Made by a program: the position numbers and the translations under genes
In this document: piece after piece, positions 1 through 64,000 of the stretch
Position numbering within the stretch: position 1 is the first letter of the stretch
Layout of the letters: every line of letters starts with the position of its first letter
Notes under the pieces: model-generated
The model's database searches: none
Seen by the model: only the letters and a program-made list of their open reading frames with translations
Told to the model about the DNA's origin: nothing
From: Xanthomonas sontii
GTDB lineage: Bacteria > Pseudomonadota > Gammaproteobacteria > Xanthomonadales > Xanthomonadaceae
Length of the DNA: 64,000 nt
Reading direction: 5' to 3'
Assembly (NCBI RefSeq): GCF_040529055.1
Contig: NZ_CP132342.1
Location: 868,001 to 932,000 of the forward strand

Positions 1-9
1 GGAGTGCTT

Positions 10-47
10 ACCCTCACCCCCGGCCCCTCTCCCGGGGGAGAGGGGAG
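10..47 (-). repeat. REP-like palindrome (GAGAGGGG family)
   Basis: One of nine copies in the window of an element built from a CCCTCTCCC/GGGAGAGGG palindrome followed by a GGGTGAGGGTA tail. Here it lies in reverse orientation just beyond the 3' end of the patatin-like gene, where the palindrome could fold as a transcript-end hairpin. Confidence 0.75.
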
Positions 48-54
48 CGAATGC

Positions 55-1089
55 TCAGTCTTTCGGCTTGCAGGGATCGTCGCGGCGCAGCAGGCGGCCC
101 AGTCGCGACTGCGGCTCGCACGGCGGCGGCGCCGGTTGCGCGGCCTTTGCCGCCGCGGCTGCGGCGGCCGCGCGCTGCTGCTGCAGTTGCGCCAGCTTGG
201 CCTTGATCTGCGGCATCGCTGCCAGCGCGGCCTTTTCGCCTTCCAGGATCGCGGCGTTGCGCTGGGCGAAGTCGGCCGCGCCGATGTCGTTGACCTTGGG
301 CCGGATCACGATGTCGGCGCGGCCCAGTTCCTGCTGGCCCAGGCGCTGGCCCATGATCGCGATCGACTGGTTGACGGTGCCGAGCATGCTGCCCGGGTTC
401 TTGCCGCTGGCCTTGCTGGAGATGTCCACGGCGATGACGAAGTCGGCGCCGAGCTGGCGCGCCGCGTCCACCGGCACCGGGCTGACCACGCCGCCGTCCA
501 CGTAATGGAACTTGCCGATGGTCACCGGCTCGAACACGCCGGGGATGCTGCTGGACGCGCGCACCGCCTGGCCGGCATTGCCGCGCACGAACACGGTGCG
601 CTCGCCGTCTTCCAGCCGGGTGGCGACCGCGGCGAACGGCTTGGCCAGCTTCTCGATCGGCTTGCCCTTGAGCTGGGCGTTGACGTAGTCCTGCAGCGCC
701 TGGCCCTGCACCAGGCCGCCGGAGAACAGGCGCATGTCGCGGATGCTGCTCTCGTCCAGCGCCACCGCCGCCTGCTGCATCTGGAACGCGTCCATGCCGC
801 TGGCGTACAGCGCGCCGACCACGCTGCCGGCGCTGGTGCCGGACACCACCGTCGGCTCCAGGCCATTGGCCTGCAGCATCTTGATCACGCCGATGTGGGC
901 GAAGCCCTTGGCCGCACCGCCGCCCAGGGCGATGCCGATGCGCAGCGGCTGGGCGGCCGGCGTGGGCAGCGGTGCCGGTCCGCTCACCACCGGGGCCGGC
1001 GGCGCCGGCTTGGGTTCGCCGCCACAGGCGGCAAGCAGGCCGAACAGGGACAGGGACAGCAGCAGGCGCGGGGAACGGAACACGGTCAT
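55..1089 (-). CDS. Patatin-like phospholipase, lipoprotein (RssA-like)
   Basis: A 344-residue predicted lipoprotein of the patatin-like phospholipase family, which hydrolyses acyl esters with a Ser-Asp dyad. The start gives a short hydrophobic signal ending in the lipobox LAAC (Cys22); longer upstream starts would bury this signal. After a Pro/Ala-rich linker (about 25-48) comes the glycine-rich oxyanion segment GIALGGGAAKGFAH (about 52-65), the nucleophile elbow GTSAG (Ser86) and the DGG motif carrying the catalytic Asp in YVDGGVVSPVP. The C-terminus is low-complexity Gln/Ala followed by basic residues. It lies alone between REP-like elements and is probably monocistronic. Family assignment is strong; the substrate is unknown. 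Confidence 0.9.
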   Translation of the reverse strand: MTVFRSPRLLLSLSLFGLLAACGGEPKPAPPAPVVSGPAPLPTPAAQPLRIGIALGGGAAKGFAHIGVIKMLQANGLEPTVVSGTSAGSVVGALYASGMDAFQMQQAAVALDESSIRDMRLFSGGLVQGQALQDYVNAQLKGKPIEKLAKPFAAVATRLEDGERTVFVRGNAGQAVRASSSIPGVFEPVTIGKFHYVDGGVVSPVPVDAARQLGADFVIAVDISSKASGKNPGSMLGTVNQSIAIMGQRLGQQELGRADIVIRPKVNDIGAADFAQRNAAILEGEKAALAAMPQIKAKLAQLQQQRAAAAAAAAKAAQPAPPPCEPQSRLGRLLRRDDPCKPKD

Positions 1090-1248
1090 GGATGCGTCGC
1101 GGAAGGAAGAAGAAGGGAGGAGCCGGCGCGAGGATAGCCGCATCCTCCTGCACCGCCCACGACTGGAGGTCATGGGGTGGAGTGTGCGGGTGCTTGGGTG
1201 AGGGTGTGGAGGCTTGTACTACGCATTCTGCGAGACGCTGCGCGCCGT

Positions 1249-1286
1249 ACCCTCACCCCAACCCCTCTCCCGGGGGAGAGGGGCGA
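1249..1286 (-). repeat. REP-like palindrome (GAGAGGGG family)
   Basis: Second reverse-oriented copy: TACCCTCACCCCAA followed by the CCCCTCTCCC/GGGAGAGGGG palindrome. It sits directly after the 3' end of the AIM24-family gene, the usual position for these elements. Confidence 0.75.
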
Positions 1287-1296
1287 ATGCGCTGCT

Positions 1297-2310
1297 TTAG
1301 AAGTTGTTGTCGCCGTCGAGGATGCGGCCGAAGCCGCCCAGCACCGAGCCTTCGCCGCGGTTCTGCCCGCCGCCCTGCGGCGCGGCGGCGAACATACGTC
1401 CGGCCAAGCGCGAGAACGGCAGCGACTGCAGCCAGACCTTGCCGGGTCCGGTGAGGGTGGCCAGGAACATGCCTTCGCCGCCGAAGAACATGCTCTTGAT
1501 GCCGCTGACCGGGCGCACGTCCATGTCCACCGAGGCGTGGAAGGCGACCACGCAGCCGGTGTCCACGTCCAGCCGCTCGCCGGCGGCCAGCTCGCGCTCG
1601 ATCACGCAGCCGCCGGCATGCACGAACACCCAGCCGTCGCCCTCCAGCTTCTGCATGATGAAACCTTCGCCGCCGAACAGGCCGGTCATGATCTTGCGCT
1701 GGAAATGGATCCCCAGCGACACGCCGCGTGCGCCGGCCAGGAAGCTGTCCTTCTGGCAGATCAGGCGGCCGCCGTGCTGGTCCAGCTTCATCGCCAGCAC
1801 CGTGCCGGGGTAGGGCGCGGCGAAGGCGACCTTGGCCTTGCCCTGGCCCTGGTGGGTGAACACCGTGGTGAACAGGCTCTCGCCGGTGACCAGGCGCTTG
1901 CCGGCCGACAGCAGCTTGCCCATCAGCCCGCCCTGGTTGCCGCCGGAACCGTCGCCGAACACGGTGTCCATCTGCACCGCCGCGTCCTTGAACATCAGGG
2001 CGCCGGCCTCGGCCACCGCGCTCTCGCCGGGGTCCAGCTCGATCTCCACGAACTGCATTTCGTGGCCGACGATGCGGAAGTCGATCTCGTCGGCACGGCC
2101 GCCTGCGGCCGGCGGCGGCGGCAGGCCCGGCGGCAGGAACGTCGCGCCGCCCTGCAGGGCCGCGATCTGCGCCACCGGCAGCCAGCCGTTCTGGCCCTGG
2201 CTCCAGGCCAGTGCCGTGGGGTTGTTGCGGGCGAAGGTGACTGCATCGGCATCGTCGAACGGGCCGGAGCGGGTCTGTTCGCTGCCGGTCAGAAAGTACC
2301 ACTGGGTCAT
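1297..2310 (-). CDS. GYF_2 domain plus AIM24/TIGR00266 family protein
   Basis: A 337-residue protein of unknown biochemical role. Residues 1 to about 55 look like a GYF_2 (DUF4339) domain: the start MTQWYFLTGSEQ, then GPF and the NGWLPV segment. After a Pro-rich linker (about 60-72), residues from about 78 to the end form a Gly-rich beta-sandwich typical of the TIGR00266/AIM24 family, with patterns such as FVHAGGCVIERELAAGE and VSGIKSMFFGGEGMF. ATG at MTQWYF is preferred because the upstream in-frame extension is arginine/proline-rich and not conserved in style. It has no signal peptide, so it is probably cytoplasmic. It is divergent from the porin operon. Confidence 0.85.
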   Translation of the reverse strand: MTQWYFLTGSEQTRSGPFDDADAVTFARNNPTALAWSQGQNGWLPVAQIAALQGGATFLPPGLPPPPAAGGRADEIDFRIVGHEMQFVEIELDPGESAVAEAGALMFKDAAVQMDTVFGDGSGGNQGGLMGKLLSAGKRLVTGESLFTTVFTHQGQGKAKVAFAAPYPGTVLAMKLDQHGGRLICQKDSFLAGARGVSLGIHFQRKIMTGLFGGEGFIMQKLEGDGWVFVHAGGCVIERELAAGERLDVDTGCVVAFHASVDMDVRPVSGIKSMFFGGEGMFLATLTGPGKVWLQSLPFSRLAGRMFAAAPQGGGQNRGEGSVLGGFGRILDGDNNF

Positions 2311-2591
2311 GGGTGCAGGTCCTTGGCGGGTCGTGGCGGCGAGTCTAGCGGGCTGCCGCGGCGGCCGACATCTGTCCAACGGCAGGGTGGCGGCTGCCAC
2401 CGCTGGCCGGCCGTCAGGACACACCGCGGCCCGGGTTCTGAGAACCGTTCGTCGTAAAAACCATGACAGCGCTCAAGAACGCGCCGCGAACGCCTTATCG
2501 GCTCACTGCCGTCACGGGTCGCATCCACGGGGATAGGGATGCGGTCGGATCGTCGGCCATCGCCAACCCGCCATGCATCTGGGGAAATTCA

Positions 2592-3761
2592 ATGAAATTC
2601 AAGGTTTTACTGTTGAGCGGTGCGCTGGCACTCGCCTCTGCCGGCAATGTCCAGGCCCAGGACGGCCCCGAGCTGTCCTTCAGCGGCTTCGGCACCCTGG
2701 GCCTGGTGCACTCCACCGAGGACCGTGCCGACTTCACGCCGGACCTGCAGACCACCGAAGGCGCCGGCGCCAGCCAGCGGACCTCGCCGCGTCCGGACTC
2801 GCGCATCGCCGGGCAGGTCAACGCCACCTTTACCGACAAGTTCAGCGGCGTGCTGCAGGTCACCAGCGAGTACGCCGAGCGCGCCTCGTATGCGCCGAAG
2901 GTCACCCTGGCCCACGTCAAGTACCAGTTCGCGCCGGACTTCGCGGTGCGTGTCGGCCGGATCACCGCGCCGCTGTACATGCTGTCCGAGTACCAGCGTG
3001 TCGGCTACGCCACGCCGTGGGTGCGTCCGCCCTACGAGGTCTACAACTACCTGATGGCGATGGACGGCGTGGAAGGCGTGTACACGCGCAATGTCGGCCA
3101 GAGCGTGCTCAGCGTGCAGGGCTTCTACGGCCGCATCGATTCCAAGAAGGCCGAAGTGCACGCGATGCGTGGCCTGTCGCTGGTGCTGGACCAGGGCGCT
3201 TCCACCTACCGCGTGGCCTACATCAAGGGCAATGCCGACTACCGCACTGACGATCTGGACCGCCTGTTCGGTCTGTACCGCCGGATCAACCCGGCTCTGG
3301 CCGAACGCCTGGACACCGTCGGCGTCGCCGGCAGCTTCGCCAGCGCCGGCTACAGCTACGATCCGGGTCCGTGGTTCGCGCGCGCCGAAGTCATCCGCGC
3401 CGACTACTCGCCTTCGCTCAACGGCAAGACCACCTCCGGCTACGTGAGCGCCGGTGCGCGCTTCGGCGCGCTGACCCCGTCGCTGACCTACGCCAACGTC
3501 GACAAGAAGGCACCGGTGATCGCGCCGGGCGCCGATCCGCTGGGGCTGATGACCCGCGCCGTCGCGCTCGCCGAGAACGGCCGCCACAGCTACACCGCCT
3601 CGCTGCGCTGGGACGTGTACGAGAACGTGGCCTTCAAGTTCCAGGCCAGCCACATCGTCAACAACGCCGGCTCGTACGGCAGCCTCGGCAACATCCAGCC
3701 GGTTTTCCGTCCTGGCGGCAGCTACAACCTGCTGTCGGCCTCCTTCGATTTCGTGTTCTGA
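2592..3761 (+). CDS. Outer-membrane porin-like beta-barrel protein
   Basis: A 389-residue exported outer-membrane protein. A signal peptide (about 1-22, cleavage near VQA/Q) is followed by alternating amphipathic beta strands, and the chain ends in the aromatic FDFVF expected for barrel insertion by the BAM machinery. The start MKFKVLLLSG sits downstream of GGGGAAATTC; the longer upstream reading frame lacks a signal peptide. Only 10 bp separate it from a periplasmic phosphate-binding-like protein, which is followed by a chemoreceptor, so the three are probably one transcript. The porin probably admits the ligand bound by the second gene; an anion such as phosphate is possible, but nothing in the sequence proves the substrate. 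Confidence 0.85.
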   Translation: MKFKVLLLSGALALASAGNVQAQDGPELSFSGFGTLGLVHSTEDRADFTPDLQTTEGAGASQRTSPRPDSRIAGQVNATFTDKFSGVLQVTSEYAERASYAPKVTLAHVKYQFAPDFAVRVGRITAPLYMLSEYQRVGYATPWVRPPYEVYNYLMAMDGVEGVYTRNVGQSVLSVQGFYGRIDSKKAEVHAMRGLSLVLDQGASTYRVAYIKGNADYRTDDLDRLFGLYRRINPALAERLDTVGVAGSFASAGYSYDPGPWFARAEVIRADYSPSLNGKTTSGYVSAGARFGALTPSLTYANVDKKAPVIAPGADPLGLMTRAVALAENGRHSYTASLRWDVYENVAFKFQASHIVNNAGSYGSLGNIQPVFRPGGSYNLLSASFDFVF

Positions 3762-3771
3762 GGACGACACC

Positions 3772-4191
3772 ATGAATGCTTACAAGATTGCCGGCGCTGC
3801 AGCGCTGGCCCTGTTCTGCACCGCCGCGCAGGCCGAGGTGGTGGTGGTGATGTCGTCCAAGAGCCCGGTGGACAGCCTGAGCAAGGACCAGGTGTCGCAG
3901 ATCTTCCTGGCCAAGTCCAACAGCCTGCCGGGCGGCGCGCAGGCCACGCCGATCGACCAGGACGAGGGCGCCAAGGCGCGCGAGGAGTTCTACAAGAAGG
4001 TCACCGGCCGCGATGCCGCGCAGCTGAAGTCGTACTGGTCGCAGCTGATGTTCACCGGCAAGGCGCAGCGTCCCAAGCACGTGGCCGGCGACGATGCGGT
4101 CAAGAAGGCGGTCGCCGCCTCGCCTGGCGCGATCGGCTACATCGATGCCGGCACGCAGGATGCGAGCGTCAAGGTCGTCTTCAAGCCCTAA
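3772..4191 (+). CDS. Small periplasmic phosphate-binding-like (PBP) protein
   Basis: A 139-residue exported protein with a clear signal peptide (cleavage after AQA, residue about 21). The mature part [19 protein letters not shown]... followed by [32 protein letters not shown] and [10 protein letters not shown] is typical of the short PstS-like (PBP-like) proteins, about half the size of a true PstS. No pstCAB permease genes are nearby. It stands between a porin and a chemoreceptor with 10-bp and 19-bp spacers, so it probably presents a bound ligand to the receptor rather than feeding a transporter. Phosphate or another oxyanion is a guess from family resemblance. Confidence 0.85.
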
Positions 4192-4210
4192 TTGCCTCCG
4201 GAGAGCCTCC

Positions 4211-6379
4211 ATGATGAGACGTCTGCTTTCCCTGCCGTTGTTCTGGAAGATCCTGCTGCCGGCGGCGGTATCGATCCTGTGCCTGCTGGGCTACATCGGC
4301 TTCAGCACCGTGGTGTTCCAGCGCAACAACGGGCATCTGGAGGCGATCCGCGACGTGCACTTCCCGGTGCTGGACACCATGACGCGCAACGTCGCCGCGC
4401 TGGACAAGATCATCAATGGACTGAACGGCGCGGCGGCGGCCGGCGACATGGACATGCTCAAGGCGACCGCGCCGATCGCGTCGCAGATCCACGCGTCCTA
4501 CCAGAAGCTGCAGCAGACCGACCCGGGCAATGCCCGGGAACTGGCGCGGCTGGGCAAGGAGTTCGACGAGTACTACGCGCATGCGGCGGCGGTGGCCGCG
4601 GCCTTCGCGCAGCAGCGCGAACCGGATGCGGCGCAGATGGAGGCGATGGCACCGTCGCTGGAGCGCTACCGCACCCATCTCAACGCGATGCACCACAGCG
4701 CCGACGCGCGCTTCCGCGCCACCGTGCAGAACGCCGTGGACAGTTCGATCGCCGCCAGCGTCGGCGGCCTGATCGTCGGCGTGCTCGGCGCGCTGGCCTG
4801 CATCGCCTTCGGCTGGATCGTCGCGCGCGCCATCACCCGTCCGTTGCGGCGTGCCATCCGCACCGCGCATGCGGTGTCGCAGGGCAAGCTGGACAACCCC
4901 ATCGCCATCGACAGCGGCGATGAGGTCGGCCAGTTGCTGCAGGCCATGGACAGCATGCAGCGCCAGTTGCGCCGCGTGATCCAGGCACAGACCGAGATGG
5001 GCGCGCAGCACGAGGCCGGCGTCACCAGCCACCGCATCGTCGCCAGCGAGTTCCCCGGCGAGTTCGGCAGCATGGTCCAGGCCGGCAACGCGCTGGTCGA
5101 GGGGCACATCGCGGTGACCCTGCGCGTGGTCGAGCTGATCAAGCGCTATGCGCGCGGCGACCTGTCGCAGGAACTGGAAGCGTTGCCGGGCGAACGCGCG
5201 GTCATCACCCAGTCGCTCAACGACGTGCGCCGCAACCTGCTGCGGATCAATGGCGAAATCAAGCGGATGGCCGCGGCGGCGGCCGCCGGCGACTTCACCG
5301 CGCGCAGCGACGAGGCCGCCTTCGACTTCGACTTCCGGCAGATCCTGGTCGACCTCAATCAGCTGATGAGCACGGCCGACCGCAATCTCAACGCGCTTTC
5401 CTCGCTGCTGCAGGCGGTGGCCAGCGGCGACCTGACCGGGCGCATGCACGGCGAGTTCGAAGGCGTGTTCGCGCGGATGCGCGACGATGCCAATGCCACC
5501 GTCGCGCGTCTGACCGAGATCGTCGGTCGCATCCAGCACTCGTCGGCCGCGATCGATGCGGCCGCCGCCGAGATCGCCGCCGGCAACGACGACCTGTCGC
5601 GGCGCACCGAGCAGCAGGCGGCAAGCCTGGAAGAAACCGCCGCGTCGATGGAAGAACTGACCTCCACGGTCAAGCAGAACGCCGAGTACGCGCAGCAGGC
5701 CAACCGCCTGGCCGCCGGCGCGGCCGCGGTCGCCGTGCAGGGCGGCAACGTGGTCGGCCAGGTGGTGAGCACGATGGAGGGCATCGCGTCCTCGTCGCGG
5801 CGCATCGGCGACATCATCGGCGTGATCGACGGCATCGCCTTCCAGACCAATATCCTTGCGCTCAACGCCGCGGTGGAAGCCGCGCGTGCCGGCGAACAGG
5901 GCCGCGGCTTCGCGGTCGTCGCCAGCGAGGTGCGGACGCTGGCCCAGCGCTCGGCCAATGCGGCCAAGGAGATCAAGGGGCTGATCGACGAGTCGGTGGA
6001 GCGCGTGGCCGACGGCTCGGCCCTGGTCGGCCAGGCCGGCACCACCATGCAGGAGATCGTGGCCTCGGTGCAGCGCGTCACTGACATCATGGGCGAGATC
6101 TCGGCGGCCTCGCGCGAGCAGTCGGCCGGCATCGAACAGGTCAACACCACCGTGGCGCAGATGGACCAGGCCACCCAGCAGAACGCGGCGCTGGTCGAAG
6201 AAGCCACGGCCTCTGCGCGCGCCATGGAAGAGGAGGCCGGGCAACTGAGCCAGTCGGTCGCGCTGTTCCGCCTGGCCGCGCCGGCGCCCGCAGCCAGACC
6301 GGCGCAGGTGTCGCGGCTTGCGGAAGACACCGCGGCGTCGTCGCCGGCCGTGGCGGTGGAGGACGCGCTCGACGCGTGA
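4211..6379 (+). CDS. Methyl-accepting chemotaxis protein with poly-HAMP linker
   Basis: A 722-residue transmembrane chemoreceptor. TM1 is about 12-34, an all-helical periplasmic sensor region about 35-180, TM2 about 183-205, then a HAMP domain (from about 206). Between HAMP and the signalling domain lies an unusually long region with three further GDL/GDF-type HAMP-like units ([27 protein letters not shown]). The kinase-control hairpin is classic: [20 protein letters not shown] and [16 protein letters not shown] near 540-590. There is no C-terminal NWETF-like pentapeptide. ATG is preceded by CCGGAGAG. As the last gene of the porin/binding-protein unit it probably senses the ligand delivered by those proteins. 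Confidence 0.93.
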
Positions 6380-6431
6380 GGTGTCGGCCGCCGTGCGCGT
6401 GGCCGTCGTGTGGCCGCGCGCGGCGGTCGCC

Positions 6432-7268
6432 TTACAGCGCGCTGGCCGGGCGCACCTGCAGAACCGCGTTCTCCGCGGCGCAGTCGCCTGCCGGCATCCG
6501 CCCGATCGCGCGGGCGGCGGCGATCTCGCCGCGCGCCGCGGCCAGGTCGGCGTTGAAGGTCGGGTCGTCGTGCAGCCGCGCCACCGTGGCCGCGCCCATG
6601 AAGCGGCCGGCGAGCACGTCGCTCTGCCAGTGCACGTTGCACACCAGCCGGCTCTCGCCGTAGTTGCGACCACGCGCGATCAGCGCAGTGGCGCGCTCGG
6701 GCGCGATCTCGCTCAGGATCAGCGCCCAGGCCCAGCCGATGGCGCTGTGTCCTGACGGATAGGAGCCGCTCTGGCGCAGGTCGTCGAGATCGCCCGGGGT
6801 GCACACCGCCTGCGCGTTGCGCAGGAACGGCCGCGCGCGCTGGTACCGGCGCTTGGCCGCCTTGGTGGCGGCACTGGCGTCGATGCGGCTGCGCTCCAGC
6901 AAGGTGTACAGATGCGGGGTGTGCTGCGCATCGATCGCCACGCCCAGCGCGCAGGCGAACTGGCCGGCGCCGTTCGGGAAGCTCAGGTCGGCATCGCGCG
7001 CGGCCTGTTGCCAGCGCGCGCTGCCGCGCAGGGCCAGCGCCTCGCGGTTGATCGCCAGGTCCAACGCCTCACCCGGCGAGTCGGCTGCCGGCGGCGCCGG
7101 CAGCAGCTGCAGGCTGTCCGGCACCGCCGCGGCCGGCAGATAGCCCACCGCCTTGGCCGGCGCAGGCGCAGGCGCCGGTGCACGCAGCGCGGGACCGCTG
7201 CAGGCGGCCAGGGCGAGCGCCAGCACCACGGCGACGGAACGGACACGACAGGCGGGCGACACGGGCAT
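6432..7268 (-). CDS. PAP2-family (class A-type) acid phosphatase, lipoprotein
   Basis: A 278-residue phosphatase of the vanadium-haloperoxidase-like PAP2 superfamily. All three active-site motifs are visible: KRRYQRARPF (K-x6-RP), YPSGHSAIGWAW (PSGH) and SRLVCNVHWQSD (SR-x5-H-x3-D). The N-terminus carries a signal with lipobox-like LAAC, so the enzyme is probably an envelope lipoprotein acting on phosphate monoesters in the periplasm. It is convergent with the chemoreceptor gene of the preceding putative phosphate-related unit, an adjacency that is suggestive but not proof of shared function. Start ATG at MPVSPACRVRS places the signal at the N-terminus. Confidence 0.9.
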   Translation of the reverse strand: MPVSPACRVRSVAVVLALALAACSGPALRAPAPAPAPAKAVGYLPAAAVPDSLQLLPAPPAADSPGEALDLAINREALALRGSARWQQAARDADLSFPNGAGQFACALGVAIDAQHTPHLYTLLERSRIDASAATKAAKRRYQRARPFLRNAQAVCTPGDLDDLRQSGSYPSGHSAIGWAWALILSEIAPERATALIARGRNYGESRLVCNVHWQSDVLAGRFMGAATVARLHDDPTFNADLAAARGEIAAARAIGRMPAGDCAAENAVLQVRPASAL

Positions 7269-7364
7269 GCGGACTCGGACAGCGACGGCGGATCGGTCAG
7301 TGTACGGCGCGATGCAGGGACGGGTCGCCCGAGGCGGCATGCCGCGGCGCGCGACTGCGGAGAG

Positions 7365-7422
7365 GAGCGGCTTCAGCCGCGACGGGCGTGACCGGGAAGG
7401 CCCGTCGCGGCTGAAGCCGCTC
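7365..7422. repeat. Dispersed palindrome (CGGCTTCAGCCGCGACGGG family)
   Basis: A near-perfect inverted repeat: GAGCGGCTTCAGCCGCGACG is mirrored by CGTCGCGGCTGAAGCCGCTC with a short GGGCGTGACCGGGAAGGCCC centre. It lies between the starts of the phosphatase gene and the ends of the rhomboid gene. Other members are at 16.7, 22.1 and 59.55 kb and inside the 13-kb tandem array, so this is a family of mobile or duplicating intergenic palindromes. Confidence 0.85.
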
Positions 7423-7466
7423 CCACGGAAGCAGGTTTGCGTATTTCTGGAAGCACCGTTCCCGCC

Positions 7467-8252
7467 TCAGCCCCCGTCACGCTCCTCGCGCGGCGGGAAG
7501 CGCAGCACGACCCCGCGCGGCGGCGCCGGCGGTGGCTGCCACAGCACCGGCACCTGGGTCGGCGGCGGCGGTTCCAGTTCGTCGTCGGCGGCGAGGATCT
7601 CGTCGGTGTCCTCCTCGTCCTCCCAGCTGTAGCGCTTGCGCGGTGGCAGCGGATCGCGATGGCGCAGCAGCAGCGCGGCGACCACGCCGCCCACCGCGCC
7701 GCCCAGGTGCGATTGCCAGGACACCCCGTCCTCGTGCGGCAGCACCGTCACCAGCATGCCGCCGTAGAACAGGAAGGCGATCATGCTGGCGGCGATCGCG
7801 GCGCGGTCGCGGCGCAGCAAGGCCAGCACGAACACCAGGAACAGCAGGCCGTGAGCGACGCCGCTGGCGCCCAGGTGATGGCTGCCGGGATCGCCGAGCC
7901 ACCAGGCGCCCAGGCCCGAGCCCAGCCACAGCAAGGGCAGCCCGGCCAGGGTGGCGCGCGGATACACGCTGCCGGCCAGGGTGCCCAGGATCAGCAGGGC
8001 GCCGGCATTGGCCCCCAGATGCTCCAGCGAGCCGTGCAGCAGCGGTGCGGTCAGCACGCCGAGCAGGCCGGCGGCCGTGTGCGGCGCGACCGCCCAGGGC
8101 CGCCAGTCGAACAGGCCCTGGCTGGCGAATACCGCCACCAGCACCGCCACGAAGGCCAGGCTGACATTGAACGCGCGCAGGATCCGCGCGCGGTCGAAGC
8201 GGCCCTGCGCATCGGGTTCGGGCGTGGGCGAGGGGAGCGAAGAGGTGTCCAT
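7467..8252 (-). CDS. Rhomboid-family intramembrane serine protease
   Basis: A 261-residue multispanning membrane protein with about six hydrophobic segments between residues 25 and 195. The catalytic serine is in LGASGVAHGLL (GASG motif) and the catalytic histidine in SWQSHLGGAVGG, the rhomboid Ser-His dyad; the HGSLEHLGANAGAL segment matches the H-x2-N-type stretch preceding the serine. The C-terminal 60 residues are a soluble Asp/Glu- then Pro-rich tail. It cleaves membrane-spanning substrates, which cannot be deduced here. ATG at MDTSSLPSP is chosen over an upstream in-frame start because rhomboid similarity begins just after it. Confidence 0.88.
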   Translation of the reverse strand: MDTSSLPSPTPEPDAQGRFDRARILRAFNVSLAFVAVLVAVFASQGLFDWRPWAVAPHTAAGLLGVLTAPLLHGSLEHLGANAGALLILGTLAGSVYPRATLAGLPLLWLGSGLGAWWLGDPGSHHLGASGVAHGLLFLVFVLALLRRDRAAIAASMIAFLFYGGMLVTVLPHEDGVSWQSHLGGAVGGVVAALLLRHRDPLPPRKRYSWEDEEDTDEILAADDELEPPPPTQVPVLWQPPPAPPRGVVLRFPPREERDGG

Positions 8253-8354
8253 GCTCCCTGGATGGCGGCGCCGGGCGTCCAAGGCAAGGCGCTGCCGATG
8301 GGAGGGACTGGCCGCGGCCGCGGGACAATCCGCGGCCGCGGCGCCCGCGCCGGG

Positions 8355-9308
8355 TCAGTGCGCCGGCTTGGCCGGGCGCAGCAGGCTCAGCACCACGGTG
8401 GCGCCGATCACCACCGCCACCGCCAGCAGCGACACCAGCACCGGGATCTTGTACAGGTCGATGATCAGCATCTTGGTGCCGATGAACACCAGCACGATCG
8501 CCAGGCCGTAGGGCAGCAGGTGGAAGCGGTCGGCCATGCCCGCCAGCAGGAAGAACATCGCGCGCAGGCCCAGCACCGCGAACACGTTGGAGGTCAGCAC
8601 GATGAACGGGTCGGTGGTGATCGCGAAGATCGCCGGGATGCTGTCCACCGCGAAGATCACGTCGGTGATCGCGATCAGCATCAGCACCGCGAACAGCGGG
8701 GTGAACCAGCGCTTGCCTTCCTGGGTCACGCTCAGCGCGTTGCCGTGGTACTGCGGGGTCAGGCGCAGATGCTTGCGCATGAAGCGCAGCACCGGGTTGG
8801 CCTCCAGGTCCGGCTCCTTGCCCGCCGAGAACCACATCTTGATGCCGGTCAGCAGCAGGAACGCGCCGAACACGTACAGCAGCCAGTGGAACTTGGTCAG
8901 CAGCACCGAGCCGGCGAAGATCATCACCGCGCGCAGCACGATCGCGCCGAGCACGCCGATCACCAGCACGCGCTGGCGCTGCTCCTCCGGCACCGCGAAG
9001 TAGCTCATGATCATCAGGAACACGAAGATGTTGTCGACCGCCAGCGACTTCTCGACCAGGTAGCCGGTCAGGAACTCAAGGCCCAGGCGGTTGCCGGTGG
9101 CCACGTCGATGGTCTCGCGCAGGTACCACCACAGGCCGGCGTTGAACGCCAGCGCCAGCGCGATCCAGCCGATGCTCCACCACAGCGCTTCCTTGAAGGT
9201 GACCTTGTGCGGACCGCCGTGGCGCATCAGCACCAGGTCCGCCAGCAGCGCCACGACCACCACGATCGCGAAACCGCCCCACAACCACACGTTGCCTATC
9301 GTTTCCAT
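8355..9308 (-). CDS. TerC-family integral membrane protein, probable Mn2+ exporter
   Basis: A 317-residue TerC/Alx-type membrane protein with about nine transmembrane helices. Diagnostic stretches are EKSLAVDNIFVFLMI and ITDVIFAVDSIPAIFAIT, which carry the paired acidic residues thought to bind metal in this family. TerC/Alx proteins are known to export manganese, often alongside protein secretion. The assignment is supported by the 5' leader, which contains a yybP-ykoY-type manganese aptamer. The start METIGNVWLW is used because it begins just before TM1; longer frames run through the riboswitch. Expected regulation: increased expression when Mn2+ is high. Confidence 0.9.
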   Translation of the reverse strand: METIGNVWLWGGFAIVVVVALLADLVLMRHGGPHKVTFKEALWWSIGWIALALAFNAGLWWYLRETIDVATGNRLGLEFLTGYLVEKSLAVDNIFVFLMIMSYFAVPEEQRQRVLVIGVLGAIVLRAVMIFAGSVLLTKFHWLLYVFGAFLLLTGIKMWFSAGKEPDLEANPVLRFMRKHLRLTPQYHGNALSVTQEGKRWFTPLFAVLMLIAITDVIFAVDSIPAIFAITTDPFIVLTSNVFAVLGLRAMFFLLAGMADRFHLLPYGLAIVLVFIGTKMLIIDLYKIPVLVSLLAVAVVIGATVVLSLLRPAKPAH

Positions 9309-9397
9309 TGGGAATTTTCCGTCAGTGAACAGGGAACCTCGGGGCCGCGGTGGCGGAGGCGTTCCGGACGGAGACGACGGATGTCGTCCAGAGGGTG

Positions 9398-9520
9398 CCT
9401 TCGCCACTGCGGCGAAGGTCTCGCTCGCAGCCGATGCACCGGCTGCCGTTGCACCGGAGCCCGCGGGCTCGAATTGACGGCGACAACGTCGGGAGCTACT
9501 CCCCTTCTTCGCGCATTCTT
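9398..9520 (-). promoter_or_regulatory. yybP-ykoY-type manganese riboswitch in the terC leader
   Basis: Read on the minus strand, the leader contains GCGAAGAAGGGGAGUAGC, then GUCGCCGUCAAUUCGAGC, and closes with GCGAGACCUUCGCC. GGGGAGUAGC at the 5' side and the G(C)GAGACC loop at the 3' side are the conserved parts of the yybP-ykoY aptamer, and GCGAAG/CUUCGC can form P1. The 3' P1 strand also pairs with the sequence just downstream (CCUUCGCC, GCAGU loop, GGCGAAGG; positions 9398-9418), an alternative hairpin suitable for switching. The element ends about 90 nt before the terC start. No U-tract follows the hairpin, so control may be translational or Rho-dependent. Confidence 0.85.
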
Positions 9521-9566
9521 GCGGCTGCCGGCGGTGCCGTCAATCGGGGCGGCTACAATGGCGTTC

Positions 9567-10748
9567 ATGAATAGTCCCCTGCCCGTAGTCCGCCTCAAGA
9601 ACGCCTGGCGCTCCAGCCATCCTTGGATCTTCCAGAAACTGGTCGAAAAACCCGCCGCCAAGCCCAAGCCGGGCGCGCTGGTGGACGTGGTCGGGGTGGA
9701 CGGCGACTGGATCGGCCGCGGCTTCTACAACGGCCACTCGCGCATCGCCGTGCGCATCCTCGAGACCCACCCCGACATCGCGGTCGACGAGTCCTGGTTC
9801 GCGCGCAAGATCGCCGAGGCGGTGTCGCTGCGCCGTGACGTGCTCAAGCTGGACGCGATCAGCGATGCCTGGCGCGTGGTGCATGCCGAGGGCGACGGCC
9901 TGTCCGGCCTGGTGGTGGACCGCTACGGCGACCTGCTGGTGGTGGAATTCTTCAGCGCCGGCATGTTCCGCCACCGCGAGTGGATCTACGCCGCGCTGCG
10001 CGCGCAGTTCCCCGGCGCGCGCTTCTACAGCTTCGCCGAAGAGCACGTGCAGAAGCAGGAGAGCTTCGACTACCGGCCGGTGTCCAGCAGCGGCGAGCGC
10101 CCGGAGCCGGCGATCATCAGCGAGTACGGCGTGCGCTTCCGCGCCGATCCGGCCGGCGCGCACAAGACCGGCTTCTTCGCCGACCAGCGCGAGAACCGCC
10201 AGTGGCTGAGCCAGCAGGTGGAGGGCAAGCGCGTGCTCGACCTGTGCTGCAACACCGGCGGCTTCGCGGTGTACGCCAAGGTCCGCGGCGCCAGCGAGGT
10301 GGTCGGTGTGGACATCGACGAGGACGTGATCGAGATCGCCAAGGGCAACGCCCGCCTCAACGACGTGCGCCCCAAGTTCGTGCAGGCCGACATCTTCCCG
10401 TACCTGCGCGATGCCGCCGCCCGCGGCGACCAGTACGACGTGGTGATCCTGGACCCGGCCAAGATGACCCGCGACCGCGACCAGGTGATCCCGGCGCTGA
10501 AGAAGTACCTGGACATGAACAAGCTGGCGCTGGGCGTGGTCGCCCCGGGCGGCCTGTTCGCCACCTTCTCCTGCACCGGCCTGGTCGCCGAGCACGAGTT
10601 CCTGGACATGCTGCGCCGCGCCGCTTATTTCTCCGGCCGCACCATCCAGATCCTGAAGGTGGCCGGCGCCGGCGCCGACCACCCGTTCATGGCCCACGTG
10701 CAGGAATCGCGCTACCTCAAGGCGGTGTTCTGCCGCGTGCTGGACTAG
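9567..10748 (+). CDS. RlmI-like class I rRNA methyltransferase
   Basis: A 393-residue SAM-dependent methyltransferase of the RlmI/YccW type, which methylates a cytosine of 23S rRNA at C5. The N-terminal PUA-like region begins RLKNAWRSSHPWIF; the Rossmann part has VLDLCCNTGGFAVYAK (SAM loop), VVGVDIDEDVIEIAKGN, ILDPAKM (motif IV) and TFSCTGLV (motif VI with the catalytic-type Cys). An alternative ATG lies 9 bp upstream (MAFMNSP). Its promoter must share the short interval with the divergent terC riboswitch. The exact nucleotide modified in this organism is inferred from the family. Confidence 0.88.
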   Translation: MNSPLPVVRLKNAWRSSHPWIFQKLVEKPAAKPKPGALVDVVGVDGDWIGRGFYNGHSRIAVRILETHPDIAVDESWFARKIAEAVSLRRDVLKLDAISDAWRVVHAEGDGLSGLVVDRYGDLLVVEFFSAGMFRHREWIYAALRAQFPGARFYSFAEEHVQKQESFDYRPVSSSGERPEPAIISEYGVRFRADPAGAHKTGFFADQRENRQWLSQQVEGKRVLDLCCNTGGFAVYAKVRGASEVVGVDIDEDVIEIAKGNARLNDVRPKFVQADIFPYLRDAAARGDQYDVVILDPAKMTRDRDQVIPALKKYLDMNKLALGVVAPGGLFATFSCTGLVAEHEFLDMLRRAAYFSGRTIQILKVAGAGADHPFMAHVQESRYLKAVFCRVLD

Positions 10749-10758
10749 CGCACCGCGC

Positions 10759-11442
10759 ATGCGCAAGGCCGAGCGTCTGTTCCAGCTGGTCAACCTGATC
10801 CGGGTGCGCCAGCCGGTGACGGCCGCCGTGCTCGCCGCCGAGCTGGGCCTGTCGGTGCGCAGCATCTACCGCTACCTCGACGATCTCTCGCTCGGCGGCA
10901 TTCCGGTCTACGGCGAGGCGGGCGTCGGCTATCGCCTGGATCCGCAGTTCGCGTTGCCGCCGCTGGCGCTGTCGCGCGAGGAGGTCGAGGCCTTGCACCT
11001 GGCGGTTGAGATGCTCGCCTGCAGCGGCGGCGGTCATCTGCAGCCGGCCGCGCGCGCCTTGTTGCACAAGCTGCAGGCCGCCATGCCCGCGCCGGCGCCC
11101 ACGCCGCGGGTGGCGCGTGCGTTGCGCGCCGAGCCGGTGGCCTTGCCGTGCTGGCAGGCGCTGCACGCCGCCATCGCGCAGCGCCGGAGCGTGCGCCTGC
11201 GCTATCGCAGCCTGCAGGGCGAAACCAGCGAGCGCGCGGTGCTGCCGCTGGGGCTGTTCCACTGGGGACAGCACTGGACGCTGGGCGGCTGGTGCGGGTT
11301 GCGCGCCGCGTATCGCGATTTCCGCCTGGATCGGATCGAGGCGGTGCAGGCCTGCGCGGCGCCGCTTCCGGTCCCGGCACACGTGGCGCTGGACGCGTAT
11401 CTCCAGCACCAACGCGCAGCCTGGGCGCAGCGCGGGCACTGA
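10759..11442 (+). CDS. YafY-type HTH/WYL-domain transcriptional regulator
   Basis: A 227-residue DNA-binding regulator. Residues about 1-60 form an HTH_11-type winged helix (MRKAERLFQLVNLIR, then LAAELGLSVRSIYRYLDDL), followed by GIPVYGEAGVGYRL typical of the wing. The WYL domain is about 130-205 (RRSVRLRYRSLQGE, LPLGLFHWGQHWTLGGWC, DFRLDRIEAV). WYL domains bind nucleic-acid or small-molecule ligands. It begins 10 bp after the methyltransferase gene and 59 bp before a small antibiotic-biosynthesis-monooxygenase-type gene, a common partner of YafY regulators, which it probably controls. Confidence 0.9.
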   Translation: MRKAERLFQLVNLIRVRQPVTAAVLAAELGLSVRSIYRYLDDLSLGGIPVYGEAGVGYRLDPQFALPPLALSREEVEALHLAVEMLACSGGGHLQPAARALLHKLQAAMPAPAPTPRVARALRAEPVALPCWQALHAAIAQRRSVRLRYRSLQGETSERAVLPLGLFHWGQHWTLGGWCGLRAAYRDFRLDRIEAVQACAAPLPVPAHVALDAYLQHQRAAWAQRGH

Positions 11443-11501
11443 CACCCCGGTGTCAGCAGGGCCGCCGCAGACTGCCGGCTCCTTCACTCCGGAATGCCCG
11501 C

Positions 11502-11804
11502 ATGTCCCACCCCAACTGCGTCCTCGAACTGGCCGTGTTCACCGTCAAGCCCGCTGCGCGCGAGCGCATGCCGGCGCTGCGCCAGCAGCTGCGCGCGGTG
11601 CTCGCCGATTTTCCCGGCCTGCTCGATTACCGTGCGTATGCGCCGCTGGATGGCGACGACCAGTTCGTCGACATCGCATATTGGCGCGACCTGGCCAGCG
11701 CGCAGGCGGCTGCCGAGGCCTTCGCCAGCGGCGATGCCCGCTTCGCGCCCTATGCCGCGGCCATCGCCGAACTGCAGGTGATGCGGCACCTGGCGCCCGC
11801 CTGA
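11502..11804 (+). CDS. Small ABM-fold (antibiotic biosynthesis monooxygenase-like) protein
   Basis: A 100-residue protein with the ferredoxin-like pattern of ABM/dimeric alpha-beta barrel proteins: LELAVFTVKPAARERMPALR, then DFPGLLDYRAYAPLDGDD, FVDIAYWRDLASAQAAAEAF and the terminal YAAAIAELQVMRHL. Such proteins dimerise and either oxidise quinol-like aromatics without cofactor or act as stress-response proteins. It follows the WYL regulator closely and is likely its target. There is no signal peptide. The family assignment is from pattern only, and the substrate is unknown. Confidence 0.8.
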   Translation: MSHPNCVLELAVFTVKPAARERMPALRQQLRAVLADFPGLLDYRAYAPLDGDDQFVDIAYWRDLASAQAAAEAFASGDARFAPYAAAIAELQVMRHLAPA

Positions 11805-11926
11805 GCGTGCGGAGTGCGCCATCGCGCCGGCCGCGACTAAGATCGGCCGATGGTTCTCTCGAACGCACGCATGAAGCAGCCCGCCTCGCCCGGTGCGAGG
11901 GTGTGGTCGGTCGCCGCACTCGCTGC

Positions 11927-13084
11927 ATGAAGATCGTCATCGCCCCGGACGCGTTCAAGGAAAGCCTGTCCGCGGCGGAGGCGGCCGCGCAGATTGCGGC
12001 CGGCTTCCGCAGCGTGTTCCCGGAGGCGCAGTACGTGCTGCTGCCGTTCGCCGACGGCGGCGAGGGCACGGTGGACGCGCTGGTCGCCGCTGGCGGTGGG
12101 CGCCGGGTCGCCTGCACGGTGACCGGGCCGCTGGGCGCGCCGGTCGCCGCGCAGTTCGGCCTGAGCGAGGACGGCGGCACCGCCCTGATCGAGATGGCCG
12201 CGGCCAGCGGGCTGATGCTGGTGCCGCCGCAACAGCGCGATCCATGCCTGACCGGCACCCGCGGCGTCGGCGAACTGATCCTGGCCGCGCTGGATGCCGG
12301 CGCGCGCCGGCTGCTGATCGGCATCGGCGGCAGCGCCAGCAACGACGGCGGCGCCGGCATGGCGCAGGCCCTGGGCGTGCGCCTGCTGGACGCGCACGGC
12401 CGCGACCTGGCCGCCGGCGGCGCGGCGCTGGGCGCGCTGGCGCGCATCGAACCGGACGGCCTGGACCCGCGACTGCGCGACTGCACCATTGAGGTCGCCT
12501 GCGATGTCGACAACCCGCTGATCGGGCCGAGCGGCGCCTCGGCGGTGTTCGGGCCGCAGAAAGGCGCCACGCCGGCGATGGTCGCGCAGCTCGATGCCGG
12601 GTTGCAGCACTACGCCGAGGCGATCGAACGCACCTTGGGCGTGGCGGTGGCGCAACTGCCCGGCGCCGGCGCGGGCGGCGGCATCGGCGCGGCCCTGCTC
12701 GCCTTCCTCGGCGCGCGGCTGCGCCCGGGCGTGGAGATCGTCGCGCAGGCGCTGGGGCTGGAAGCGCACCTGGCCGGCGCCGATCTGCTGGTCACCGGCG
12801 AAGGCCGCCTGGACGGGCAGAGCGCGCAGGGCAAGGTGCCGGTCGGCCTCGCCCGCATCGCCCGACGCCACGGTGTGCCGGTGCTGGCCATCGCCGGCGG
12901 CCTGGGCGAGGGCGCGGCGGATCTGCAGGCGCAGGGGATCGACGCGCTGTTCGGCGCGGTGCAACGCGTGTCCACGCGCGAGGCCGCGCTGGCCGACGCC
13001 GCCGACGCCCTGCGCCAGGCCGCGCGCAACGTGGCCGCGGCGATCGCCCTGGGCCAGCGCCTCGGCGGCTCCCGGGCGCAATAG
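11927..13084 (+). CDS. Glycerate kinase (GarK/GlxK type)
   Basis: A 385-residue kinase of the bacterial glycerate kinase family (PF02595). The N-terminus MKIVIAPDAFKESLSAAEAA is the family signature; further matches are LLPFADGGEGTVDAL, GPLGAPV, LIGIGGSASNDGGAGMAQAL, DVDNPLIGPSGASAVFGPQKGA and LLVTGEGRLDGQSAQGKVP. The enzyme phosphorylates D-glycerate to 2- or 3-phosphoglycerate, joining glyoxylate/glycerate metabolism to glycolysis. Full length for the family. No other glycerate-pathway gene (tartronate semialdehyde reductase, hydroxypyruvate isomerase) is adjacent. It is followed by the repeat array. Confidence 0.93.
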   Translation: MKIVIAPDAFKESLSAAEAAAQIAAGFRSVFPEAQYVLLPFADGGEGTVDALVAAGGGRRVACTVTGPLGAPVAAQFGLSEDGGTALIEMAAASGLMLVPPQQRDPCLTGTRGVGELILAALDAGARRLLIGIGGSASNDGGAGMAQALGVRLLDAHGRDLAAGGAALGALARIEPDGLDPRLRDCTIEVACDVDNPLIGPSGASAVFGPQKGATPAMVAQLDAGLQHYAEAIERTLGVAVAQLPGAGAGGGIGAALLAFLGARLRPGVEIVAQALGLEAHLAGADLLVTGEGRLDGQSAQGKVPVGLARIARRHGVPVLAIAGGLGEGAADLQAQGIDALFGAVQRVSTREAALADAADALRQAARNVAAAIALGQRLGGSRAQ

Positions 13085-13130
13085 CGGCGCTCGGCTTGGG
13101 CGGCGCGCTGCAGCCGCGGCGTTGGGAATC

Positions 13131-13737
13131 CCGTGTGGGAGGGACTTCAGTCCCGACGCGGTGACTGGTGATTGCCGCAGGGCCCCGCGAGGCCGTTGCC
13201 CCGCGCGTCGCGGCTGAAGCCGCTCCCACATGTGGGCATGTCGCCAGCGGATGCGCCACGTGCAGGCATGCCTTGTGGGAGGGATTTCAGTCCGGACCCG
13301 ATGACCGGTGGTTACCGCAGGGCCCCGCGAGGCGGCTGCCCCGCGCGTCGCGGCTGAAGCCGCTCCCACATGTGGGTATGTCGCCAGCGGATGCGCCACG
13401 CGCAGGCAAGCCTTGTGGGGGGGACTTCAGTCCCGACGCGATGACCGGTAGTTACCGCAGGACCCCGCGAGGCGGCTGCCCCGTGCGTCGCGGCTGAAGC
13501 CGCTCCCACGCGTGGGTATGTCGCCAGCGGATGCGCCACGTGCAGGCAAGCCTTGTGGGAGGGACTTCAGTCCCGACGCGGTGACCGGTGGTTACCGCAG
13601 GACCCCGCGAGGCTGCCCCGCGTGTCGCGGCTGAAGCCGCTCCCACACGTGCGTATGTCGCCAGCGGATGCGCCACGTGCACGCGCAGGCAAGCCCTGTG
13701 GGAGGGACTTCAGTCCCGACGCGACGACTGTCGGCTG
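13131..13737. repeat. Tandem array, about 4.3 copies of a 140-bp unit
   Basis: The hallmark TTCAGTCCC recurs at 13146, 13286, 13426, 13566 and 13709, giving spacings of 140, 140, 140 and 143 bp. Each unit holds two palindromes: TGTGGGAGGGACTTCAGTCC and GTCGCGGCTGAAGCCGCTCC, joined by GTGACCGGTGGTTACCGCAG and ATGTCGCCAGCGGATGCGCC. Copies differ by a few substitutions and small indels. No coding pattern is credible in either strand. The region from 13085 to 13928 holds nothing else except a possible promoter before the DUF2628-like gene. Confidence 0.92.
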
Positions 13738-13928
13738 CCGCAATGCTGGCAGGGAAGCCTGTCCCCAAGCCAGGCCTGACGTCGGCGCGCGCCCGCTGCG
13801 ACCAATCCCGAATCCCCAATCCCAACCCCCCAGGGACCGCACCAAACTGGTGCGGGAGCCGCGCCCATTTGGCGCGCGCTGCCCCGTTCAGGTAGACTGA
13901 AAACGTTTACAACACGGATTCTAACGCC

Positions 13929-14330
13929 ATGGAAACCCCCAATCTCCCGCAACGTGCGCCGCTCAGCCCGAAGTGGCAGTTCCGCTTCGACTTCTTCGAC
14001 CGTTACGGTGCCCCGTCCACGCCCGAGTACAAGGCCGCGTTCAAGGCACTGCCGTTCATGGAACGGTTGAAGATCAACATGAACTTCTTCGCCCTGTTCT
14101 TCGGCTTCATCTACTTCTTCATCCTCGGCATGTGGCGCAAGGCGCTGGGGCTGATCGGCATCTGGCTGGCGCTGGCTGTGGTCGCGGCGTTCCTCCCCGA
14201 GGCGATCGGCCGCGGCCTGGGCATCGCCTACTCGCTGCTGGTCGGCATGGCCGCCAACTACGCCTACTACCTGGACCAGCGCAAGGGCAGCGTCAGCTGG
14301 AACCCGTTCGAAGGCGTGCGTTGGTGGTAA
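13929..14330 (+). CDS. DUF2628-family small membrane protein
   Basis: A 133-residue protein with an amphipathic N-terminus (KWQFRFDFFDRYGAP) and three hydrophobic segments: about 54-67, 72-92 and 97-115. The pattern FFALFFGFIYFFILGMWRKA followed by a short helix pair is typical of DUF2628 inner-membrane proteins, whose function is not known. It stands alone after the repeat array and is convergent with the following gene. An AT-richer stretch (GAAAACGTTTACAACACGG) just upstream may be its promoter. Confidence 0.8.
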   Translation: METPNLPQRAPLSPKWQFRFDFFDRYGAPSTPEYKAAFKALPFMERLKINMNFFALFFGFIYFFILGMWRKALGLIGIWLALAVVAAFLPEAIGRGLGIAYSLLVGMAANYAYYLDQRKGSVSWNPFEGVRWW

Positions 14331-14375
14331 GCGTCGGGCACGGCGGCGCGCAGGTGCGACACGCCGCCCCCGCGC

Positions 14376-15101
14376 TCAGCGCTTGCGCTTCCAGAACTGC
14401 CAGGCCGGTGCCGGCTTCGGCGTGACCGCCGCGGCCTGCGCCGGGGCCAGCTGGCCCTGAATGCCGGTCAGCCGCGCCTGCGCATCGAATGCCAGGACGA
14501 TGCGGGTGTTGCCGCGCGTCGCCACGGTCTGCGCGGCGTCGCGCTGCAGGGCATAGCCCTGATCGGCCAGGAAGCCGTCGGTCATGGCCCGGTGGTCGAG
14601 TTCGAACTGCATCGGCAATTCGCCGAGCAGGCGCAGCACGCGGGCGTCGTCGCACGGCGCGAAGACCGCGGCCGGTACGTCCTCGAGCAGGAAGAACAGC
14701 GCGCCGCCGTCGTACGGCGCGCGGTAGTAGCAGCGCCCGCGCAGGGCACCGGCGAGCAGGGCGATCTGGTGGCCGCCGTCCTCGCCCAGCGCCGAAGACG
14801 GCGCGGCCAGTTCGGCGATGCCCTCGCGCTCGCCGTGCGCACGTAGCGCATTGGCATCGGCCAGCAGGGCCGGTGGCAGGTTGCTGGCGGTGTTGGCCCA
14901 GGCCCACAGCCAGCTGGCGCTGGCTTCTGCGGCGGTGCCCAGCAATTGAATCGGGAACTGCAGGTCCTCGCCGAAGTACACCTGGCCCGCGCCCAGGTCC
15001 ACGCGCCAGTCGCGTCCGTCCAGCACGTCCGCCAGCGCCAACTGCCGGGCGTAGGCGTTGCCGATGTGCCGTGCCAGCGCTGCCTGGAACGCCGGGCTCA
15101 T
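14376..15101 (-). CDS. Uncharacterised DUF6882-like protein
   Basis: A 241-residue cytoplasmic protein without signal peptide or membrane segments. The layout [20 protein letters not shown], then WRVDLGAGQVYFG, FPIQLLGTAAEASASWLWAW and ADANALRAHGE resembles the DUF6882 family, in which FxxQxLG.....SWLWAWAN is characteristic. The C-terminal tail (PAPAWQFWKRKR) is basic. Its start overlaps the stop of the upstream permease gene by four bases (ATGA), so the two are translationally coupled. The function is unknown. Confidence 0.8.
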   Translation of the reverse strand: MSPAFQAALARHIGNAYARQLALADVLDGRDWRVDLGAGQVYFGEDLQFPIQLLGTAAEASASWLWAWANTASNLPPALLADANALRAHGEREGIAELAAPSSALGEDGGHQIALLAGALRGRCYYRAPYDGGALFFLLEDVPAAVFAPCDDARVLRLLGELPMQFELDHRAMTDGFLADQGYALQRDAAQTVATRGNTRIVLAFDAQARLTGIQGQLAPAQAAAVTPKPAPAWQFWKRKR

Positions 15102-16543
15102 CGCGGCGTCTGCGGCGCGCGCTGCAGCAGGCTGTTGCGGCGGCCGTACAGCAGGTAGGCGAGCACGCCCAGCGCGTTCCACAGCCCGAACCAGATCTGC
15201 GTGGTATGCGGCAGGCTCCAGAACAGGTACAGGCAGCCACCGATCGCCAGCGGCCCGACCACCCATGCCAGTGGCGTGCGGAAGGTGCGGGCGCGGCCGG
15301 GTTCGCGGCGGCGCAGGACCAGCATGCACGCGGCCACGGCGATGAAGGCGGCCAGGGTGCCGGCATTGGCCAGCGCGGCGATCTCGTCCAGCCTCGCCAC
15401 GCCGGCCAGCGCCGCCACCAGCACCGCGGTGAACAGCGTGGTCGCCACTGGCGTGCCGGTACGCGCGTTGACCTTGGACAGCCCGCGCGGCAGCAGGCCG
15501 TCGCGCGACATCACGAAGAAGATCCGGCTCTGTCCGTACAGGAACGCCAGCAGCACGGTGGGCAGCGCGATCACCGCGACCACGCCGATCGCCGCCGCCG
15601 CCTTGCCGTGGCCGAGTTCGCGCAGGATCAGCGCCAGCGGCTCGGCGCTGGCGCCGAACACGTCGTAGCGCATCGCGCCGACCGCGGCCAGCGCCACCAG
15701 GATGTAGATCAGGGTGCAGCCGATCATCGAGCCGACGATGCCGATCGCCAGGTCGCGCTTGGGGTTCTTGGTTTCCTCGGCGGCGGTGGAGATCGCATCG
15801 AAGCCGTAGAAGGCGAAGAAGATGATCGCCGCCGCCGCCATGACCCCGTGCGCGACGCCGTCGGCGCCGACCGTCTTGGGGAAACCGTAGGGCATGAACG
15901 GGTGCAGATTGGCGCTCTGGAACGCCGGCAGCGCCACCGCCACGAAGATGCCCAGGGCGATCAGCTTCAGCACCACCAGCACCGCGTTGAGCGTGGCGCT
16001 CTCCTTGGTGCCGGCCATCAGCAGGCCGGCCACGGCGAAGGTGATCAGCACCGCCGGCAGGTTGACGATGCCGCCGGCATGCGGCCCCGCGGTCAGCGCC
16101 GCCGGCAGGTTCAGGTCCATGCCGGTCTGCGCACTGGCCCAGTGCAGGAAGCCGACGAAGTAGCCGGACCAGCCCACCGCCACCGTGCTGACCACCAGCG
16201 AGTACTCCAGGATCAGGCTCCAGCCCACCACCCAGGCGATCGCTTCGCCCAGCGCGACGTAACTGTAGGTGTAGGCGCTGCCGGCGGCCGGCATCATCGT
16301 CGCCATCTCCGCATAGGCCAGCGCGGCGCAGGCGCAGATCGCCCCGGCCACCGCGAACGACACCAGCACCGCCGGCCCGGCCAGCTGCGCGCCGACGCCG
16401 ATCAAGGTGTAGATGCCGGTGCCGACGATCGCGCCGATGCCCAGCGCCACCAGATGCGGCCAGCTCAGCGAGGGCACCAGCCGGCGGCCGGCCTCGTGGA
16501 CGGTGACCAGGTCGAGCGACTTGCGCCGGAACAGGAACGACAT
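15098..16543 (-). CDS. APC-superfamily amino acid permease
   Basis: A 481-residue inner-membrane transporter with about 12-13 hydrophobic helices. The family signature is at TM1, [19 protein letters not shown], preceded by the cytoplasmic [14 protein letters not shown]; other matches are [19 protein letters not shown] (TM3 region), [20 protein letters not shown] and ILRRREP-like cytoplasmic segments. This pattern is closest to the cationic amino acid transporter (YfnA/CAT-like) group, which imports basic or other amino acids by proton coupling; substrate is inferred. ATG at [11 protein letters not shown] is used. It is the first gene of a two-gene unit with a DUF6882-like protein. Confidence 0.9.
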
Positions 16544-16698
16544 GCGGGCCTCGGGGTGCGGAAGTGACAAGCCCGGCAGTGTCGCCGAATGCGGTGCAGC
16601 AAAGCTATGCCTGCGGCGCGGTATGGCACGGCGCTTGTGGAGGTCGATGCGAAGCGCAAGTCCGGCCTTATCGAGCGGAGACCGCTCGCTCTCTGTCT

Positions 16699-16766
16699 CG
16701 TAGCAGCGGCGTCAGCCGCGACGGACGTCATCGGGAAAGCCCGTCGCGGCTGAAGCCGCTTCTACG
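16699..16766. repeat. Dispersed palindrome (CGGCTTCAGCCGCGACGGG family)
   Basis: CGTAGCAGCGGCGTCAGCCG with its mirror CGGCTGAAGCCGCTTCTACG and a CATCGGGAAAGC centre. It lies between the 5' end of the permease gene and the 3' end of the response-regulator gene and could act as a terminator-like hairpin. Confidence 0.8.
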
Positions 16767-16828
16767 GAATACCGGTGCGTCAGGACCTGTTCCGCCGCGC
16801 CCGGCAATCGTGGGTTCTCGCAACCGAC

Positions 16829-17446
16829 CTACCGCCCCAGCCGCTCCGCCAGCCGCACCAGCTCGGCCAGCGAACCGACCTCCAGCTTGCGCATCGCATT
16901 GCCGCGGCGCACCTTCACCGTGATCTCGCTGAGCTGCAGCCGCGCCGCCACCTGCTTGTTCAACAGGCCCTGCACCACCAGCTCCACCACCTCGCGTTCG
17001 CCGGCGCTGAGCCGCGCCCAGCGCGCCTGCAGTTCCGCCTGCGCCGCATCGGCGGCGCGGCGCGCGCGGTCGCGGGCGATGCCCTGGCCGATCGCGTCGA
17101 GCAGGTCCTGGTCGCGGAACGGCTTGGTCAGGAACTCGATCGCGCCGTTCTTCATCGCTTCCACGCTCATAGGGATGTCGCCGTGGCCGGTGATGAAGAT
17201 GGTCGGCAGCGCCAGCCCGGCCTCGTGCATGTTGCGGTGGAAATCCATGCCGCTCTGCCCGGGCATGCGGATGTCCAGCACCAGGCAGCTCGGCGCGTCG
17301 GCGCGCGGATGCGCCAGGAAGTCGCGGGTCGAGGCGAAGGCGTGCACCTGAAGGTCCACCGAGGCGAACAGGTCTTCCAGCGCGGCGCGGATCGAGGCGT
17401 CGTCGTCGATCAGGTACACCACCGGGCGTACGGTCGCGTCATTCAT
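16829..17446 (-). CDS. FixJ/NarL-type response regulator
   Basis: A 205-residue two-component regulator. The receiver domain (about 8-122) has the acidic pocket LIDDD, the phospho-acceptor Asp58 in LVLDIRMPG, the Thr in IFITGHGD and the Lys in EFLTKPFRD. A linker (120-140) leads to a LuxR-type helix-turn-helix (about 140-200: LSAGEREVVELVVQGLLNKQ and LSEITVKVRRGN). This arrangement is of the FixJ type. It overlaps the sensor kinase gene by ATGA, so the two proteins are made together. Its targets are unknown, although the downstream permease operon is a candidate neighbour. Confidence 0.93.
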   Translation of the reverse strand: MNDATVRPVVYLIDDDASIRAALEDLFASVDLQVHAFASTRDFLAHPRADAPSCLVLDIRMPGQSGMDFHRNMHEAGLALPTIFITGHGDIPMSVEAMKNGAIEFLTKPFRDQDLLDAIGQGIARDRARRAADAAQAELQARWARLSAGEREVVELVVQGLLNKQVAARLQLSEITVKVRRGNAMRKLEVGSLAELVRLAERLGR

Positions 17447-18513
17447 GGCGTGGCTCCACCGGCGGTGGGCAGGCACACGCAGAACACCGCGCCGCGCGGC
17501 CGCCCGGGTTCGGCCCAGATGCGCCCGCCGCCGGCCTCGACGATGCTGCGGCTGATGCTCAGGCCGATGCCGATGCCGCCCTGCTTGGTGGTCCAGAACG
17601 CATCGAACAGATGCGCCTGTGCCTGCGCGGACAGGCCTTCGCCGCTGTCGGCCACGCTCAGCCGCACCGAACGCGCGTCCTCGCGCTCGGTGACGATGCG
17701 CAGCGCACGCTGCGCCGGCGGCGTGGCGGCCATCGCCTCGATCGCGTTGAGCAGCAGGTTGCCGATCACCTGCTGGATCTGCACCGGGTCGGCCGACACC
17801 GGCGGCAGCAGCGCCGACAGTTCGGTGTGCACGCTGACCGCGCTGCGTTCCAGTTCGCCCTGCGACAGCGCCAGTACCTCGGCCACCGCGGCGTTGAGGT
17901 CGAAGGCGCGCTGCTGCGGCGCCTCGCCCCGGGTCAGGCTGCGCACCCGCGCGATCACCTCGCCGGCACGCTCGGCGTCGGCGAGGATGCGCGCCAGCGC
18001 CGCGCGCGCCTTGTCCAGGTTCGGCGGCTGCTGGTCGAGCCAGCGCTGGCAGGCGTTGCCGCTGGTGACGATGGCCGCCAGCGGCTGGTTGACCTCGTGC
18101 GCGATCGACGCGGTCAGGCTGCCCAGGCTGCGCACCCGCGCCAGCCGCAGCAACTGCGCCTGCGCCGCGTGCGCGGCGGCCTTGGCGCGCTCCATGCGCA
18201 CCGCGATGGAGGCGGTGACCGCCACCACCACGATGCTGATCGCCGAGTTGATCACGCCGACGTGGTAGGCGCCGGCGTGGGTGAGATGGAAGCTGAGCAC
18301 GACCAGCACCACGCAGATGCCCGCCAGCACGCCCAGCCCGGCCGGCGCCAGCAAGCGCACCGCGCCGAGGATCGCCACGGTGTAGAACAGCGCCGCCGCC
18401 ACCGCATAGTCGGTGACCGTGTCGGCGACGAAGATCGCACCCAGCGCCAGGCCCAGCGCGGCGAGGCCGAGCAGGCGGCGGTGCGGCGGCAGCGGCTTGA
18501 ACCAAGCGATCAT
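17443..18513 (-). CDS. Membrane sensor histidine kinase
   Basis: A 356-residue kinase. Five to six hydrophobic helices within residues about 14-108 form a membrane sensor with no large periplasmic domain. The HisKA region has the phospho-accepting His139 in SIAHEVNQPLAAI, followed by the N box NLLLNAIEAM, the G1 box VADSGEGL, an F box LFDAFWTTK and the G2 box GIGIGLSISRSIVEAGGG. The sequence around the His matches FixL/DctB-like kinases that partner FixJ-type regulators. It is cotranscribed and overlapping with its regulator. The signal is not evident from the sequence. Confidence 0.93.
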   Translation of the reverse strand: MIAWFKPLPPHRRLLGLAALGLALGAIFVADTVTDYAVAAALFYTVAILGAVRLLAPAGLGVLAGICVVLVVLSFHLTHAGAYHVGVINSAISIVVVAVTASIAVRMERAKAAAHAAQAQLLRLARVRSLGSLTASIAHEVNQPLAAIVTSGNACQRWLDQQPPNLDKARAALARILADAERAGEVIARVRSLTRGEAPQQRAFDLNAAVAEVLALSQGELERSAVSVHTELSALLPPVSADPVQIQQVIGNLLLNAIEAMAATPPAQRALRIVTEREDARSVRLSVADSGEGLSAQAQAHLFDAFWTTKQGGIGIGLSISRSIVEAGGGRIWAEPGRPRGAVFCVCLPTAGGATP

Positions 18514-18555
18514 CGGCGGTGTGGCGTGGGGGTGACGGGGATGGGCATGGCTGGC

Positions 18556-19284
18556 TCAGGCTTCGGCGCCGGCGTTCCAGAACGCCTGTTGTACACCCGG
18601 TTCGCCCTCCAGGCGCTGCACCACCGCATCCAGTTCCTCGGCACGCACCGCGGTGGCATACAGGGTGGCGGCGATCTCCACGTCCTTCTGCCCGAACGGA
18701 TGCTGCTCGACCTCGCGCGCCGGGTAGTGCGCCTCCTCCAGCAGTTCGATCAGCCGCTCGCGCACCTCGCCGTGCACCTCGCGCGCGCAGATCGCATAGA
18801 ACATGTAGGTGGCTTCCAGCGAGGACTCCTTCAGCGGATGCCGGTTGATCCGGTTCACCATCGGCCGCAGCAGGGTATTGCTGAGCAGCACGAACATGGC
18901 CGCCAGCACCGCCTCGGCGACCAGCCCGGCACCGGCGCAGGCGCCGACCGCGCCCGACCCCCACAACGTCGCCGCGGTGTTGAGCCCGGTGACGTTGGCG
19001 CCTTCCTTCATGATCGCGCCGGCGCCGAGGAAGCCGATGCCCGAGACCACGTAGGCCACCACCTGCACCGCGCCCTGGGTGCCGCCGTGGATCTCGAACA
19101 GGCGGTCGCCGAGCGAGACGAAGATCGCCGCGCCGACCGCGACCAGGGTGTTGGTGCGCAGCCCGGCGGTGCGCTGGCGCACCTGGCGTTCGAAGCCGAT
19201 GATCGCGCCGAGCACGAAGGCGGCGGTGAGGCTCACCAGGGTGTCGAGCAGCGAGCCGAGATTGAACAGACGCAGTGCTTCCAT
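18556..19284 (-). CDS. MgtC/SapB-family membrane protein
   Basis: A 242-residue protein with the MgtC fold: helices within residues about 10-145 include AFVLGAIIGFERQVRQRTAGLRTNTLVAVGAA (split across the family motif IGxER..R.AGLRT) and GIGFLGAGAIMKEG.NVTGLNTAATLW, both invariant in the family. The C-terminal soluble part (about 150-242) resembles the ACT-like domain of longer MgtC proteins. MgtC helps growth in low Mg2+ and inside hosts, in part by acting on the F1Fo ATP synthase. It may be cotranscribed with the small upstream gene. No Mg2+ sensor or leader peptide was recognised upstream. Confidence 0.9.
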   Translation of the reverse strand: MEALRLFNLGSLLDTLVSLTAAFVLGAIIGFERQVRQRTAGLRTNTLVAVGAAIFVSLGDRLFEIHGGTQGAVQVVAYVVSGIGFLGAGAIMKEGANVTGLNTAATLWGSGAVGACAGAGLVAEAVLAAMFVLLSNTLLRPMVNRINRHPLKESSLEATYMFYAICAREVHGEVRERLIELLEEAHYPAREVEQHPFGQKDVEIAATLYATAVRAEELDAVVQRLEGEPGVQQAFWNAGAEA

Positions 19285-19410
19285 CAGGGCGCGTTCCGGT
19301 AGGTGAGGGGAGCGAGCATGGCGGCTCCGGGGAAGGTAGTGGGCGGGGACGGGGGCCGATGATGCCGCGGCGAGATGGCAGCGCGCATCGTGGCGACGGA
19401 CAGATGCGGC

Positions 19411-19737
19411 TCAGCGCACCCCGGGCCACCACGCCAGCGCGGCATGCAGCCAGTGCGCGGCCGGGGCGTTCGCCCCGGCGTCGTGCAGGCGCCGCTGCGC
19501 CGCATGCGGCAAGCGCGCGCGGACCCGGATGCGGTCGGCGACGGACAGCAGCGACAGCGCATCGGCCATCACCCGCGGCGACTGCGCGGACAGGGCCAGG
19601 GCGAAGGCGCGGGCGCCGTGGGCGGCGAGCAGATGGCGCAGCGCCTCGGTACGGCGCATGGCGACCGCGGCGCGCAGTGCGCGCTGCAGGCCGCGCTGCA
19701 GGCGGAACCGGCGGGAGAACAGCGAGAACAGGAACAT
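19411..19737 (-). CDS. Small uncharacterised protein upstream of mgtC
   Basis: A 108-residue predicted protein rich in Arg, Ala and Leu: MFLFSLFSRRFRLQRGLQRA, then MRRTEALRHLLAAHGARAF, PRVMADALSLLSVADRIRVR and a C-terminal HWLHAALAWWPGVR. It looks helical and basic, with no signal peptide or clear transmembrane helix. I do not recognise the family. It reads in the same direction as mgtC, 126 bp upstream of it. The frame and third-position GC bias are consistent with coding, but no conservation evidence is available, so it could still be spurious. Confidence 0.55.
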   Translation of the reverse strand: MFLFSLFSRRFRLQRGLQRALRAAVAMRRTEALRHLLAAHGARAFALALSAQSPRVMADALSLLSVADRIRVRARLPHAAQRRLHDAGANAPAAHWLHAALAWWPGVR

Positions 19738-20118
19738 GACGACCTCCTTGCGGCGCGTGGCCGGAGGACGTCGCAGCGTGTGCGCGGCGTGCGTCTTCCG
19801 GCTCAGCGCCGGGCAGCGACCAGGCGAGGGGAACGGCGGGGGAATGCGGCGCTGATGCCGCGTCGATGCGGATCGGGGTCCATGCTCGCCTCCGGTATCA
19901 GGGGAACGGATCGCGCGGAGCGCGATGGTCTGGCGCGGTCGGATGCCGCGGTACCGCCCACTGGCCGGGCCAGGAGCGGGTGGCGCAAAGCTTGGCATGC
20001 GGCCCAGGCGTGCACCAGCCTGCATGAGGCCATGACGGCGATACCAAGGTATATCCGGTCTGGTCCGCCTGCCGGCGCGTGGCGCAGCGATTGAGACGCG
20101 GCCGGCTACACTGGCCGC
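19738..20118. other. Intergenic, divergent promoter region
   Basis: About 380 bp between two divergent genes. No credible gene was found. It contains a short inverted repeat ATACCAAGGTAT at 20041-20052 near the rmuC start and GC-rich short hairpins, but no convincing riboswitch or operator could be assigned. Confidence 0.5.
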
Positions 20119-21708
20119 ATGCAGAACGATGCCCATTTCCTGATCCTCGCCGGCCTGTTGTGTGCCGTCATCGCCCTGTTGCTGGCCGTGTTGCTGCGGC
20201 GGGGCAACCACGCCGCGCTGGAGGCGGCCCTGCGCGAGGAGCAACGCAGCGGTCGCGGCGAACTGCGTGAGCAGCTCGACAGCCTGGCGCGGCAGCAGGA
20301 CGCACGCAGCGAAGGCTTCGCCCGCCACCTGGCGGATCTGTCCACCCGCACCGACCAGCGCCTGGACCTGCTGCGCGAGGCGCTGACCGAGGACGCGCGG
20401 CGCGGCAGGGCCGAGGCCGGCGCCGCGCAACAGCGCATGGCCGAGCTGCTGAGCCAGCGCCTGGTCGAAATCCGCGGCCAGCTCGACGCCTTCGGCCAGC
20501 AGCAGGACGCGCGCATGGCCCAGTTCGGCCAGCAGCAGGCCGAGCTGATCGCGCGCATCGACGCGCAGTTGGGCGCGTTGCGCGAGGCCTTGCTCGAGGA
20601 CGCGCGCAAGGGCCGCCAGGAAGGCGCGGACGCGCAGCAGCGCTTCGCCGACACGCTCGGCCAGCGCCTGGGCGATCTGGTCCAGCGCAACGAGCAGCGG
20701 ATGGGCGAGATGCGCGGCACCCTGGAGGAGCGGCTGAAGGAACTGCAGGCCGACAACGCGGCCAAGCTCGAGCAGATGCGCGGCACCGTCGACGAGAAGC
20801 TGCAGACCACCCTCAACACGCGCCTGGATGCCTCGTTCAAGCTGGTCTCCGAGCGGCTCGAGCAGGTCCAGCGCGGCCTGGGCGAGATGCAGCAGCTGGC
20901 CACCGGCGTCGGCGACCTCAAGCGCGTGCTGAGCAACGTCAAGAACCGCGGCGGCTGGGGCGAGGTGCAGCTGGAGAACATCCTCGAGCAGACCCTGACC
21001 CAAGAGCAGTACGCGCGCGGCGTGCGGGTGCGCCCGGAGCGCAACGAGATGGTCGATTTCGCGGTGCGCCTGCCCGGCCGCGGCCACGAGGACACGCCAG
21101 TGTGGCTGCCGATCGACGCCAAGTTCCCGCGCGAAGACTACGAGCGCCTGCTCGACGCGCAGGAGCAGGGCGATCCGGAGCTGGTGCAGGCGACCGGCGC
21201 GCAGCTGGAGCGCGCGATCCGGGTGCAAGCCAAGTCGATCGGCGACAAGTACATCGCCCCGCCGCACACCACCGACTTCGCGGTGATGTTCCTGCCCACC
21301 GAGGGCCTGTACGCCGAGACCCTGCGCCGCCCCGGCCTGGCCGACCTGCTGCAGCGCGAGCACCGCATCGTCGTCGCCGGGCCGACCACGATCACCGCCC
21401 TGCTCAACAGCCTGCAGATGGGCTTCCGTACCCTGGCCATCGAGAAACGCTCCAGCGAGGTGTGGGGTGTGCTGGCGGCGGTGAAGAGCGAGTTCGGCAA
21501 GTTCGCCGGCATCCTGGAAAAGGCCGAGAAGCAGATCAGCACCGTCGGCAAGAGCCTGGGCGAGGCCAGCCGCAAGACCCGCACCATCGAACGCCGCCTG
21601 CGCGGTGTCGAGACTCTGGCCGACGCGCAGGCCGCGCCGCTGCTGGAACTATCGCTGCCGCTGGAGGATGCCGAAGCGGACGAGGCGGCAGGCGACGACC
21701 GGGAGTGA
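20119..21708 (+). CDS. rmuC: DNA recombination protein RmuC
   Basis: A 529-residue RmuC-family protein. A single N-terminal transmembrane segment (about 8-26) is followed by a long coiled-coil region (about 35-250, repeating QLDSLARQQD/GELREQL-type heptads), then the RmuC domain (about 250-470) with NVKNRGGWGEVQLENILEQ, WLPIDAKFPREDYERL, PPHTTDFAVMFLPTEGLYAE and VAGPTTITALLNSLQMGF, all family hallmarks. RmuC limits inversions at short inverted repeats and is predicted to be a restriction-fold nuclease acting on DNA; this is notable in a palindrome-rich genome. It is transcribed alone. Confidence 0.95.
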   Translation: MQNDAHFLILAGLLCAVIALLLAVLLRRGNHAALEAALREEQRSGRGELREQLDSLARQQDARSEGFARHLADLSTRTDQRLDLLREALTEDARRGRAEAGAAQQRMAELLSQRLVEIRGQLDAFGQQQDARMAQFGQQQAELIARIDAQLGALREALLEDARKGRQEGADAQQRFADTLGQRLGDLVQRNEQRMGEMRGTLEERLKELQADNAAKLEQMRGTVDEKLQTTLNTRLDASFKLVSERLEQVQRGLGEMQQLATGVGDLKRVLSNVKNRGGWGEVQLENILEQTLTQEQYARGVRVRPERNEMVDFAVRLPGRGHEDTPVWLPIDAKFPREDYERLLDAQEQGDPELVQATGAQLERAIRVQAKSIGDKYIAPPHTTDFAVMFLPTEGLYAETLRRPGLADLLQREHRIVVAGPTTITALLNSLQMGFRTLAIEKRSSEVWGVLAAVKSEFGKFAGILEKAEKQISTVGKSLGEASRKTRTIERRLRGVETLADAQAAPLLELSLPLEDAEADEAAGDDRE

Positions 21709-22239
21709 GGGCTTGCGGTGCCCGCGGCGGCGGTGCGGCGAGTTGGGATGGCAGGGCGCTGTGGCGGTTACGTCGACGCGAGATGGCGTGCGACCAGCAC
21801 GCGCCATGTTGGATGCAGCGACGCGACCTGAACGGGCCAGCGCGGCCGCTTCGTACGCGTGCGCTGTACAGATGGCGCAGCATGCGGGTGTCCTGGTCTT
21901 GCCTGCAGTGTCGATGCGATTCGACATCGCGGATGCGCTGTCGTCTCCAGGCCGCTCGCCTGCTCGCCCGCTGGCCGATACGCGCGCTGCCGATCACGAC
22001 GAGAGGCACATGTGTAGCGGCGGCTCTTGTTCCTTCTGCGGCAGTCGCGAGCAGGTGTTGTGGACACGGCCGTCGCGGCTGAAGCCGCTCCTGTGGGATC
22101 ACATGATCCGCAGCAAAAGCGGGTGTTACGAGCCTGCACAGGCTAGCTGTCGGTGCGCTGAGTCACGCGGTCACGGCACTGCGCATGCTGCGCCGGCAGC
22201 GACTATGCTGGCGCTCCCTTTCGATCGAGGTAATGCCCC
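21709..22239. other. Intergenic region with decayed palindromes
   Basis: About 530 bp with no credible gene on either strand. It contains one half of the CGTCGCGGCTGAAGCCGCTC family at 22070-22093 and, at about 22015-22060, a degenerate relative (GTAGCGGCGGCTCTTGTTCC) of the element found inside recB. A weak RBS-like CGAGG precedes the peroxidase start. Confidence 0.5.
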
Positions 22240-22782
22240 ATGTCCGAGTCGCTGACCGCCATTCCGCTGACCCGCATCGATGGCCAGCCGGCCACCCTCG
22301 CCGCGTTCGAGGGCAAGGTGTTGCTGATCGTCAACGTCGCCTCCAAGTGCGGCCTCACCGCGCAGTACGCGGGCCTGGAAGCGCTGTACCGCGAGAAGCA
22401 GGCCGCCGGCCTGGAAGTGCTCGGTTTCCCGGCCAACGACTTCAAGGGCCAGGAGCCGGGCAGCGAGGCGGAGATCCAGCAGTTCTGCCAGCTCACCTAC
22501 GACGTGACCTTCCCGATGTTCGCCAAGATCGCGGTCACCGGCGAGGACACCCATCCGCTGTACCGCGCGCTGATCGCCGCGCAGCCGCAGACCGAGGGCG
22601 AGGGCCCGATGCGCGAGAAGCTTGCCGGCTACGGCATCGAGCCGAATCCGGCGCCGGGCGTGCTGTGGAATTTCGAGAAGTTCCTGGTCGGCCGGGACGG
22701 CCAGGTCCGCGCGCGCTTCGCTCCGGACGTTACCGCCGAGGATCCGCGCCTGCGCGCGGCGATCGACGCGGCGCTGGCGTAA
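22240..22782 (+). CDS. Glutathione peroxidase-type thiol peroxidase
   Basis: A 180-residue thioredoxin-fold peroxidase of the glutathione peroxidase family (BtuE/Gpx-like). The peroxidatic Cys37 is in NVASKCGLTAQY, the catalytic Gln71 in DFKGQEPGS and the Trp/Asn pair in GVLWNFEKFL. The middle Cys of the usual FPCNQF motif is Ala here (GFPANDF), while Cys83 in EIQQFCQLTYDVTFPMF occupies the position of the resolving Cys in two-Cys members. It therefore probably uses thioredoxin rather than glutathione and reduces lipid or hydrogen peroxides in the cytoplasm (no signal peptide). Confidence 0.92.
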   Translation: MSESLTAIPLTRIDGQPATLAAFEGKVLLIVNVASKCGLTAQYAGLEALYREKQAAGLEVLGFPANDFKGQEPGSEAEIQQFCQLTYDVTFPMFAKIAVTGEDTHPLYRALIAAQPQTEGEGPMREKLAGYGIEPNPAPGVLWNFEKFLVGRDGQVRARFAPDVTAEDPRLRAAIDAALA

Positions 22783-22940
22783 CGGCGCGCTGCGCCATCT
22801 GGCTGTGCTTGGACGAGCTGAAGGTGTGTTGCGGCGTCTAGGTAGTTGGTGAACGAGCCGGAGAGGTGATCGATGTCCTCGTTGTCCGGCGTCGCTTGTT
22901 GCGGCTGAACCGCTCCTACGCAAGGCGTGCAGCATCGAAA

Positions 22941-23750
<810 letters not shown>

Positions 23751-23855
23751 CGGCACGTCGACGTCCGCTGCGGATACGGCATCACCCGCTGCAACCCAAC
23801 AGCCATTCCACTCTGCGCTGCTACTACTGTGCGCGATGGCAAAAAAGTTCAGGCA

Positions 23856-23882
23856 CAAAAAACCCGGCCGAAGCCGGGGTTT
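23856..23882 (-). terminator. Rho-independent terminator of the mla operon
   Basis: On the minus strand, CCCGGC-TTCG-GCCGGG forms a tetraloop hairpin followed by TTTTTT. It lies about 25 bp after the mlaA stop codon and closes the six-gene mla transcript. Confidence 0.9.
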
Positions 23883-23907
23883 TCTGTGCTGCCTAAGTGC
23901 AGGCGAC

Positions 23908-24996
23908 TCAGCGACCGCCGCGCCACTCCGGGACCGGCATCGCATCCACCGGCACCGTCGGATTGGTTTCTTCCTCGCGCAGATAGGCCGGCAGATCGTC
24001 GTCCTGACGCTTGTGCCCGCGCATGTCGCTCTCGATCTGATAGTTGCGGCGCTGCAGCCACGCATCGCGGGTCAGCTGGTACTCGTCCGGCGCCTGGTCG
24101 CGCAGACTGTCCAGCGACAGCAACTGCGCGCGCGTGTCGACCAACTGCAGGCCCTGCAGACCGATGCGCACCCGGTCTTCCTCGATCTGCTGCAGTGGCG
24201 ACAGCGGCGCGTCGCCGACCAGGCCGAACGCATCGCGCACCGTGCGCGGGCCGAACAACGGCAGTTCCAGGTAACGCGAGCGGCGCCAGCCCCACACACC
24301 CAGGGTCTGGCCGAAGTCCTCGCTGCGTCGCGGCAGGTTGGCGTCGGTGGCCGGGTCGAAGATGCCGCCGATGCCCAGCGTGCTGTTGATCAGGAACCGG
24401 CTCAGGGTCTGCCCCGCCTGCAGCGGACGGCCCTGCAGCAGCTGGTTGACCATGGTCAGCGGCGAACTGAGGTTGTCGAAGAAGTTGGTCACGCCCAACC
24501 GCACCGGCCGCGGCACCACGTTGACGTAGGCGCGTGCCAGCGGCCGCGCCACGCCGCGGTCGACCACGTTGTTGAAGGCATGCACCTTGCGGTTGAACTT
24601 CTCCCACGGATCGTAGCTCTGCGGTGCAGGCACGCCCTCCGGCAGGGTCGGATCGGCGACCGGGTTGTACGGGTCGCCACCGTACAGCGCGGCGTAGTCG
24701 TCCTCGGCCGAGGTCGGCGTGCCGTTGGCCGCCCCGGCGCTCGGGGCAGCACTCGCCGGCGGCATCGCCGCAGGCGCGCTTGCCGGTGCCGGCGCGGCGC
24801 CGGTGTCCATGCCGGTGGCGCTGTTCGCGGTCGCCAGCGCGGCGTGCGCATCGGGAGCCGCGGCGCTGTCGCCGGCGGCCGGCGCGGTCTGTGCCACCGG
24901 CGGCGGCGGCGGTGGCGGCGTGCGCTTGGGCGCGCCAGCGCAGGCGCCCAGGGCGGCGGCCAGGGTCAGGGAGGTAAGGATACGCAGCACGTTCAT
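23908..24996 (-). CDS. mlaA: MlaA/VacJ outer-membrane lipoprotein
   Basis: A 362-residue lipoprotein (signal 1-18, lipobox LGAC, Cys19) that removes mislocalised phospholipids from the outer leaflet of the outer membrane and passes them to MlaC. A Pro/Ala-rich linker (about 22-105) is followed by the VacJ domain with YDPWEKFNRKVHAFNNVVD, VRLGVTNFFDNLSSPLTMVN, RFLINSTLGIGGIFDPATD and GQTLGVWG...YLELPLFGPRTVRDA. The linker is longer than in the E. coli protein, and a further C-terminal extension (about 300-362) is charged. In E. coli mlaA is unlinked; here it ends the mlaFEDCB operon. Confidence 0.95.
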   Translation of the reverse strand: MNVLRILTSLTLAAALGACAGAPKRTPPPPPPPVAQTAPAAGDSAAAPDAHAALATANSATGMDTGAAPAPASAPAAMPPASAAPSAGAANGTPTSAEDDYAALYGGDPYNPVADPTLPEGVPAPQSYDPWEKFNRKVHAFNNVVDRGVARPLARAYVNVVPRPVRLGVTNFFDNLSSPLTMVNQLLQGRPLQAGQTLSRFLINSTLGIGGIFDPATDANLPRRSEDFGQTLGVWGWRRSRYLELPLFGPRTVRDAFGLVGDAPLSPLQQIEEDRVRIGLQGLQLVDTRAQLLSLDSLRDQAPDEYQLTRDAWLQRRNYQIESDMRGHKRQDDDLPAYLREEETNPTVPVDAMPVPEWRGGR

Positions 24997-24999
24997 GTG

Positions 25000-25317
25000 T
25001 CAGCTCGCCGCAGGGGGAGAGTGGAAGTCCAGGGTCGAGGCCAGCCGGTAGGCGGCGCTCAGGTCGGTCAGGCCGGCCGGGGCGCCATGGATGGCGACCT
25101 CGGCCTGGCCCTGGGCACGCAGGCGCGCGGCAAGTTCGGCGAGCAGCGCCAGGCCGGCGCTGTCCACCCGCGAGACGGCCTGCAGGTCCAGCGCGCGTGC
25201 GCCCGGCAGCGCGCGCAGCGCTGCCGGCCACAGCGCGGTGGCCGCCGCACGGTCGAGCACGCCGCTCAGCGCGAGCGTGTCGCCGTCGCGGCGCAGCTGC
25301 GGCGCATCACTTGCCAC
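25000..25317 (-). CDS. mlaB: STAS-domain protein, MlaB-like
   Basis: A 105-residue single STAS-domain protein. LRRDGDTLALSGVLDRAAAT, then ARALDLQAVSRVDSAGLALL and the amphipathic helix LAARLRAQGQ match MlaB, the cytoplasmic partner that stabilises the MlaF ATPase. The frame has no ATG near the domain start; GTG at VASDAPQLRR is chosen because it overlaps the end of mlaC by 11 bp (GTGGCAAGTGA), a translational-coupling arrangement. Its place between mlaC and mlaA in the operon supports the assignment. Confidence 0.88.
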   Translation of the reverse strand: MASDAPQLRRDGDTLALSGVLDRAAATALWPAALRALPGARALDLQAVSRVDSAGLALLAELAARLRAQGQAEVAIHGAPAGLTDLSAAYRLASTLDFHSPPAAS

Positions 25318-25975
25318 TGTTGCCCGCCGGTGCCGCCTGCAGCGTGCCGTTGCGCAGCTCGGCCGCAACCTCGGGGATCGACTTGTTGCGCAGCGGGGTG
25401 TCGAACTGGTTGCGGAAGGTCTGCACGTAGGACACGCCCTCGACCATCACGTCGAAGATCTTCCAGCCCGCGCCGGTGTTGCGCAGCAGGTAGTCCACCG
25501 GCACCGGGTCGCCGCCGCTGCGCAGCAGCTCGGTGGAGACCTTGACGCCGCGGCCGCCGGGCAGCGGGGTTTCCGACTTCACCCGCACCTGCGGCTTGCC
25601 TTCGAAGGTCAGCAGCGAGGTGCCGTAGCGCTGCATCAGGTTGTCGGCCATCGCGTCGCCGAACAGCTTGACGTCGGCGTCGGAGGCGCCGCGGCCGTGC
25701 ACGCCCAGCACCAGGCGGGCGGCGTAGTCGCGGTCGAAGGACTTGTTCATCTCGCTGTCGATGAACTGGCGCAGCGCGGTCGGGTTGCTCTTGAACTCGC
25801 TGCGGCGCTGTTCCAGCGTGGTCAGGATGCGCGTGCTGTTCTCCAGCACCACCTTGCTGGCCGAACCGGCCTGGGTGGCGGCGGCGGCCGGCGCGGCGGC
25901 CTGGGCCAGGGCGGCGGAAGGCGCGGCCACGGCCAGCGCGGCGGCGAGAGCGGCGGAAAGCAGTTTGATCGTCAT
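25307..25975 (-). CDS. mlaC: MlaC periplasmic phospholipid-binding protein
   Basis: A 222-residue Ttg2D/MlaC-family protein that ferries phospholipid across the periplasm between MlaA and the MlaFEDB complex. Signal peptide about 1-24 (AALAVAAPSAALAQ). Family motifs include QFIDSEMNKSFDRDYAARLVLG, MADNLMQRYGTSLLTFEGK, VPVDYLLRNTGAGWKIFDV and MVEGVSYVQTFRNQFDTPLR. Its start overlaps the mlaD stop by ATGA and its stop lies inside the mlaB start region, so it is tightly coupled to both. Confidence 0.95.
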   Translation of the reverse strand: MTIKLLSAALAAALAVAAPSAALAQAAAPAAAATQAGSASKVVLENSTRILTTLEQRRSEFKSNPTALRQFIDSEMNKSFDRDYAARLVLGVHGRGASDADVKLFGDAMADNLMQRYGTSLLTFEGKPQVRVKSETPLPGGRGVKVSTELLRSGGDPVPVDYLLRNTGAGWKIFDVMVEGVSYVQTFRNQFDTPLRNKSIPEVAAELRNGTLQAAPAGNSGK

Positions 25976-26511
25976 GGCTTGGGTTCCGTTGCGGGCGTGG
26001 TGGGGTCGGCAGAGGGTGCGGCAGCGGGTGTTGCGTTCTTGTCGCCGCCGGCGCTGCCGCCGCCGAACATGTACTTGCCGACCAGCTGGATCAGGTCCAC
26101 CGCCGGCTGGGTGAAGGCGATTTCCTGGCCGGGCTTGAGCGTGTCGGGGTCGCCGCCGGGCTGCAGGCCGACATAGCTCTCGCCCAGCAGGCCACTGGTC
26201 AGGATCGCCGCCGAAGTGTCGGCCGGCAGGTCCTTGTACTTGTCGTCGATGGACAGGGTCACCACCGAGTCGAACTTGGTCGGGTCCAGGTCGATCTTGG
26301 CGACCTGGCCGATGATGACGCCGCCGATCTTCACCGGCGCCTGCGCACGCAGCTGGCCGATCTGCGAGAAGCGCGCGACCAGGTCGTAGCGGTGGCCGCC
26401 GAAGCCCCACTGGCGGTTGGTGGAAGCCAGCGCCAGCACCAGCAGCGAGGCCAGGCCCAGCAGCAGGAAGGCGCCGACGGCGAACTCGAGACGGGGACCA
26501 CGGAGAGCCAT
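25972..26511 (-). CDS. mlaD: MlaD MCE-domain lipid transfer protein
   Basis: A 179-residue inner-membrane-anchored MCE protein. One transmembrane helix (about 11-31) precedes the MCE domain (about 38-120: YDLVARFSQIGQLRAQAPVK, then GGVIIGQVAKIDLD, ILTSGLLGESYVGLQPGGD). The C-terminal region (about 125-179) is helical (FTQPAVDLIQLVGKYMFGG) then Ala/Pro-rich, as in other MlaD proteins whose helices line the hexameric channel. It forms the periplasmic ring of the MlaFEDB complex. Confidence 0.95.
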   Translation of the reverse strand: MALRGPRLEFAVGAFLLLGLASLLVLALASTNRQWGFGGHRYDLVARFSQIGQLRAQAPVKIGGVIIGQVAKIDLDPTKFDSVVTLSIDDKYKDLPADTSAAILTSGLLGESYVGLQPGGDPDTLKPGQEIAFTQPAVDLIQLVGKYMFGGGSAGGDKNATPAAAPSADPTTPATEPKP

Positions 26512-26614
26512 AACGTGTCTACCTTGTTGATTCAGCGTGGCCGCGGCGCCAGTGCCGCGACCGGGATGTTGCCGCGGAGCCTGCCGTCGCCGGCCGGCCC
26601 CGCGTTGGCGCCGC

Positions 26615-27364
26615 TCAGCGGAACAGCAGCGCCGACATGACGAAGTTGAACATCAGTACCAGCAGCGAGGCGTTGACCACGGCGCGGGTGGTGGCCACCG
26701 AAGTGCCCTCGATGGTCGGCTCGGCATGGAAGCCGACATAGGCCGCCACCAGCGCCGCCGTACCGCCGAACACCGCCGACTTCAGCATCGCCACGCCGAA
26801 GTCGTCCCAGAAATCCACGCTGCTCGACAGCGCCGACCAGAACGTGCCGCGGTCCAGGCCGAGCGCCGCCACCGCCTCGAAATAGCTCGCGCTGATCGCC
26901 AGCGAGCAGAAGATGCCGGTCAGCAGCGGCACGGTCAGCACCGCCGCCCAGAAGCGCGGCGCCACCGCCTTGGCCACCGGGTCGATCGCCATCAGCTCCA
27001 GCGCCTTGATCTGGTCGGTCGCACGCATCAGGCCGAGCTCGGCGGCGATGGAACTGCCGGCGCGGCCGATGAACAGCAGCGCGGTCAGCACCGGCGCCAG
27101 CTCGCGGTACAGCGACAGGCCGAGCAGCGTGGACAACGCATCGGAGGCCCCGTAGGTCTGCAGCGTGCGGTAGCCCTGCAGGGTCAGCACCAGGCCGACG
27201 AAGGCGCCGCCCACGGCGATGATCGGCAGCGAACGCGCGCCGACCTTGTAGATCTCGCGGATCAGCTCGGCCAGCAGGTCCCGAGTCGGCAGCGAGCCGC
27301 GCAGCACGGTCAGGAAGAACAGCCCGGCGCGGCCCAGGGAACGGATCGGGGCAACGATGGCCAT
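26615..27364 (-). CDS. mlaE: MlaE permease of the phospholipid ABC transporter
   Basis: A 249-residue multispanning permease. Matches to the MlaE family include FVGLVLTLQGYRTLQTYGA, LSLYRELAPVLTALLFIGRA, GSSIAAELGLMRATDQIKAL and the terminal VVNASLLVLMFNFVMSALLF. It forms the membrane core of the MlaFEDB complex that moves phospholipid between the inner membrane and MlaC. The start overlaps the mlaF stop (TGATG), while a 103-bp gap precedes mlaD. Confidence 0.95.
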   Translation of the reverse strand: MAIVAPIRSLGRAGLFFLTVLRGSLPTRDLLAELIREIYKVGARSLPIIAVGGAFVGLVLTLQGYRTLQTYGASDALSTLLGLSLYRELAPVLTALLFIGRAGSSIAAELGLMRATDQIKALELMAIDPVAKAVAPRFWAAVLTVPLLTGIFCSLAISASYFEAVAALGLDRGTFWSALSSSVDFWDDFGVAMLKSAVFGGTAALVAAYVGFHAEPTIEGTSVATTRAVVNASLLVLMFNFVMSALLFR

Positions 27365-28155
27365 CAGGCGGCGCTCCGCGCGCGCTGCGGCGCATCGAAT
27401 GGGATCGGGCCGTCGGGACGGCCGTGCAGGAACTGCTGCAGCAGCGGATCGGTGCTGGCCTGCAAGGCCTGCGGGGTGCCGGCGAAGACCACGCCGCCGT
27501 TGGCGATGGCCACGGCCTGGTCGCAGATCGGCAGGGTCTCGTGGACGTGGTGGCTGACGATGATGCTGGTCAGGCCCAGGGTGTGGTTGAGGCGCTGGAT
27601 CAGGCTCATGATCACGCCGGAGGCGATCGGGTCCAGGCCGGTCAGGGGTTCGTCGTAGATCATCAGCGGCGGGTCCAGGGCCAGTGCCCGCGCCAGCGCC
27701 ACGCGCCGCGCCATGCCGCCGGACAGCTCGCGCGGCCAGGCGTCGGCAGCGGCCAGCAGGCCCACCGCGTGCAGCTTCAATGCGACCAGCCGCTGCAGCA
27801 CCGGCTCGGGCAGGCGGGTATGGGCGCGCAATGGCAGCGCCACGTTCTCGGCCACGCTCAGGTCGGTCAGCAGGCCGTTGCCCTGCAGCAGCACGCCGAT
27901 GCTCTTGCGGGTCTCGCGCAGCGCGCGGCTGCCGCGCGGCAATGGCTTGCCGAACACCTGCAGCGTCCCCGCGGCCGGCTCCAGTTCGCCGGTCAGCGCC
28001 GCCAGCAGCGTGGACTTGCCGCTGCCGGAGGGGCCGAGCACCGCGGTGATGCTGCCGCGCGGCACGCTCAGCGAGACGTCGCGCAGGATCGCCCGGCCGC
28101 CGCGGTCGATGCGCACGCCCGACAACTGCACCAGATTGGATTCGGAAGACGCCAT
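27364..28155 (-). CDS. mlaF: MlaF ATP-binding protein
   Basis: A 263-residue ABC ATPase that powers the Mla complex. Walker A GPSGSGKST (41-49), the Q-loop GVLLQGNGLLTDLSVAENV, the signature LSGGMARRVALARAL, Walker B LMIYDEPLTGLDP and the switch His in IIVSHHVHET are all intact. It is the first gene of the operon (order F-E-D-C-B-A), so the operon promoter should lie in the 330 bp upstream. Confidence 0.96.
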   Translation of the reverse strand: MASSESNLVQLSGVRIDRGGRAILRDVSLSVPRGSITAVLGPSGSGKSTLLAALTGELEPAAGTLQVFGKPLPRGSRALRETRKSIGVLLQGNGLLTDLSVAENVALPLRAHTRLPEPVLQRLVALKLHAVGLLAAADAWPRELSGGMARRVALARALALDPPLMIYDEPLTGLDPIASGVIMSLIQRLNHTLGLTSIIVSHHVHETLPICDQAVAIANGGVVFAGTPQALQASTDPLLQQFLHGRPDGPIPFDAPQRARSAA

Positions 28156-28484
28156 CGCGACCTTTAACGAAAATACAACATAGGATCGATCCGTTCGGCT
28201 GAACTTAACCGAACTGGCCCGTGCAGTATTGTGGCACCGCGCGGGCCGGTGTGCGCGCCCGCTTCGCCCCGTTCATGCAACAGCGTGTCATACGGCCGCG
28301 CATTGGTCGCCGGCGACGCCGCATCGGCTCGGGATGGCCGCCACCGCGCCAGCGCCTCGCAGCTGCACTTGAGGGGTGGACAAAAGGCGGTGTGGACAAA
28401 TGCCCGCACAGCGCTTGTGCGCGTCGCGACGGCACGCGACGATGCCGGCAGGGCGCCCGTGCCGAACCACACCTGGAGTCAAGG
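28156..28484. other. Divergent intergenic region upstream of mlaF
   Basis: About 330 bp between mlaF and a DUF6916-like gene. An AT-richer stretch next to mlaF contains TTAACGAAAATACAACATAG, and an inverted repeat GTTCGG-N10-CCGAAC lies at 28193-28214, which might be an operator or promoter element for mlaF. No gene is credible here. Confidence 0.5.
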
Positions 28485-28772
28485 ATGGAGCTGTTGAGCT
28501 TGGAACACTTCGCTGGAAGCGTGAACGAGACGTTCTCGGCGCAGTTGAACGAAGGCGAGGTCGCATTCGTGCTGGTCGAAGCGCGGCCGCTGCCGACGCC
28601 GCCCGCGGCGCGGCGCGCCCCGTTCTCGCTGCTGTTCCGCAACGGCTCGGCGTTTCTGTTTCCGCAGCAGACCTACCAGATGCGCCATCCGCGCCTGGGC
28701 GAGATCGGCATCTTCCTGGTGCCGGTGGCGCGCGAACGCGACGGCTTCCTGTATCAGGCGGTGTTCAACTGA
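28485..28772 (+). CDS. DUF6916-like small protein linked to tail-collar genes
   Basis: A 95-residue protein: MELLSLEHFAGSVNETFSAQ, EGEVAFVLVEARPLPTPP, RRAPFSLLFRNGSAFLFPQQ, TYQMRHPRLGEIGIFLVPVA and FLYQAVFN. This pattern fits the DUF6916 family of small beta-rich proteins that occur beside microcystin-dependent/tail-collar proteins. It has no signal peptide. An AAGGATGG start context and position immediately next to three collar genes support it. Its stop overlaps the convergent acetyltransferase gene by 8 bp. The function is unknown. Confidence 0.8.
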   Translation: MELLSLEHFAGSVNETFSAQLNEGEVAFVLVEARPLPTPPAARRAPFSLLFRNGSAFLFPQQTYQMRHPRLGEIGIFLVPVARERDGFLYQAVFN

Positions 28773-29334
28773 CGCGCGCGTCCGGCTTCGTGCCAGCGCC
28801 ATCCCAGCGCATGGCCAGATGGGTCTGGCCGGCCTCGCCGGCAACGAAGCCCAGCCGCGCGTAGAGCCGCTGCGCTGCGGGATTGGCATGCAGCACGTGC
28901 AGCGTCAGTGCGCGCCCATCCGCATGCGCGAGCGCCTGTGCCTGCGCGATCAGCGCGCCGCCGATGCCGTGGCTGCGGCAGTCCGGCAGCAGGCTGATAT
29001 CGACCAGGACGTGCGGATCCGTGCTGCGGTCCAGATACAGCCTGCCCAGCCGCGCGTGCGCGTCTTCCACGATCAGGAAGTCCGCGCCGGGAAAGTGCTG
29101 CAGATAGTGCGCATGCTGCAAGGCGAACTGCTGGTCGAGAAAGGCGCGCTTGGTTTGTTCCGGCCACGGCACCGTGGCCAGTTCGTCGCGGCGCGTACTG
29201 GCGTATAGGTCGCGCAGCCAGTCCAGGTCTGCCGAACGCGCCGGCCGCACGCCGATGCCGCGTGCCTGCAGCGCAGCGGGCGCAGCCCACCCGGCGTCCC
29301 GTTGCGGAAAGCCGGGCGAGGCGGCGATCGACAT
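28765..29334 (-). CDS. GNAT-family N-acetyltransferase
   Basis: A 189-residue acetyltransferase. The acetyl-CoA binding motif is CRSHGIGGALIAQAQALA (R-x-x-G-x-G/A form), preceded by VLVDISLLPD and followed by LTLHVLHANPAAQRLYARLGF, the typical motif B. The N-terminal part (RPARSADLDWLRDLYASTRRDEL) is the usual GNAT start. The ATG is preceded by an in-frame GTG that would add one residue. It lies between a DUF6916-like gene and three collar-protein genes, with only 10 bp to the collar gene upstream, so it may belong to that operon. The substrate is unknown. Confidence 0.88.
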   Translation of the reverse strand: MSIAASPGFPQRDAGWAAPAALQARGIGVRPARSADLDWLRDLYASTRRDELATVPWPEQTKRAFLDQQFALQHAHYLQHFPGADFLIVEDAHARLGRLYLDRSTDPHVLVDISLLPDCRSHGIGGALIAQAQALAHADGRALTLHVLHANPAAQRLYARLGFVAGEAGQTHLAMRWDGAGTKPDARVS

Positions 29335-29344
29335 CACGCCTGCC

Positions 29345-29881
29345 TCAGTTGAAGACCGGATAGTTGCCCTGCAAGGCGATGCAGAAGTTCACCGCCAGAT
29401 ACGGCTGCCGGTTCTCGTGCGCCTGGCCGATGCCGGTGGGCATCAACATGGTCGGGGAGAACTGCGTGTTCGGCGCGACCGCGTTGTATGGACGCGCGTT
29501 GCTGCTACCGGGGGAAGACAGCGCGGCGCCACTGACGGGCGTGCCACTCTTCTTTGTTTGGTCCGACAACGAAAATGAGTTGACGCCATGCTGGTGCATG
29601 GGAATCTGCGTGCTCTGCAGGCTGACCGATGCCGAGCCGAAGTTGCTGCCCAGCGTGTGCGGCGTCAGGCCCGGCCCCGCGCCCTGCTGGCAACCGGCGC
29701 GCGTGACGAAATTCGGCAGTTGGAACGTGGTGGTGCCATTGCCGCCGTAGGCCACGCCGAGCAGGGAATACAGTACGGTGTTCTGCGTGATCGGCAGGGT
29801 GGCGCCGTTGCACAACGCCCAGCCGTACGGGTTGTAGTCGAAGCCGAACAGCTGGATTTCGCCGATATAGGGTTCGGTCAT
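29345..29881 (-). CDS. Phage tail-collar/MdpB-like protein, copy 3
   Basis: A 178-residue tail-collar domain protein of the microcystin-dependent (MdpB) type. The N-terminal collar motif is YIGEIQLFGFDYNPYGWALC followed by ATLPITQNTVLYSLLGVAYGG and TTFQLPNF; a central MHQHGVNSF and a C-terminal QPYLAVNFCIALQGNYP complete the pattern. It is one of three paralogues in tandem. No tail, capsid or lysis genes are nearby, so this is not a prophage remnant in appearance. The role is unknown; collar domains trimerise, and related proteins are reported as secreted or surface-associated. Confidence 0.9.
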   Translation of the reverse strand: MTEPYIGEIQLFGFDYNPYGWALCNGATLPITQNTVLYSLLGVAYGGNGTTTFQLPNFVTRAGCQQGAGPGLTPHTLGSNFGSASVSLQSTQIPMHQHGVNSFSLSDQTKKSGTPVSGAALSSPGSSNARPYNAVAPNTQFSPTMLMPTGIGQAHENRQPYLAVNFCIALQGNYPVFN

Positions 29882-29939
29882 GAGCGGATTCCTCCGATGA
29901 GCGGATGCGTGCCGCAGCCTTGTCGGCGCGGCGCAGAGG

Positions 29940-30467
29940 TCAGGCCTGTTGCGGGAAGATGCCGGTGGTGGCGATGCAGTACTGCACCGTCAGCGTCGGC
30001 ATGGTGTTGTCATGCGGTTGGTTGCCGCCGGCGAACGAAGTGCTTTGCCCGGACATCGCTTGCGCAGTTGCGCCAGTGGTGCTTGTGAGATAGAAAACGT
30101 CGCCGGTCACCGCGCCTGGCAACAGGCCTGAGGGCGCCGTCGCTGTCGCCGCTGCGGTGGTGGCCTGGGCGACGTGCGTATGTGCAGGCATTTGCAGGTC
30201 TGTCAACGTCACCGTCTCGGTGCCGGCCTGCTGAGCGAGCACGTAGTTGCTCAGGCCCGGCCCCTGGCCCTGGTGGATCGGCAGCCGACCGCGCAGATCC
30301 GGCACCGCGAAGGTGCTGGTGCCGTTGCCACCGTAGGCAGTGCCGAGCAGGACGTACAACGGTTCGTATTCGGAGATCTGCAGCAGCGAGCCGTCGCACG
30401 CCTGCCAGCCCTGGGGCGTACGGCCGAAGCCGAACATGCGGATTTCGCCGATGAAGGGAGTACCCAT
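29940..30467 (-). CDS. Phage tail-collar/MdpB-like protein, copy 2
   Basis: A 175-residue paralogue of the neighbouring collar proteins: FIGEIRMFGFGRTPQGWQAC, EPLYVLLGTAYGGNGTSTF, VPDLRGRLPIHQGQGPGLS, MPAHTHVAQATTAA and LTVQYCIATTGIFP. The PDLRGR and PAHTH motifs are the canonical collar signatures. Spacers to the adjacent copies are 58 and 68 bp and orientation is the same, suggesting one operon produced by duplication and divergence. Confidence 0.92.
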   Translation of the reverse strand: MGTPFIGEIRMFGFGRTPQGWQACDGSLLQISEYEPLYVLLGTAYGGNGTSTFAVPDLRGRLPIHQGQGPGLSNYVLAQQAGTETVTLTDLQMPAHTHVAQATTAAATATAPSGLLPGAVTGDVFYLTSTTGATAQAMSGQSTSFAGGNQPHDNTMPTLTVQYCIATTGIFPQQA

Positions 30468-30535
30468 GAGATGCTTCCTGGTCGATGAGGCGCCACGCGC
30501 ACGACTGTGCGCGGCGTGCCCGGATGCGGATGCGC

Positions 30536-31081
30536 CTAGCTGCGCGAAGGGAAGATGCCGGACAGCGCGACGCAGAAATTGAGCGTGGTGTACGGCTGCA
30601 CGTTCGGATGCGCCTGGCCGCCACCCTGTGTGCTTACCGTGGCTTGCGATAGCGGAACCATGCTTCCAGGCGCAGCGTACAGCGATGTCGCCGCTCCAAT
30701 AGTTGCGCCATTGTTCGCGAATAGGCGTCCGGTCGGGTTGCGGCTGTTGCCTGCGGCGCTGGCGCATTCCATCAAGTGGAGATGGGCCGGCAATTGGTCG
30801 GTCACCAGCGTCACTGTCTCCCCACCCGCCGCCTGGCCCATCGGCAACGCAGGCGGCTGCCACGCCGGGTCGGCCGATGGCCCATAGCCTACCGGCGTGC
30901 GCCCGCGCATGTCCGGCAAGCCGAACGTGGTCTTGCCGTCGCCGCCGAAGCGGGTGCTGAGCAGACTGAACAGGGCCTGGTTCTGATTGATCGGCAGCAA
31001 TTGCCCGTTGCACTGCGCAAAATATTTTGGCGCAAACGCGAAACCGGTCAGCATGATCTGACCGATGAAGAACTCGCTCAT
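30536..31081 (-). CDS. Phage tail-collar/MdpB-like protein, copy 1
   Basis: A 181-residue first gene of the collar trio: FIGQIMLTGFAFAPKYFAQC, LLPINQNQALFSLLSTRFGG, DGKTTFGLPDMRGRTPVGYG, LPAHLHLMECASAAGNSRNP and TTLNFCVALSGIFPSRS. The domain plan is identical to copies 2 and 3. It is divergent from the giant Calx-beta/Ig autotransporter gene, with 264 bp between their starts, so the two transcripts could share a regulatory region. Confidence 0.92.
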   Translation of the reverse strand: MSEFFIGQIMLTGFAFAPKYFAQCNGQLLPINQNQALFSLLSTRFGGDGKTTFGLPDMRGRTPVGYGPSADPAWQPPALPMGQAAGGETVTLVTDQLPAHLHLMECASAAGNSRNPTGRLFANNGATIGAATSLYAAPGSMVPLSQATVSTQGGGQAHPNVQPYTTLNFCVALSGIFPSRS

Positions 31082-31345
31082 GCGGATCTCCCCCCGGAGT
31101 GGATGACGCCAGACCTCGTGTCTGGCGCCAGACTACTTAATCACGACTTCGGCGACTTGCAAGCGACGATTTTGCTGAACCAGACAGACGTGACGCATTT
31201 GTTGCTTTACGCGGCGTTGGATTTGTTGTTCCAATGGCCGCGCGACGCGCATGCCCGATGCTTGCTGGGCCAATGTTACGCGAAGTCCGAGGCACCAGGA
31301 TGGCTGCCAGCGCCCATGGGGTGGCGCGTTTTGGGGAATCGAAAT

Positions 31346-34300
31346 ATGTCTACGAATTGCACCGGTTTGCGCCGTGGCGCGCGCATCGCATTGCGCTGTT
31401 TGATGTTGCTGGTCGTGTTGTTGATGACGACGTTGCACTCCGGGTTGGCCGCGGCAGCGTCTTCCCAGTATTGTCCGACGTTGAACGCCACCGTCGCCCA
31501 GGGTGGCTCGGTGCAGATCGACGTCACCACCTGCGACGGCACCGGTGTTGACGACATCGGCGTCGGCTGGAACGGGGTGCAGCCTCCCCACGGCACGTTG
31601 GTCGTTCCCAGTCCGAGCGGGGCGCAGGGAACGCAGATCATCACCTACACGCACAATGGCGACAGTGCCACGAGCGACACATTTCCGCTAGAAGACGGCG
31701 CTGGCGACACCATTACCGTCAATATCACCATCACGCCCTCGCGCAGCGCCAGCATCACGGTTTCCCCGTCCAGCGCCAACGAGGACAGCGGCACGCCCTT
31801 CGTCTACACGGTGACGTTGAGCTCGACCAACAGTTCGGCGACCACGGTGAACCTGACCCGCAGCGGCACGGCGACCAGCGGGACCGACTACACCGGCGCG
31901 GTCACCAGCGTCGTGGTGCCGGCCAACGCGACGTCCGCCAGTTTCAGCGTCACCCCAGTCGCCGACACCACGGTGGAGCCGGACGAGACGGTGATCTTCC
32001 AGGTGGCCAACGGTACCGGTTACTCGATCGGCAACCCCTCCAGCGCCACCGCCACCATCGTCAACGACGACTATCCCTCGGCAAGCATCGCGGTGTCGCC
32101 GGCCAGCGTCGCCGAAGATGGCAGCGCCAACCTCGTCTACACCGTCACCCTGAGCCAGGCGTCGCCGTCGGCGCTCTCGATCGGCTTCAGCGTGGGCGGC
32201 ACCGCGACGTCCGGTACCGACTACGCAGCGGTCAACTCGCCGCTGGTGATTGCGGCCGGGCAGACCAGCGGCACCATCACCGTCGATCCCACCCCCGACA
32301 CCACGGTGGAACCGGACGAGACCGTGGTGATCAGCCTCAATGCGGGCAGCGGTTACACCGTCGGCTCGCCGTCCAGCGCCACCGGCACCATCCTCAACGA
32401 CGATCTGCCGACCCTGTCGATCAATAACGTGTCGCAAAACGAAGGCAATTCCGGCACCACCGCGTTCACCTTCACCGTCTCGCTCAGCCAGCCGGCCGGC
32501 AGCGGCGGGGTCAGCTTCGACATCGCCACCGCCAACGGCACCGCGACCGCGGGCACCGACTACATCTCCTCCAGCGTGAACGGGCTGACCATTCCGGCCG
32601 GCAGCAGCAGCGCCACCTTCACCGTGCAGGTAATCGGCGATACGCTCAACGAACCCAACGAAACCTTCTACGTCAACGTCACCAATCCAAATGGCGCCAC
32701 GATCACCGGTGGGCAGGGAGTGGGCACGATCAACAACGACGACGCGCAGCCGTCACTCTCGATCGGCGATGTCAGCGTCACTGAAGGCAACAGCGGCACC
32801 ACCACGGCCACATTCCCCGTCACCCTCAGCGCCGCCAGCGGCCAGACCGTCACGGTCAACTACGCGACCACCGACGGCAGCGCCAATGCCGGCAGCGACT
32901 ATGTCGCCCACTCCGGCACCCTGACCTTCTTGCCCGGCATCACCACGCAGAACGTGGCGGTGACCATCAACGGCGATACCACCGTCGAGCCGGACGAAAC
33001 CTTCACCGTGAATCTCTCCGGCGCCAGCAACGCCACCATCGCGCGTGCCACCGCCACCGGCACGATCCTCAATGACGATGCGGTGGTGACGATCTCGCCG
33101 ACGTCGCTGCCGGCGGCCACCGCCGGCACCAGCTACAGCCAGACCCTGAGCGCCAGTGGCGGGACCGCGCCGTATGGCTTCGCGATCACCACCGGCACGT
33201 TGCCGGTGGGGATGCTGCTGAGTTCCGCCGGCGTGCTGTCCGGCACGCCCAGCGGCACCGGCAGCTTCAATTTCACCGTGTCCGCGACCGACAGCGGCGC
33301 GTCGCCCATCAGCGGTAGCCGTGCCTATACGTTGACGGTGGCTGCGCCAACCGTGACGCTGCCGGCGACGACCCTGCCCAACGGCACCGCCGGCCAGGCC
33401 TACAGCGCGGCGATCACCCAGGCCAGCGGCGGCATCGCGCCGTACACCTATGCGGTCACGGCCGGCGCCTTGCCGGCAGGCGTGACCGTCAACAGTGCGA
33501 CCGGTGCGCTCAGCGGCACGCCCACCGTGACCGGCAATTTCAGCTTCACCCTGGTCGCGACCGACAGCACCTCCGGAACGCCGGGCCAGGCGTCGCGCAG
33601 CTATACGCTGGCGATCGTGGCGCCGACCTTGACCGTCGCCCCGTCCACCCTGCCGTCCGGGACCGCGGGCACGGCCTACAGCCAGACGTTGAGCACCAGC
33701 GGTGGGACGGCGCCCTACACCTACGCGCTCAGCTCCGGTGCCCTGCCTGCGGGCCTGAGCCTGAGCAGCGCCGGTGTCCTATCCGGCACCCCGACCGTGG
33801 CCGGCAGTTTCACCTTCGTCGTCGGCGTCACCGATGCCGGCAGTTTCGGTGGCTCGCACGCCTACACCCTGTCCATCGCCTCGCCGACCCTGGCCATCAC
33901 CCCGCCGACGTTGCCGGCGGCGGCGATCAACGCCAGCTACAGCCAGGCGCTGAGCACCAGCGGCGGCACCGCGCCGTACAGCTATGTGCTCAATGCCGGC
34001 ACCTTGCCGAGCGGGATGAGCCTGAGTGCGGGCGGCGTGCTGTCCGGTACGCCGACCACGGCCGGCAACTTCGCGTTCACCGTGGGCGTTACCGACGCCA
34101 ACGCCTTCACTGCGGCGCAGGCGTTCACCCTGACGGTGGCGTCGCCGACGCTGACGCTGTCGCCGCCGGCGCTGCCGGCCGGCACCGCGGGCAGCGCCTA
34201 CAGCCAGGCGCTCAGCGCCACCGGCGGGACCGCGCCCTACAGCTACAGCCTCGCCACCGGCGCGTTGCCGGCCGGGCTGAGCCTGAGCGCGGCCGGCGTG

Positions 34301-36412
34301 CTGTCCGGTACCCCGACCCAGGCGGGCAGTTTCGTCTTCACCGCCACCGTCACCGACAGCACCGCCGGTGTCCCCGGCCAGGCCAGCCGCAGCTACACGC
34401 TGAGCATCGCCGCGCCGACCCTGACCCCGGGGCAGCCGACCTTGCCTGCCGGCACCGCGGGCACGGCGTACAACCAGACCCTGAGCACCAGCGGCGGCAC
34501 CGCACCGTACAGCTACAGCGTGGTCAGCGGCGCGCTGCCGACCGGGCTGAGCCTGACCACGGCGGGCGTGCTGTCCGGCACGCCGAGCGCGGCCGGCAGC
34601 TTCGCCTTCAGCATCAAGGTGAGCGACGCCAACGGCTTCTCGGCCACGCAGGCCTACACCCTGACCATCGCCTCGGCGGTGCCGGCACCGGTGGCGGCGA
34701 ACGACACCGGCGCCACCCTCGTGGATACCGCGCTGACCCTGGCGGTCACCGGCAACGACACCGGCAGCATCGACAGCATCGCCATCGCCACCGCGCCCAG
34801 CCACGGCACTGCGACCGTCGATGGCGTGCGCCTGGTGTACACGCCGGCGCCGGGCTACGTGGGCGTGGACAGCGTGCACTACACCGCCATCGGCGCCGGC
34901 GGCAGTTCGGCCCCGGCCGTGGTCACCATCACCGTCAACGCCCGCCCCATCGCGGTGTCGGTGACGGTGCCGGCGGTGACCGGGCAGGCGCAGACCCTGG
35001 ACGTCACCCGCGACGCCACCGGTGGCCCGTTCGTGGCGGCCGCCGTGGTCGCGGTGCTGCCGGCCAACGCCGGTACCGCGACGATCACCCGCGCGGCCGC
35101 CAAGGCCGCCGGGGTGCCGACCGCGGCCGCGGACGACGGCCCGGGCTTCATGCTGACCTTCGTGCCGAATCCGGCCTTCTCCGGCAACGCCACGGTGCGC
35201 TTCACCCTGTCCAATGCGTATGCGACCTCGGCCGAGGCGGATATCGTGTTCATGATCGCGCCGCGCCCGGATCCGACCCAGGATGCGCAGGTGCGCGGCC
35301 TGATCGACGCGCAGGCCGAGTCGACCCGGCGCTTCGCCAAGGCGCAGATCGACAACTTCCAGCGCCGCCTGGAGGCGACCCACCGGGGTGCGCGCGGCTT
35401 CGACAACGGCGTGAGCTTCCAGGCCAGCTCGCAGTGCCGCCAGCGCGACCGCACGCTGCAGAGCGATCGCAACCTGGACGCGCAAGCGTGCGACCCGGCC
35501 AACCGCGACCTGCGCGACGGCGCCATGGACGGCGGCGCCGACAACGCGTCGGCGGCACCACGCGATGCCACTGCGGCAGGCGATCTGGGCCTGTGGGTGG
35601 GTGGTGCGATCCGCTCCGGCAGCCTGGACAGGCAGTCGCAGCGTGCCGGCGTGGATTTCCAGACCGATGGCCTGAGCCTGGGCGCCGATTACCGCGTCTC
35701 CTCGTCCTTCGCATTGGGTGTGGGCGTGGGCTTCGGCCGCGACGACAGCGATGTCGGCCGCGACGGCAGCCGCAGCAAGTCGACCGCGTACACGCTGGCG
35801 CTGTATGCCAGCTATCACCCGGGCCAGACGCTGTTCTTCGACACCCTGGTCGGCTACCAACTGCTGTCCTACGACCTGCGCCGCTACGTCACCGACAACG
35901 GCGCCCTGGCCGAAGGCGACCGCAGCGGCCACCAGTGGATCGCGTCGCTGTCGGCCGGTGCCGACCTGCAGCGCGGCGATTGGCAGATCACCCCGTATGC
36001 GCGGGTGGATGCCGCGCGCGCCACGCTGGACGCCTACAGCGAAGCGGCGATGGCGCCGTATGCGCTGCGCTACGAGGACATGGACGTGGCCACCACCACC
36101 GGCAACCTCGGCCTGCGCCTGGAATGGCGCCGGCAGATGACCTGGGGACGGCTGACGCCGCAGTTCCGGCTCGAGTACCAGCACGACTTCCAGGGCCGCG
36201 GCGACGCCACGCTGGGCTATGCCGACATCGTCGGCGGCACCCTGTACCGCACCGGGCAGAGCGTGTACGACCGCAACCGGCTGATGCTGGGCGTGGGCGT
36301 GGTGTTCAGCACCGACCAGGGCCTGTCCACGCGCGTGGAGTACCGCGGCGTGACCGACGGCGACAGCGGCAGCGACCAGACCTGGATGTTCAACGTCGAG
36401 AAGAAGTACTGA
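31346..36412 (+). CDS. Giant Calx-beta/Ig-repeat autotransporter-like surface protein
   Basis: A 1,688-residue predicted outer-membrane protein. A signal-like N-terminus (about 1-38) leads to a small beta domain, then four Calx-beta repeats (about 133-578; each with a TVEPDETV- or LNEPNETF-type acidic Ca2+ motif and ending LNDD/VNDD), six putative Ig (He_PIG) repeats (about 579-1110; each with SYSQTLS.SGGTAPY, LPAGLSLSSAGVLSGTPT), one Ig-like cadherin-type domain (about 1113-1200), a linker (1200-1410) and a C-terminal autotransporter barrel from DLGLWVGGAIRSGSLD (about 1413) to the final aromatic FNVEKKY. It is probably a Ca2+-stiffened adhesin displayed on the cell surface. ATG at MSTNCTGLRR is preferred because it begins the signal; upstream frame has none. 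Confidence 0.9.
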   Translation: MSTNCTGLRRGARIALRCLMLLVVLLMTTLHSGLAAAASSQYCPTLNATVAQGGSVQIDVTTCDGTGVDDIGVGWNGVQPPHGTLVVPSPSGAQGTQIITYTHNGDSATSDTFPLEDGAGDTITVNITITPSRSASITVSPSSANEDSGTPFVYTVTLSSTNSSATTVNLTRSGTATSGTDYTGAVTSVVVPANATSASFSVTPVADTTVEPDETVIFQVANGTGYSIGNPSSATATIVNDDYPSASIAVSPASVAEDGSANLVYTVTLSQASPSALSIGFSVGGTATSGTDYAAVNSPLVIAAGQTSGTITVDPTPDTTVEPDETVVISLNAGSGYTVGSPSSATGTILNDDLPTLSINNVSQNEGNSGTTAFTFTVSLSQPAGSGGVSFDIATANGTATAGTDYISSSVNGLTIPAGSSSATFTVQVIGDTLNEPNETFYVNVTNPNGATITGGQGVGTINNDDAQPSLSIGDVSVTEGNSGTTTATFPVTLSAASGQTVTVNYATTDGSANAGSDYVAHSGTLTFLPGITTQNVAVTINGDTTVEPDETFTVNLSGASNATIARATATGTILNDDAVVTISPTSLPAATAGTSYSQTLSASGGTAPYGFAITTGTLPVGMLLSSAGVLSGTPSGTGSFNFTVSATDSGASPISGSRAYTLTVAAPTVTLPATTLPNGTAGQAYSAAITQASGGIAPYTYAVTAGALPAGVTVNSATGALSGTPTVTGNFSFTLVATDSTSGTPGQASRSYTLAIVAPTLTVAPSTLPSGTAGTAYSQTLSTSGGTAPYTYALSSGALPAGLSLSSAGVLSGTPTVAGSFTFVVGVTDAGSFGGSHAYTLSIASPTLAITPPTLPAAAINASYSQALSTSGGTAPYSYVLNAGTLPSGMSLSAGGVLSGTPTTAGNFAFTVGVTDANAFTAAQAFTLTVASPTLTLSPPALPAGTAGSAYSQALSATGGTAPYSYSLATGALPAGLSLSAAGVLSGTPTQAGSFVFTATVTDSTAGVPGQASRSYTLSIAAPTLTPGQPTLPAGTAGTAYNQTLSTSGGTAPYSYSVVSGALPTGLSLTTAGVLSGTPSAAGSFAFSIKVSDANGFSATQAYTLTIASAVPAPVAANDTGATLVDTALTLAVTGNDTGSIDSIAIATAPSHGTATVDGVRLVYTPAPGYVGVDSVHYTAIGAGGSSAPAVVTITVNARPIAVSVTVPAVTGQAQTLDVTRDATGGPFVAAAVVAVLPANAGTATITRAAAKAAGVPTAAADDGPGFMLTFVPNPAFSGNATVRFTLSNAYATSAEADIVFMIAPRPDPTQDAQVRGLIDAQAESTRRFAKAQIDNFQRRLEATHRGARGFDNGVSFQASSQCRQRDRTLQSDRNLDAQACDPANRDLRDGAMDGGADNASAAPRDATAAGDLGLWVGGAIRSGSLDRQSQRAGVDFQTDGLSLGADYRVSSSFALGVGVGFGRDDSDVGRDGSRSKSTAYTLALYASYHPGQTLFFDTLVGYQLLSYDLRRYVTDNGALAEGDRSGHQWIASLSAGADLQRGDWQITPYARVDAARATLDAYSEAAMAPYALRYEDMDVATTTGNLGLRLEWRRQMTWGRLTPQFRLEYQHDFQGRGDATLGYADIVGGTLYRTGQSVYDRNRLMLGVGVVFSTDQGLSTRVEYRGVTDGDSGSDQTWMFNVEKKY

Positions 36413-36420
36413 CACTTTGA

Positions 36421-36457
36421 GCCCCTCTCCCCCCGGAGAGGGGGTGGGGTGAGGGTC
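36421..36457 (+). repeat. REP-like palindrome (GAGAGGGG family)
   Basis: GCCCCTCTCCCCCCGGAGAG followed by GGGTGGGGTGAGGGTCC, directly after the autotransporter stop codon, where it could serve as a transcript-end hairpin. Confidence 0.8.
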
Positions 36458-36503
36458 CGACGCGCAGCGACTCGCGATGTGTGGGTGCACGAGGCTGCGC
36501 CCG

Positions 36504-36550
36504 TACCCTCATCCGGCCCTTCGGGCCGCCTTCTCCCGGCGGGAGAAGGG
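36504..36550 (-). repeat. REP-like palindrome, divergent subtype
   Basis: TACCCTCATCCGGCCCTTCG followed by GGCCGCCTTCTCCCGGCGGG: a related palindrome with a CGGCCCTTCGGGCCG insert, in opposite orientation to the copy before it. The IS481-type element sits 10 bp further on. Confidence 0.75.
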
Positions 36551-36560
36551 AGCGGCTAGC

Positions 36561-37582
36561 TGTGATCTCTCAGTAGGTTGTTCATCCGGGGCATCTCTGG
36601 AAGATGGGGGTTACCAAGCCAACCCAGCCCCAGGAGCCCCGGATGAACCTGCATAAACATGCCCGTTTGAGCCCTCGCGGTCGAGCCCTGCTGGTGGATC
36701 GCATCCTTGTTCATGGGCTGCGCGTGGAAGAAGCGGCGCATGCGGCCGGTGTGAGCGTCCGAACGGCCTACAAATGGCTCAAGCGCTTCAAGGAAGAGGG
36801 GGCGCAAGGGCTGAGCGACCGCACCTCCCGGCCTCACGACTGCCCCCATGCCACGCCTCGGGGCGTGGTGGATCAGGTCATCGCGCTGCGCCGTTCACGC
36901 CACACGTATCGGCAGATCGCCGAGCAGCTGCCTGTGGCGCCGAGCACCATCGCCCGGTTGCTGCGCCGCGCCGGCCTGCACCGGCTGGCCGAGCTGGAAC
37001 CGGCGCTGCCGGACAATCGCTATGAATACGCCCAACCCGGCCAACTGCTGCATCTGGACATCAAGAAGCTGGCCCGTTTCCGCCAGCCCGGCCACCGCGT
37101 GACCGATGATCGGACGGTCACCTCCCGTGGCATTGGCTGGGAGTACGTCCACCTAGCCATCGACGATCACTCGCGCGTGGCCTTCGGCACCATCGAGCCC
37201 GATGAGCGCGGTTTCAGTGCCTGCAGGGCCCTGATGCAGGCGGTTCGCTACTACCGCAGCCTGGGCGTGCGCTTGGAGCGCGTGTTGACCGACAACGGCG
37301 CCTGCTACAAATCACGCCGCTTTCGACGCCTTGTCCGACGGCTCGGCCTGCGCCATCTGCGAACCCGACCCTACACGCCACGCACCAATGGCAAGGCCGA
37401 GCGGCTGGTGCAGACCAGCCTGCGAGAATGGGCTTATGCGCGCTCCTATATCGACTCCACGCAACGCGCCAACGCCTTCTCGGGCTGGCTGCATCATTAC
37501 AACTGGCATCGACCACACGCCAGCCTCGGCTACAAACCGCCCATCTCCCGAATTCCACTGAACAACGTGGTGGGTTTACACA
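36561..37582 (+). mobile_element. IS481-family insertion sequence, complete
   Basis: A 1,022-bp element bounded by imperfect inverted repeats: left TGTGATCTCTCAGTAGGTTG, right end (read inward) TGTGTAAACCCACCACGTTG, both continuing into TTC. It is flanked on both sides by GCTAGC (36555-36560 and 37583-37588), a 6-bp target duplication that fits the NCTAGN target preference known for IS481. It encodes one intact DDE transposase. It landed between two REP-like elements upstream of recC. Confidence 0.9.
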
Positions 37583-37587
37583 GCTAG
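36643..37587 (+). CDS. IS481-family DDE transposase
   Basis: A 314-residue transposase. An N-terminal HTH region (about 8-60: RVEEAAHAAGVSVRTAYKWL), a second helix-turn-helix (YRQIAEQLPVAPSTIARLLR) and an rve/DDE core: D in LLHLDIKKL, IDDHSRVAFG, D in RVLTDNGACY and E in GKAERLVQTSLREW, with the typical ending WHRPHASLGYKPP. Full length and intact, so probably active. The reading frame crosses the right end of the element: its TAG stop codon is supplied by the duplicated GCTAGC target site. Confidence 0.93.
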   Translation: MNLHKHARLSPRGRALLVDRILVHGLRVEEAAHAAGVSVRTAYKWLKRFKEEGAQGLSDRTSRPHDCPHATPRGVVDQVIALRRSRHTYRQIAEQLPVAPSTIARLLRRAGLHRLAELEPALPDNRYEYAQPGQLLHLDIKKLARFRQPGHRVTDDRTVTSRGIGWEYVHLAIDDHSRVAFGTIEPDERGFSACRALMQAVRYYRSLGVRLERVLTDNGACYKSRRFRRLVRRLGLRHLRTRPYTPRTNGKAERLVQTSLREWAYARSYIDSTQRANAFSGWLHHYNWHRPHASLGYKPPISRIPLNNVVGLHS

Positions 37588-37625
37588 CCCCTCTCCCATC
37601 GGGAGAGGGGTTGGGGTGAGGGTCC
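37588..37625 (+). repeat. REP-like palindrome (GAGAGGGG family)
   Basis: CCCCTCTCCCATCGGGAGAG followed by GGGTTGGGGTGAGGGTCC, immediately after the right target duplication of the IS element and about 85 bp before recC. Confidence 0.8.
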
Positions 37626-37709
37626 GGCGCGAAGCGACCCGCGATGTTTGGGTGCACATGGCTGTGCCCAAAAGCGCCGCCTGCCCGCATCCGGCACAAT
37701 GCCCGGCAC

Positions 37710-40700
37710 ATGCCTGCCCCGTCCGCGCCCGATTTCCGGCTGTATCCGTCCAACGCGCTGGATACCCTGGCCGCCCTGCTCGCCGAAGAACTGCGCCGGC
37801 CGCCGCCGGGGCAGCCTTTGCTGGCGCCGGAGGTGGTGCTGATCCCGCAGGTGGCGATGCGGCGCTGGCTGCAGTCGACCCTGGCCGCGGTGCACGGAGT
37901 GGCGGCGAACCTGGAATTCCTCACCCCCGGCGAGTTCGTCGCGCGCGCGCTGGAGCGCAATCTCGGCGCGGCGGCCGACGACCTGGACATGGCGACCATG
38001 CATTGGCGCCTGTACGCGGCGCTGCAGGGCGACCTGGGCAGCGATGCGGCGCTGGCGCCGCTGGCCGGCTATCTGGCCGACGGCGATGCGCTCAAGCCGT
38101 GGAGCCTGGCCGGCGAGCTGAGCAACGTGTTCGAGAAGTACCAGGCCTGGCGCCGCGACTGGCTGCTGCGCTGGGAAGGCGGCGCCGACCCGGACGATCC
38201 GCAGGCGCGGCTGTGGCGGCGTATCGCCACGGGCCGCGCCTACCGCGCACGCCGCATCGGCCAATACCTGGACCGCTACGCGCGCCCCGACGGGCCGCTG
38301 CCGCAGGGCCTGCCGCGGCGCCTGTTCGCCTTCGCCGTGCTCAACATCTCCCCCGACGTGCTGCGCGTGCTGGCCACGCAGGCGCGCGCCGGCACGCTGC
38401 ACTTCTACCTGCCGACCCCCGCGCAGGGCTACTGGGGCGATCTGCAGACGCTGTGGCAGCGCCGCCGCGAGGGTGGGGCGGTGGACCTGTTCGCCGACCA
38501 CGTGCAGGAGAACCCGCTGCTGCAGGCCTGGGGCGCGGCCGGGCGCGACTTCATGGCGCTGATCGGCGACTACGAGGTGGTGCATCCGCTGGCCGAGATC
38601 GCGGTCTACGCCGATCCGCTGGAGTCGGGCCGGCGCGCGCTGGCCGAGGGCGGCCTCGGCGACAGTCTGTTGCGGCGCATGCAGAGCGATCTGTTCCATC
38701 GCCGCGCGCCGGCGCGGCCGGCGCCGCTGGCCGCGGTGGATCCGCACGATCCCAGCCTGCAGGTGCACGCCTGCCACACCCGCCTGCGCGAATTGCAGGT
38801 GCTGCACGATCAGTTGCGCGCGCTGCTGGACGACCCGCGTTTCGAGCCGCCGCTGCAGCCGCGCGAGATCGCGGTGCTGTCGCCGGACATCGACCCCTAC
38901 GTGCCGTACCTGGATGCGGTATTCGGCGGCCACGCCGGCGACGACGCCTTGCCCTATGCGCTGGCCGACGCCAGCCCGTTGGCCAGCGAGCCATTGGCCG
39001 AGGTGTTCCTGGCGCTGCTCGGGCTGCCGATCGCGCGCTTCGGCCTGCACGAGATCCTGGACCTGATCGCCAGCGCGCCGATCGCCGAGGCCGCCGGCCT
39101 GGACGAGGCCGGACTGGAGCGTCTGCGTAGTTGGCTGCACGCTGCCGGCGCGCGCTGGGGCCTGGACGCGGCGCACCGGCAGCGTCACCAGGCGCCGGCC
39201 GACGACGCCTACACCTGGCGCTTCGCCCTGGACCGGCTGCTGCTCGGCCACGCCAGCGGCGCCGAGGACGACATCGACGGCGTGGCGCCGTGGCCGCAGC
39301 TGGAAGGCAGCGCCCTGGCCGCGCTGGACACGCTGCTGCGCCTGCTGCGCGTGCTCGACCGCCACCAGGCCGCGCTGGCCGAGCCGATGCCGCCTGGGCA
39401 GTGGCGCGAAGTGCTGCTGGGCCTGCTCGAGGCGCTGCTGCCGCAGAGCCCGTCGGCGCCGCGCCAGCAGCGCGCGCTGGAGCGGCTGCGCGCGCTGATC
39501 GACCAGTTCGCGCGCGACGCCGCCCGCGCCGACTACACCGACGCGGTGCCGGCCGAGGTGGTCCGCGCGCACTTCGCCGCGGTGCTGGGCGAATCGGACA
39601 CGCGCGCGCCGCTGCTCACCGGCGGCATCAGCTTCGGCCGCATGGTGCCGATGCGACTGCTGCCGTTCCGGGTCATCTGCCTGCTGGGCATGAACGACGG
39701 CGATTTCCCGCGCCGCGATCCGGCCGCCGGGCTCAACCGCCTCACCGCCGAACTGGGCACCACGCGCCGCCGCCACGGCGACCGTTCGACGCGCGAGGAC
39801 GACCGCTTCCTGTTCCTGCAGCTGTTTGCCTCGGCGCAGGAGGTGTTCTACCTGAGCTACCTGGGCGCCGATGCACGCGACGGCAGCGTGCGCGAACCCT
39901 CGCCGCTGGTCGGCGAACTGCTGGCCTGTGCCGCCCAGTACCACGCCGATCCGGCCGCGGCCGCGGCGCTGGTGGTGCGGCATCCGCTGCAGCCGTTCGC
40001 CGCTGCCGCGTTCGGCGCCACCGGTGCCGAGGATGCCGACCCGCGCCGTTTCAGCTACCGCCGGCAATGGCGGCCGGCGGTGGACAGCCTGGTCGGCCAG
40101 CGCCAGCCGCTGGCGCCGTGGATCGACGATCTGCCGGCCGCGACCGACGACGCGCTGCCTTCGCAGCTGTCCATCGACGACCTGCGCCGGCTGCTGGTCG
40201 ATCCGGCCGGGCAGTTCCTGCGTCAGCGCCTGGGCCTGCGCCTGCCCGATCCGGCGCAGGCCGACAGCGACCTGGAACCGCTGCTGGCACCCAGTCGCGG
40301 GCTCGATCAGTACGGCCTGCAGCAGCAGGTGTTCGAGGCGGTGCTGCGCGAGGACACCGACGCCCTGTACGAACGCCTGCGCGCCCGCGCGCTGCTGCCG
40401 TCGGGGCCGCTGGGCCGGCGCCAGCTCGACGAGCGCGTGCGCCAGTTGCGCCCGTATGCCGAGGCGTTCCGGCAGTGGCGCGGTGGTGACGCCGCGCCGC
40501 TGGCGCCGCGGCTGCAGGTGGACCTCGACGGCACCGCGCTGCATGGCCGCCTGCCGGGTTGGTACGCGCCCGGTGTGGCACGCGTGCAGGTGGGCGCCTT
40601 GAGCGGGCGCAGCGCGATCCGCCACGGGCTGGAATGGCTGCTGCTGCGCGCCGCCGGCGAACGCGCGCCCTACGTGCGTTTCTTCGACCACGACGACAGC

Positions 40701-41117
40701 CTCGGTCCGCATCCGATGGACCGCGAGCCGCTGCCCGCCGCGCAGGCGCAGCAGGCGCTGGCCGAGCTGCTGCAGCTGTATCGCCACGGCCGCCAGGCGC
40801 CGCTGGCGTTCGCGCCGTACAGCAGCTGGAAGTACTACCAGGCCGCGCGCACCGGCGATCTCGACAAGGCGATCAAGGACGCCGCCGCGCAATGGCAGGC
40901 CAGCTTCGGCTGGAGCGAGGCGGACAGCCCGGAACTGCGCCTGGTCGGCCGCGGCCGCGACCCGTTCGCCGATGCGCAGCGTTTCGCCGACTTCGCCGCC
41001 ACCAGCCAACGCGTGTTCGGCCTACTCGAACAGGGCGACGCCGGCCCTGCGCTCGATCCCGAACGGCTGAGCGAAAGCTGGCAGCGCTGGCGCGGCACGC
41101 AGGAGGACGCCGAATGA
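37710..41117 (+). CDS. recC: RecC, exodeoxyribonuclease V gamma subunit
   Basis: A 1,135-residue RecC, the subunit that splits the duplex and recognises Chi in the RecBCD helicase-nuclease. Matches include FRLYPSNALDTLAALLAEEL at the N-terminus, QVAMRRWLQSTLA, HACHTRLRELQVLHDQL, MVPMRLLPFRVICLLGMNDG and DFPRRDPAAGLNRL, then REDDRFLFLQLFASAQEVFY, YLSYLG and the C-terminal PYAEAFRQWRGG region. It begins an operon recC-recB-recD, with an ATGA overlap to recB. An IS481-type element and REP palindromes occupy the upstream region, so its promoter lies in a short interval or is provided from the IS. Confidence 0.95.
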   Translation: MPAPSAPDFRLYPSNALDTLAALLAEELRRPPPGQPLLAPEVVLIPQVAMRRWLQSTLAAVHGVAANLEFLTPGEFVARALERNLGAAADDLDMATMHWRLYAALQGDLGSDAALAPLAGYLADGDALKPWSLAGELSNVFEKYQAWRRDWLLRWEGGADPDDPQARLWRRIATGRAYRARRIGQYLDRYARPDGPLPQGLPRRLFAFAVLNISPDVLRVLATQARAGTLHFYLPTPAQGYWGDLQTLWQRRREGGAVDLFADHVQENPLLQAWGAAGRDFMALIGDYEVVHPLAEIAVYADPLESGRRALAEGGLGDSLLRRMQSDLFHRRAPARPAPLAAVDPHDPSLQVHACHTRLRELQVLHDQLRALLDDPRFEPPLQPREIAVLSPDIDPYVPYLDAVFGGHAGDDALPYALADASPLASEPLAEVFLALLGLPIARFGLHEILDLIASAPIAEAAGLDEAGLERLRSWLHAAGARWGLDAAHRQRHQAPADDAYTWRFALDRLLLGHASGAEDDIDGVAPWPQLEGSALAALDTLLRLLRVLDRHQAALAEPMPPGQWREVLLGLLEALLPQSPSAPRQQRALERLRALIDQFARDAARADYTDAVPAEVVRAHFAAVLGESDTRAPLLTGGISFGRMVPMRLLPFRVICLLGMNDGDFPRRDPAAGLNRLTAELGTTRRRHGDRSTREDDRFLFLQLFASAQEVFYLSYLGADARDGSVREPSPLVGELLACAAQYHADPAAAAALVVRHPLQPFAAAAFGATGAEDADPRRFSYRRQWRPAVDSLVGQRQPLAPWIDDLPAATDDALPSQLSIDDLRRLLVDPAGQFLRQRLGLRLPDPAQADSDLEPLLAPSRGLDQYGLQQQVFEAVLREDTDALYERLRARALLPSGPLGRRQLDERVRQLRPYAEAFRQWRGGDAAPLAPRLQVDLDGTALHGRLPGWYAPGVARVQVGALSGRSAIRHGLEWLLLRAAGERAPYVRFFDHDDSLGPHPMDREPLPAAQAQQALAELLQLYRHGRQAPLAFAPYSSWKYYQAARTGDLDKAIKDAAAQWQASFGWSEADSPELRLVGRGRDPFADAQRFADFAATSQRVFGLLEQGDAGPALDPERLSESWQRWRGTQEDAE

Positions 41118-44100
41118 GCGCCGCACCCGACCGCGACCCCTACCTGCAACTGCCGCTGCACGGCGTGCGCCTGATCGAGGCCAGCGCCGGCACCGGCAAG
41201 ACCTTCACCCTGGCCACCTTATTCACCCGCCTGGTGGTCGAACGCGGCCTGCGTCTGGGCCAACTCCTCGCCGTCACCTTCACCGAGGCCGCCACCCAGG
41301 AACTGCGCCGGCGCATCCGCGAGCGCCTGGCGCTGGCGGCCAGTCTGGTACCGGACTCCGCCCCGGACCTCGTAGGAGCGGCTCTTGTCCCCTTTTCGGG
41401 ATTAGCCGCGAACGACCCATCGCGCCCAACCCCGCAACAAGACCCGCCCGACGTCGCCCTCACCCGCGCAATCCTCACCGCGCACCTGGCCGCCAGCACC
41501 GAAACCCCAGCGGCCCTGCGCCGCCGCCTGCAGCAGGCGGCCGAGGACATCGACCTCGCCGCCATCTTCACCATCCACGGCTTCTGCGCGCGCGTGCTGC
41601 GCGAGCACGCGCTGGAAAGCGGCCAGGCCTTCGCCGCGCCGCAACTGCTCACCGACGACCGCGAACTGCTGCGCGACGTCGCCGCCGACCTGTGGCGGCA
41701 ACGCGCCGCCAATCCGGCGATGGCCGAGGACCTGGTGGCGCTGTGGCCGGGCGGGCCGGACGGCATGGCCATCGATCTGCGCGAACTGGTGCGGCATCCG
41801 ACGCTGTTGCCGGCCGCGCCGGTCTTTTCCGCCGAGGACGGCGCTGTGTTGCAGCAGGCCGCGCAGCGCGCCGGCGTGGCGCTGGCCGAGGCGTTCCGCA
41901 CGCACGGCACCGCCTGTTTCGAGGCGATCGCCGCGGCGATGGATGCCGGCGTGCTGAGCAAGGTCAGCTACAAGCCCGACTGGCTGACCGCGCTGTGGCA
42001 CTGGCTGGACGCCTTCGCCGCGGCACCGACCGCGGACGCGCCGCCGCATCCGAAGCTGGTCAAGCTCACCGCCGCCGAACTGGCTGCCGGCACCAACAAG
42101 AAGCACGCCGAACGCACCCCGGCCTCGCCGCTGGGCCACGCCATCGACGGTTACCTGGCCGCATTGGCGCAGCTGGCGCAGTGGCGAACGCAACGCCGCA
42201 TCTGCCTGCTGCACGCGTTGCGCGCCGACGCGGCGGAGCGCCTGGCCTATCTCAAGCGGCAGCGCCGCGTGCAGACCTACGACGACCTGGTCGAGGGCGT
42301 GGCGCGCGCGCTGGAAGGCCCGCACGGCGCCGCCTTGGCGCAGCGGCTGCGCGCGCAGTACGCGGTCGCCCTGGTCGACGAATTCCAGGACACCGACGAC
42401 CGCCAGTGGACGATCTTCCGCAAGGTGTTCGCCCCGGCGACGGCCGATCCCTCTGCGGCGCAAGACGATGGGACGATCGCATCGCTGCCCACGCAGGACG
42501 ACACGCCGCCGCTGCTCGCCCTGATCGGTGACCCGAAGCAGGCCATCTACGGCTTCCGCGGCGGCGACGTGCGCACCTACCTGGCCGCCGCCGCGGATGC
42601 CGAACGCGCGCCGCCGCTGGCGCACAACTTCCGCTCGCGCCCGGCGCTGCTGGCGGCGATCGACGCGCTGTACGCGCAGGCCGGCTATGCCGAGGCCTTC
42701 CTCACCGACGGCATCGCCTTCCACCCGGTGCAGCCGGGCAGCAAGCGCGTCGATGCCGACCTGCAACGCGGCGGCGTGCCGGCCCCGGCGCTGACCGTGT
42801 GGCGCGCACCGGAACCGCCGCCGCCACCGGCCACCGCCAAGGCGCCGGGCAAGCCCAAGCCGTGGAGCGCCGGTCGCGCCCGCGAGTTGTGCACCGCCGC
42901 CTGCGTCGCGGCGATCCGCGGCTGGCTGGCCGATGCGCGCGACGGCCGCGCGAGCTTGCTCGGCCGCCCCGTGCAGGCCGGCGACATCGCCGTGCTGGTG
43001 CGCAGCCACGGCGAGGCCACGCGCATCCAGCAGGCGCTTGCCGCCGCCGGCATTCCCGCGGTCGCCGCCGGTCGCCGCAGCCTGTTCGCCACCGACGAAG
43101 CGCTGGAGCTGTTGGCCCTGCTGCAGGCGCTGCTCGATCCCGGCGACGACGGTCGTTTGCGCGCGGCACTGGCCACCGTGCTGATCGGCGAGGACGCCGC
43201 AGCGATTGCCGCGCTCGACCACGACGGCGAGCGCCAACGCCGCTGGCAGCAACAGGCGCTGGACTGGCGCGAGCGCTGGCAGCGCGGCGGACCGCTGGCC
43301 CTGATCGGCGACCTCGGCGCCGCACACGGGCAGCGCCTGCTGGCATTGGTCGACGGCGAACGCCGCCTCACCAACTATCTGCAGCTCGCCGAACTGTTGC
43401 AGGAAGCCGACACCCGCGCACTCGGTCCACATGGCCTGGTCGACTGGCTGGCGCGGCGCATCGCCAATGCCGACGACAGCGACGAGGCGCAGCAACTGCG
43501 GCTGGAATCGGATGCGCGCCGCGTGCAGATCGTGACCCTGCACAAGAGCAAGGGCCTGGAGTATCCGCTGGTGTTCCTGCCGTACGCCGGCATCGGCCGC
43601 AGCGAGCGCAGCCCCGGGCGCCACTGCGTGGTGCCGGCGCCGCAGGGTGGGCGGCAGTTGCAGTGGAACACCGGCCGCAGCGGCGGCGAATCCGACCCGG
43701 CCTGGGACACCGCCGAAGCCGCGTGGAAACAGGAACAGCGCGCCGAGGACGCGCGCCTGCTCTACGTCGGCCTGACCCGCGCCGAACACGCACTGTGGAT
43801 CGCCACCGGCGCCTTTCCGCAGCACGAGCGCACCGCGTTGGCACCGATGCTGCGCGATCTCGATGCCTTGCAGGCCGCCGCTGCTCCCGGCGCCATCGCC
43901 ATCGACAGCACCCCGCCGCCGCCGCAGTTGCCGCGCCTGCCGCCCGAGCCGGCGCCGCCGGTGCCGCCGGCGCGCGTGCCGCAGCGGCGCGTGCTGCCGG
44001 AGTGGTGGGTGTACAGCTTCACCCAGCTCGCCAATGCCGATGCCGGCAGCGACCCGATGGCCAGCGGCACCGTGCCCAGCAGCGGCGGCAGCGACGAACC

Positions 44101-44950
44101 CGCCGCCAGCGAGCCGGTCAGCGCCGCGGTGGAGGTGGACATGGTCGACCGCCGCTTCGTCGGCAACCGCTTCGGCGTGGCCATGCACGACGTGTTCGAG
44201 CGCTGCGACTTCGCCGCCTGGCGCGACTGGCACCCGGGCCAGCCGGCGCCAGCGGGGCAGGCCACCGCCATCGTCGAAGCGCTGCAACGCGGCGGCTATG
44301 CCGAGGACGAACTGGAAGACGGCACCGCCATGCTCACCGCCCTCGTCGGCAACACCCTCACCGTGGCGTTACCCGAAGATACCTGCCTGGCTGCGGTGCC
44401 GGAGGAGCAGCGGCGCAACGAAATGGAATTCCACTTCGCCATGCGCCCGACGCGCGTTGACGCATTGCTGGCGCTGCTGCACCGCTACGGCGTGGCCGGC
44501 GAGCGCCAGGCGTTCGGCGCGCGGCAGCGCCTGGAGGGGCTGATGACCGGCCTGATCGACCTCACCTACCAGCACGACGGCCGCTGGTACGTGCTCGACT
44601 ACAAGTCCAACCGCCTGCCGGCCTACGACCCCGACGCCCTGGCGCGGGCGATGGCGCACAGCGAATACACCTTGCAGGCGCTGATCTACACCGTGGCGCT
44701 GCACCGCTGGCTGCGCTTCCGCCTGGGCGGTGCCTACGACTACGCCCGCGACTTCGGCGGCGTGCGCTACCTGTTCTGCCGCGGCCTGGACGCCGCCCGC
44801 GACCCGTCGCCAGGCGTGCACGCCTGGCGCTTCGACCCAGACCTGATCGATGGCGTCGACACCCTCTTCGCCGGCGCCCCGCTTGAGCCCCTCTCCCCTC
44901 GGGAGAGGGGTTGGGGTGAGGGTACGTCCGCCCACGGAGCCACCCCGTGA
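41114..44950 (+). CDS. recB: RecB, exodeoxyribonuclease V beta subunit
   Basis: A 1,278-residue 3'-5' helicase and nuclease subunit. UvrD-type motifs are intact: Walker A EASAGTGKTFTLATLF, motif II VALVDEFQDTDDRQW, motif III LIGDPKQAIYGFRGGD, motif V TLHKSKGLEYPLVFLP and motif VI LLYVGLTRAEHALW. The C-terminal nuclease has GVAMHDVFERCDF, the metal-binding DLTYQHDG...VLDYKSNRLPAYD. Two oddities: residues about 86-100 (VGAALVPFSGLAAND) are encoded by a palindromic repeat inserted in helicase domain 1, and the last 23 residues (LEPLSPRERGWGEGTSAHG...) are encoded by a REP-like element that extends the frame to an overlapping GTGA. Confidence 0.95.
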   Translation: MSAAPDRDPYLQLPLHGVRLIEASAGTGKTFTLATLFTRLVVERGLRLGQLLAVTFTEAATQELRRRIRERLALAASLVPDSAPDLVGAALVPFSGLAANDPSRPTPQQDPPDVALTRAILTAHLAASTETPAALRRRLQQAAEDIDLAAIFTIHGFCARVLREHALESGQAFAAPQLLTDDRELLRDVAADLWRQRAANPAMAEDLVALWPGGPDGMAIDLRELVRHPTLLPAAPVFSAEDGAVLQQAAQRAGVALAEAFRTHGTACFEAIAAAMDAGVLSKVSYKPDWLTALWHWLDAFAAAPTADAPPHPKLVKLTAAELAAGTNKKHAERTPASPLGHAIDGYLAALAQLAQWRTQRRICLLHALRADAAERLAYLKRQRRVQTYDDLVEGVARALEGPHGAALAQRLRAQYAVALVDEFQDTDDRQWTIFRKVFAPATADPSAAQDDGTIASLPTQDDTPPLLALIGDPKQAIYGFRGGDVRTYLAAAADAERAPPLAHNFRSRPALLAAIDALYAQAGYAEAFLTDGIAFHPVQPGSKRVDADLQRGGVPAPALTVWRAPEPPPPPATAKAPGKPKPWSAGRARELCTAACVAAIRGWLADARDGRASLLGRPVQAGDIAVLVRSHGEATRIQQALAAAGIPAVAAGRRSLFATDEALELLALLQALLDPGDDGRLRAALATVLIGEDAAAIAALDHDGERQRRWQQQALDWRERWQRGGPLALIGDLGAAHGQRLLALVDGERRLTNYLQLAELLQEADTRALGPHGLVDWLARRIANADDSDEAQQLRLESDARRVQIVTLHKSKGLEYPLVFLPYAGIGRSERSPGRHCVVPAPQGGRQLQWNTGRSGGESDPAWDTAEAAWKQEQRAEDARLLYVGLTRAEHALWIATGAFPQHERTALAPMLRDLDALQAAAAPGAIAIDSTPPPPQLPRLPPEPAPPVPPARVPQRRVLPEWWVYSFTQLANADAGSDPMASGTVPSSGGSDEPAASEPVSAAVEVDMVDRRFVGNRFGVAMHDVFERCDFAAWRDWHPGQPAPAGQATAIVEALQRGGYAEDELEDGTAMLTALVGNTLTVALPEDTCLAAVPEEQRRNEMEFHFAMRPTRVDALLALLHRYGVAGERQAFGARQRLEGLMTGLIDLTYQHDGRWYVLDYKSNRLPAYDPDALARAMAHSEYTLQALIYTVALHRWLRFRLGGAYDYARDFGGVRYLFCRGLDAARDPSPGVHAWRFDPDLIDGVDTLFAGAPLEPLSPRERGWGEGTSAHGATP
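41372..41412 (+). repeat. Palindromic repeat inside recB coding sequence
   Basis: GTAGGAGCGGCTCTTGTCCC-CTTTTCGGGATTAGCCGCGAAC resembles the genome's GTGGGAGCGGCTTCAGCCGC intergenic palindromes, and a degraded relative occurs at about 22015-22060. It keeps the recB frame open and adds about 14 residues, in a stretch of lower GC than the surrounding gene. Confidence 0.65.
44888..44924 (+). repeat. REP-like palindrome forming the recB 3' end
   Basis: CCCCTCTCCCCTCGGGAGAG followed by GGGTTGGGGTGAGGGTAC lies in frame inside the last 23 codons of recB (encoding PLSPRERGWGEGT). Confidence 0.85.
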
Positions 44951-45072
44951 GCCAATCCAACCTCCTCGCCACCCTCCGCCGCACCGGCACCCTGCGCACG
45001 CTCAAGCCCCTCTCCCCCCGGGAGAGGGGTTGGGGTGAGGGTACGTCCACTCACGGAGGCCCCACCCCGTGA
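44947..45072 (+). CDS. Mini-ORF A: 41-residue RecD leader duplicate
   Basis: GTG start overlapping the recB stop (GTGA). It encodes 41 residues: the RecD N-terminus MSQSNLLATLRRTGTLRTLK followed by REP-encoded PLSPRERGWGEGTSTHGGPTP, and stops at a TGA that overlaps the GTG of the next copy. A CACGGAG sequence precedes the start. It may be translated by coupling from recB, making it a leader that hands ribosomes on to recD; alternatively it is a by-product of duplication with no function. No evidence of expression is available. Confidence 0.5.
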   Translation: MSQSNLLATLRRTGTLRTLKPLSPRERGWGEGTSTHGGPTP

Positions 45073-45194
45073 GCCAACCCAACCTCCTCGCCACCCTCTA
45101 CCGCAGCGGCACCCTGCGCACGCTCAAGCCCCTCTCCCCCCGGGAGAGGGGTTGGGGTGAGGGTACGTCCACTCACGGAGCCCCCACCCCGTGA
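45069..45194 (+). CDS. Mini-ORF B: 41-residue RecD leader duplicate
   Basis: Second 41-codon frame, with start overlapping the stop of mini-ORF A and its own TGA overlapping the recD GTG (GTGA). The peptide begins MSQPNLLATLYRSGTLRTLK and ends PLSPRERGWGEGTSTHGAPTP. It differs from copy A by a few residues and from the recD start by Ser versus Thr at residue 13. Coupled start/stop geometry is preserved in all copies, even though the unit length (122 bp) is not a multiple of three. Confidence 0.5.
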   Translation: MSQPNLLATLYRSGTLRTLKPLSPRERGWGEGTSTHGAPTP

Positions 45195-47173
45195 GCCAAC
45201 CCAACCTCCTCGCCACCCTCTACCGCACCGGCACCCTGCGCACGCTGGACCACGCCTTCGCGCACAGCCTGTCCCGCCTCGACCCGAACACCCCCGACCT
45301 GGTCCTGGCCGGCGCCGCCCTGGCCTCGCTGGCAGTGGCCAGCGGCCACGCCGGCCTCGACCCGGCACGCGCCAGCCTCCTGCTCGACAGCCGCGACGGC
45401 GCCGCTCCCACGCTGCCCACCGCAGACGACTGGACCCGAGCCCTGGCCGCCTCACGCTGGGTCGCACAGCCCGCTGCCGAAGACCCGGCCAGCCCCGACT
45501 GCCCACTCGTACTCGAACACGGCCTGCTCTACCTGCGCCGCTACCGCGAATACGAACGACGCCTGGCCCTGGGCCTGCGCCGCCTCGCCGCACAGCCGCT
45601 GCCGCACAACGACCTCGCCGCGCTCGCACCCTTGTTCGCCCAGCTCTTCCCTCTCCCCCCGGGAGAGGGTGCCCGCAGGGCGGGTGAGGGTACGGCCGCC
45701 GCCTACCCATCCGACCGCCAAGCCCAAGCCGCCGCCCTCGCCCTGCGCCGCGCCCTGCTGCTGGTCACCGGCGGCCCCGGCACCGGCAAGACCACCACCA
45801 TCGCCCGCCTGTTGCTGCTGCGCATCGCCCAGGCCCGCGCCGCCGGCCTGCCGCCGCCGCGCATCGCCCTGGCCGCGCCCACCGGCCGCGCCGCCGAACG
45901 CATGGCCGAAAGCCTGCGCGCCGCGGTGGCGCGCGCCCTCGCCGACGGCGTCGACCCGGCCCTGGCCGAAGCGCTGCCGGCCGGCGCCAGCACCCTGCAT
46001 CGCCTGCTCGGCGTCATCCCCGACCTGCCGCGCTTCCGCCACGACGCCGACAACCCGCTGCCGTTCGACCTGATCGTGATCGACGAAGCCTCCATGGTCG
46101 ACCTGCCGCTGATGTGCAAGCTGGTCGATGCCGTGGCCGACGGCGCGCAACTGATCCTGCTCGGCGACGCCGACCAATTGCCCTCGGTCGAGGCCGGCGA
46201 TGTACTCGCCGCGATCCTGCAGGCCGCCGGCCCCGGCGACGCGCTGCAGCCCGACGATGCGCAGGCGCTGCAGCCACTGCTCGGCCACAGCGCGGTCGCG
46301 CACGACCAGGGCGGCCTGGCCGGGCACCGCGTGCACCTGCTGCGCGGCTACCGCCAGGCCCAGGACTTCGCCCTAGTGCCGCTGGCCGACGCGGTGCGTA
46401 GCGGCGACGCCGACGGCGCCCTGCGCCTGCTGCGCGACGGCCAACTCGCCGGCGTGCGCTTCCACGATGGCGTCGACGACCCGCTCGCCGCCGGCGGCGA
46501 CGCCCTGCTCGCGCACTGGCGTGCCCTCGGCGACACCGACGATCCGGCGCAAGCCCTGCGCGCCGCCGCGCGCCTGCGCCTGCTCACCGCCGTGCGCGCC
46601 GGCCCGCAGGGCGCGCGCGGACTCAACGCGCGCATCGAACAACTGCTTGCCGAGACCGCCAGCGGCGCACGCCGCCTCGGCGCCGCCGCGCCCTGGTTCC
46701 ACGGGCGCCTGCTGCTGATCACCGAGAACAGCTACCGCCACGGCCTGTTCAACGGCGACGTCGGCATCTGCCTGAAGGATGCCCAGGGCACCCTGGTCGC
46801 CTGGTTCGACGGCGCCGGCGACGGCCAAGTCCGCGGCTTCCACCCGGCCGCACTGCCCGCGCACGAAAGCGCCTTCGCCATGACCGTGCACAAGGCCCAG
46901 GGCAGCGAATTCGAGGAAGTCTGGCTGCAGTTGCCGGCCCGCGACGCCCGCGTGCTCAGCCGCGAACTGGTCTACACCGGTATCACCCGCGCCCGCCGCG
47001 CGCTGCATATCGCCGCCAGCGAACCGGTGCTGCGCGCCGCCCTGGCCCGGCACGCGGCGCGGATCTCGGGGTTGGCGTGGCGGTTGGGTGGGGCGGAGCG
47101 GCAGCCACCACCGCCTGCAGCCGATATCCTTCCCGAACTACCCAGCACGCCGATCCAGGGCGCGCTGTTTTGA
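45191..47173 (+). CDS. recD: RecD, exodeoxyribonuclease V alpha subunit
   Basis: A 660-residue SF1B 5'-3' helicase subunit. After an N-terminal domain (1 to about 150) come Walker A LVTGGPGTGKTTTIARLL, ALAAPTGRAAERMAESL (motif Ia), FDLIVIDEASMVDLPLM (motif II), ILLGDADQLPSVEAGDVL (motif III), FAMTVHKAQGSEFEEVWL (motif V) and ELVYTGITRARRALHI (motif VI). GTG start with CACGGAG upstream. A REP-like element is translated in frame at about residues 153-169 (PLPPGEGARRAGEGTAA), in the linker before the helicase core. The start region is the third copy of the tandem duplication. Confidence 0.95.
   Translation: MSQPNLLATLYRTGTLRTLDHAFAHSLSRLDPNTPDLVLAGAALASLAVASGHAGLDPARASLLLDSRDGAAPTLPTADDWTRALAASRWVAQPAAEDPASPDCPLVLEHGLLYLRRYREYERRLALGLRRLAAQPLPHNDLAALAPLFAQLFPLPPGEGARRAGEGTAAAYPSDRQAQAAALALRRALLLVTGGPGTGKTTTIARLLLLRIAQARAAGLPPPRIALAAPTGRAAERMAESLRAAVARALADGVDPALAEALPAGASTLHRLLGVIPDLPRFRHDADNPLPFDLIVIDEASMVDLPLMCKLVDAVADGAQLILLGDADQLPSVEAGDVLAAILQAAGPGDALQPDDAQALQPLLGHSAVAHDQGGLAGHRVHLLRGYRQAQDFALVPLADAVRSGDADGALRLLRDGQLAGVRFHDGVDDPLAAGGDALLAHWRALGDTDDPAQALRAAARLRLLTAVRAGPQGARGLNARIEQLLAETASGARRLGAAAPWFHGRLLLITENSYRHGLFNGDVGICLKDAQGTLVAWFDGAGDGQVRGFHPAALPAHESAFAMTVHKAQGSEFEEVWLQLPARDARVLSRELVYTGITRARRALHIAASEPVLRAALARHAARISGLAWRLGGAERQPPPPAADILPELPSTPIQGALF
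45648..45693 (+). repeat. REP-like palindrome inside recD coding sequence
   Basis: TTCCCTCTCCCCCCGGGAGA followed by GGGTGCCCGCAGGGCGGGTG-AGGGTACGG: a longer REP subtype with a GCCCGCAGGGCGGG inner palindrome. It is in frame within recD and lies between the N-terminal and helicase domains. Confidence 0.85.
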
Positions 47174-47194
47174 CGAGCCGCGTCAGGAGCTGGC

Positions 47195-48253
47195 ATGCGT
47201 AACGACGACAAGGACGCCCCCACCTCGGAATTGATCCTGTATCGCAGCGAGGATGCGCAGACGCGCATCCAGGTGCGGCTGGAAGGCGAGTCGGTGTGGT
47301 TGACGCAGCGGCAGATCGCAGAACTGTTTCAAGTCTCTGTCCCAACGATCAATGAACATCTCGGCAGCATTTTTTCCGAGGGTGAACTTGAACATGAACG
47401 AACTATTCGGAGATTCCGAATAGTTCAAGCCGAAGGCGAGCGCCAGGTGCGCCGCAACATCGATCACTACAACCTCGACGCCATCCTCGCCGTCGGCTAC
47501 CGGGTCCGCTCCGCGCGCGGCACCCAGTTCCGCCAGTGGGCGACGGCGCGGCTGTCCGAGTACCTGGTCAAGGGCTTTGCGCTGGACGACGAACGGCTCA
47601 AGCGCGGGCCGGACGATGGCTATTTCGAAGAACTGCTGGGCCGCATCCGCGACATCCGCTCGTCGGAGAAGCTGTTCTGGCGCAAGGTGCTGGACATCTA
47701 CGCCACCAGCGTGGATTACGACCCGTCGGCCGAGGCCAGCCAGCGTTTCTTCGCCACCGTGCAGAACAAGATGCACTGGGCGGCCCATGGCCACACCGCC
47801 GCCGAACTGCTCATGGAGCGCGCCGACGCCAGCAAGCCGCACAGCGGCATGACCAACTGGGTGGGCGCCGCGCCGCGCGCGTCCGATGCGGTCGTCGCCA
47901 AGAGCTACTTGAACGCGGAGGAGCTGGAGGCGCTGAACCGCATCGTCACCGCCTATCTGGAGTTCGCCGAGTTGCAGGCCATGAACCGCAGGCCGATGAC
48001 CATGGCCGCATGGATCGCCAAGCTGGACGACTTCCTGCGCCTGAGCGACCGCGACCTACTGACCCATGCCGGCCGCATCGGCCGCGAACAGGCATTGGAA
48101 TTTTCCAAGGCCGAGTTCGCTCGTTACAAGCAGCGGTCACTGGCTGAGCCATCGCCCGCCGAGCGCGATTTCGAAGAAGCCGCACGCAAGCTCAAGGCGC
48201 TGGAAGGCGAACGGCGCAAGCCGGTGCGGCCCAAACGACCCCGTGGCGAATAG
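47195..48253 (+). CDS. RhuM-family protein
   Basis: A 352-residue protein of the 'virulence RhuM' family. The family signature is RQVRRNIDHYNLDAILAVGY followed by RVRSARGTQFRQWATARLSE and YLVKGFALDDERLK; the first 60 residues contain WLTQRQIAELFQVSVPTINE, an HTH-like segment. The biochemical role is not known; members are frequent in genomic islands beside restriction and toxin-antitoxin genes. It starts 21 bp after recD with a CAGGAG site, so it might be read from the recBCD transcript. The C-terminus is Lys/Arg/Pro-rich. The assignment is firm, the function open. Confidence 0.88.
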   Translation: MRNDDKDAPTSELILYRSEDAQTRIQVRLEGESVWLTQRQIAELFQVSVPTINEHLGSIFSEGELEHERTIRRFRIVQAEGERQVRRNIDHYNLDAILAVGYRVRSARGTQFRQWATARLSEYLVKGFALDDERLKRGPDDGYFEELLGRIRDIRSSEKLFWRKVLDIYATSVDYDPSAEASQRFFATVQNKMHWAAHGHTAAELLMERADASKPHSGMTNWVGAAPRASDAVVAKSYLNAEELEALNRIVTAYLEFAELQAMNRRPMTMAAWIAKLDDFLRLSDRDLLTHAGRIGREQALEFSKAEFARYKQRSLAEPSPAERDFEEAARKLKALEGERRKPVRPKRPRGE

Positions 48254-48303
48254 TCTGCCGGCGAACTCCTACCGAGGTTGAGTACAACTGCTTGCGTGGC
48301 ATC

Positions 48304-49587
48304 TCACCGCTCCGGGTCGATGAAGGCGCCCATCGCGGCGATTTCGGCATGGCGCGCGCCGCAGCGCCGGGCTTCCGACGGCCAGCCGCGCACGGCGGTT
48401 CGCACCTGTTCGATGATCTCGCCGGCCTGCACTTTGCTCAGGCGGTAGTACGCGCACGTATCGAGCAGCAGCCGCGTATCCGGCGTGGGATCGTCCAGGC
48501 CGACGCCCAGCACGTGCGCGTCCTTGTCCGGGTTGGGGTTCACGTCGAAGGCGGGGGACAGCCGCCAACCGTCGGCGGTGCGCAGGAACCCGTGATTGCG
48601 CAGATGGTCGTCGCGATTGCCGATCAGCACGTTGAACACGACCCGGCGGAACAACTGGCGCAGATCGTCGGCGATCGCCGCCACCGCCCCGTGGTTCTCG
48701 ATGGCGTGCGCGATCTCGGCATAACTGCTGTGCTCGCTGTCGTCCACGTCGAGCAGCGTGAAGGCCGAGGCGTAGGCGCGGCGGTGCGCGCCGTTCCTGT
48801 CGAAACGTTGCACCGCAAAGGTGGTACCCAGATCCGACAGCGGCAGCGCGCGCGCCGCGGGCATGGCGATGCCCGCCGTCAGCGATAGCCGATAGGTCAC
48901 GTATTCCCACAGGCCCACGTCGTGGCGATCGTCGCTGGAGGGGAACTTGGCCAGCCACAGCGTCCCGTCGGTGTCGCGCACGCTGGCCTTGGGCCTGGCG
49001 CCACCCAGCGACGCACCTGGCGCGACCAGTTGCCTGATCCAGGTGACGTCATGGCCGCTGTCGTCGGTGTCGCCGCGCTCCACGCGCACCGCGATGGCTT
49101 CCAGTGTCCGCAATTCGGTCATGGGCGGCGCAGTCAGGACATGGTCGTCCAGATAGCGGCCCCTGGAAGTGCGCAGACGCAATGCGCCCATGCGGGACGC
49201 GTCGTTGACCCCAAGCAGGTAATCCCAGGGACGCAGGGCACGTACCCTGCGATGCTGTTCGCGGGCGTCGATGACCTCACGCCGATCCATCAGACGCTTG
49301 CCCCAGCGGTCAGGCGAGCAATCGAGGAAGGCGCCCGTCAGCGCGCTGGCACCGACGCGCGCGATCAGTGCGCCGCGATGCAACGGTAATTGCGGGTCAA
49401 GTGCAAAGGCGTGGTTTGGCGCGGCGTGGTTCAACCAGCTGTCCGCGTACTGAAAATGCAGGGTATCGCCGGTCCGGCTGGGCCGGCGGATGAGGTGCCC
49501 GACCAGCGCGGGATCGCCAAGGTCGGCGTCGTCCAGCCAGACCTCGGCCTGGGCGAGGTCCTGCACCGCGTCGTCGGCTCCGTTCAT
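48304..49587 (-). CDS. hipA: HipA-type toxin kinase
   Basis: A 427-residue HipA-family serine/threonine kinase. N-terminal subdomain includes CSPDRWGKRLMDRRE (about 90-104). Kinase features: GASLGGARPKASV glycine-rich loop (191-203), the ATP-binding Lys in LWLAKFPSSDD (about 214), FAVQRFDRNG, the catalytic loop NVLIGNRDDHLRNHGF (319-334) and the metal-binding Asp in WRLSPAFDVNP. In characterised systems HipA phosphorylates a tRNA synthetase and induces dormancy. All catalytic residues appear present. It overlaps the antitoxin gene hipB by ATGA. Confidence 0.93.
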   Translation of the reverse strand: MNGADDAVQDLAQAEVWLDDADLGDPALVGHLIRRPSRTGDTLHFQYADSWLNHAAPNHAFALDPQLPLHRGALIARVGASALTGAFLDCSPDRWGKRLMDRREVIDAREQHRRVRALRPWDYLLGVNDASRMGALRLRTSRGRYLDDHVLTAPPMTELRTLEAIAVRVERGDTDDSGHDVTWIRQLVAPGASLGGARPKASVRDTDGTLWLAKFPSSDDRHDVGLWEYVTYRLSLTAGIAMPAARALPLSDLGTTFAVQRFDRNGAHRRAYASAFTLLDVDDSEHSSYAEIAHAIENHGAVAAIADDLRQLFRRVVFNVLIGNRDDHLRNHGFLRTADGWRLSPAFDVNPNPDKDAHVLGVGLDDPTPDTRLLLDTCAYYRLSKVQAGEIIEQVRTAVRGWPSEARRCGARHAEIAAMGAFIDPER

Positions 49588-49901
49588 GGCGCACTCCCGC
49601 GTCGGGCGCCCGGACGGCGCAACTGGCTGTCCTGCAGCTGACGACCCACGTCGTCGTCGCGGGCCAGCAACTCGATGTCCTTGTCCAGGCCCAACGCGGT
49701 CAGCACCCGCAGCACGGTCGCAAGACTGGTCGCTGGATCGCCGCGCTCCAGCTTGCCCACGGTCGGCACGCTGACGCCGACCCGCTCCGCCAACTCGGCC
49801 TGGGTCATCTGCCGACGCATGCGCGCCGCACGCAGGCGCTCGCCCAGGCCCCGGATCTGGCGCTGGGCTCGCGGCATCGTCGGAGGAGTTCGCTTGGCCA
49901 T
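49584..49901 (-). CDS. hipB: HipB-type XRE antitoxin
   Basis: A 105-residue DNA-binding antitoxin. The XRE helix-turn-helix occupies about 18-72 (LGERLRAARMRRQMTQAELA, ERVGVSVPTVGKLERGDPAT). The Arg-rich C-terminus (SQLRRPGARRGSAP) may contact HipA or DNA. It precedes hipA in a coupled operon and probably represses its own promoter through the AT-rich palindrome immediately upstream. Confidence 0.93.
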   Translation of the reverse strand: MAKRTPPTMPRAQRQIRGLGERLRAARMRRQMTQAELAERVGVSVPTVGKLERGDPATSLATVLRVLTALGLDKDIELLARDDDVGRQLQDSQLRRPGARRGSAP

Positions 49902-49904
49902 GGA

Positions 49905-49945
49905 AAATTAAATTACATTTCGCTTCCTGAAATGCAAATTAATTT
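49905..49945 (-). promoter_or_regulatory. HipB operator: AT-rich palindrome
   Basis: AAATTAAATTACATTTC and GAAATGCAAATTAATTT form a near-perfect inverted repeat of 17-bp arms with a 7-bp centre, starting 4 bp upstream of the hipB start codon. It is far more AT-rich than its surroundings and is placed to cover the promoter or start region, as expected for autoregulation by HipB. Confidence 0.75.
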
Positions 49946-50060
49946 CTATCCGAGGAGCTTGTTCAGGCGCTGACGGGCTCTTGAGGCCGCAATGTCGCCG
50001 CACCATCCTGAGCGGGAGGCGGCGCATGCACTCAGGTCAGAGCGCACACGCCCAGCATCG

Positions 50061-50393
50061 TCACTTGGCCGGAACCCGCTGGTACTCGTCGCTGCCGGTG
50101 TTGAGGTGCCCATCGGCCTCGTCGATGGCGAAGTTCACCGTCTCGCCATCGTTGGTCACCTGCAGCACGCCGTCCTTGTAGATGGCCGGGTAGCTCTCGG
50201 TCTTGGGCTTGCGGGTGAAGAAGCGCGGGGTGGTGTTGCGCACCATGAACGACTCCCCGTTGCGCTCGATGTCGATCGTGTCGTCCTTCGACTCCACGTT
50301 GACCCAGTGGCCGACGAACTTCTCGCCCTCCACCCGTGCGCAGCCGGTCACCAGCATCGCCGCGGCCAGCGCCGCTCCCATCCACTTCGTCAT
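50061..50393 (-). CDS. Small lipoprotein, function unknown
   Basis: A 110-residue predicted lipoprotein: signal MTKWMGAALAAAMLVTGCAR with lipobox VTGC (Cys18), then a small beta-rich domain FVGHWVNVESKDDTIDIERN, FMVRNTTPRFFTRKPKTE, YPAIYKDGVLQVTNDGET and HLNTGSDEYQRVPAK. The chain resembles small Gram-negative lipoproteins with a lipocalin-like 'G-W...' start, but I do not recognise a named family. Start at MTKWMGA gives a proper signal; upstream in-frame sequence does not. It is divergent from the fused antitoxin gene. Confidence 0.85.
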   Translation of the reverse strand: MTKWMGAALAAAMLVTGCARVEGEKFVGHWVNVESKDDTIDIERNGESFMVRNTTPRFFTRKPKTESYPAIYKDGVLQVTNDGETVNFAIDEADGHLNTGSDEYQRVPAK

Positions 50394-50647
50394 GTCCCCG
50401 CCTCCGGTGTTGGAATCGGGGCGAGGATGCGATGGGTTGGATGTATGGGAGGTCAAGAATGGGGAGGAGTTCCCCATCGTGCGCAGGCTCGCCCCAATCC
50501 GCCGCCGCGTCGCGTTATTGGCGTGCTTCCAACACTTGAGCAGAGGGGCCTTGCGCAGCGCCGTAACGGATTGCGTCGTATGACGGGTGCCGTTATGGTC
50601 GCTGGATGAGGTCGCCATCGCCGACCCACCAATTCATGCATCCCGTC

Positions 50648-51277
50648 ATGGCCTCCTTGCCCAACATCCATCCGGGCGACGTGCTGCGCGACGAGTTCCT
50701 CGTCCCGCTGGGCATCAGTCAGAACGCACTTGCCCGCGTCACCGGCGTGCCGCCGCGCCGGATCAACGAAATCGTGCTGGGCAAGCGAGGCATCACCGCC
50801 GACACCGCCGTGCGCCTGGCTGCGGCGTTGGGCACGACCGAACGCTATTGGCTGAGTCTGCAGGCGGACTACGAACTGGAAGAGGTGCGTCGCTTGCTTG
50901 GTGACTTTCCGGAGCGGATCAGGCGGCTGGTACCAACGGGTCTTTCCGTCACCAACGTGGAGTCTGTCACCCTGGCGCGCGCCAATCTCTCCGAGCTGGC
51001 CGACCAGGCGAAGGCCGGCGCCGAGAAGATCATCACCAAGAACGGCGAGAGCTACGTCGCGCTGATCGACGCCGACCGGCTGGACTACTACCACCGGCTC
51101 GAGCGCGAGCGCATCCACCTGGTGCTCGACGATGCGAAGCGCGGCTTGGCCGACATCGCCGCCGGCCGTACGGTCGATGCCGATGCCGCCATCGGCCAAC
51201 TGCAGCAGCGGCGCGCGGCGATCAAGACACCTGACGGGGTGAGCCCAGGCAAGCGCGCGGTCAAGAAGCGGGGTTGA
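50648..51277 (+). CDS. Fused HigA-type/Phd-type antitoxin
   Basis: A 209-residue predicted antitoxin that joins two antitoxin folds. Residues about 1-75 are HigA-like XRE: NIHPGDVLRDEFLVPLGISQ, ALARVTGVPPRRINEIVLGK and TERYWLSLQADYELEE. Residues about 103-160 are Phd/YefM-like: ESVTLARANLSELADQAKAG, then KNGESYVALIDADRLDYYHR. The C-terminal tail (DAKRGLADIAAGRTVDADAA) is the usual toxin-binding tail of Phd/ParD-like antitoxins. Two earlier in-frame ATGs (50606, 50636) exist; ATG at MASLPNIHPG matches the usual HigA start. Its presumed toxin gene downstream is broken. Confidence 0.85.
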   Translation: MASLPNIHPGDVLRDEFLVPLGISQNALARVTGVPPRRINEIVLGKRGITADTAVRLAAALGTTERYWLSLQADYELEEVRRLLGDFPERIRRLVPTGLSVTNVESVTLARANLSELADQAKAGAEKIITKNGESYVALIDADRLDYYHRLERERIHLVLDDAKRGLADIAAGRTVDADAAIGQLQQRRAAIKTPDGVSPGKRAVKKRG

Positions 51278-51280
51278 CCA

Positions 51281-51450
51281 TTGCATCGCGTCGAACTGAC
51301 GGCGAGCTTCCTCGCGAGCCTCGACGCGATATAAGCGCTCCTGCTGGACGCCGATGCCGCTGCGGCCTTCGGTGACCTGCTCGCCGAATTGCGTGCGGCC
51401 GTGATCCCGGCCCTGCAGCACTTCTCGCGCATCGTCAATGACAACCGGAG
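51281..51450 (+). pseudogene. ParE/RelE-type toxin remnant
   Basis: Immediately downstream of the fused antitoxin, the frame from TTG at 51281 reads HRVELTASFLASLDAI, then an in-frame TAA (51332-51334), then ALLLDADAAAAFGDLLAELR and AAVIPALQHFSRIV before similarity fades. This resembles the N-terminal half of a RelE/ParE toxin. The internal stop and missing C-terminal half mean it is not functional. The fragment ends about 80 bp before the AT-rich cassette begins. Confidence 0.75.
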
Positions 51451-51531
51451 AGAAGCGTGCTCTGACCCTCGGTTTTGGAAAGTAACGGGACGTCTGTGCA
51501 TGTGCATTCTGAACCGCTTCCTGCATAGCTA

Positions 51532-53292
51532 CTAAGGTTGGCAGTAGATTCTTGGTGTAACACCAGCTTCTTTGCAGGCATGAGCGAAGGAAGAGACTAT
51601 CCAGAAGAACTGCGTGATGTTTCCTGCCACGGCTTGATTACTCTTTATTTTTTTGAATTCCTTGCTCATTTGCGACTTGGATACAAAAGAGCATGCCAAA
51701 ACGCATACCCTTTCATATTTATAATTTCCTACTAACTTTCTGAGAAATGAGGGAAACTGACCATTTCTCTTCCGCACTCTATCGATATTTGAGCCAGTCA
51801 TCTTTTTGCCACGGATGGATTTTTCGTATTTGGCTACTATTTGATCGATGGAAAAATACATATTGCCAAGATTCTTCATTGCCTGGCCTACAACTACCTG
51901 TAAAGAACTCGCTGAAGAGCTTGGCTCGCCATGCTTCGAGTGTACAAAAAAAACGCAGTTTTCCTTGCTGCTAAAAGAAATATGATCGGCCCATTCATCG
52001 CCAAGGTCATCACAAAATAGAAAGTCATCATTGCAGTGAATCTGCTCCACGACAGAAAATACGGTGTCTATGTCAAAGTCGACCTGTGTGGGCAGAAATT
52101 TGCCCTTTTCTGATGTTGCAGACTTAAGGGCTGGAACAGCCAAGAAAAGCGCTAGCAACGCATCGATTTCAGACGATCCAGAAACATCTATAAAACATCT
52201 CTTGGCGAAGTACATATATCTCGTATCGTCAAAACATATGGAATACGCGCCGTTCTTATGTATGAATTTAAGGAGCGTCATCGTCTCTACACCTTCAATA
52301 GAAACTTTTATCCGCTGTAAAACCTTTGAATGAAAAGTTAGGCTTTTCCTGCCAGGTTTCCCCTTAAGCCAAGCGCTATCTTCGTGGCCTATTACAGCGC
52401 CGTTGTCATCGAATTCGTAAACTTTCCCGATCACATCTAGCAAGGACACCCTGGCTTTGCCTCTGATTTCAAAAGCCGTTCCTGCCCTTGTTTCAAAGAA
52501 AATTTTAATACTGCCAGATTCGATCTTCTCAGTTAGAATGGATGTTTCAATGAGAAGTGATCTTGGAATTACCGGATTGGGGTTTGTTTCTAGCTCGGCC
52601 AGATCCACCGATCGAGCAAAGTTCTTTAGGAAGCCATCATTTTTATGTGTACTAGTCATTCGCTTAAGTTCTGATCGAGCCCAAGCTGCGACGGCCTCAA
52701 TGCTCTGTCGATCTGATATTTCCACCAGTCTGCCAGCAGTCAGGGTAACCGATTTGGTGCTGGAACCGTCTTGAACGCGCAAGTAAGATGGAATTGATCG
52801 GCCTGCAGCGTGCAGTGACATGACACCATTTAGATTCATTGCTTCGTATGATTTGTTACGGACCGCTCGCTCGGATACTGTCATGTTCCGAGCATTTATT
52901 TTTCTAAATTCCGCAGTATCCGTGTCCACTGCTGCTGCTAAGGCTTCGTAACTGATTTTCTCAAATTTATCATCTAACTGATCGTTAAGATCTGAGCAAT
53001 TCTTCTTCGTTATAACGAGGTGGTTGTCGATTTCGATGATGACTATATATCCATAAACTCTGTCTTTGAGCAACGGGTCTGAATGAAAATGCAAGTCTCG
53101 CTCCACCAAGAAAAGCGCTGTCGAATAGCGAAAATTTAAAGCGGCCACTTCTTGCCGGAAAACACTGTGCTGGTCAAGAACCTCTACGGCATTCTTGGTC
53201 GCCGCCTCAATTATTTCGGCTATATCCTGCTCAGAAACTTGGTCGGCTGTATAGAATCGAGCATTCCTTGAAAGGATAAATTCATTGGGCAT
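51532..53292 (-). CDS. Large uncharacterised protein of AT-rich cassette, possible nuclease
   Basis: A 586-residue protein that I cannot assign to a family with confidence. No signal peptide or transmembrane segment. It starts MPNEFILSRNARFYTADQ with a good AGAGGTAAGTT ribosome site. The C-terminal third has a pattern suggestive of a restriction-endonuclease-like core: Asp436 in WADHISF, VFFVHSKHG (His451-x-Lys453) and SSLQVVVGQAMKNLG, with a D-x14-HxK layout like the degenerate PD-(D/E)xK of DUF6119/TIGR04141 proteins. Composition is far more AT-rich than flanking genes, indicating recent transfer. It follows a HEPN-like gene in the same direction, 150 bp apart; the two probably act together. 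Nuclease activity is inference. Confidence 0.85.
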   Translation of the reverse strand: MPNEFILSRNARFYTADQVSEQDIAEIIEAATKNAVEVLDQHSVFRQEVAALNFRYSTALFLVERDLHFHSDPLLKDRVYGYIVIIEIDNHLVITKKNCSDLNDQLDDKFEKISYEALAAAVDTDTAEFRKINARNMTVSERAVRNKSYEAMNLNGVMSLHAAGRSIPSYLRVQDGSSTKSVTLTAGRLVEISDRQSIEAVAAWARSELKRMTSTHKNDGFLKNFARSVDLAELETNPNPVIPRSLLIETSILTEKIESGSIKIFFETRAGTAFEIRGKARVSLLDVIGKVYEFDDNGAVIGHEDSAWLKGKPGRKSLTFHSKVLQRIKVSIEGVETMTLLKFIHKNGAYSICFDDTRYMYFAKRCFIDVSGSSEIDALLALFLAVPALKSATSEKGKFLPTQVDFDIDTVFSVVEQIHCNDDFLFCDDLGDEWADHISFSSKENCVFFVHSKHGEPSSSASSLQVVVGQAMKNLGNMYFSIDQIVAKYEKSIRGKKMTGSNIDRVRKRNGQFPSFLRKLVGNYKYERVCVLACSFVSKSQMSKEFKKIKSNQAVAGNITQFFWIVSSFAHACKEAGVTPRIYCQP

Positions 53293-53422
53293 AACTTACC
53301 TCTCGCTAGTACCTAAGTTTGTGAGAAGATCTAATGATCCAACCGGTTTATGGAAGTAAATTCACTCTGGCCCCGTACATCTACCCAAGTTCAACGGAGC
53401 GACCCAAGAGTGAAGATTTTGG

Positions 53423-53450
53423 CAACCCAATCCTTGAAAGGATTAGGTTG
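53423..53450 (-). other. Hairpin spanning the stop codon of the HEPN-like gene
   Basis: CAACCCAATCCTT and AAGGATTAGGTTG form a 13-bp inverted repeat with one mismatch and a 2-3 nt loop. On the minus strand it includes the TAA stop of the upstream gene. No U-tract follows, so it may attenuate read-through or protect mRNA between the two cassette genes rather than act as a strong terminator. Confidence 0.6.
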
Positions 53451-54699
53451 CGATTTCAAGGCGTCGAGACGATGCGATGAGTACGTGGTGGGCAATGAAT
53501 CGCGCAAGATCGATTTCGAAGTGCATGCGGTCAGCCTCGGGCGAATAAGGAAGAAGTAACTCGATATCGCCGTCATCCGAATCGCCTTTCGTATGTACAA
53601 TTTTGCAGCGTATGTCGTATATTCGTTCAGCTACTTGGTAAGCCAGATCGTTTTGTCGATTGTCTGGGTTGATTAGGCAGCCCGTGACGCCCTTGGACTT
53701 AGTCAGGAAGTGTGCTGCTCGTTCCTTGTCATCACCCAAGAAGGCTTTGATATCCTCACGCGACAGGCATTCCTTTAAAGTCGCGCGGAGCTGATCACGC
53801 TCCGAGGCGGGGCCTTGCCGTGATCCACGGAATGCCGCGATTACTCTTGATAGATCCACATCACGGTCTACCCGAAACGAGGGGTGCTTGAGGATCGATC
53901 GAATTCTGCGGCTCATATCCGCGTTGTAGTAAACCGGGTAGTAGTATTCAATGACTTGATAGTAGGCAAGGAACTGAAGCAGCGGCATGCCCTCTGCAGA
54001 GCGAGCGTACCAATACAGTGCCATTGGCGCTTTGTCGTATTCGTGTTTTGGATACTCGATTGGGGCATCTTGTTGATTGGTGCGGGATCGCCTGCGCGAA
54101 GGTGCATGACGAAGAAGCGCGAAGTGCGCCCCGGTTCCCACATCAATCCCAAAAAACACGGAGTTTGATAGTCGTTCAAGTAAATCCAACGCTGAATCGT
54201 GAGTGATCTGTCCTGGTGTTTTTATAAAAAGGCTAGCACCAAGGTTGTCGGTCGACTGCGATAGTAGTTTTGCAGTTTTTGTTGTTGGACCAAAAGAAAC
54301 TGAGGGCAATTCAAGTTCATCACCAATGAGAATACGCGAACTTAGCTTTCCATTTGATTCCGACAAGCCAAGTGCTTTCAATAGCGCGCCCTTTCTAAAT
54401 ACCGGCTTTGACTGCCCTGGCGCCGTCAGGATTGCTTCAATTTGACCAGATTTCCGATCGGCTATTGCTGCGAACGATCCAAGTAAAGTGAAGCTCTCGA
54501 ACTTAAGTTTATCAAAATCCTCAAGGTCATCTTCGTCCCAGATAAATATGTTCCGTGTAGCGCGGCCACAGGGAAACTGCACGGTTAGGTCTACAGATAG
54601 CATGTCGTCAAAGTCGCAAGAGTCAATATACTTAATATTGGCTGCATCGAGGCGATCGACGACTTTTTCGTGTAGCTGTTGAATTTCGTCTTTACTCAT
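53443..54699 (-). CDS. HEPN-like uncharacterised protein of AT-rich cassette
   Basis: A 418-residue cytoplasmic protein with no recognised family. The C-terminal domain contains AERIYDIRCKIVHTKGDSDD: Arg364-x4-His369, the spacing of the catalytic R-x4-6-H of HEPN ribonucleases, within a helix-rich segment that begins near the aromatic-rich FLAYYQVIEYYYPVYY. The N-terminal part (MSKDEIQQLHEKVVDRLDAA, then FDDMLSVDLTVQFPCG and IFIWDEDDLEDFDKLKFES) looks like an alpha/beta sensing domain. AT-rich like its partner, so horizontally acquired together. An RNA-cleaving defence effector is the simplest reading; a structural HEPN role (as in adaptor proteins) is possible. Confidence 0.88.
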   Translation of the reverse strand: MSKDEIQQLHEKVVDRLDAANIKYIDSCDFDDMLSVDLTVQFPCGRATRNIFIWDEDDLEDFDKLKFESFTLLGSFAAIADRKSGQIEAILTAPGQSKPVFRKGALLKALGLSESNGKLSSRILIGDELELPSVSFGPTTKTAKLLSQSTDNLGASLFIKTPGQITHDSALDLLERLSNSVFFGIDVGTGAHFALLRHAPSRRRSRTNQQDAPIEYPKHEYDKAPMALYWYARSAEGMPLLQFLAYYQVIEYYYPVYYNADMSRRIRSILKHPSFRVDRDVDLSRVIAAFRGSRQGPASERDQLRATLKECLSREDIKAFLGDDKERAAHFLTKSKGVTGCLINPDNRQNDLAYQVAERIYDIRCKIVHTKGDSDDGDIELLLPYSPEADRMHFEIDLARFIAHHVLIASSRRLEIAT

Positions 54700-54728
54700 G
54701 GCGTGTAGCTTTTCGATATAGATCTTTG

Positions 54729-54848
54729 CCTAAGGAAGTATTGCGCTGCGTTTATCAGGCCTATCGCTTGCAGGACGCTGGCGCCGACCTGCCACTGACG
54801 AGTATCGGAAAAAACGCTTATGAAGTTCCTCGGCACCGTGGGAACTGA
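54729..54848 (+). pseudogene. Possible gene fragment at the cassette edge
   Basis: The frame starting PKEVLRCVYQAYRLQDAGAD and continuing LPLTSIGKNAYEVPRHRGN stays open for 39 codons at normal high GC, between the AT-rich cassette and the Mrr-type gene, whose 3' end it overlaps. It has no start codon and may be the tail of a gene truncated when the cassette inserted. This is tentative: it could be chance. Confidence 0.25.
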
Positions 54849-55636
54849 CTACAGCCAAGGAGGGATTCGCCCGTGCGCCTGTTGGTCCGCTGCACCAGCA
54901 TGCTTCCACAATGCCGGCATGCATTTGCGTTTGCGTCGATCACCAGGACAAGCGCCGGTTCGATGGGCGGCTTGGAAAAGGATTCGGTCGCGCCGCCGCG
55001 TCGCGCCGACTGGATCATCGCTAGCAATAACTGGCCACTGATTAGCTCGATCGGCTTGCCCCGCGCAAACCGTTCCGCATCGTCCGTATAGCTGCCAACA
55101 CAAACGATCTTCACCGCATCGGCCTGGTGATGCGCCAGCAACCCATACATCTCGCGCACGACGCTGACGCCGACCTGCTGCCGCTTCCGTTGCTTGCATT
55201 GCGCCAGCGTGCGGCGGCCATCCTTGCGCAGGACCGGGTCGATGCCGCCGTCTGCGCCGCCGAGGCCGGTTTCTTCTACCGCGTAGCCCTGGCGGCGGAA
55301 GGCTTCGCCGACCAGGAGTTCGAACTGGCGCCAGCCGCCGGCGGCCAGGCTTTCAAGGGTGGTGCGGGTGTCCAGCAGGCGGCGGCGATGCCGCGCTTTG
55401 AGGAACGAGGCGAGCGCCGCCAGCCAGCAGAGCAGCAGCAGGATCCACGCCATCGGAGCGAATGCGCCTTGCGCTTGCTGGGCGATGGCCTGCGACAGCG
55501 CGCCGTCGTGGCGGGAGAACCACCAGGGGATGCCGTCGCGCACGGCGAGGAAGCCGGCGATGCCGGCCATGATTCCCACTGGCCACGGCAACGCCGCCAG
55601 CGCGTCGAATCCGGTTTTCCCCTGTCTGCGGCCCAT
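54818..55636 (-). CDS. Membrane-anchored Mrr-type restriction endonuclease with zinc finger
   Basis: A 272-residue protein. Two hydrophobic helices (about 14-30 and 59-77) anchor it, then comes an Mrr-like PD-(D/E)xK domain (about 95-195): WRQFELLVGEAFRRQGY, then GGADGGIDPVLRKDGRRTL and AQCKQRKRQQVGVSVVREMY, with the catalytic Asp and Q-x-K. The C-terminal CRHCGSMLVQRTNRRTGESL and GCSQFPRCRG is a topoisomerase-type C4 zinc finger. This plan is known in the Mrr/DUF2034 group, which may restrict modified or foreign DNA at the membrane. ATG at MGRRQGKTGFD is chosen; upstream frame has no domain. Confidence 0.88.
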   Translation of the reverse strand: MGRRQGKTGFDALAALPWPVGIMAGIAGFLAVRDGIPWWFSRHDGALSQAIAQQAQGAFAPMAWILLLLCWLAALASFLKARHRRRLLDTRTTLESLAAGGWRQFELLVGEAFRRQGYAVEETGLGGADGGIDPVLRKDGRRTLAQCKQRKRQQVGVSVVREMYGLLAHHQADAVKIVCVGSYTDDAERFARGKPIELISGQLLLAMIQSARRGGATESFSKPPIEPALVLVIDANANACRHCGSMLVQRTNRRTGESLLGCSQFPRCRGTS

Positions 55637-55908
55637 GCGACCCCCGTCCCCGGATCGACCATAGACCTGTGTGCGGCAGATGTCTGTACTGTTAACTGTG
55701 TCGTCTACAAAGCGAGACACGCGTAGCATTAAAGGCTCGGTGGTGGCGTCGCGATCGGTAGCCGGATCGCCTGTGCCGATCGGCGAAGCGACGTGTGCGG
55801 CAGCGTTCTCGGACGCGCCTGTCCGCCGCCCGTCGCCGCCTTCCGTGGCGCCGAGACGTCCATGCTAGCGTCGCGCTGCCGACGGTCCGGCGCACTGTGG
55901 GGCAGGAA

Positions 55909-56610
55909 ATGAGCAGCGAGTCGACGCGCCGCCAACTGGCGCCACCACGCACCACGCCAATCGTACGCATGGCCTGGTGGCTGCTCTGGCTCGCCCTGGC
56001 CCTGCTCGCCGTGGAGTTCGTCCATTCGGTCTATCTGAAGTACGCGTCGCTGCAATCGCCGGCCTATGCGATGTTCCTGGCCCGCCGCGGCTGGTTGTGG
56101 TGCCATCTCGGTGGCGGGGCGGTTGGCCTGTTGCTGGGGGCGCTGCAGTTCGCGACGCAGCGGTGGCGGCGTTGGCCGCGGCTGCATCGTTGGGTGGGGC
56201 GGGTGTATTTCGCCGGGATGGTGGTGGCGATGGTCGGGGCAGTCGGGCTGATCGCGACCTCGCCGGCGCCGCCGTCGATCCGGGTGGCGTTCGCGGCCAC
56301 GGCGTTGGCGTGGTTGGTGACCGGGTCGGTCGGACTGGTGGCGATCCGGCGCGGGCAGGTGCTGCGGCACCAGCGCTGGATGGTGCGGGCCTATCTGGCG
56401 ACGCTGGCACCGGTGGTGTTCCGGGTGGCGTTGCCGTCGGCGATCGGCCTTGGCCTGACGCCGTCGCCGGGCTTGATCGCGCTGCTGCTGTGGGCGAGTT
56501 GGGTGGTGCCGTTGTCGGTGTATGGCGTCGGGCGCGTGATCGCCGATGCGCGGGGCCGGCGCAAGCAATCGGCGATGCTGCTGTGCGGTGCCGGCCTCGG
56601 CGCGGGGTGA
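55909..56610 (+). CDS. DUF2306-type integral membrane protein
   Basis: A 233-residue protein with about six hydrophobic helices. HRWVGRVYFAGMVVAMVGAV and HQRWMVRAYLATLAPVVFRV, with the repeated H-R/Q-W pattern after each pair, fit the DUF2306 family of unknown function, thought to be heme- or quinone-related by some annotations; that is not established. ATG lies 3 bp after AGGAA; the long upstream in-frame extension is Arg-rich and unlikely. It is divergent from the Mrr-type gene, with 272 bp between starts in which no further gene is seen. Confidence 0.8.
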   Translation: MSSESTRRQLAPPRTTPIVRMAWWLLWLALALLAVEFVHSVYLKYASLQSPAYAMFLARRGWLWCHLGGGAVGLLLGALQFATQRWRRWPRLHRWVGRVYFAGMVVAMVGAVGLIATSPAPPSIRVAFAATALAWLVTGSVGLVAIRRGQVLRHQRWMVRAYLATLAPVVFRVALPSAIGLGLTPSPGLIALLLWASWVVPLSVYGVGRVIADARGRRKQSAMLLCGAGLGAG

Positions 56611-56795
56611 TGGCCGGGCGTATTGGGATCGTATGCCAGCCGGTGATTGCCACTGCCGGTATCGCCACGCCGATCTGCCGTCATTCCAGTCCTGAGTCAG
56701 ATTTGCCAACGCTCGCGCTGTCGCGCAGCTGCGCACAATGCGCGGTCATCGTCGGCCCAGCATCGGCGCCCGTATCACGCACCACTCTCATCGCA

Positions 56796-56832
56796 CAGAA
56801 AACACTGCCACGCCTGCGCCCAGGCGTGGCAG
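56796..56832 (-). terminator. Rho-independent terminator of the lipase gene
   Basis: A perfect 12-bp stem CTGCCACGCCTG/CAGGCGTGGCAG with a CGCC loop; on the minus strand it is followed by TGTTTTCTGT. It lies about 65 bp downstream of the lipase stop codon. Confidence 0.88.
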
Positions 56833-56897
56833 CCAGCGGGACGGACGATCGCAGGCGCCGGGGGAGGAGTGCGCCTGCGTTGTCGCCCGCCGCGACC

Positions 56898-58160
56898 TCA
56901 GCGGAGCGTGTCGAACAGTTGCTGGCGTACGGCGATGGTGCAGGCGTCTTCGGTGAACAGGTGTTCCAGCGCGCTGTTGTCGCTGGGCTTGCCGGTGCCC
57001 AGGTCGAGCACGGTCGCCTGCTTGCTGCCGCGTGCCTTGAACGCGGCGATGGCGGTGGTGGCGTTCTTCAGCGGCACGGTGGCGTCGTTGTCCGAGCCGC
57101 ACAGCAGGGTCGGGGTGCGCGGCGCCCAGTCGAGCAGGTCGTTGCGCTCCAGGTCGCGCAGGAACGGGTCGTTGGCGTTGCTGGCGAAGTCCTTGTAGAA
57201 GCCGGGCTGGAAGTACTGGCGGATCTTGTCCACGCCCGGCAGGGTGTCGCCGAGCACTAGGTCGGTCAGGCTCTGGTTGCCGGGGAACAGCTTCTCCACT
57301 TTCTTCGCCCACGGATCCTGGAACACCTGCGACGGGTCGAGATAGAGGTTCTTGTAGGTGTGCTGCATGCCGACGATGGCGTAGCTGGCCAGGACGATGC
57401 CGAAGGTGTTCTCGCCCACGGCGTTGCGGCCGCTCCAGCTGTCGCGGAAGGTCTGGCTGAGTGCGTACGGGCCGGAGATCGGCGCGCTGGCGACCAGGTT
57501 GAACTCGTTGGACAGGTGCGCTTCGATCTCGCGCTGGGTGGCCATGGCGGCATGCCCGCCCTGCGAGAACCCGGTCAGCATGACCTTGCCCGACAGCGGG
57601 GTGTTGAGCCGTTGCAGCACCTGGCGCGCGGCGCGCATCGCATCGATGGTGGAACTGGCCTCGGACGCGGCGTGCAGGTAGGGGTGGAACGCGTAGGTGG
57701 ACTGGCCGATGCCGAGGTAGTCGCTGCTCACCACCACATAGCCCTGGGTGGCGAGGTGGGTGACCATGGTGTCGTCGCCCTTGGCGTCGCGGATCTCCTT
57801 GGCCTGCTCGGCGCGGCGTTGCGACTCGGTGCCCTGGCTGTAGCTCACCAGGGGGAACGGACCGGGGCACTGGCTGCCGCCCGGCACCAGCAGCGCGGCC
57901 GACGCCGTGGTGGGTTCGCCATCGACGCCGATGGTGGCGTAGGTGAACTCGGCCACGCGTACGTCGCACTTGGCCTGGTCGGGGGATTGGTCGTTGGCCA
58001 GCAGCGTGGCGATCGCCTGACGGGTGTAGCTGGTCAGGACATTGCTCTTGAGCACGGTGCCGCGCGCCGGTGCCGCCGTGGCGGCGATGGGCAACAACGC
58101 GCCCGCGATGCCGATGAGGGAAAGTGCGCGCAGCGCCAGCCGATTCCGCTGTGTGGCCAT
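56898..58160 (-). CDS. Secreted lipase-family alpha/beta hydrolase
   Basis: A 420-residue exported hydrolase (signal about 1-29, cleavage after ATA-A). The layout matches the secretory lipase family (LIP/PF03583): YTRQAIATLLANDQ, then GVDGEPTTASAALLVPGG, PFPLVSYSQGTES, VVVSSDYLGIGQS, the nucleophile elbow VMLTGFSQGGHAA (Ser about 197), the acid CGSDNDATVPLKN and the His in SALEHLFTEDAC. It probably hydrolyses lipids or esters outside the cell or in the periplasm. A GAGGATGTTTCC site precedes ATG. Terminated by a strong hairpin, so monocistronic. Confidence 0.9.
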   Translation of the reverse strand: MATQRNRLALRALSLIGIAGALLPIAATAAPARGTVLKSNVLTSYTRQAIATLLANDQSPDQAKCDVRVAEFTYATIGVDGEPTTASAALLVPGGSQCPGPFPLVSYSQGTESQRRAEQAKEIRDAKGDDTMVTHLATQGYVVVSSDYLGIGQSTYAFHPYLHAASEASSTIDAMRAARQVLQRLNTPLSGKVMLTGFSQGGHAAMATQREIEAHLSNEFNLVASAPISGPYALSQTFRDSWSGRNAVGENTFGIVLASYAIVGMQHTYKNLYLDPSQVFQDPWAKKVEKLFPGNQSLTDLVLGDTLPGVDKIRQYFQPGFYKDFASNANDPFLRDLERNDLLDWAPRTPTLLCGSDNDATVPLKNATTAIAAFKARGSKQATVLDLGTGKPSDNSALEHLFTEDACTIAVRQQLFDTLR

Positions 58161-58682
58161 GGAAACATCCTCGTGTCGAATCCCGGTCGCCCGGGGGGTG
58201 GGGGAGGGCGCAAACGCTACTATGTCGTCCGCATTATTTTTGCGACACGACGAGATAATATTTAGCTGCGGTATTGATTCGCATCGCACCTGACGGAATT
58301 TCACGACACATCGCGTTGGAAAATGCCGAGATCCATCGATGCTGCGGCGTGCGCTGCGCCACAGTGGCGACGAGGAAAGGATGAAAGATCCGCATGGTTT
58401 CGCGCGAATCCAGCCGAATTCCGCTGTTTCGGCTGGCTGCGTGCACGTCATGGGAATTTGTCTACGTTTCTGAAGCGGACTTTTCAGAAGTCAATAATCT
58501 TGATTTCAAGATAATCGGAGGTTGGCGATAGATAATCGCGCCAGATGATCCGGATATTGTCCGCCGCCACGAAACGCGTGGGCGGCGCAAGGACAGAAGC
58601 AGGACATCATCGACGTCGTGCGCGTCACGGCGTGTCTTGTCTATCGCCGTGCGCCGTCGGGATGGAACTCGCACCGCGGCAT
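58161..58682. other. Intergenic region upstream of the lipase gene
   Basis: About 520 bp without a credible gene. An AT-rich part next to the lipase start (ATTATTTTTGCGACACGACG followed by AGATAATATTT) is the likely promoter. A second AT-richer stretch near 58480-58520 (TCAATAATCTTGATTTCAAG) contains a short CTTGAT/ATCAAG-like inverted repeat. No RNA motif was recognised. Confidence 0.5.
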
Positions 58683-58715
58683 AAAAAAGCCGGCGGACCT
58701 TGCGGGCCGCCGGCT
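58683..58715 (-). terminator. Rho-independent terminator
   Basis: On the minus strand AGCCGGCGG...CCGCCGGCT forms a 9-bp stem followed by TTTTTT. It lies 44 bp after the stop of the 151-residue exported protein gene. Confidence 0.9.
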
Positions 58716-58758
58716 GCGATCGACGTTGCTGGCCCGCGCGCGGGCCAGCGGAACGGGG

Positions 58759-59214
58759 TCAGCGCACCTGGTACAGCACGGTGGCGCCGGGCTTGGGTTC
58801 GAACGCGGGGACGGTCTGCTGTTTCAGCGGCGTGCCCTTGGCGTCCCACACCAGGGTGTCGGACGGGTATTCGTCCTTGCGGGTCATCGCATCGATCTGC
58901 TTGACGATCACGCTCGCGCCGGCGGGAACCTCGGGGTTCCAGGCGAACACGCCGAGCCTGCCGTAGAACACGGCCGGGGCGGTGGCGTCCAGGCGCCGAT
59001 CGGGGCACATCACCAGGCCGCGGTCGAGCATCACCCGCAGCGCGCCCACCGGCACGGCCTTCACCGCCGGCGAGGTGCGGTCGGTGCTATGGCCCGGGCA
59101 GACGTTGGCCGAGCGGGTCAGCATGTCCTCGACCACCTGCCGGTCGGACTGGGCCAGCGCGGGCAGGGCGACGGCGGCGAGGGCGAGTGTTGCGAGGGGG
59201 AATTTCCAGGGCAT
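58759..59214 (-). CDS. Small exported protein, function unknown
   Basis: A 151-residue protein with a signal peptide (about 1-22, ALPALAQ/S). The mature chain starts SDRQVVEDMLTRSANVCPGH and includes AVPVGALRVMLDRGLVMCPD, VFYGRLGVFAWNPEVPAG and a C-terminal KPGATVLYQVR. The two Cys residues (about 40 and 71) could form a disulfide in the periplasm. I do not recognise the family. It has its own terminator and an isolated position between two intergenic gaps. Confidence 0.8.
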   Translation of the reverse strand: MPWKFPLATLALAAVALPALAQSDRQVVEDMLTRSANVCPGHSTDRTSPAVKAVPVGALRVMLDRGLVMCPDRRLDATAPAVFYGRLGVFAWNPEVPAGASVIVKQIDAMTRKDEYPSDTLVWDAKGTPLKQQTVPAFEPKPGATVLYQVR

Positions 59215-59693
59215 GTCGAGACTCCTTCAATGGAGGAAAGACGCCGGGTTTTGCGGGACCTGCAAAGTGGGGGACAGGCGGCCGCGGCGGCGCGGGCCGA
59301 CTCTAGCAACGGTGCCGGCGGCGAATGCAAAGCGGGCGTGAGGGCGCTGGCTGGGCAACCGCTTCGGGCGTCGGGCGCTGCGCCGCGTGCGCTCCGCGTC
59401 GCCGCAGGGTCGCGGATGGAACCGCTCCGACCGTAGCGGCGCCGCTCGCTGTGTTGTCCAGCGTGCCGCCAGCGCGGAAAGCGTGCAATCGCGTGGCAAG
59501 GGATTCAGTCCGATCGCAATGGAACCCCGCATGTGCCGATGGCTTCACTCGTCGCGGCTGAAGCCGCTCCGCAGGGATGAAGCCTGCGTCTCCAACGAAT
59601 GCTGACCACCGCAAGGCCGGCCGCTCCCTGTGGGAGGGACTTCAGTCCCGACCGCAGCGAGGGTGGACGCACCGATCGCCCGCTCACAGCAAC
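59215..59693. other. Intergenic region with two palindromic repeats
   Basis: About 480 bp without a credible gene. It contains GTCGCGGCTGAAGCCGCTCC at 59551-59570 and TGTGGGAGGGACTTCAGTCC at 59630-59649, the same two palindromes that make up the 140-bp tandem unit at 13.1-13.7 kb, here single and about 80 bp apart. Confidence 0.7.
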
Positions 59694-60599
59694 TCAGCGA
59701 TACGGCCCCGGCCCGCGCCAGACCAGTTCGCCCTGGTGGTAGACCTGCAGCATGGTGATGACCTGGCGGGCGTCGCCGATGCTCTTCAGTTCCGGCGAGT
59801 CCGGCGGCAACGCGCGGCACTTGCCGGAGCCGCGGGTCAGGGCGATTTCCAGCGGGCAGACCATGCGGTACTCGGTGCCGGGCAGCAGGATGAACATCTC
59901 TTTCATGCCCTGCTGCTGCCAGGTGCGCAGCTGGCTCTCGCTGCCCAGGTCGTAATAGACCAGGTAGCCGCCGACCTCCAGGCTGGGCTGGGCCGCGTCC
60001 ATGTCGTGGCGGTTGCCACGGCTGCCGGGGCCGGCGGCCAGGCCGCTGTTGTCCGGGGCGGTGTCGGTATCGAGCGCGCCGGGCGGGCGCCCGGTCCAGG
60101 TCTGCGGACGGCGCTCGGTCGGCGGCGGCGGATTGCTGTCGGCGGTCTGCGCCGGGCTCGGCGCCGGGGCGTCCGCGGGCGGGGTGGGCGCCGGCGGTGC
60201 CGGACGCGGCTGCGGCGCCGGGGCGGGCGCGGGCGTGTCCGCCGCTTTCGGCGTATCGGTGCGATCGGGCGGCGGCACCGGGTCGTCGGACTGGGCGACC
60301 AGGGTGGATTGCACGGTGGTGGTGGCACGCGTGCGCTTGGGCGCGGCGGACGCCGGCGGCGGGCTGGGCTTGGGCGGCAGCGGCTTCACCGGCTTGTCGC
60401 TGTCGCCGAGGAAGTCCACGCGGATCCGGCTGCCGCCGGCCGCGCCCTGCGGCGTGGACATGGTGGGCTTGGCCGCATACAGCAGGGCGAGCGCCATCAG
60501 CACGTGCAGCAGCGCGCTGAGCAGCCAGGCGATCCAGCGCTGCCAGCGTTCGCTGCGGGTCTCGGCGGCGACGGGCGCGCGGTGCGACACGCGGCTCAT
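59694..60599 (-). CDS. TonB/GspC-like Pro-rich inner-membrane protein
   Basis: A 301-residue bitopic protein. One transmembrane helix (about 23-42: WIAWLLSALLHVLMALALLY) follows a short Arg-rich cytoplasmic tail; a long periplasmic Pro/Ala-rich linker (about 75-200: PPKPSPPPASAAPKRTR and similar) leads to a globular C-terminal domain (about 205-301) with EVGGYLVYYDLGSESQLRTW, MFILLPGTEYRMVCPLE and ITMLQVYHQGELVWRGPG. The architecture resembles TonB or secretin-associated clamp proteins, but the C-terminal domain is not a recognised TonB fold. No ExbB/ExbD genes are near. Role unknown. Confidence 0.8.
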   Translation of the reverse strand: MSRVSHRAPVAAETRSERWQRWIAWLLSALLHVLMALALLYAAKPTMSTPQGAAGGSRIRVDFLGDSDKPVKPLPPKPSPPPASAAPKRTRATTTVQSTLVAQSDDPVPPPDRTDTPKAADTPAPAPAPQPRPAPPAPTPPADAPAPSPAQTADSNPPPPTERRPQTWTGRPPGALDTDTAPDNSGLAAGPGSRGNRHDMDAAQPSLEVGGYLVYYDLGSESQLRTWQQQGMKEMFILLPGTEYRMVCPLEIALTRGSGKCRALPPDSPELKSIGDARQVITMLQVYHQGELVWRGPGPYR

Positions 60600-60822
60600 G
60601 CCGTCGCGGCGGCGTCGGGGAGGCCAGCCTTCATGCGGTTCCGGGGAGGGGGCGAACGTGGGAGGCCGCCATCGTACCGCTTGCGCCGGCAACGGCCATG
60701 GCAGCCGATGCGATGGCCGGCACCGGCCGACACCTGGCGTTCACGCGCTGGGCTGCCGGCCGACCACCGCCGCCGGCCGGCGGGACGAACCGAAGCGGCA
60801 CGGCCGCCGCCGTGCCCGTGGA

Positions 60823-62931
60823 TCAGACGTGGGCGCCGACCTTGAACACTTCCACCGCCTGGGTGAGCTGCGCCGACTGCTCCTCCAGCGAGCGCGCGGC
60901 GGTGCTGGCTTCTTCCACCAGCGCCACGTTCTGCTGGGTGGTTTCGTCCATGCGCGCGATGGTCTGGTTGACCTGGGCGATGCCGTTGGCCTGCTCGTGC
61001 GAGGCGGCGGAGATCTGGCCCATCAGGTCGGTGACGTGCTGCACGCTGGCCACCACCTGGTCCATGGTGGCGCCGGCCTGGTGCACCAGCGTGGCGCCGT
61101 GGGCGACGCGCTGCACCGAGTCGTCGATCAGGGTCTTGATCTCCTTGGCCGCGCCGGCCGAGCGGTGCGCGAGCGTGCCGACCTCCGCGGCCACCACCGC
61201 GAAACCCTTGCCCTGTTCGCCGGCGCGTGCGGCTTCCACCGCGGCGTTGAGGGCGAGGATGTTGGTCTGGAAGGCGATGCCGTCGATCACCGCGATGATG
61301 TCGGCGATGCGCTTGGAGGCGGCCTGGATGCCGTCCATGGTCGCCACCACCTGGCCGACCACGTCGCGCCCTTCGCTGGCCACGCCGGCCGCGCCCAGCG
61401 CCAGCTGGTTGGCGCGCTGGGCGTGCTCGGCGTTCTGCTTCACCGTGGAGGTCAGTTCCTCCATCGAAGCGGCGGTCTCTTCGAGGCTGGCCGCCTGCTG
61501 CTCGCTGCGCTTGGCCAGTTCCTGGTTGCCGCTGGCGATGTCCTCGGCGGCGAAGCCGATGCTGTTGGTGGTGCGCTGGATGTGCGCGACGATATCGGTG
61601 AGGCGGTGCACGGTGCTGTTGGCATCGTCGCGCATGGCGGCGAACACGCCATGGAAGTTGCCGCGCATGCGCACGGTGAGGTCGCCGTCGGCGATGCAGC
61701 GCAGCAGATCGGAGAACTTGGCCAGGTTGGCGTCGGCGGTGGCCATCATGGTGTCGAGGTTCTCGACCATGGTGCGGAAGGCGTGCTCGAACTGCTCCGG
61801 CTGACCGCGGTGGGCGAAGTTGCCGGCGCAGGCGGCTTCGGCCAGGGTGTGGATCTGCAGGTTGATCGCGTGCAGGTTCTGCTTGACCTGCTGCATCGCA
61901 GCGGTGATCGCGGCCTTCTCGCCGGGGTACTGGGCGATGTCCTGGCTGAGGTCGCCGATGGCGTAGCGGCCCATCACCTCGGTCATGCGCAACTGGGTCT
62001 GCACGTGCGCATCCACCAGGGCATTGGTGTCGGCGACCATGCGCCCGTACTCGCCGGGGAAGCGCTGCGCATCCATGCGGTAGCTGATGGCGCCGGCATC
62101 GTGGCGCGCAGCCATCTCGCGCTGTGCGGAAATCACCTCGTGCAGGCGCCGCTGCATCTGCTGCATGGCGCGCAGCAACTGCCCGGCCTCGTCGTGGGTG
62201 GTGACGGTGTCCGGGCTGCTCAGGTCGCCGGCGCCGATGCGCTCGGCCAGGCCCAGCGCCTGCCGCAGCGGCCGCACCACGCGGCGGGTGAGCAACAGCG
62301 CGATCAGCGTGCCCAGCAGCAGCGCCAGCACGGTGCAGCCGACCATCAGCAGGGCGAAGCCGCGCGCAGTGGCCATCGCTTCCTTGGCGGCCTGGCGGTT
62401 CTTGGCTTCCTGCAGGTCGATGAAGGCGTTGATGCTGGCCAGCCAGTCGACGAAGGCCGGGCGCGCTTGCTGCAGCAGCAGCGCCTGCGCCTGCACGGTG
62501 TCGCCGGCATCGCGCAGCTGCCGCACCTGCGCGATCAGCGGCATGGTGCGCGCTTCGATGCCCTGGATGCGCTGCAGGATGGTTTTCTCCTGGGCGTCGC
62601 TGGAGACGGCGAGCAGGGCATCGAGCGGCTGTGCGGCGCGCGCGTAGTCGCCGGCCAGCTTGTCGATGGTCTGCTCGGTCGCCTGCCGGCCGGCCGGATC
62701 GTCCAGCAGCACCACGTCGCGCAGGGCGATGGCGCGGTCGTGCACGCTGCCGCGGAAGTTGATCGCGTAGCGCTGCTTGACGCTGTTGACTTCGTTGATC
62801 GCGGTGAGTCGCTGGTCGATGCTGTGCACGCGCTGGATGCCGACCACGGTGAGCAGGACCATCAGCACGATGATCGTGAGGAAGCCGAGCGCGAGGCGCT
62901 GGCCGATGCGCAGATTGGAAAGGGCGTGCAT
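60823..62931 (-). CDS. Methyl-accepting chemotaxis protein with poly-HAMP linker
   Basis: A 702-residue chemoreceptor. TM1 about 12-33, a four-helix-type periplasmic domain about 34-190, TM2 about 191-213, HAMP and then the same long linker as the first receptor in this window (aligned parts: [56 protein letters not shown]). The signalling hairpin has [20 protein letters not shown] and [20 protein letters not shown]. No methyltransferase-docking pentapeptide. It has no associated binding protein, so it probably senses its ligand directly. Separated from the following gene by 337 bp. Confidence 0.95.
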
Positions 62932-63268
62932 GGGATCGGGGGAATGGGGGGAAGGAAGAGGGATCGACGGTGGGTGACGGCGGACGGGCAGGCAGGTTGC
63001 CTGCGCCCGCGTGACGCGCGCATGGCGCGGGTCCCCCGGGCCGGCGCATGGATAGCGGCGATGGCCTGTCGAACTGAAGGGAAGGGGCGAGGGCGTCCCC
63101 TGTGCCGTATCGGGAACGTGACGTTGTGCCGGTCTGCCGCGGCGGTGGCCGCCGGGTAGGTCAGGCAGGGCGCAGTGCCTGGCGAGCGACAAGACCAGGA
63201 GCGCGTCGCGCCGCCGCCGCGCGCAGGTGCAGCATGGCACCGCGCGCGGCCGGTGCTAAGGTCCGGGC
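62932..63268. other. Divergent intergenic region
   Basis: About 337 bp between the chemoreceptor and the YdeI-like gene. Very GC-rich; nothing recognisable besides an expected promoter pair. Confidence 0.45.
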
Positions 63269-63814
63269 ATGACCGGCGCCGCCGACCCGATCCGCTTCCA
63301 GGCGACACTGCTGCGTCCAGCCACGCCGCCGGACGCGTCCTGGTGTTTCCTGCTGCTGCCTGCGGCGGCCAGCGCCGCGCTGCCCACGCGTGGCCTGGCC
63401 AGCGTGGAGGGCCGGTTCGCCGGGCATCCGTTTCAGGCCACGCTGCAACCCGATGGGCAAGGCGGCCACTGGCTGCAGGTCGAGGAGGCGATGCTGGCGG
63501 CCGCGGCGGTCGAGGTCGGCACCACGATGACCCTGGAGATCGCGCCGGCGGCGGTGGAACCGGAACCCGTGCTGCCCGACGACCTGGCGCGCGCGCTGGT
63601 CGCGCATCCGCCTGCGCGTGCGGCCTGGGACACGCTGACCACGGTGGCGCGGCGCGACTGGATCTTCTGGATCGGCGCGGGCAAGCAGGCGCAGACGCGG
63701 GTCAAGCGCATCGCCAGCACTTGCGACATGCTCGCCGCGGGCAAGCGCCGGGTCTGCTGCTTCGATCGCTCGGGCATGTACAGCAAGGCCTTCGCCGCGC
63801 CGCAGGCGCAATGA
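63269..63814 (+). CDS. DUF1905/YdeI-type protein
   Basis: A 181-residue protein. The N-terminal half (FQATLLRPATPPDASWCFLL, then LPTRGLASVEGRFAGHPFQA) matches DUF1905, a small beta-barrel; the C-terminal half (LPDDLARALVAHPPARAAWD, LTTVARRDWIFWIGAGKQAQ, TRVKRIASTCDMLAAGKRR) matches the YdeI/OmpD-associated (bacteriocin-protection) domain. Fusions of these two are common. Function unknown; the YdeI domain is linked to resistance to antimicrobial peptides in some hosts. Confidence 0.9.
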   Translation: MTGAADPIRFQATLLRPATPPDASWCFLLLPAAASAALPTRGLASVEGRFAGHPFQATLQPDGQGGHWLQVEEAMLAAAAVEVGTTMTLEIAPAAVEPEPVLPDDLARALVAHPPARAAWDTLTTVARRDWIFWIGAGKQAQTRVKRIASTCDMLAAGKRRVCCFDRSGMYSKAFAAPQAQ

Positions 63815-63910
63815 GGTCATGGCGCGCACGCCTGGCGTGGCCGCCGTCGCGACAGGATCCTCGCAAGCGCCTGCCTATACTCCGTGACGTCCATCCATGA
63901 GGCCCACCGC

Positions 63911-64000
63911 ATGAGTGCATCCACCTCTTCGTCCGCCGCCGCCGCACCGGGCAGCCTGCGCCGCTCGGTGTCCAACACGCTCAAGGGCTCGGCCGGCAAC
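63911..64000 (+). CDS. Probable MFS/MHS-family transporter, 5' end only
   Basis: Thirty codons are visible before the window ends: MSASTSSSAAAAPGSLRRSV followed by SNTLKGSAGN. The segment LRRSVSNTLKGSAGN resembles the start of metabolite:H+ symporters (KgtP-like), where GSAGN precedes the first transmembrane helix with NLVEWYD. This is a prediction from a very short fragment. Confidence 0.55.
   Translation, partial: MSASTSSSAAAAPGSLRRSVSNTLKGSAGN

Follow-up and report, generated by a model that had tools for sequence, protein, structure and literature searches.

Among the described systems, the closest to the locus considered here are Dazbog, the RNase Tha, the RnlA and LsoA toxins, the TIGR04141/DUF6119 proteins and the PADLOC-DB candidate PDC-S71, the code of which presumably denotes a single-gene candidate. 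One report describes Dazbog as carrying a DUF262 component (PMC10952713), and another describes Tha, from the Staphylococcus prophage 80alpha, as a phage-encoded HEPN RNase with the motif R265NSIMH270 (PMC11087260).

The window, i.e., the whole 64,000-nucleotide stretch of Xanthomonas sontii DNA that was analysed, harbours two adjacent genes which a first-pass annotation had tentatively read as an RNase plus DNase (or nuclease plus sensor) pair that would form a new anti-phage module. The analysis favours a different reading: the two genes probably encode independent single-gene anti-phage effectors, which happen to adjoin each other in a slot of the chromosome that exchanges defence-type genes.

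The gene pair and its chromosomal slot

The ORF listing of the window gives two minus-strand ORFs in the same direction: protein 1 (418 aa) is encoded by 54699-53443 and protein 2 (586 aa) by 53292-51532, separated by an intergenic gap of 150 bp (53293-53442). The GC content of the genes is 0.488 and 0.433, respectively, against 0.688 for the whole window, and both lie in a block of 0.42-0.52, while the remainder of 44000-62000 lies at 0.59-0.79; the description of a co-oriented, AT-rich two-gene cassette is thus borne out. A ribosome-binding-like GAGAGG can be read in the sequence just 5' of the ATG of the protein-2 gene, while promoter- and terminator-like sites in the region show no excess over shuffled sequences. 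Codon usage of the two genes is compatible with one donor (p 0.27), leaving separate donors unsupported, and does not discriminate between their joint and separate arrival. Close named homologues of the two proteins belong to Xanthomonas (P0122, 97%; P0002, 72%).

Eight regions around the Mrr-like gene were fetched from related genomes and aligned with the window, and the limits of shared sequence place both genes in an exchanged slot at 51435-54816 (no strand assigned). On the left, five of the eight regions (L064, L065, L067, L070, L071) share sequence with the window up to 51432-51434. On the right, similarity resumes at 54817-54827 in six of the eight, whereas in the remaining two, L070 and L071, it does so within the Mrr-like gene. 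Two regions without the left anchor (L068, L069) were not read as slots, and two (L066, L067) are rearranged left of the slot. Directly between the anchors, the related genomes hold an AIPR/AbiU protein (L064), a ParA-like gene with a RiboL-PSP HEPN (L065), a NACHT protein (L070) or an AAA_15/AAA_21 protein with AriA-like matches (L071), while the rearranged L067 has one unassigned and one transposase-like ORF. The best reading is that the slot beside the Mrr-like gene is a defence-exchange hotspot, occupied by other defence-type genes in related genomes. The slot DNA has no match in E. coli genomes. As separate observations, the ParA/AAA_31-like gene adjoining the RiboL-PSP HEPN gene (L065 9408-11050) gave no PADLOC match at E 0.01, and two adjacent AT-rich ORFs lie beside the Mrr-like gene in L066 (9865-11586), for which Pfam gave nothing at E 0.01 and PADLOC one weak BrxA match.

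On the right flank, the gene with Mrr_cat and Zn-ribbon-like parts (54818-55729, minus strand) is common in the genus and is not a local newcomer, because 15 of 20 genus genomes, the window's own included, contain DNA that matches it (two of the 15 by pieces shorter than 75 bases only). The left junction bears a toxin-like ORF, presumably of the RelE/ParE-like family (51260-51434, plus strand), adjoined by an ORF that combines HTH_3 with a sub-threshold Phd/YefM-like match (50606-51277, plus strand). Across the divergence point at 51434, an open frame extends 157-158 bases before and 215-404 after in four related genomes (L064, L065, L070, L071), against 100 before and 98 after in the window; therefore the window's ORF is a remnant, in keeping with its earlier description as a broken toxin. 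The other defence-type neighbours named at first sight, HipA/HipB-like, RhuM and Mrr, were also found. Directly upstream of the region holding RhuM, HipBA and the slot, recC/recB/recD-like genes are recognisable by eye (37644-47173).

Predicted domains and conserved residues

Protein 1 (53443-54699, minus strand) is assigned to a solitary, DzbB-like HEPN family and consists of an N-terminal alpha/beta region (about residues 1-200) and a C-terminal HEPN-like domain (residues 223-412; 53464-54033, minus strand). The R364-x4-H369 motif noted near the C-terminus at first pass was located at residues 364-369 (RCKIVH; 53593-53610, minus strand). R364, H369 and E251 are retained without exception in the 57 relatives aligned, a subset of those found, made up of 12 sequences from fetched loci and 45 homologues chosen among 120 listed of 650; the R364/H369 motif is beyond chance because of this invariance. 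The helix spanning residues 352-368 ends at the motif, as expected of HEPN proteins (Rx4-6H at a helix end). The residue after R364 is Cys in 55 of 57 and Asn in 2 of 57, while a polar one (N, D or H), although not required, is described as typical of HEPN at this position (PMC3710099). The C-terminus is assigned a HEPN-like fold with modest confidence; of the original assignment, the motif part stands and the fold part holds at modest confidence. Fold evidence here is what Foldseek ranked among its matches, and its search of protein 1 against PDB and viral structures returned no significant match. PDB sequence searches likewise gave no significant match, and neither protein matched NCBIfam or PHROGs.

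As an alternative, protein 1 might serve in regulation or metabolism, as a HEPN protein related to MauJ, rather than in defence. The Pfam MauJ profile reaches it below threshold (24.8 bits, cut-off 28) and matches 24 of the 45 aligned homologues at E 1e-3 or better; yet the cargo positions of its relatives in viral contigs, the AT-richness of the gene, the invariant Rx4H and the use of the slot by Abi-type genes make this very improbable. A literature search for MauJ together with HEPN found nothing beyond one paper, on grapevine by its title.

Protein 2 (51532-53292, minus strand) is a full-length match to PDC-S71 in PADLOC, residues 3-586 aligning with profile positions 5-589 of 589 (E 4e-133). 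Its N-terminal region (residues 5-218; 52639-53280, minus strand) is tentatively RdgC-like in fold, and its C-terminal domain (residues 387-586; 51535-52134, minus strand) is, with moderate confidence, PD-(D/E)xK-like; the stretch between them (residues 219-386) carries no assigned fold. The D-x14-HxK segment with a downstream Gln helix, pointed out at first pass, corresponds to the putative catalytic segment D436-x14-H451-S-K453 (51934-51987, minus strand) and to Q470 within helix 461-473. Among 59 aligned relatives (a subset of those found: 48 homologues chosen among 120 listed of 259, and 11 from fetched loci), D436, K453 and Q470 are invariant and H451 is present in 58; the D436/K453/Q470 motif is beyond chance because it is invariant in 59 of 59. 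D436 and K453 may be the acidic residue and the Lys of an acidic residue plus (D/E)xK arrangement, but His (58 of 59) takes the place of the usual D/E two residues before the Lys. The proposal of a restriction-endonuclease-like fold keeps its motif, and the fold is retained at modest confidence.

The nuclease domain of protein 2 recurs fused to a ResIII/DEAD helicase in a Bradyrhizobium plasmid protein (L052 3589-6660), and similar matches lie inside helicase-annotated proteins on two Sinorhizobium plasmids. Altogether, five records in the plasmid search match protein 2 and one gives a distant partial match to protein 1. Some protein-2 relatives are truncated or fragmented (L035, L043, L044, L045, L047, L048), and a transposase-like family adjoins three of them (L035, L043, L044). 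No mention of PDC-S71 was found in the literature covered, bioRxiv lying outside that coverage, and no paper turned up there that combines RdgC, phage defence and nuclease.

Distribution of the two genes

Each gene is rare, and nowhere but in the window were the two seen together. Among 20 genomes of the genus, only the window's own was found to carry either of them; a sample of the order yielded protein 2 in 2 of 299 genomes; and protein 1 was found in 3 of 395 genomes scanned. A genome-contig scan gave 47 protein-2 loci (several ending at contig ends), none of which matched the protein-1 profile, the only matches being the window's own L001 and L049. A whole-genome search for protein 1 in the 46 genomes behind these loci, whose completeness is not stated, gave 0/46; an empty result proves nothing by itself, but the same profile yielded matches in other searches. 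Conversely, protein 2 was absent from all six other genomes with protein 1, with the limit that G115, G271 and G1288 have distant relatives only and that G1055 and G1277 contain incomplete copies. A seventh genome in the protein-2 search (G057) bears protein 2 and is not among the three protein-1 carriers of the 395-genome scan. The 14 protein-1 loci examined also contained no instance of both genes together.

The protein-1 gene has eight relatives in viral contigs, 31-47% identical, while no protein-2 relative was confirmed in such contigs. All eight are solitary there, and seven of them adjoin recognisable phage genes; by PHROGs, the neighbours are a DNA methyltransferase and a terminase (L085), a repressor and a primase (L086, the same genes being common to L088 and L091), an integrase (L087), a transcriptional regulator and a tail protein (L090), and baseplate proteins (L092). 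In the scanned part of the eighth contig (L089), no gene is clearly of phage type, the one neighbour scanned there best matching a PHROG of unknown function. In the seven phage-type contigs, the first phage gene that can be recognised downstream of protein 1 lies on the opposite strand. Named phage records match neither protein. The protein-1 gene is AT-richer than its own locus in all 11 measured of the 14 loci (only slightly in L089), and the protein-2 gene in all 24 measured of the 47. Small exchange sites with anti-phage cargo have been described in P2-like phages (PMC9122126).

As to conserved partners, no neighbour family occurs in more than seven of the 47 protein-2 loci, and the recurring neighbours are, by eye, common regulators, transposases, integrases and type I R-M genes. 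For protein 1 (14 loci), beyond the phage genes of related phages, there are two exceptions only: a DNA methyltransferase family, seen near relatives on two different viral contigs (L085 5334-6101; L087 4115-4972), and a dnaG-like gene, recognised by eye within about 4 kb of two others (L074 9357-10637; L081 8351-9349), possibly reflecting a common insertion site.

These distributions bear directly on the two-gene module. A genuine RNase plus DNase module of recent origin in this lineage would agree with the co-orientation, the 150 bp spacing, the shared slot and the compatible codon usage; against it stand the ribosome-binding-like site of the protein-2 gene's own, the solitary relatives in viral contigs and the lack of any second locus or genome with both genes among the 47, 46, 14 and 6 examined, so that this explanation is unlikely. 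The module as first proposed is rejected on lack of co-occurrence, the recurrent pairing across unrelated hosts expected of it not having been found. The relatives examined carry one gene or the other, never both, and therefore the genes are best regarded as two separate defences in one slot. Gene adjacency in a defence-exchange slot can thus imitate a two-component system.

Proposed activities and comparison with described systems

For both proteins, we infer nuclease activity and an anti-phage function, along with triggers and the sparing of self. The N-terminal region of protein 1, probably a sensor, would detect infection; the protein would then dimerise through its HEPN domain and cut RNA, consistent with the observed motif, and a growth stop could follow in the manner of Tha. 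Judging by its folds and residues, protein 2 would probably hold DNA through its RdgC-like N-terminal fold and cut it with the PD-(D/E)xK-like C-terminal domain. A more specific, two-part reading is put forward tentatively: protein 1 may represent an undescribed, solitary and often phage-carried HEPN RNase family, i.e., the DzbB effector half without the DUF262 partner and with its own infection sensor, which would parallel Tha mainly in proteobacteria; and PDC-S71 may be a one-chain defence nuclease, the RdgC-like, DNA-gripping head of which chooses phage recombination or replication DNA and the nuclease domain of which is reused on helicases.

In terms of the first-pass annotation as a whole, the genes, motifs and neighbours hold and the domain guesses hold moderately, while the two-gene module and the statement that neither protein matches a named defence family do not, as protein 2 is PDC-S71 and the HEPN half of protein 1 matches DzbB of Dazbog. 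This half aligns with DzbB at E 2.6e-11, and the DzbB profile matches 45 of 45 aligned protein-1 homologues (best 8e-16); nevertheless, only profile positions 174-309 of 341 are covered, and the N-terminal half of protein 1 lies outside the match. Such matches, together with the DUF262 component of Dazbog, might indicate an orphan DzbB-type effector that still depends on a DUF262 partner from another site in the genome. The restriction to the HEPN half speaks against this, as does the neighbourhood: no DUF262 gene (DzbA) was seen beside protein 1, Pfam finding no such family in the eight proteins scanned between 47195 and 55729 and DzbA being absent among the PADLOC matches listed for five of them (for RhuM, the best 25 of 40). 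The orphan reading is unlikely, and a solitary effector is preferred for protein 1.

Membership of protein 2 in DUF6119, named at first pass as a possible refutation, finds no profile match: no Pfam DUF6119 match was obtained for protein 2 or its 48 aligned homologues, nor any NCBIfam match. One DUF6119 protein (found in 1 of 143 genomes) gave a negligible score against the protein-2 alignment (probability 0.05%, a weak, single-sequence test). Dismissal is opposed by the homologue P0080, named TIGR04141 in UniRef, and a look-alike motif (CD-L ... IHxK ... S ... Q) is visible by eye in L084. With the PDC-S71 candidate itself, no difference was found, and protein 2 is a member.

Tha is described as a single phage-borne gene with a C-terminal HEPN bearing Arg-x4-His and an N-terminal region without a recognised domain (PMC11087260), which protein 1 resembles; the two differ in length (301 against 418 aa) and in the residue after the motif Arg (Asn in Tha, Cys in protein 1). 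Homology was rejected at an hhalign probability of 0.24% against the single Tha sequence; in view of the lack of sequence relation, the likeness is therefore an analogy of design, not membership. What appears new is the occurrence of solitary protein-1 relatives in viral contigs, by analogy with this prophage HEPN RNase. The locus thus offers two testable single genes: a HEPN family found alone on several phage backbones, and the PDC-S71 nuclease, with candidate catalytic residues named and a helicase-fused cousin known. If active, protein 1 would add a further example, unrelated in sequence, of the strategy known from Tha, in which a phage carries a HEPN RNase.
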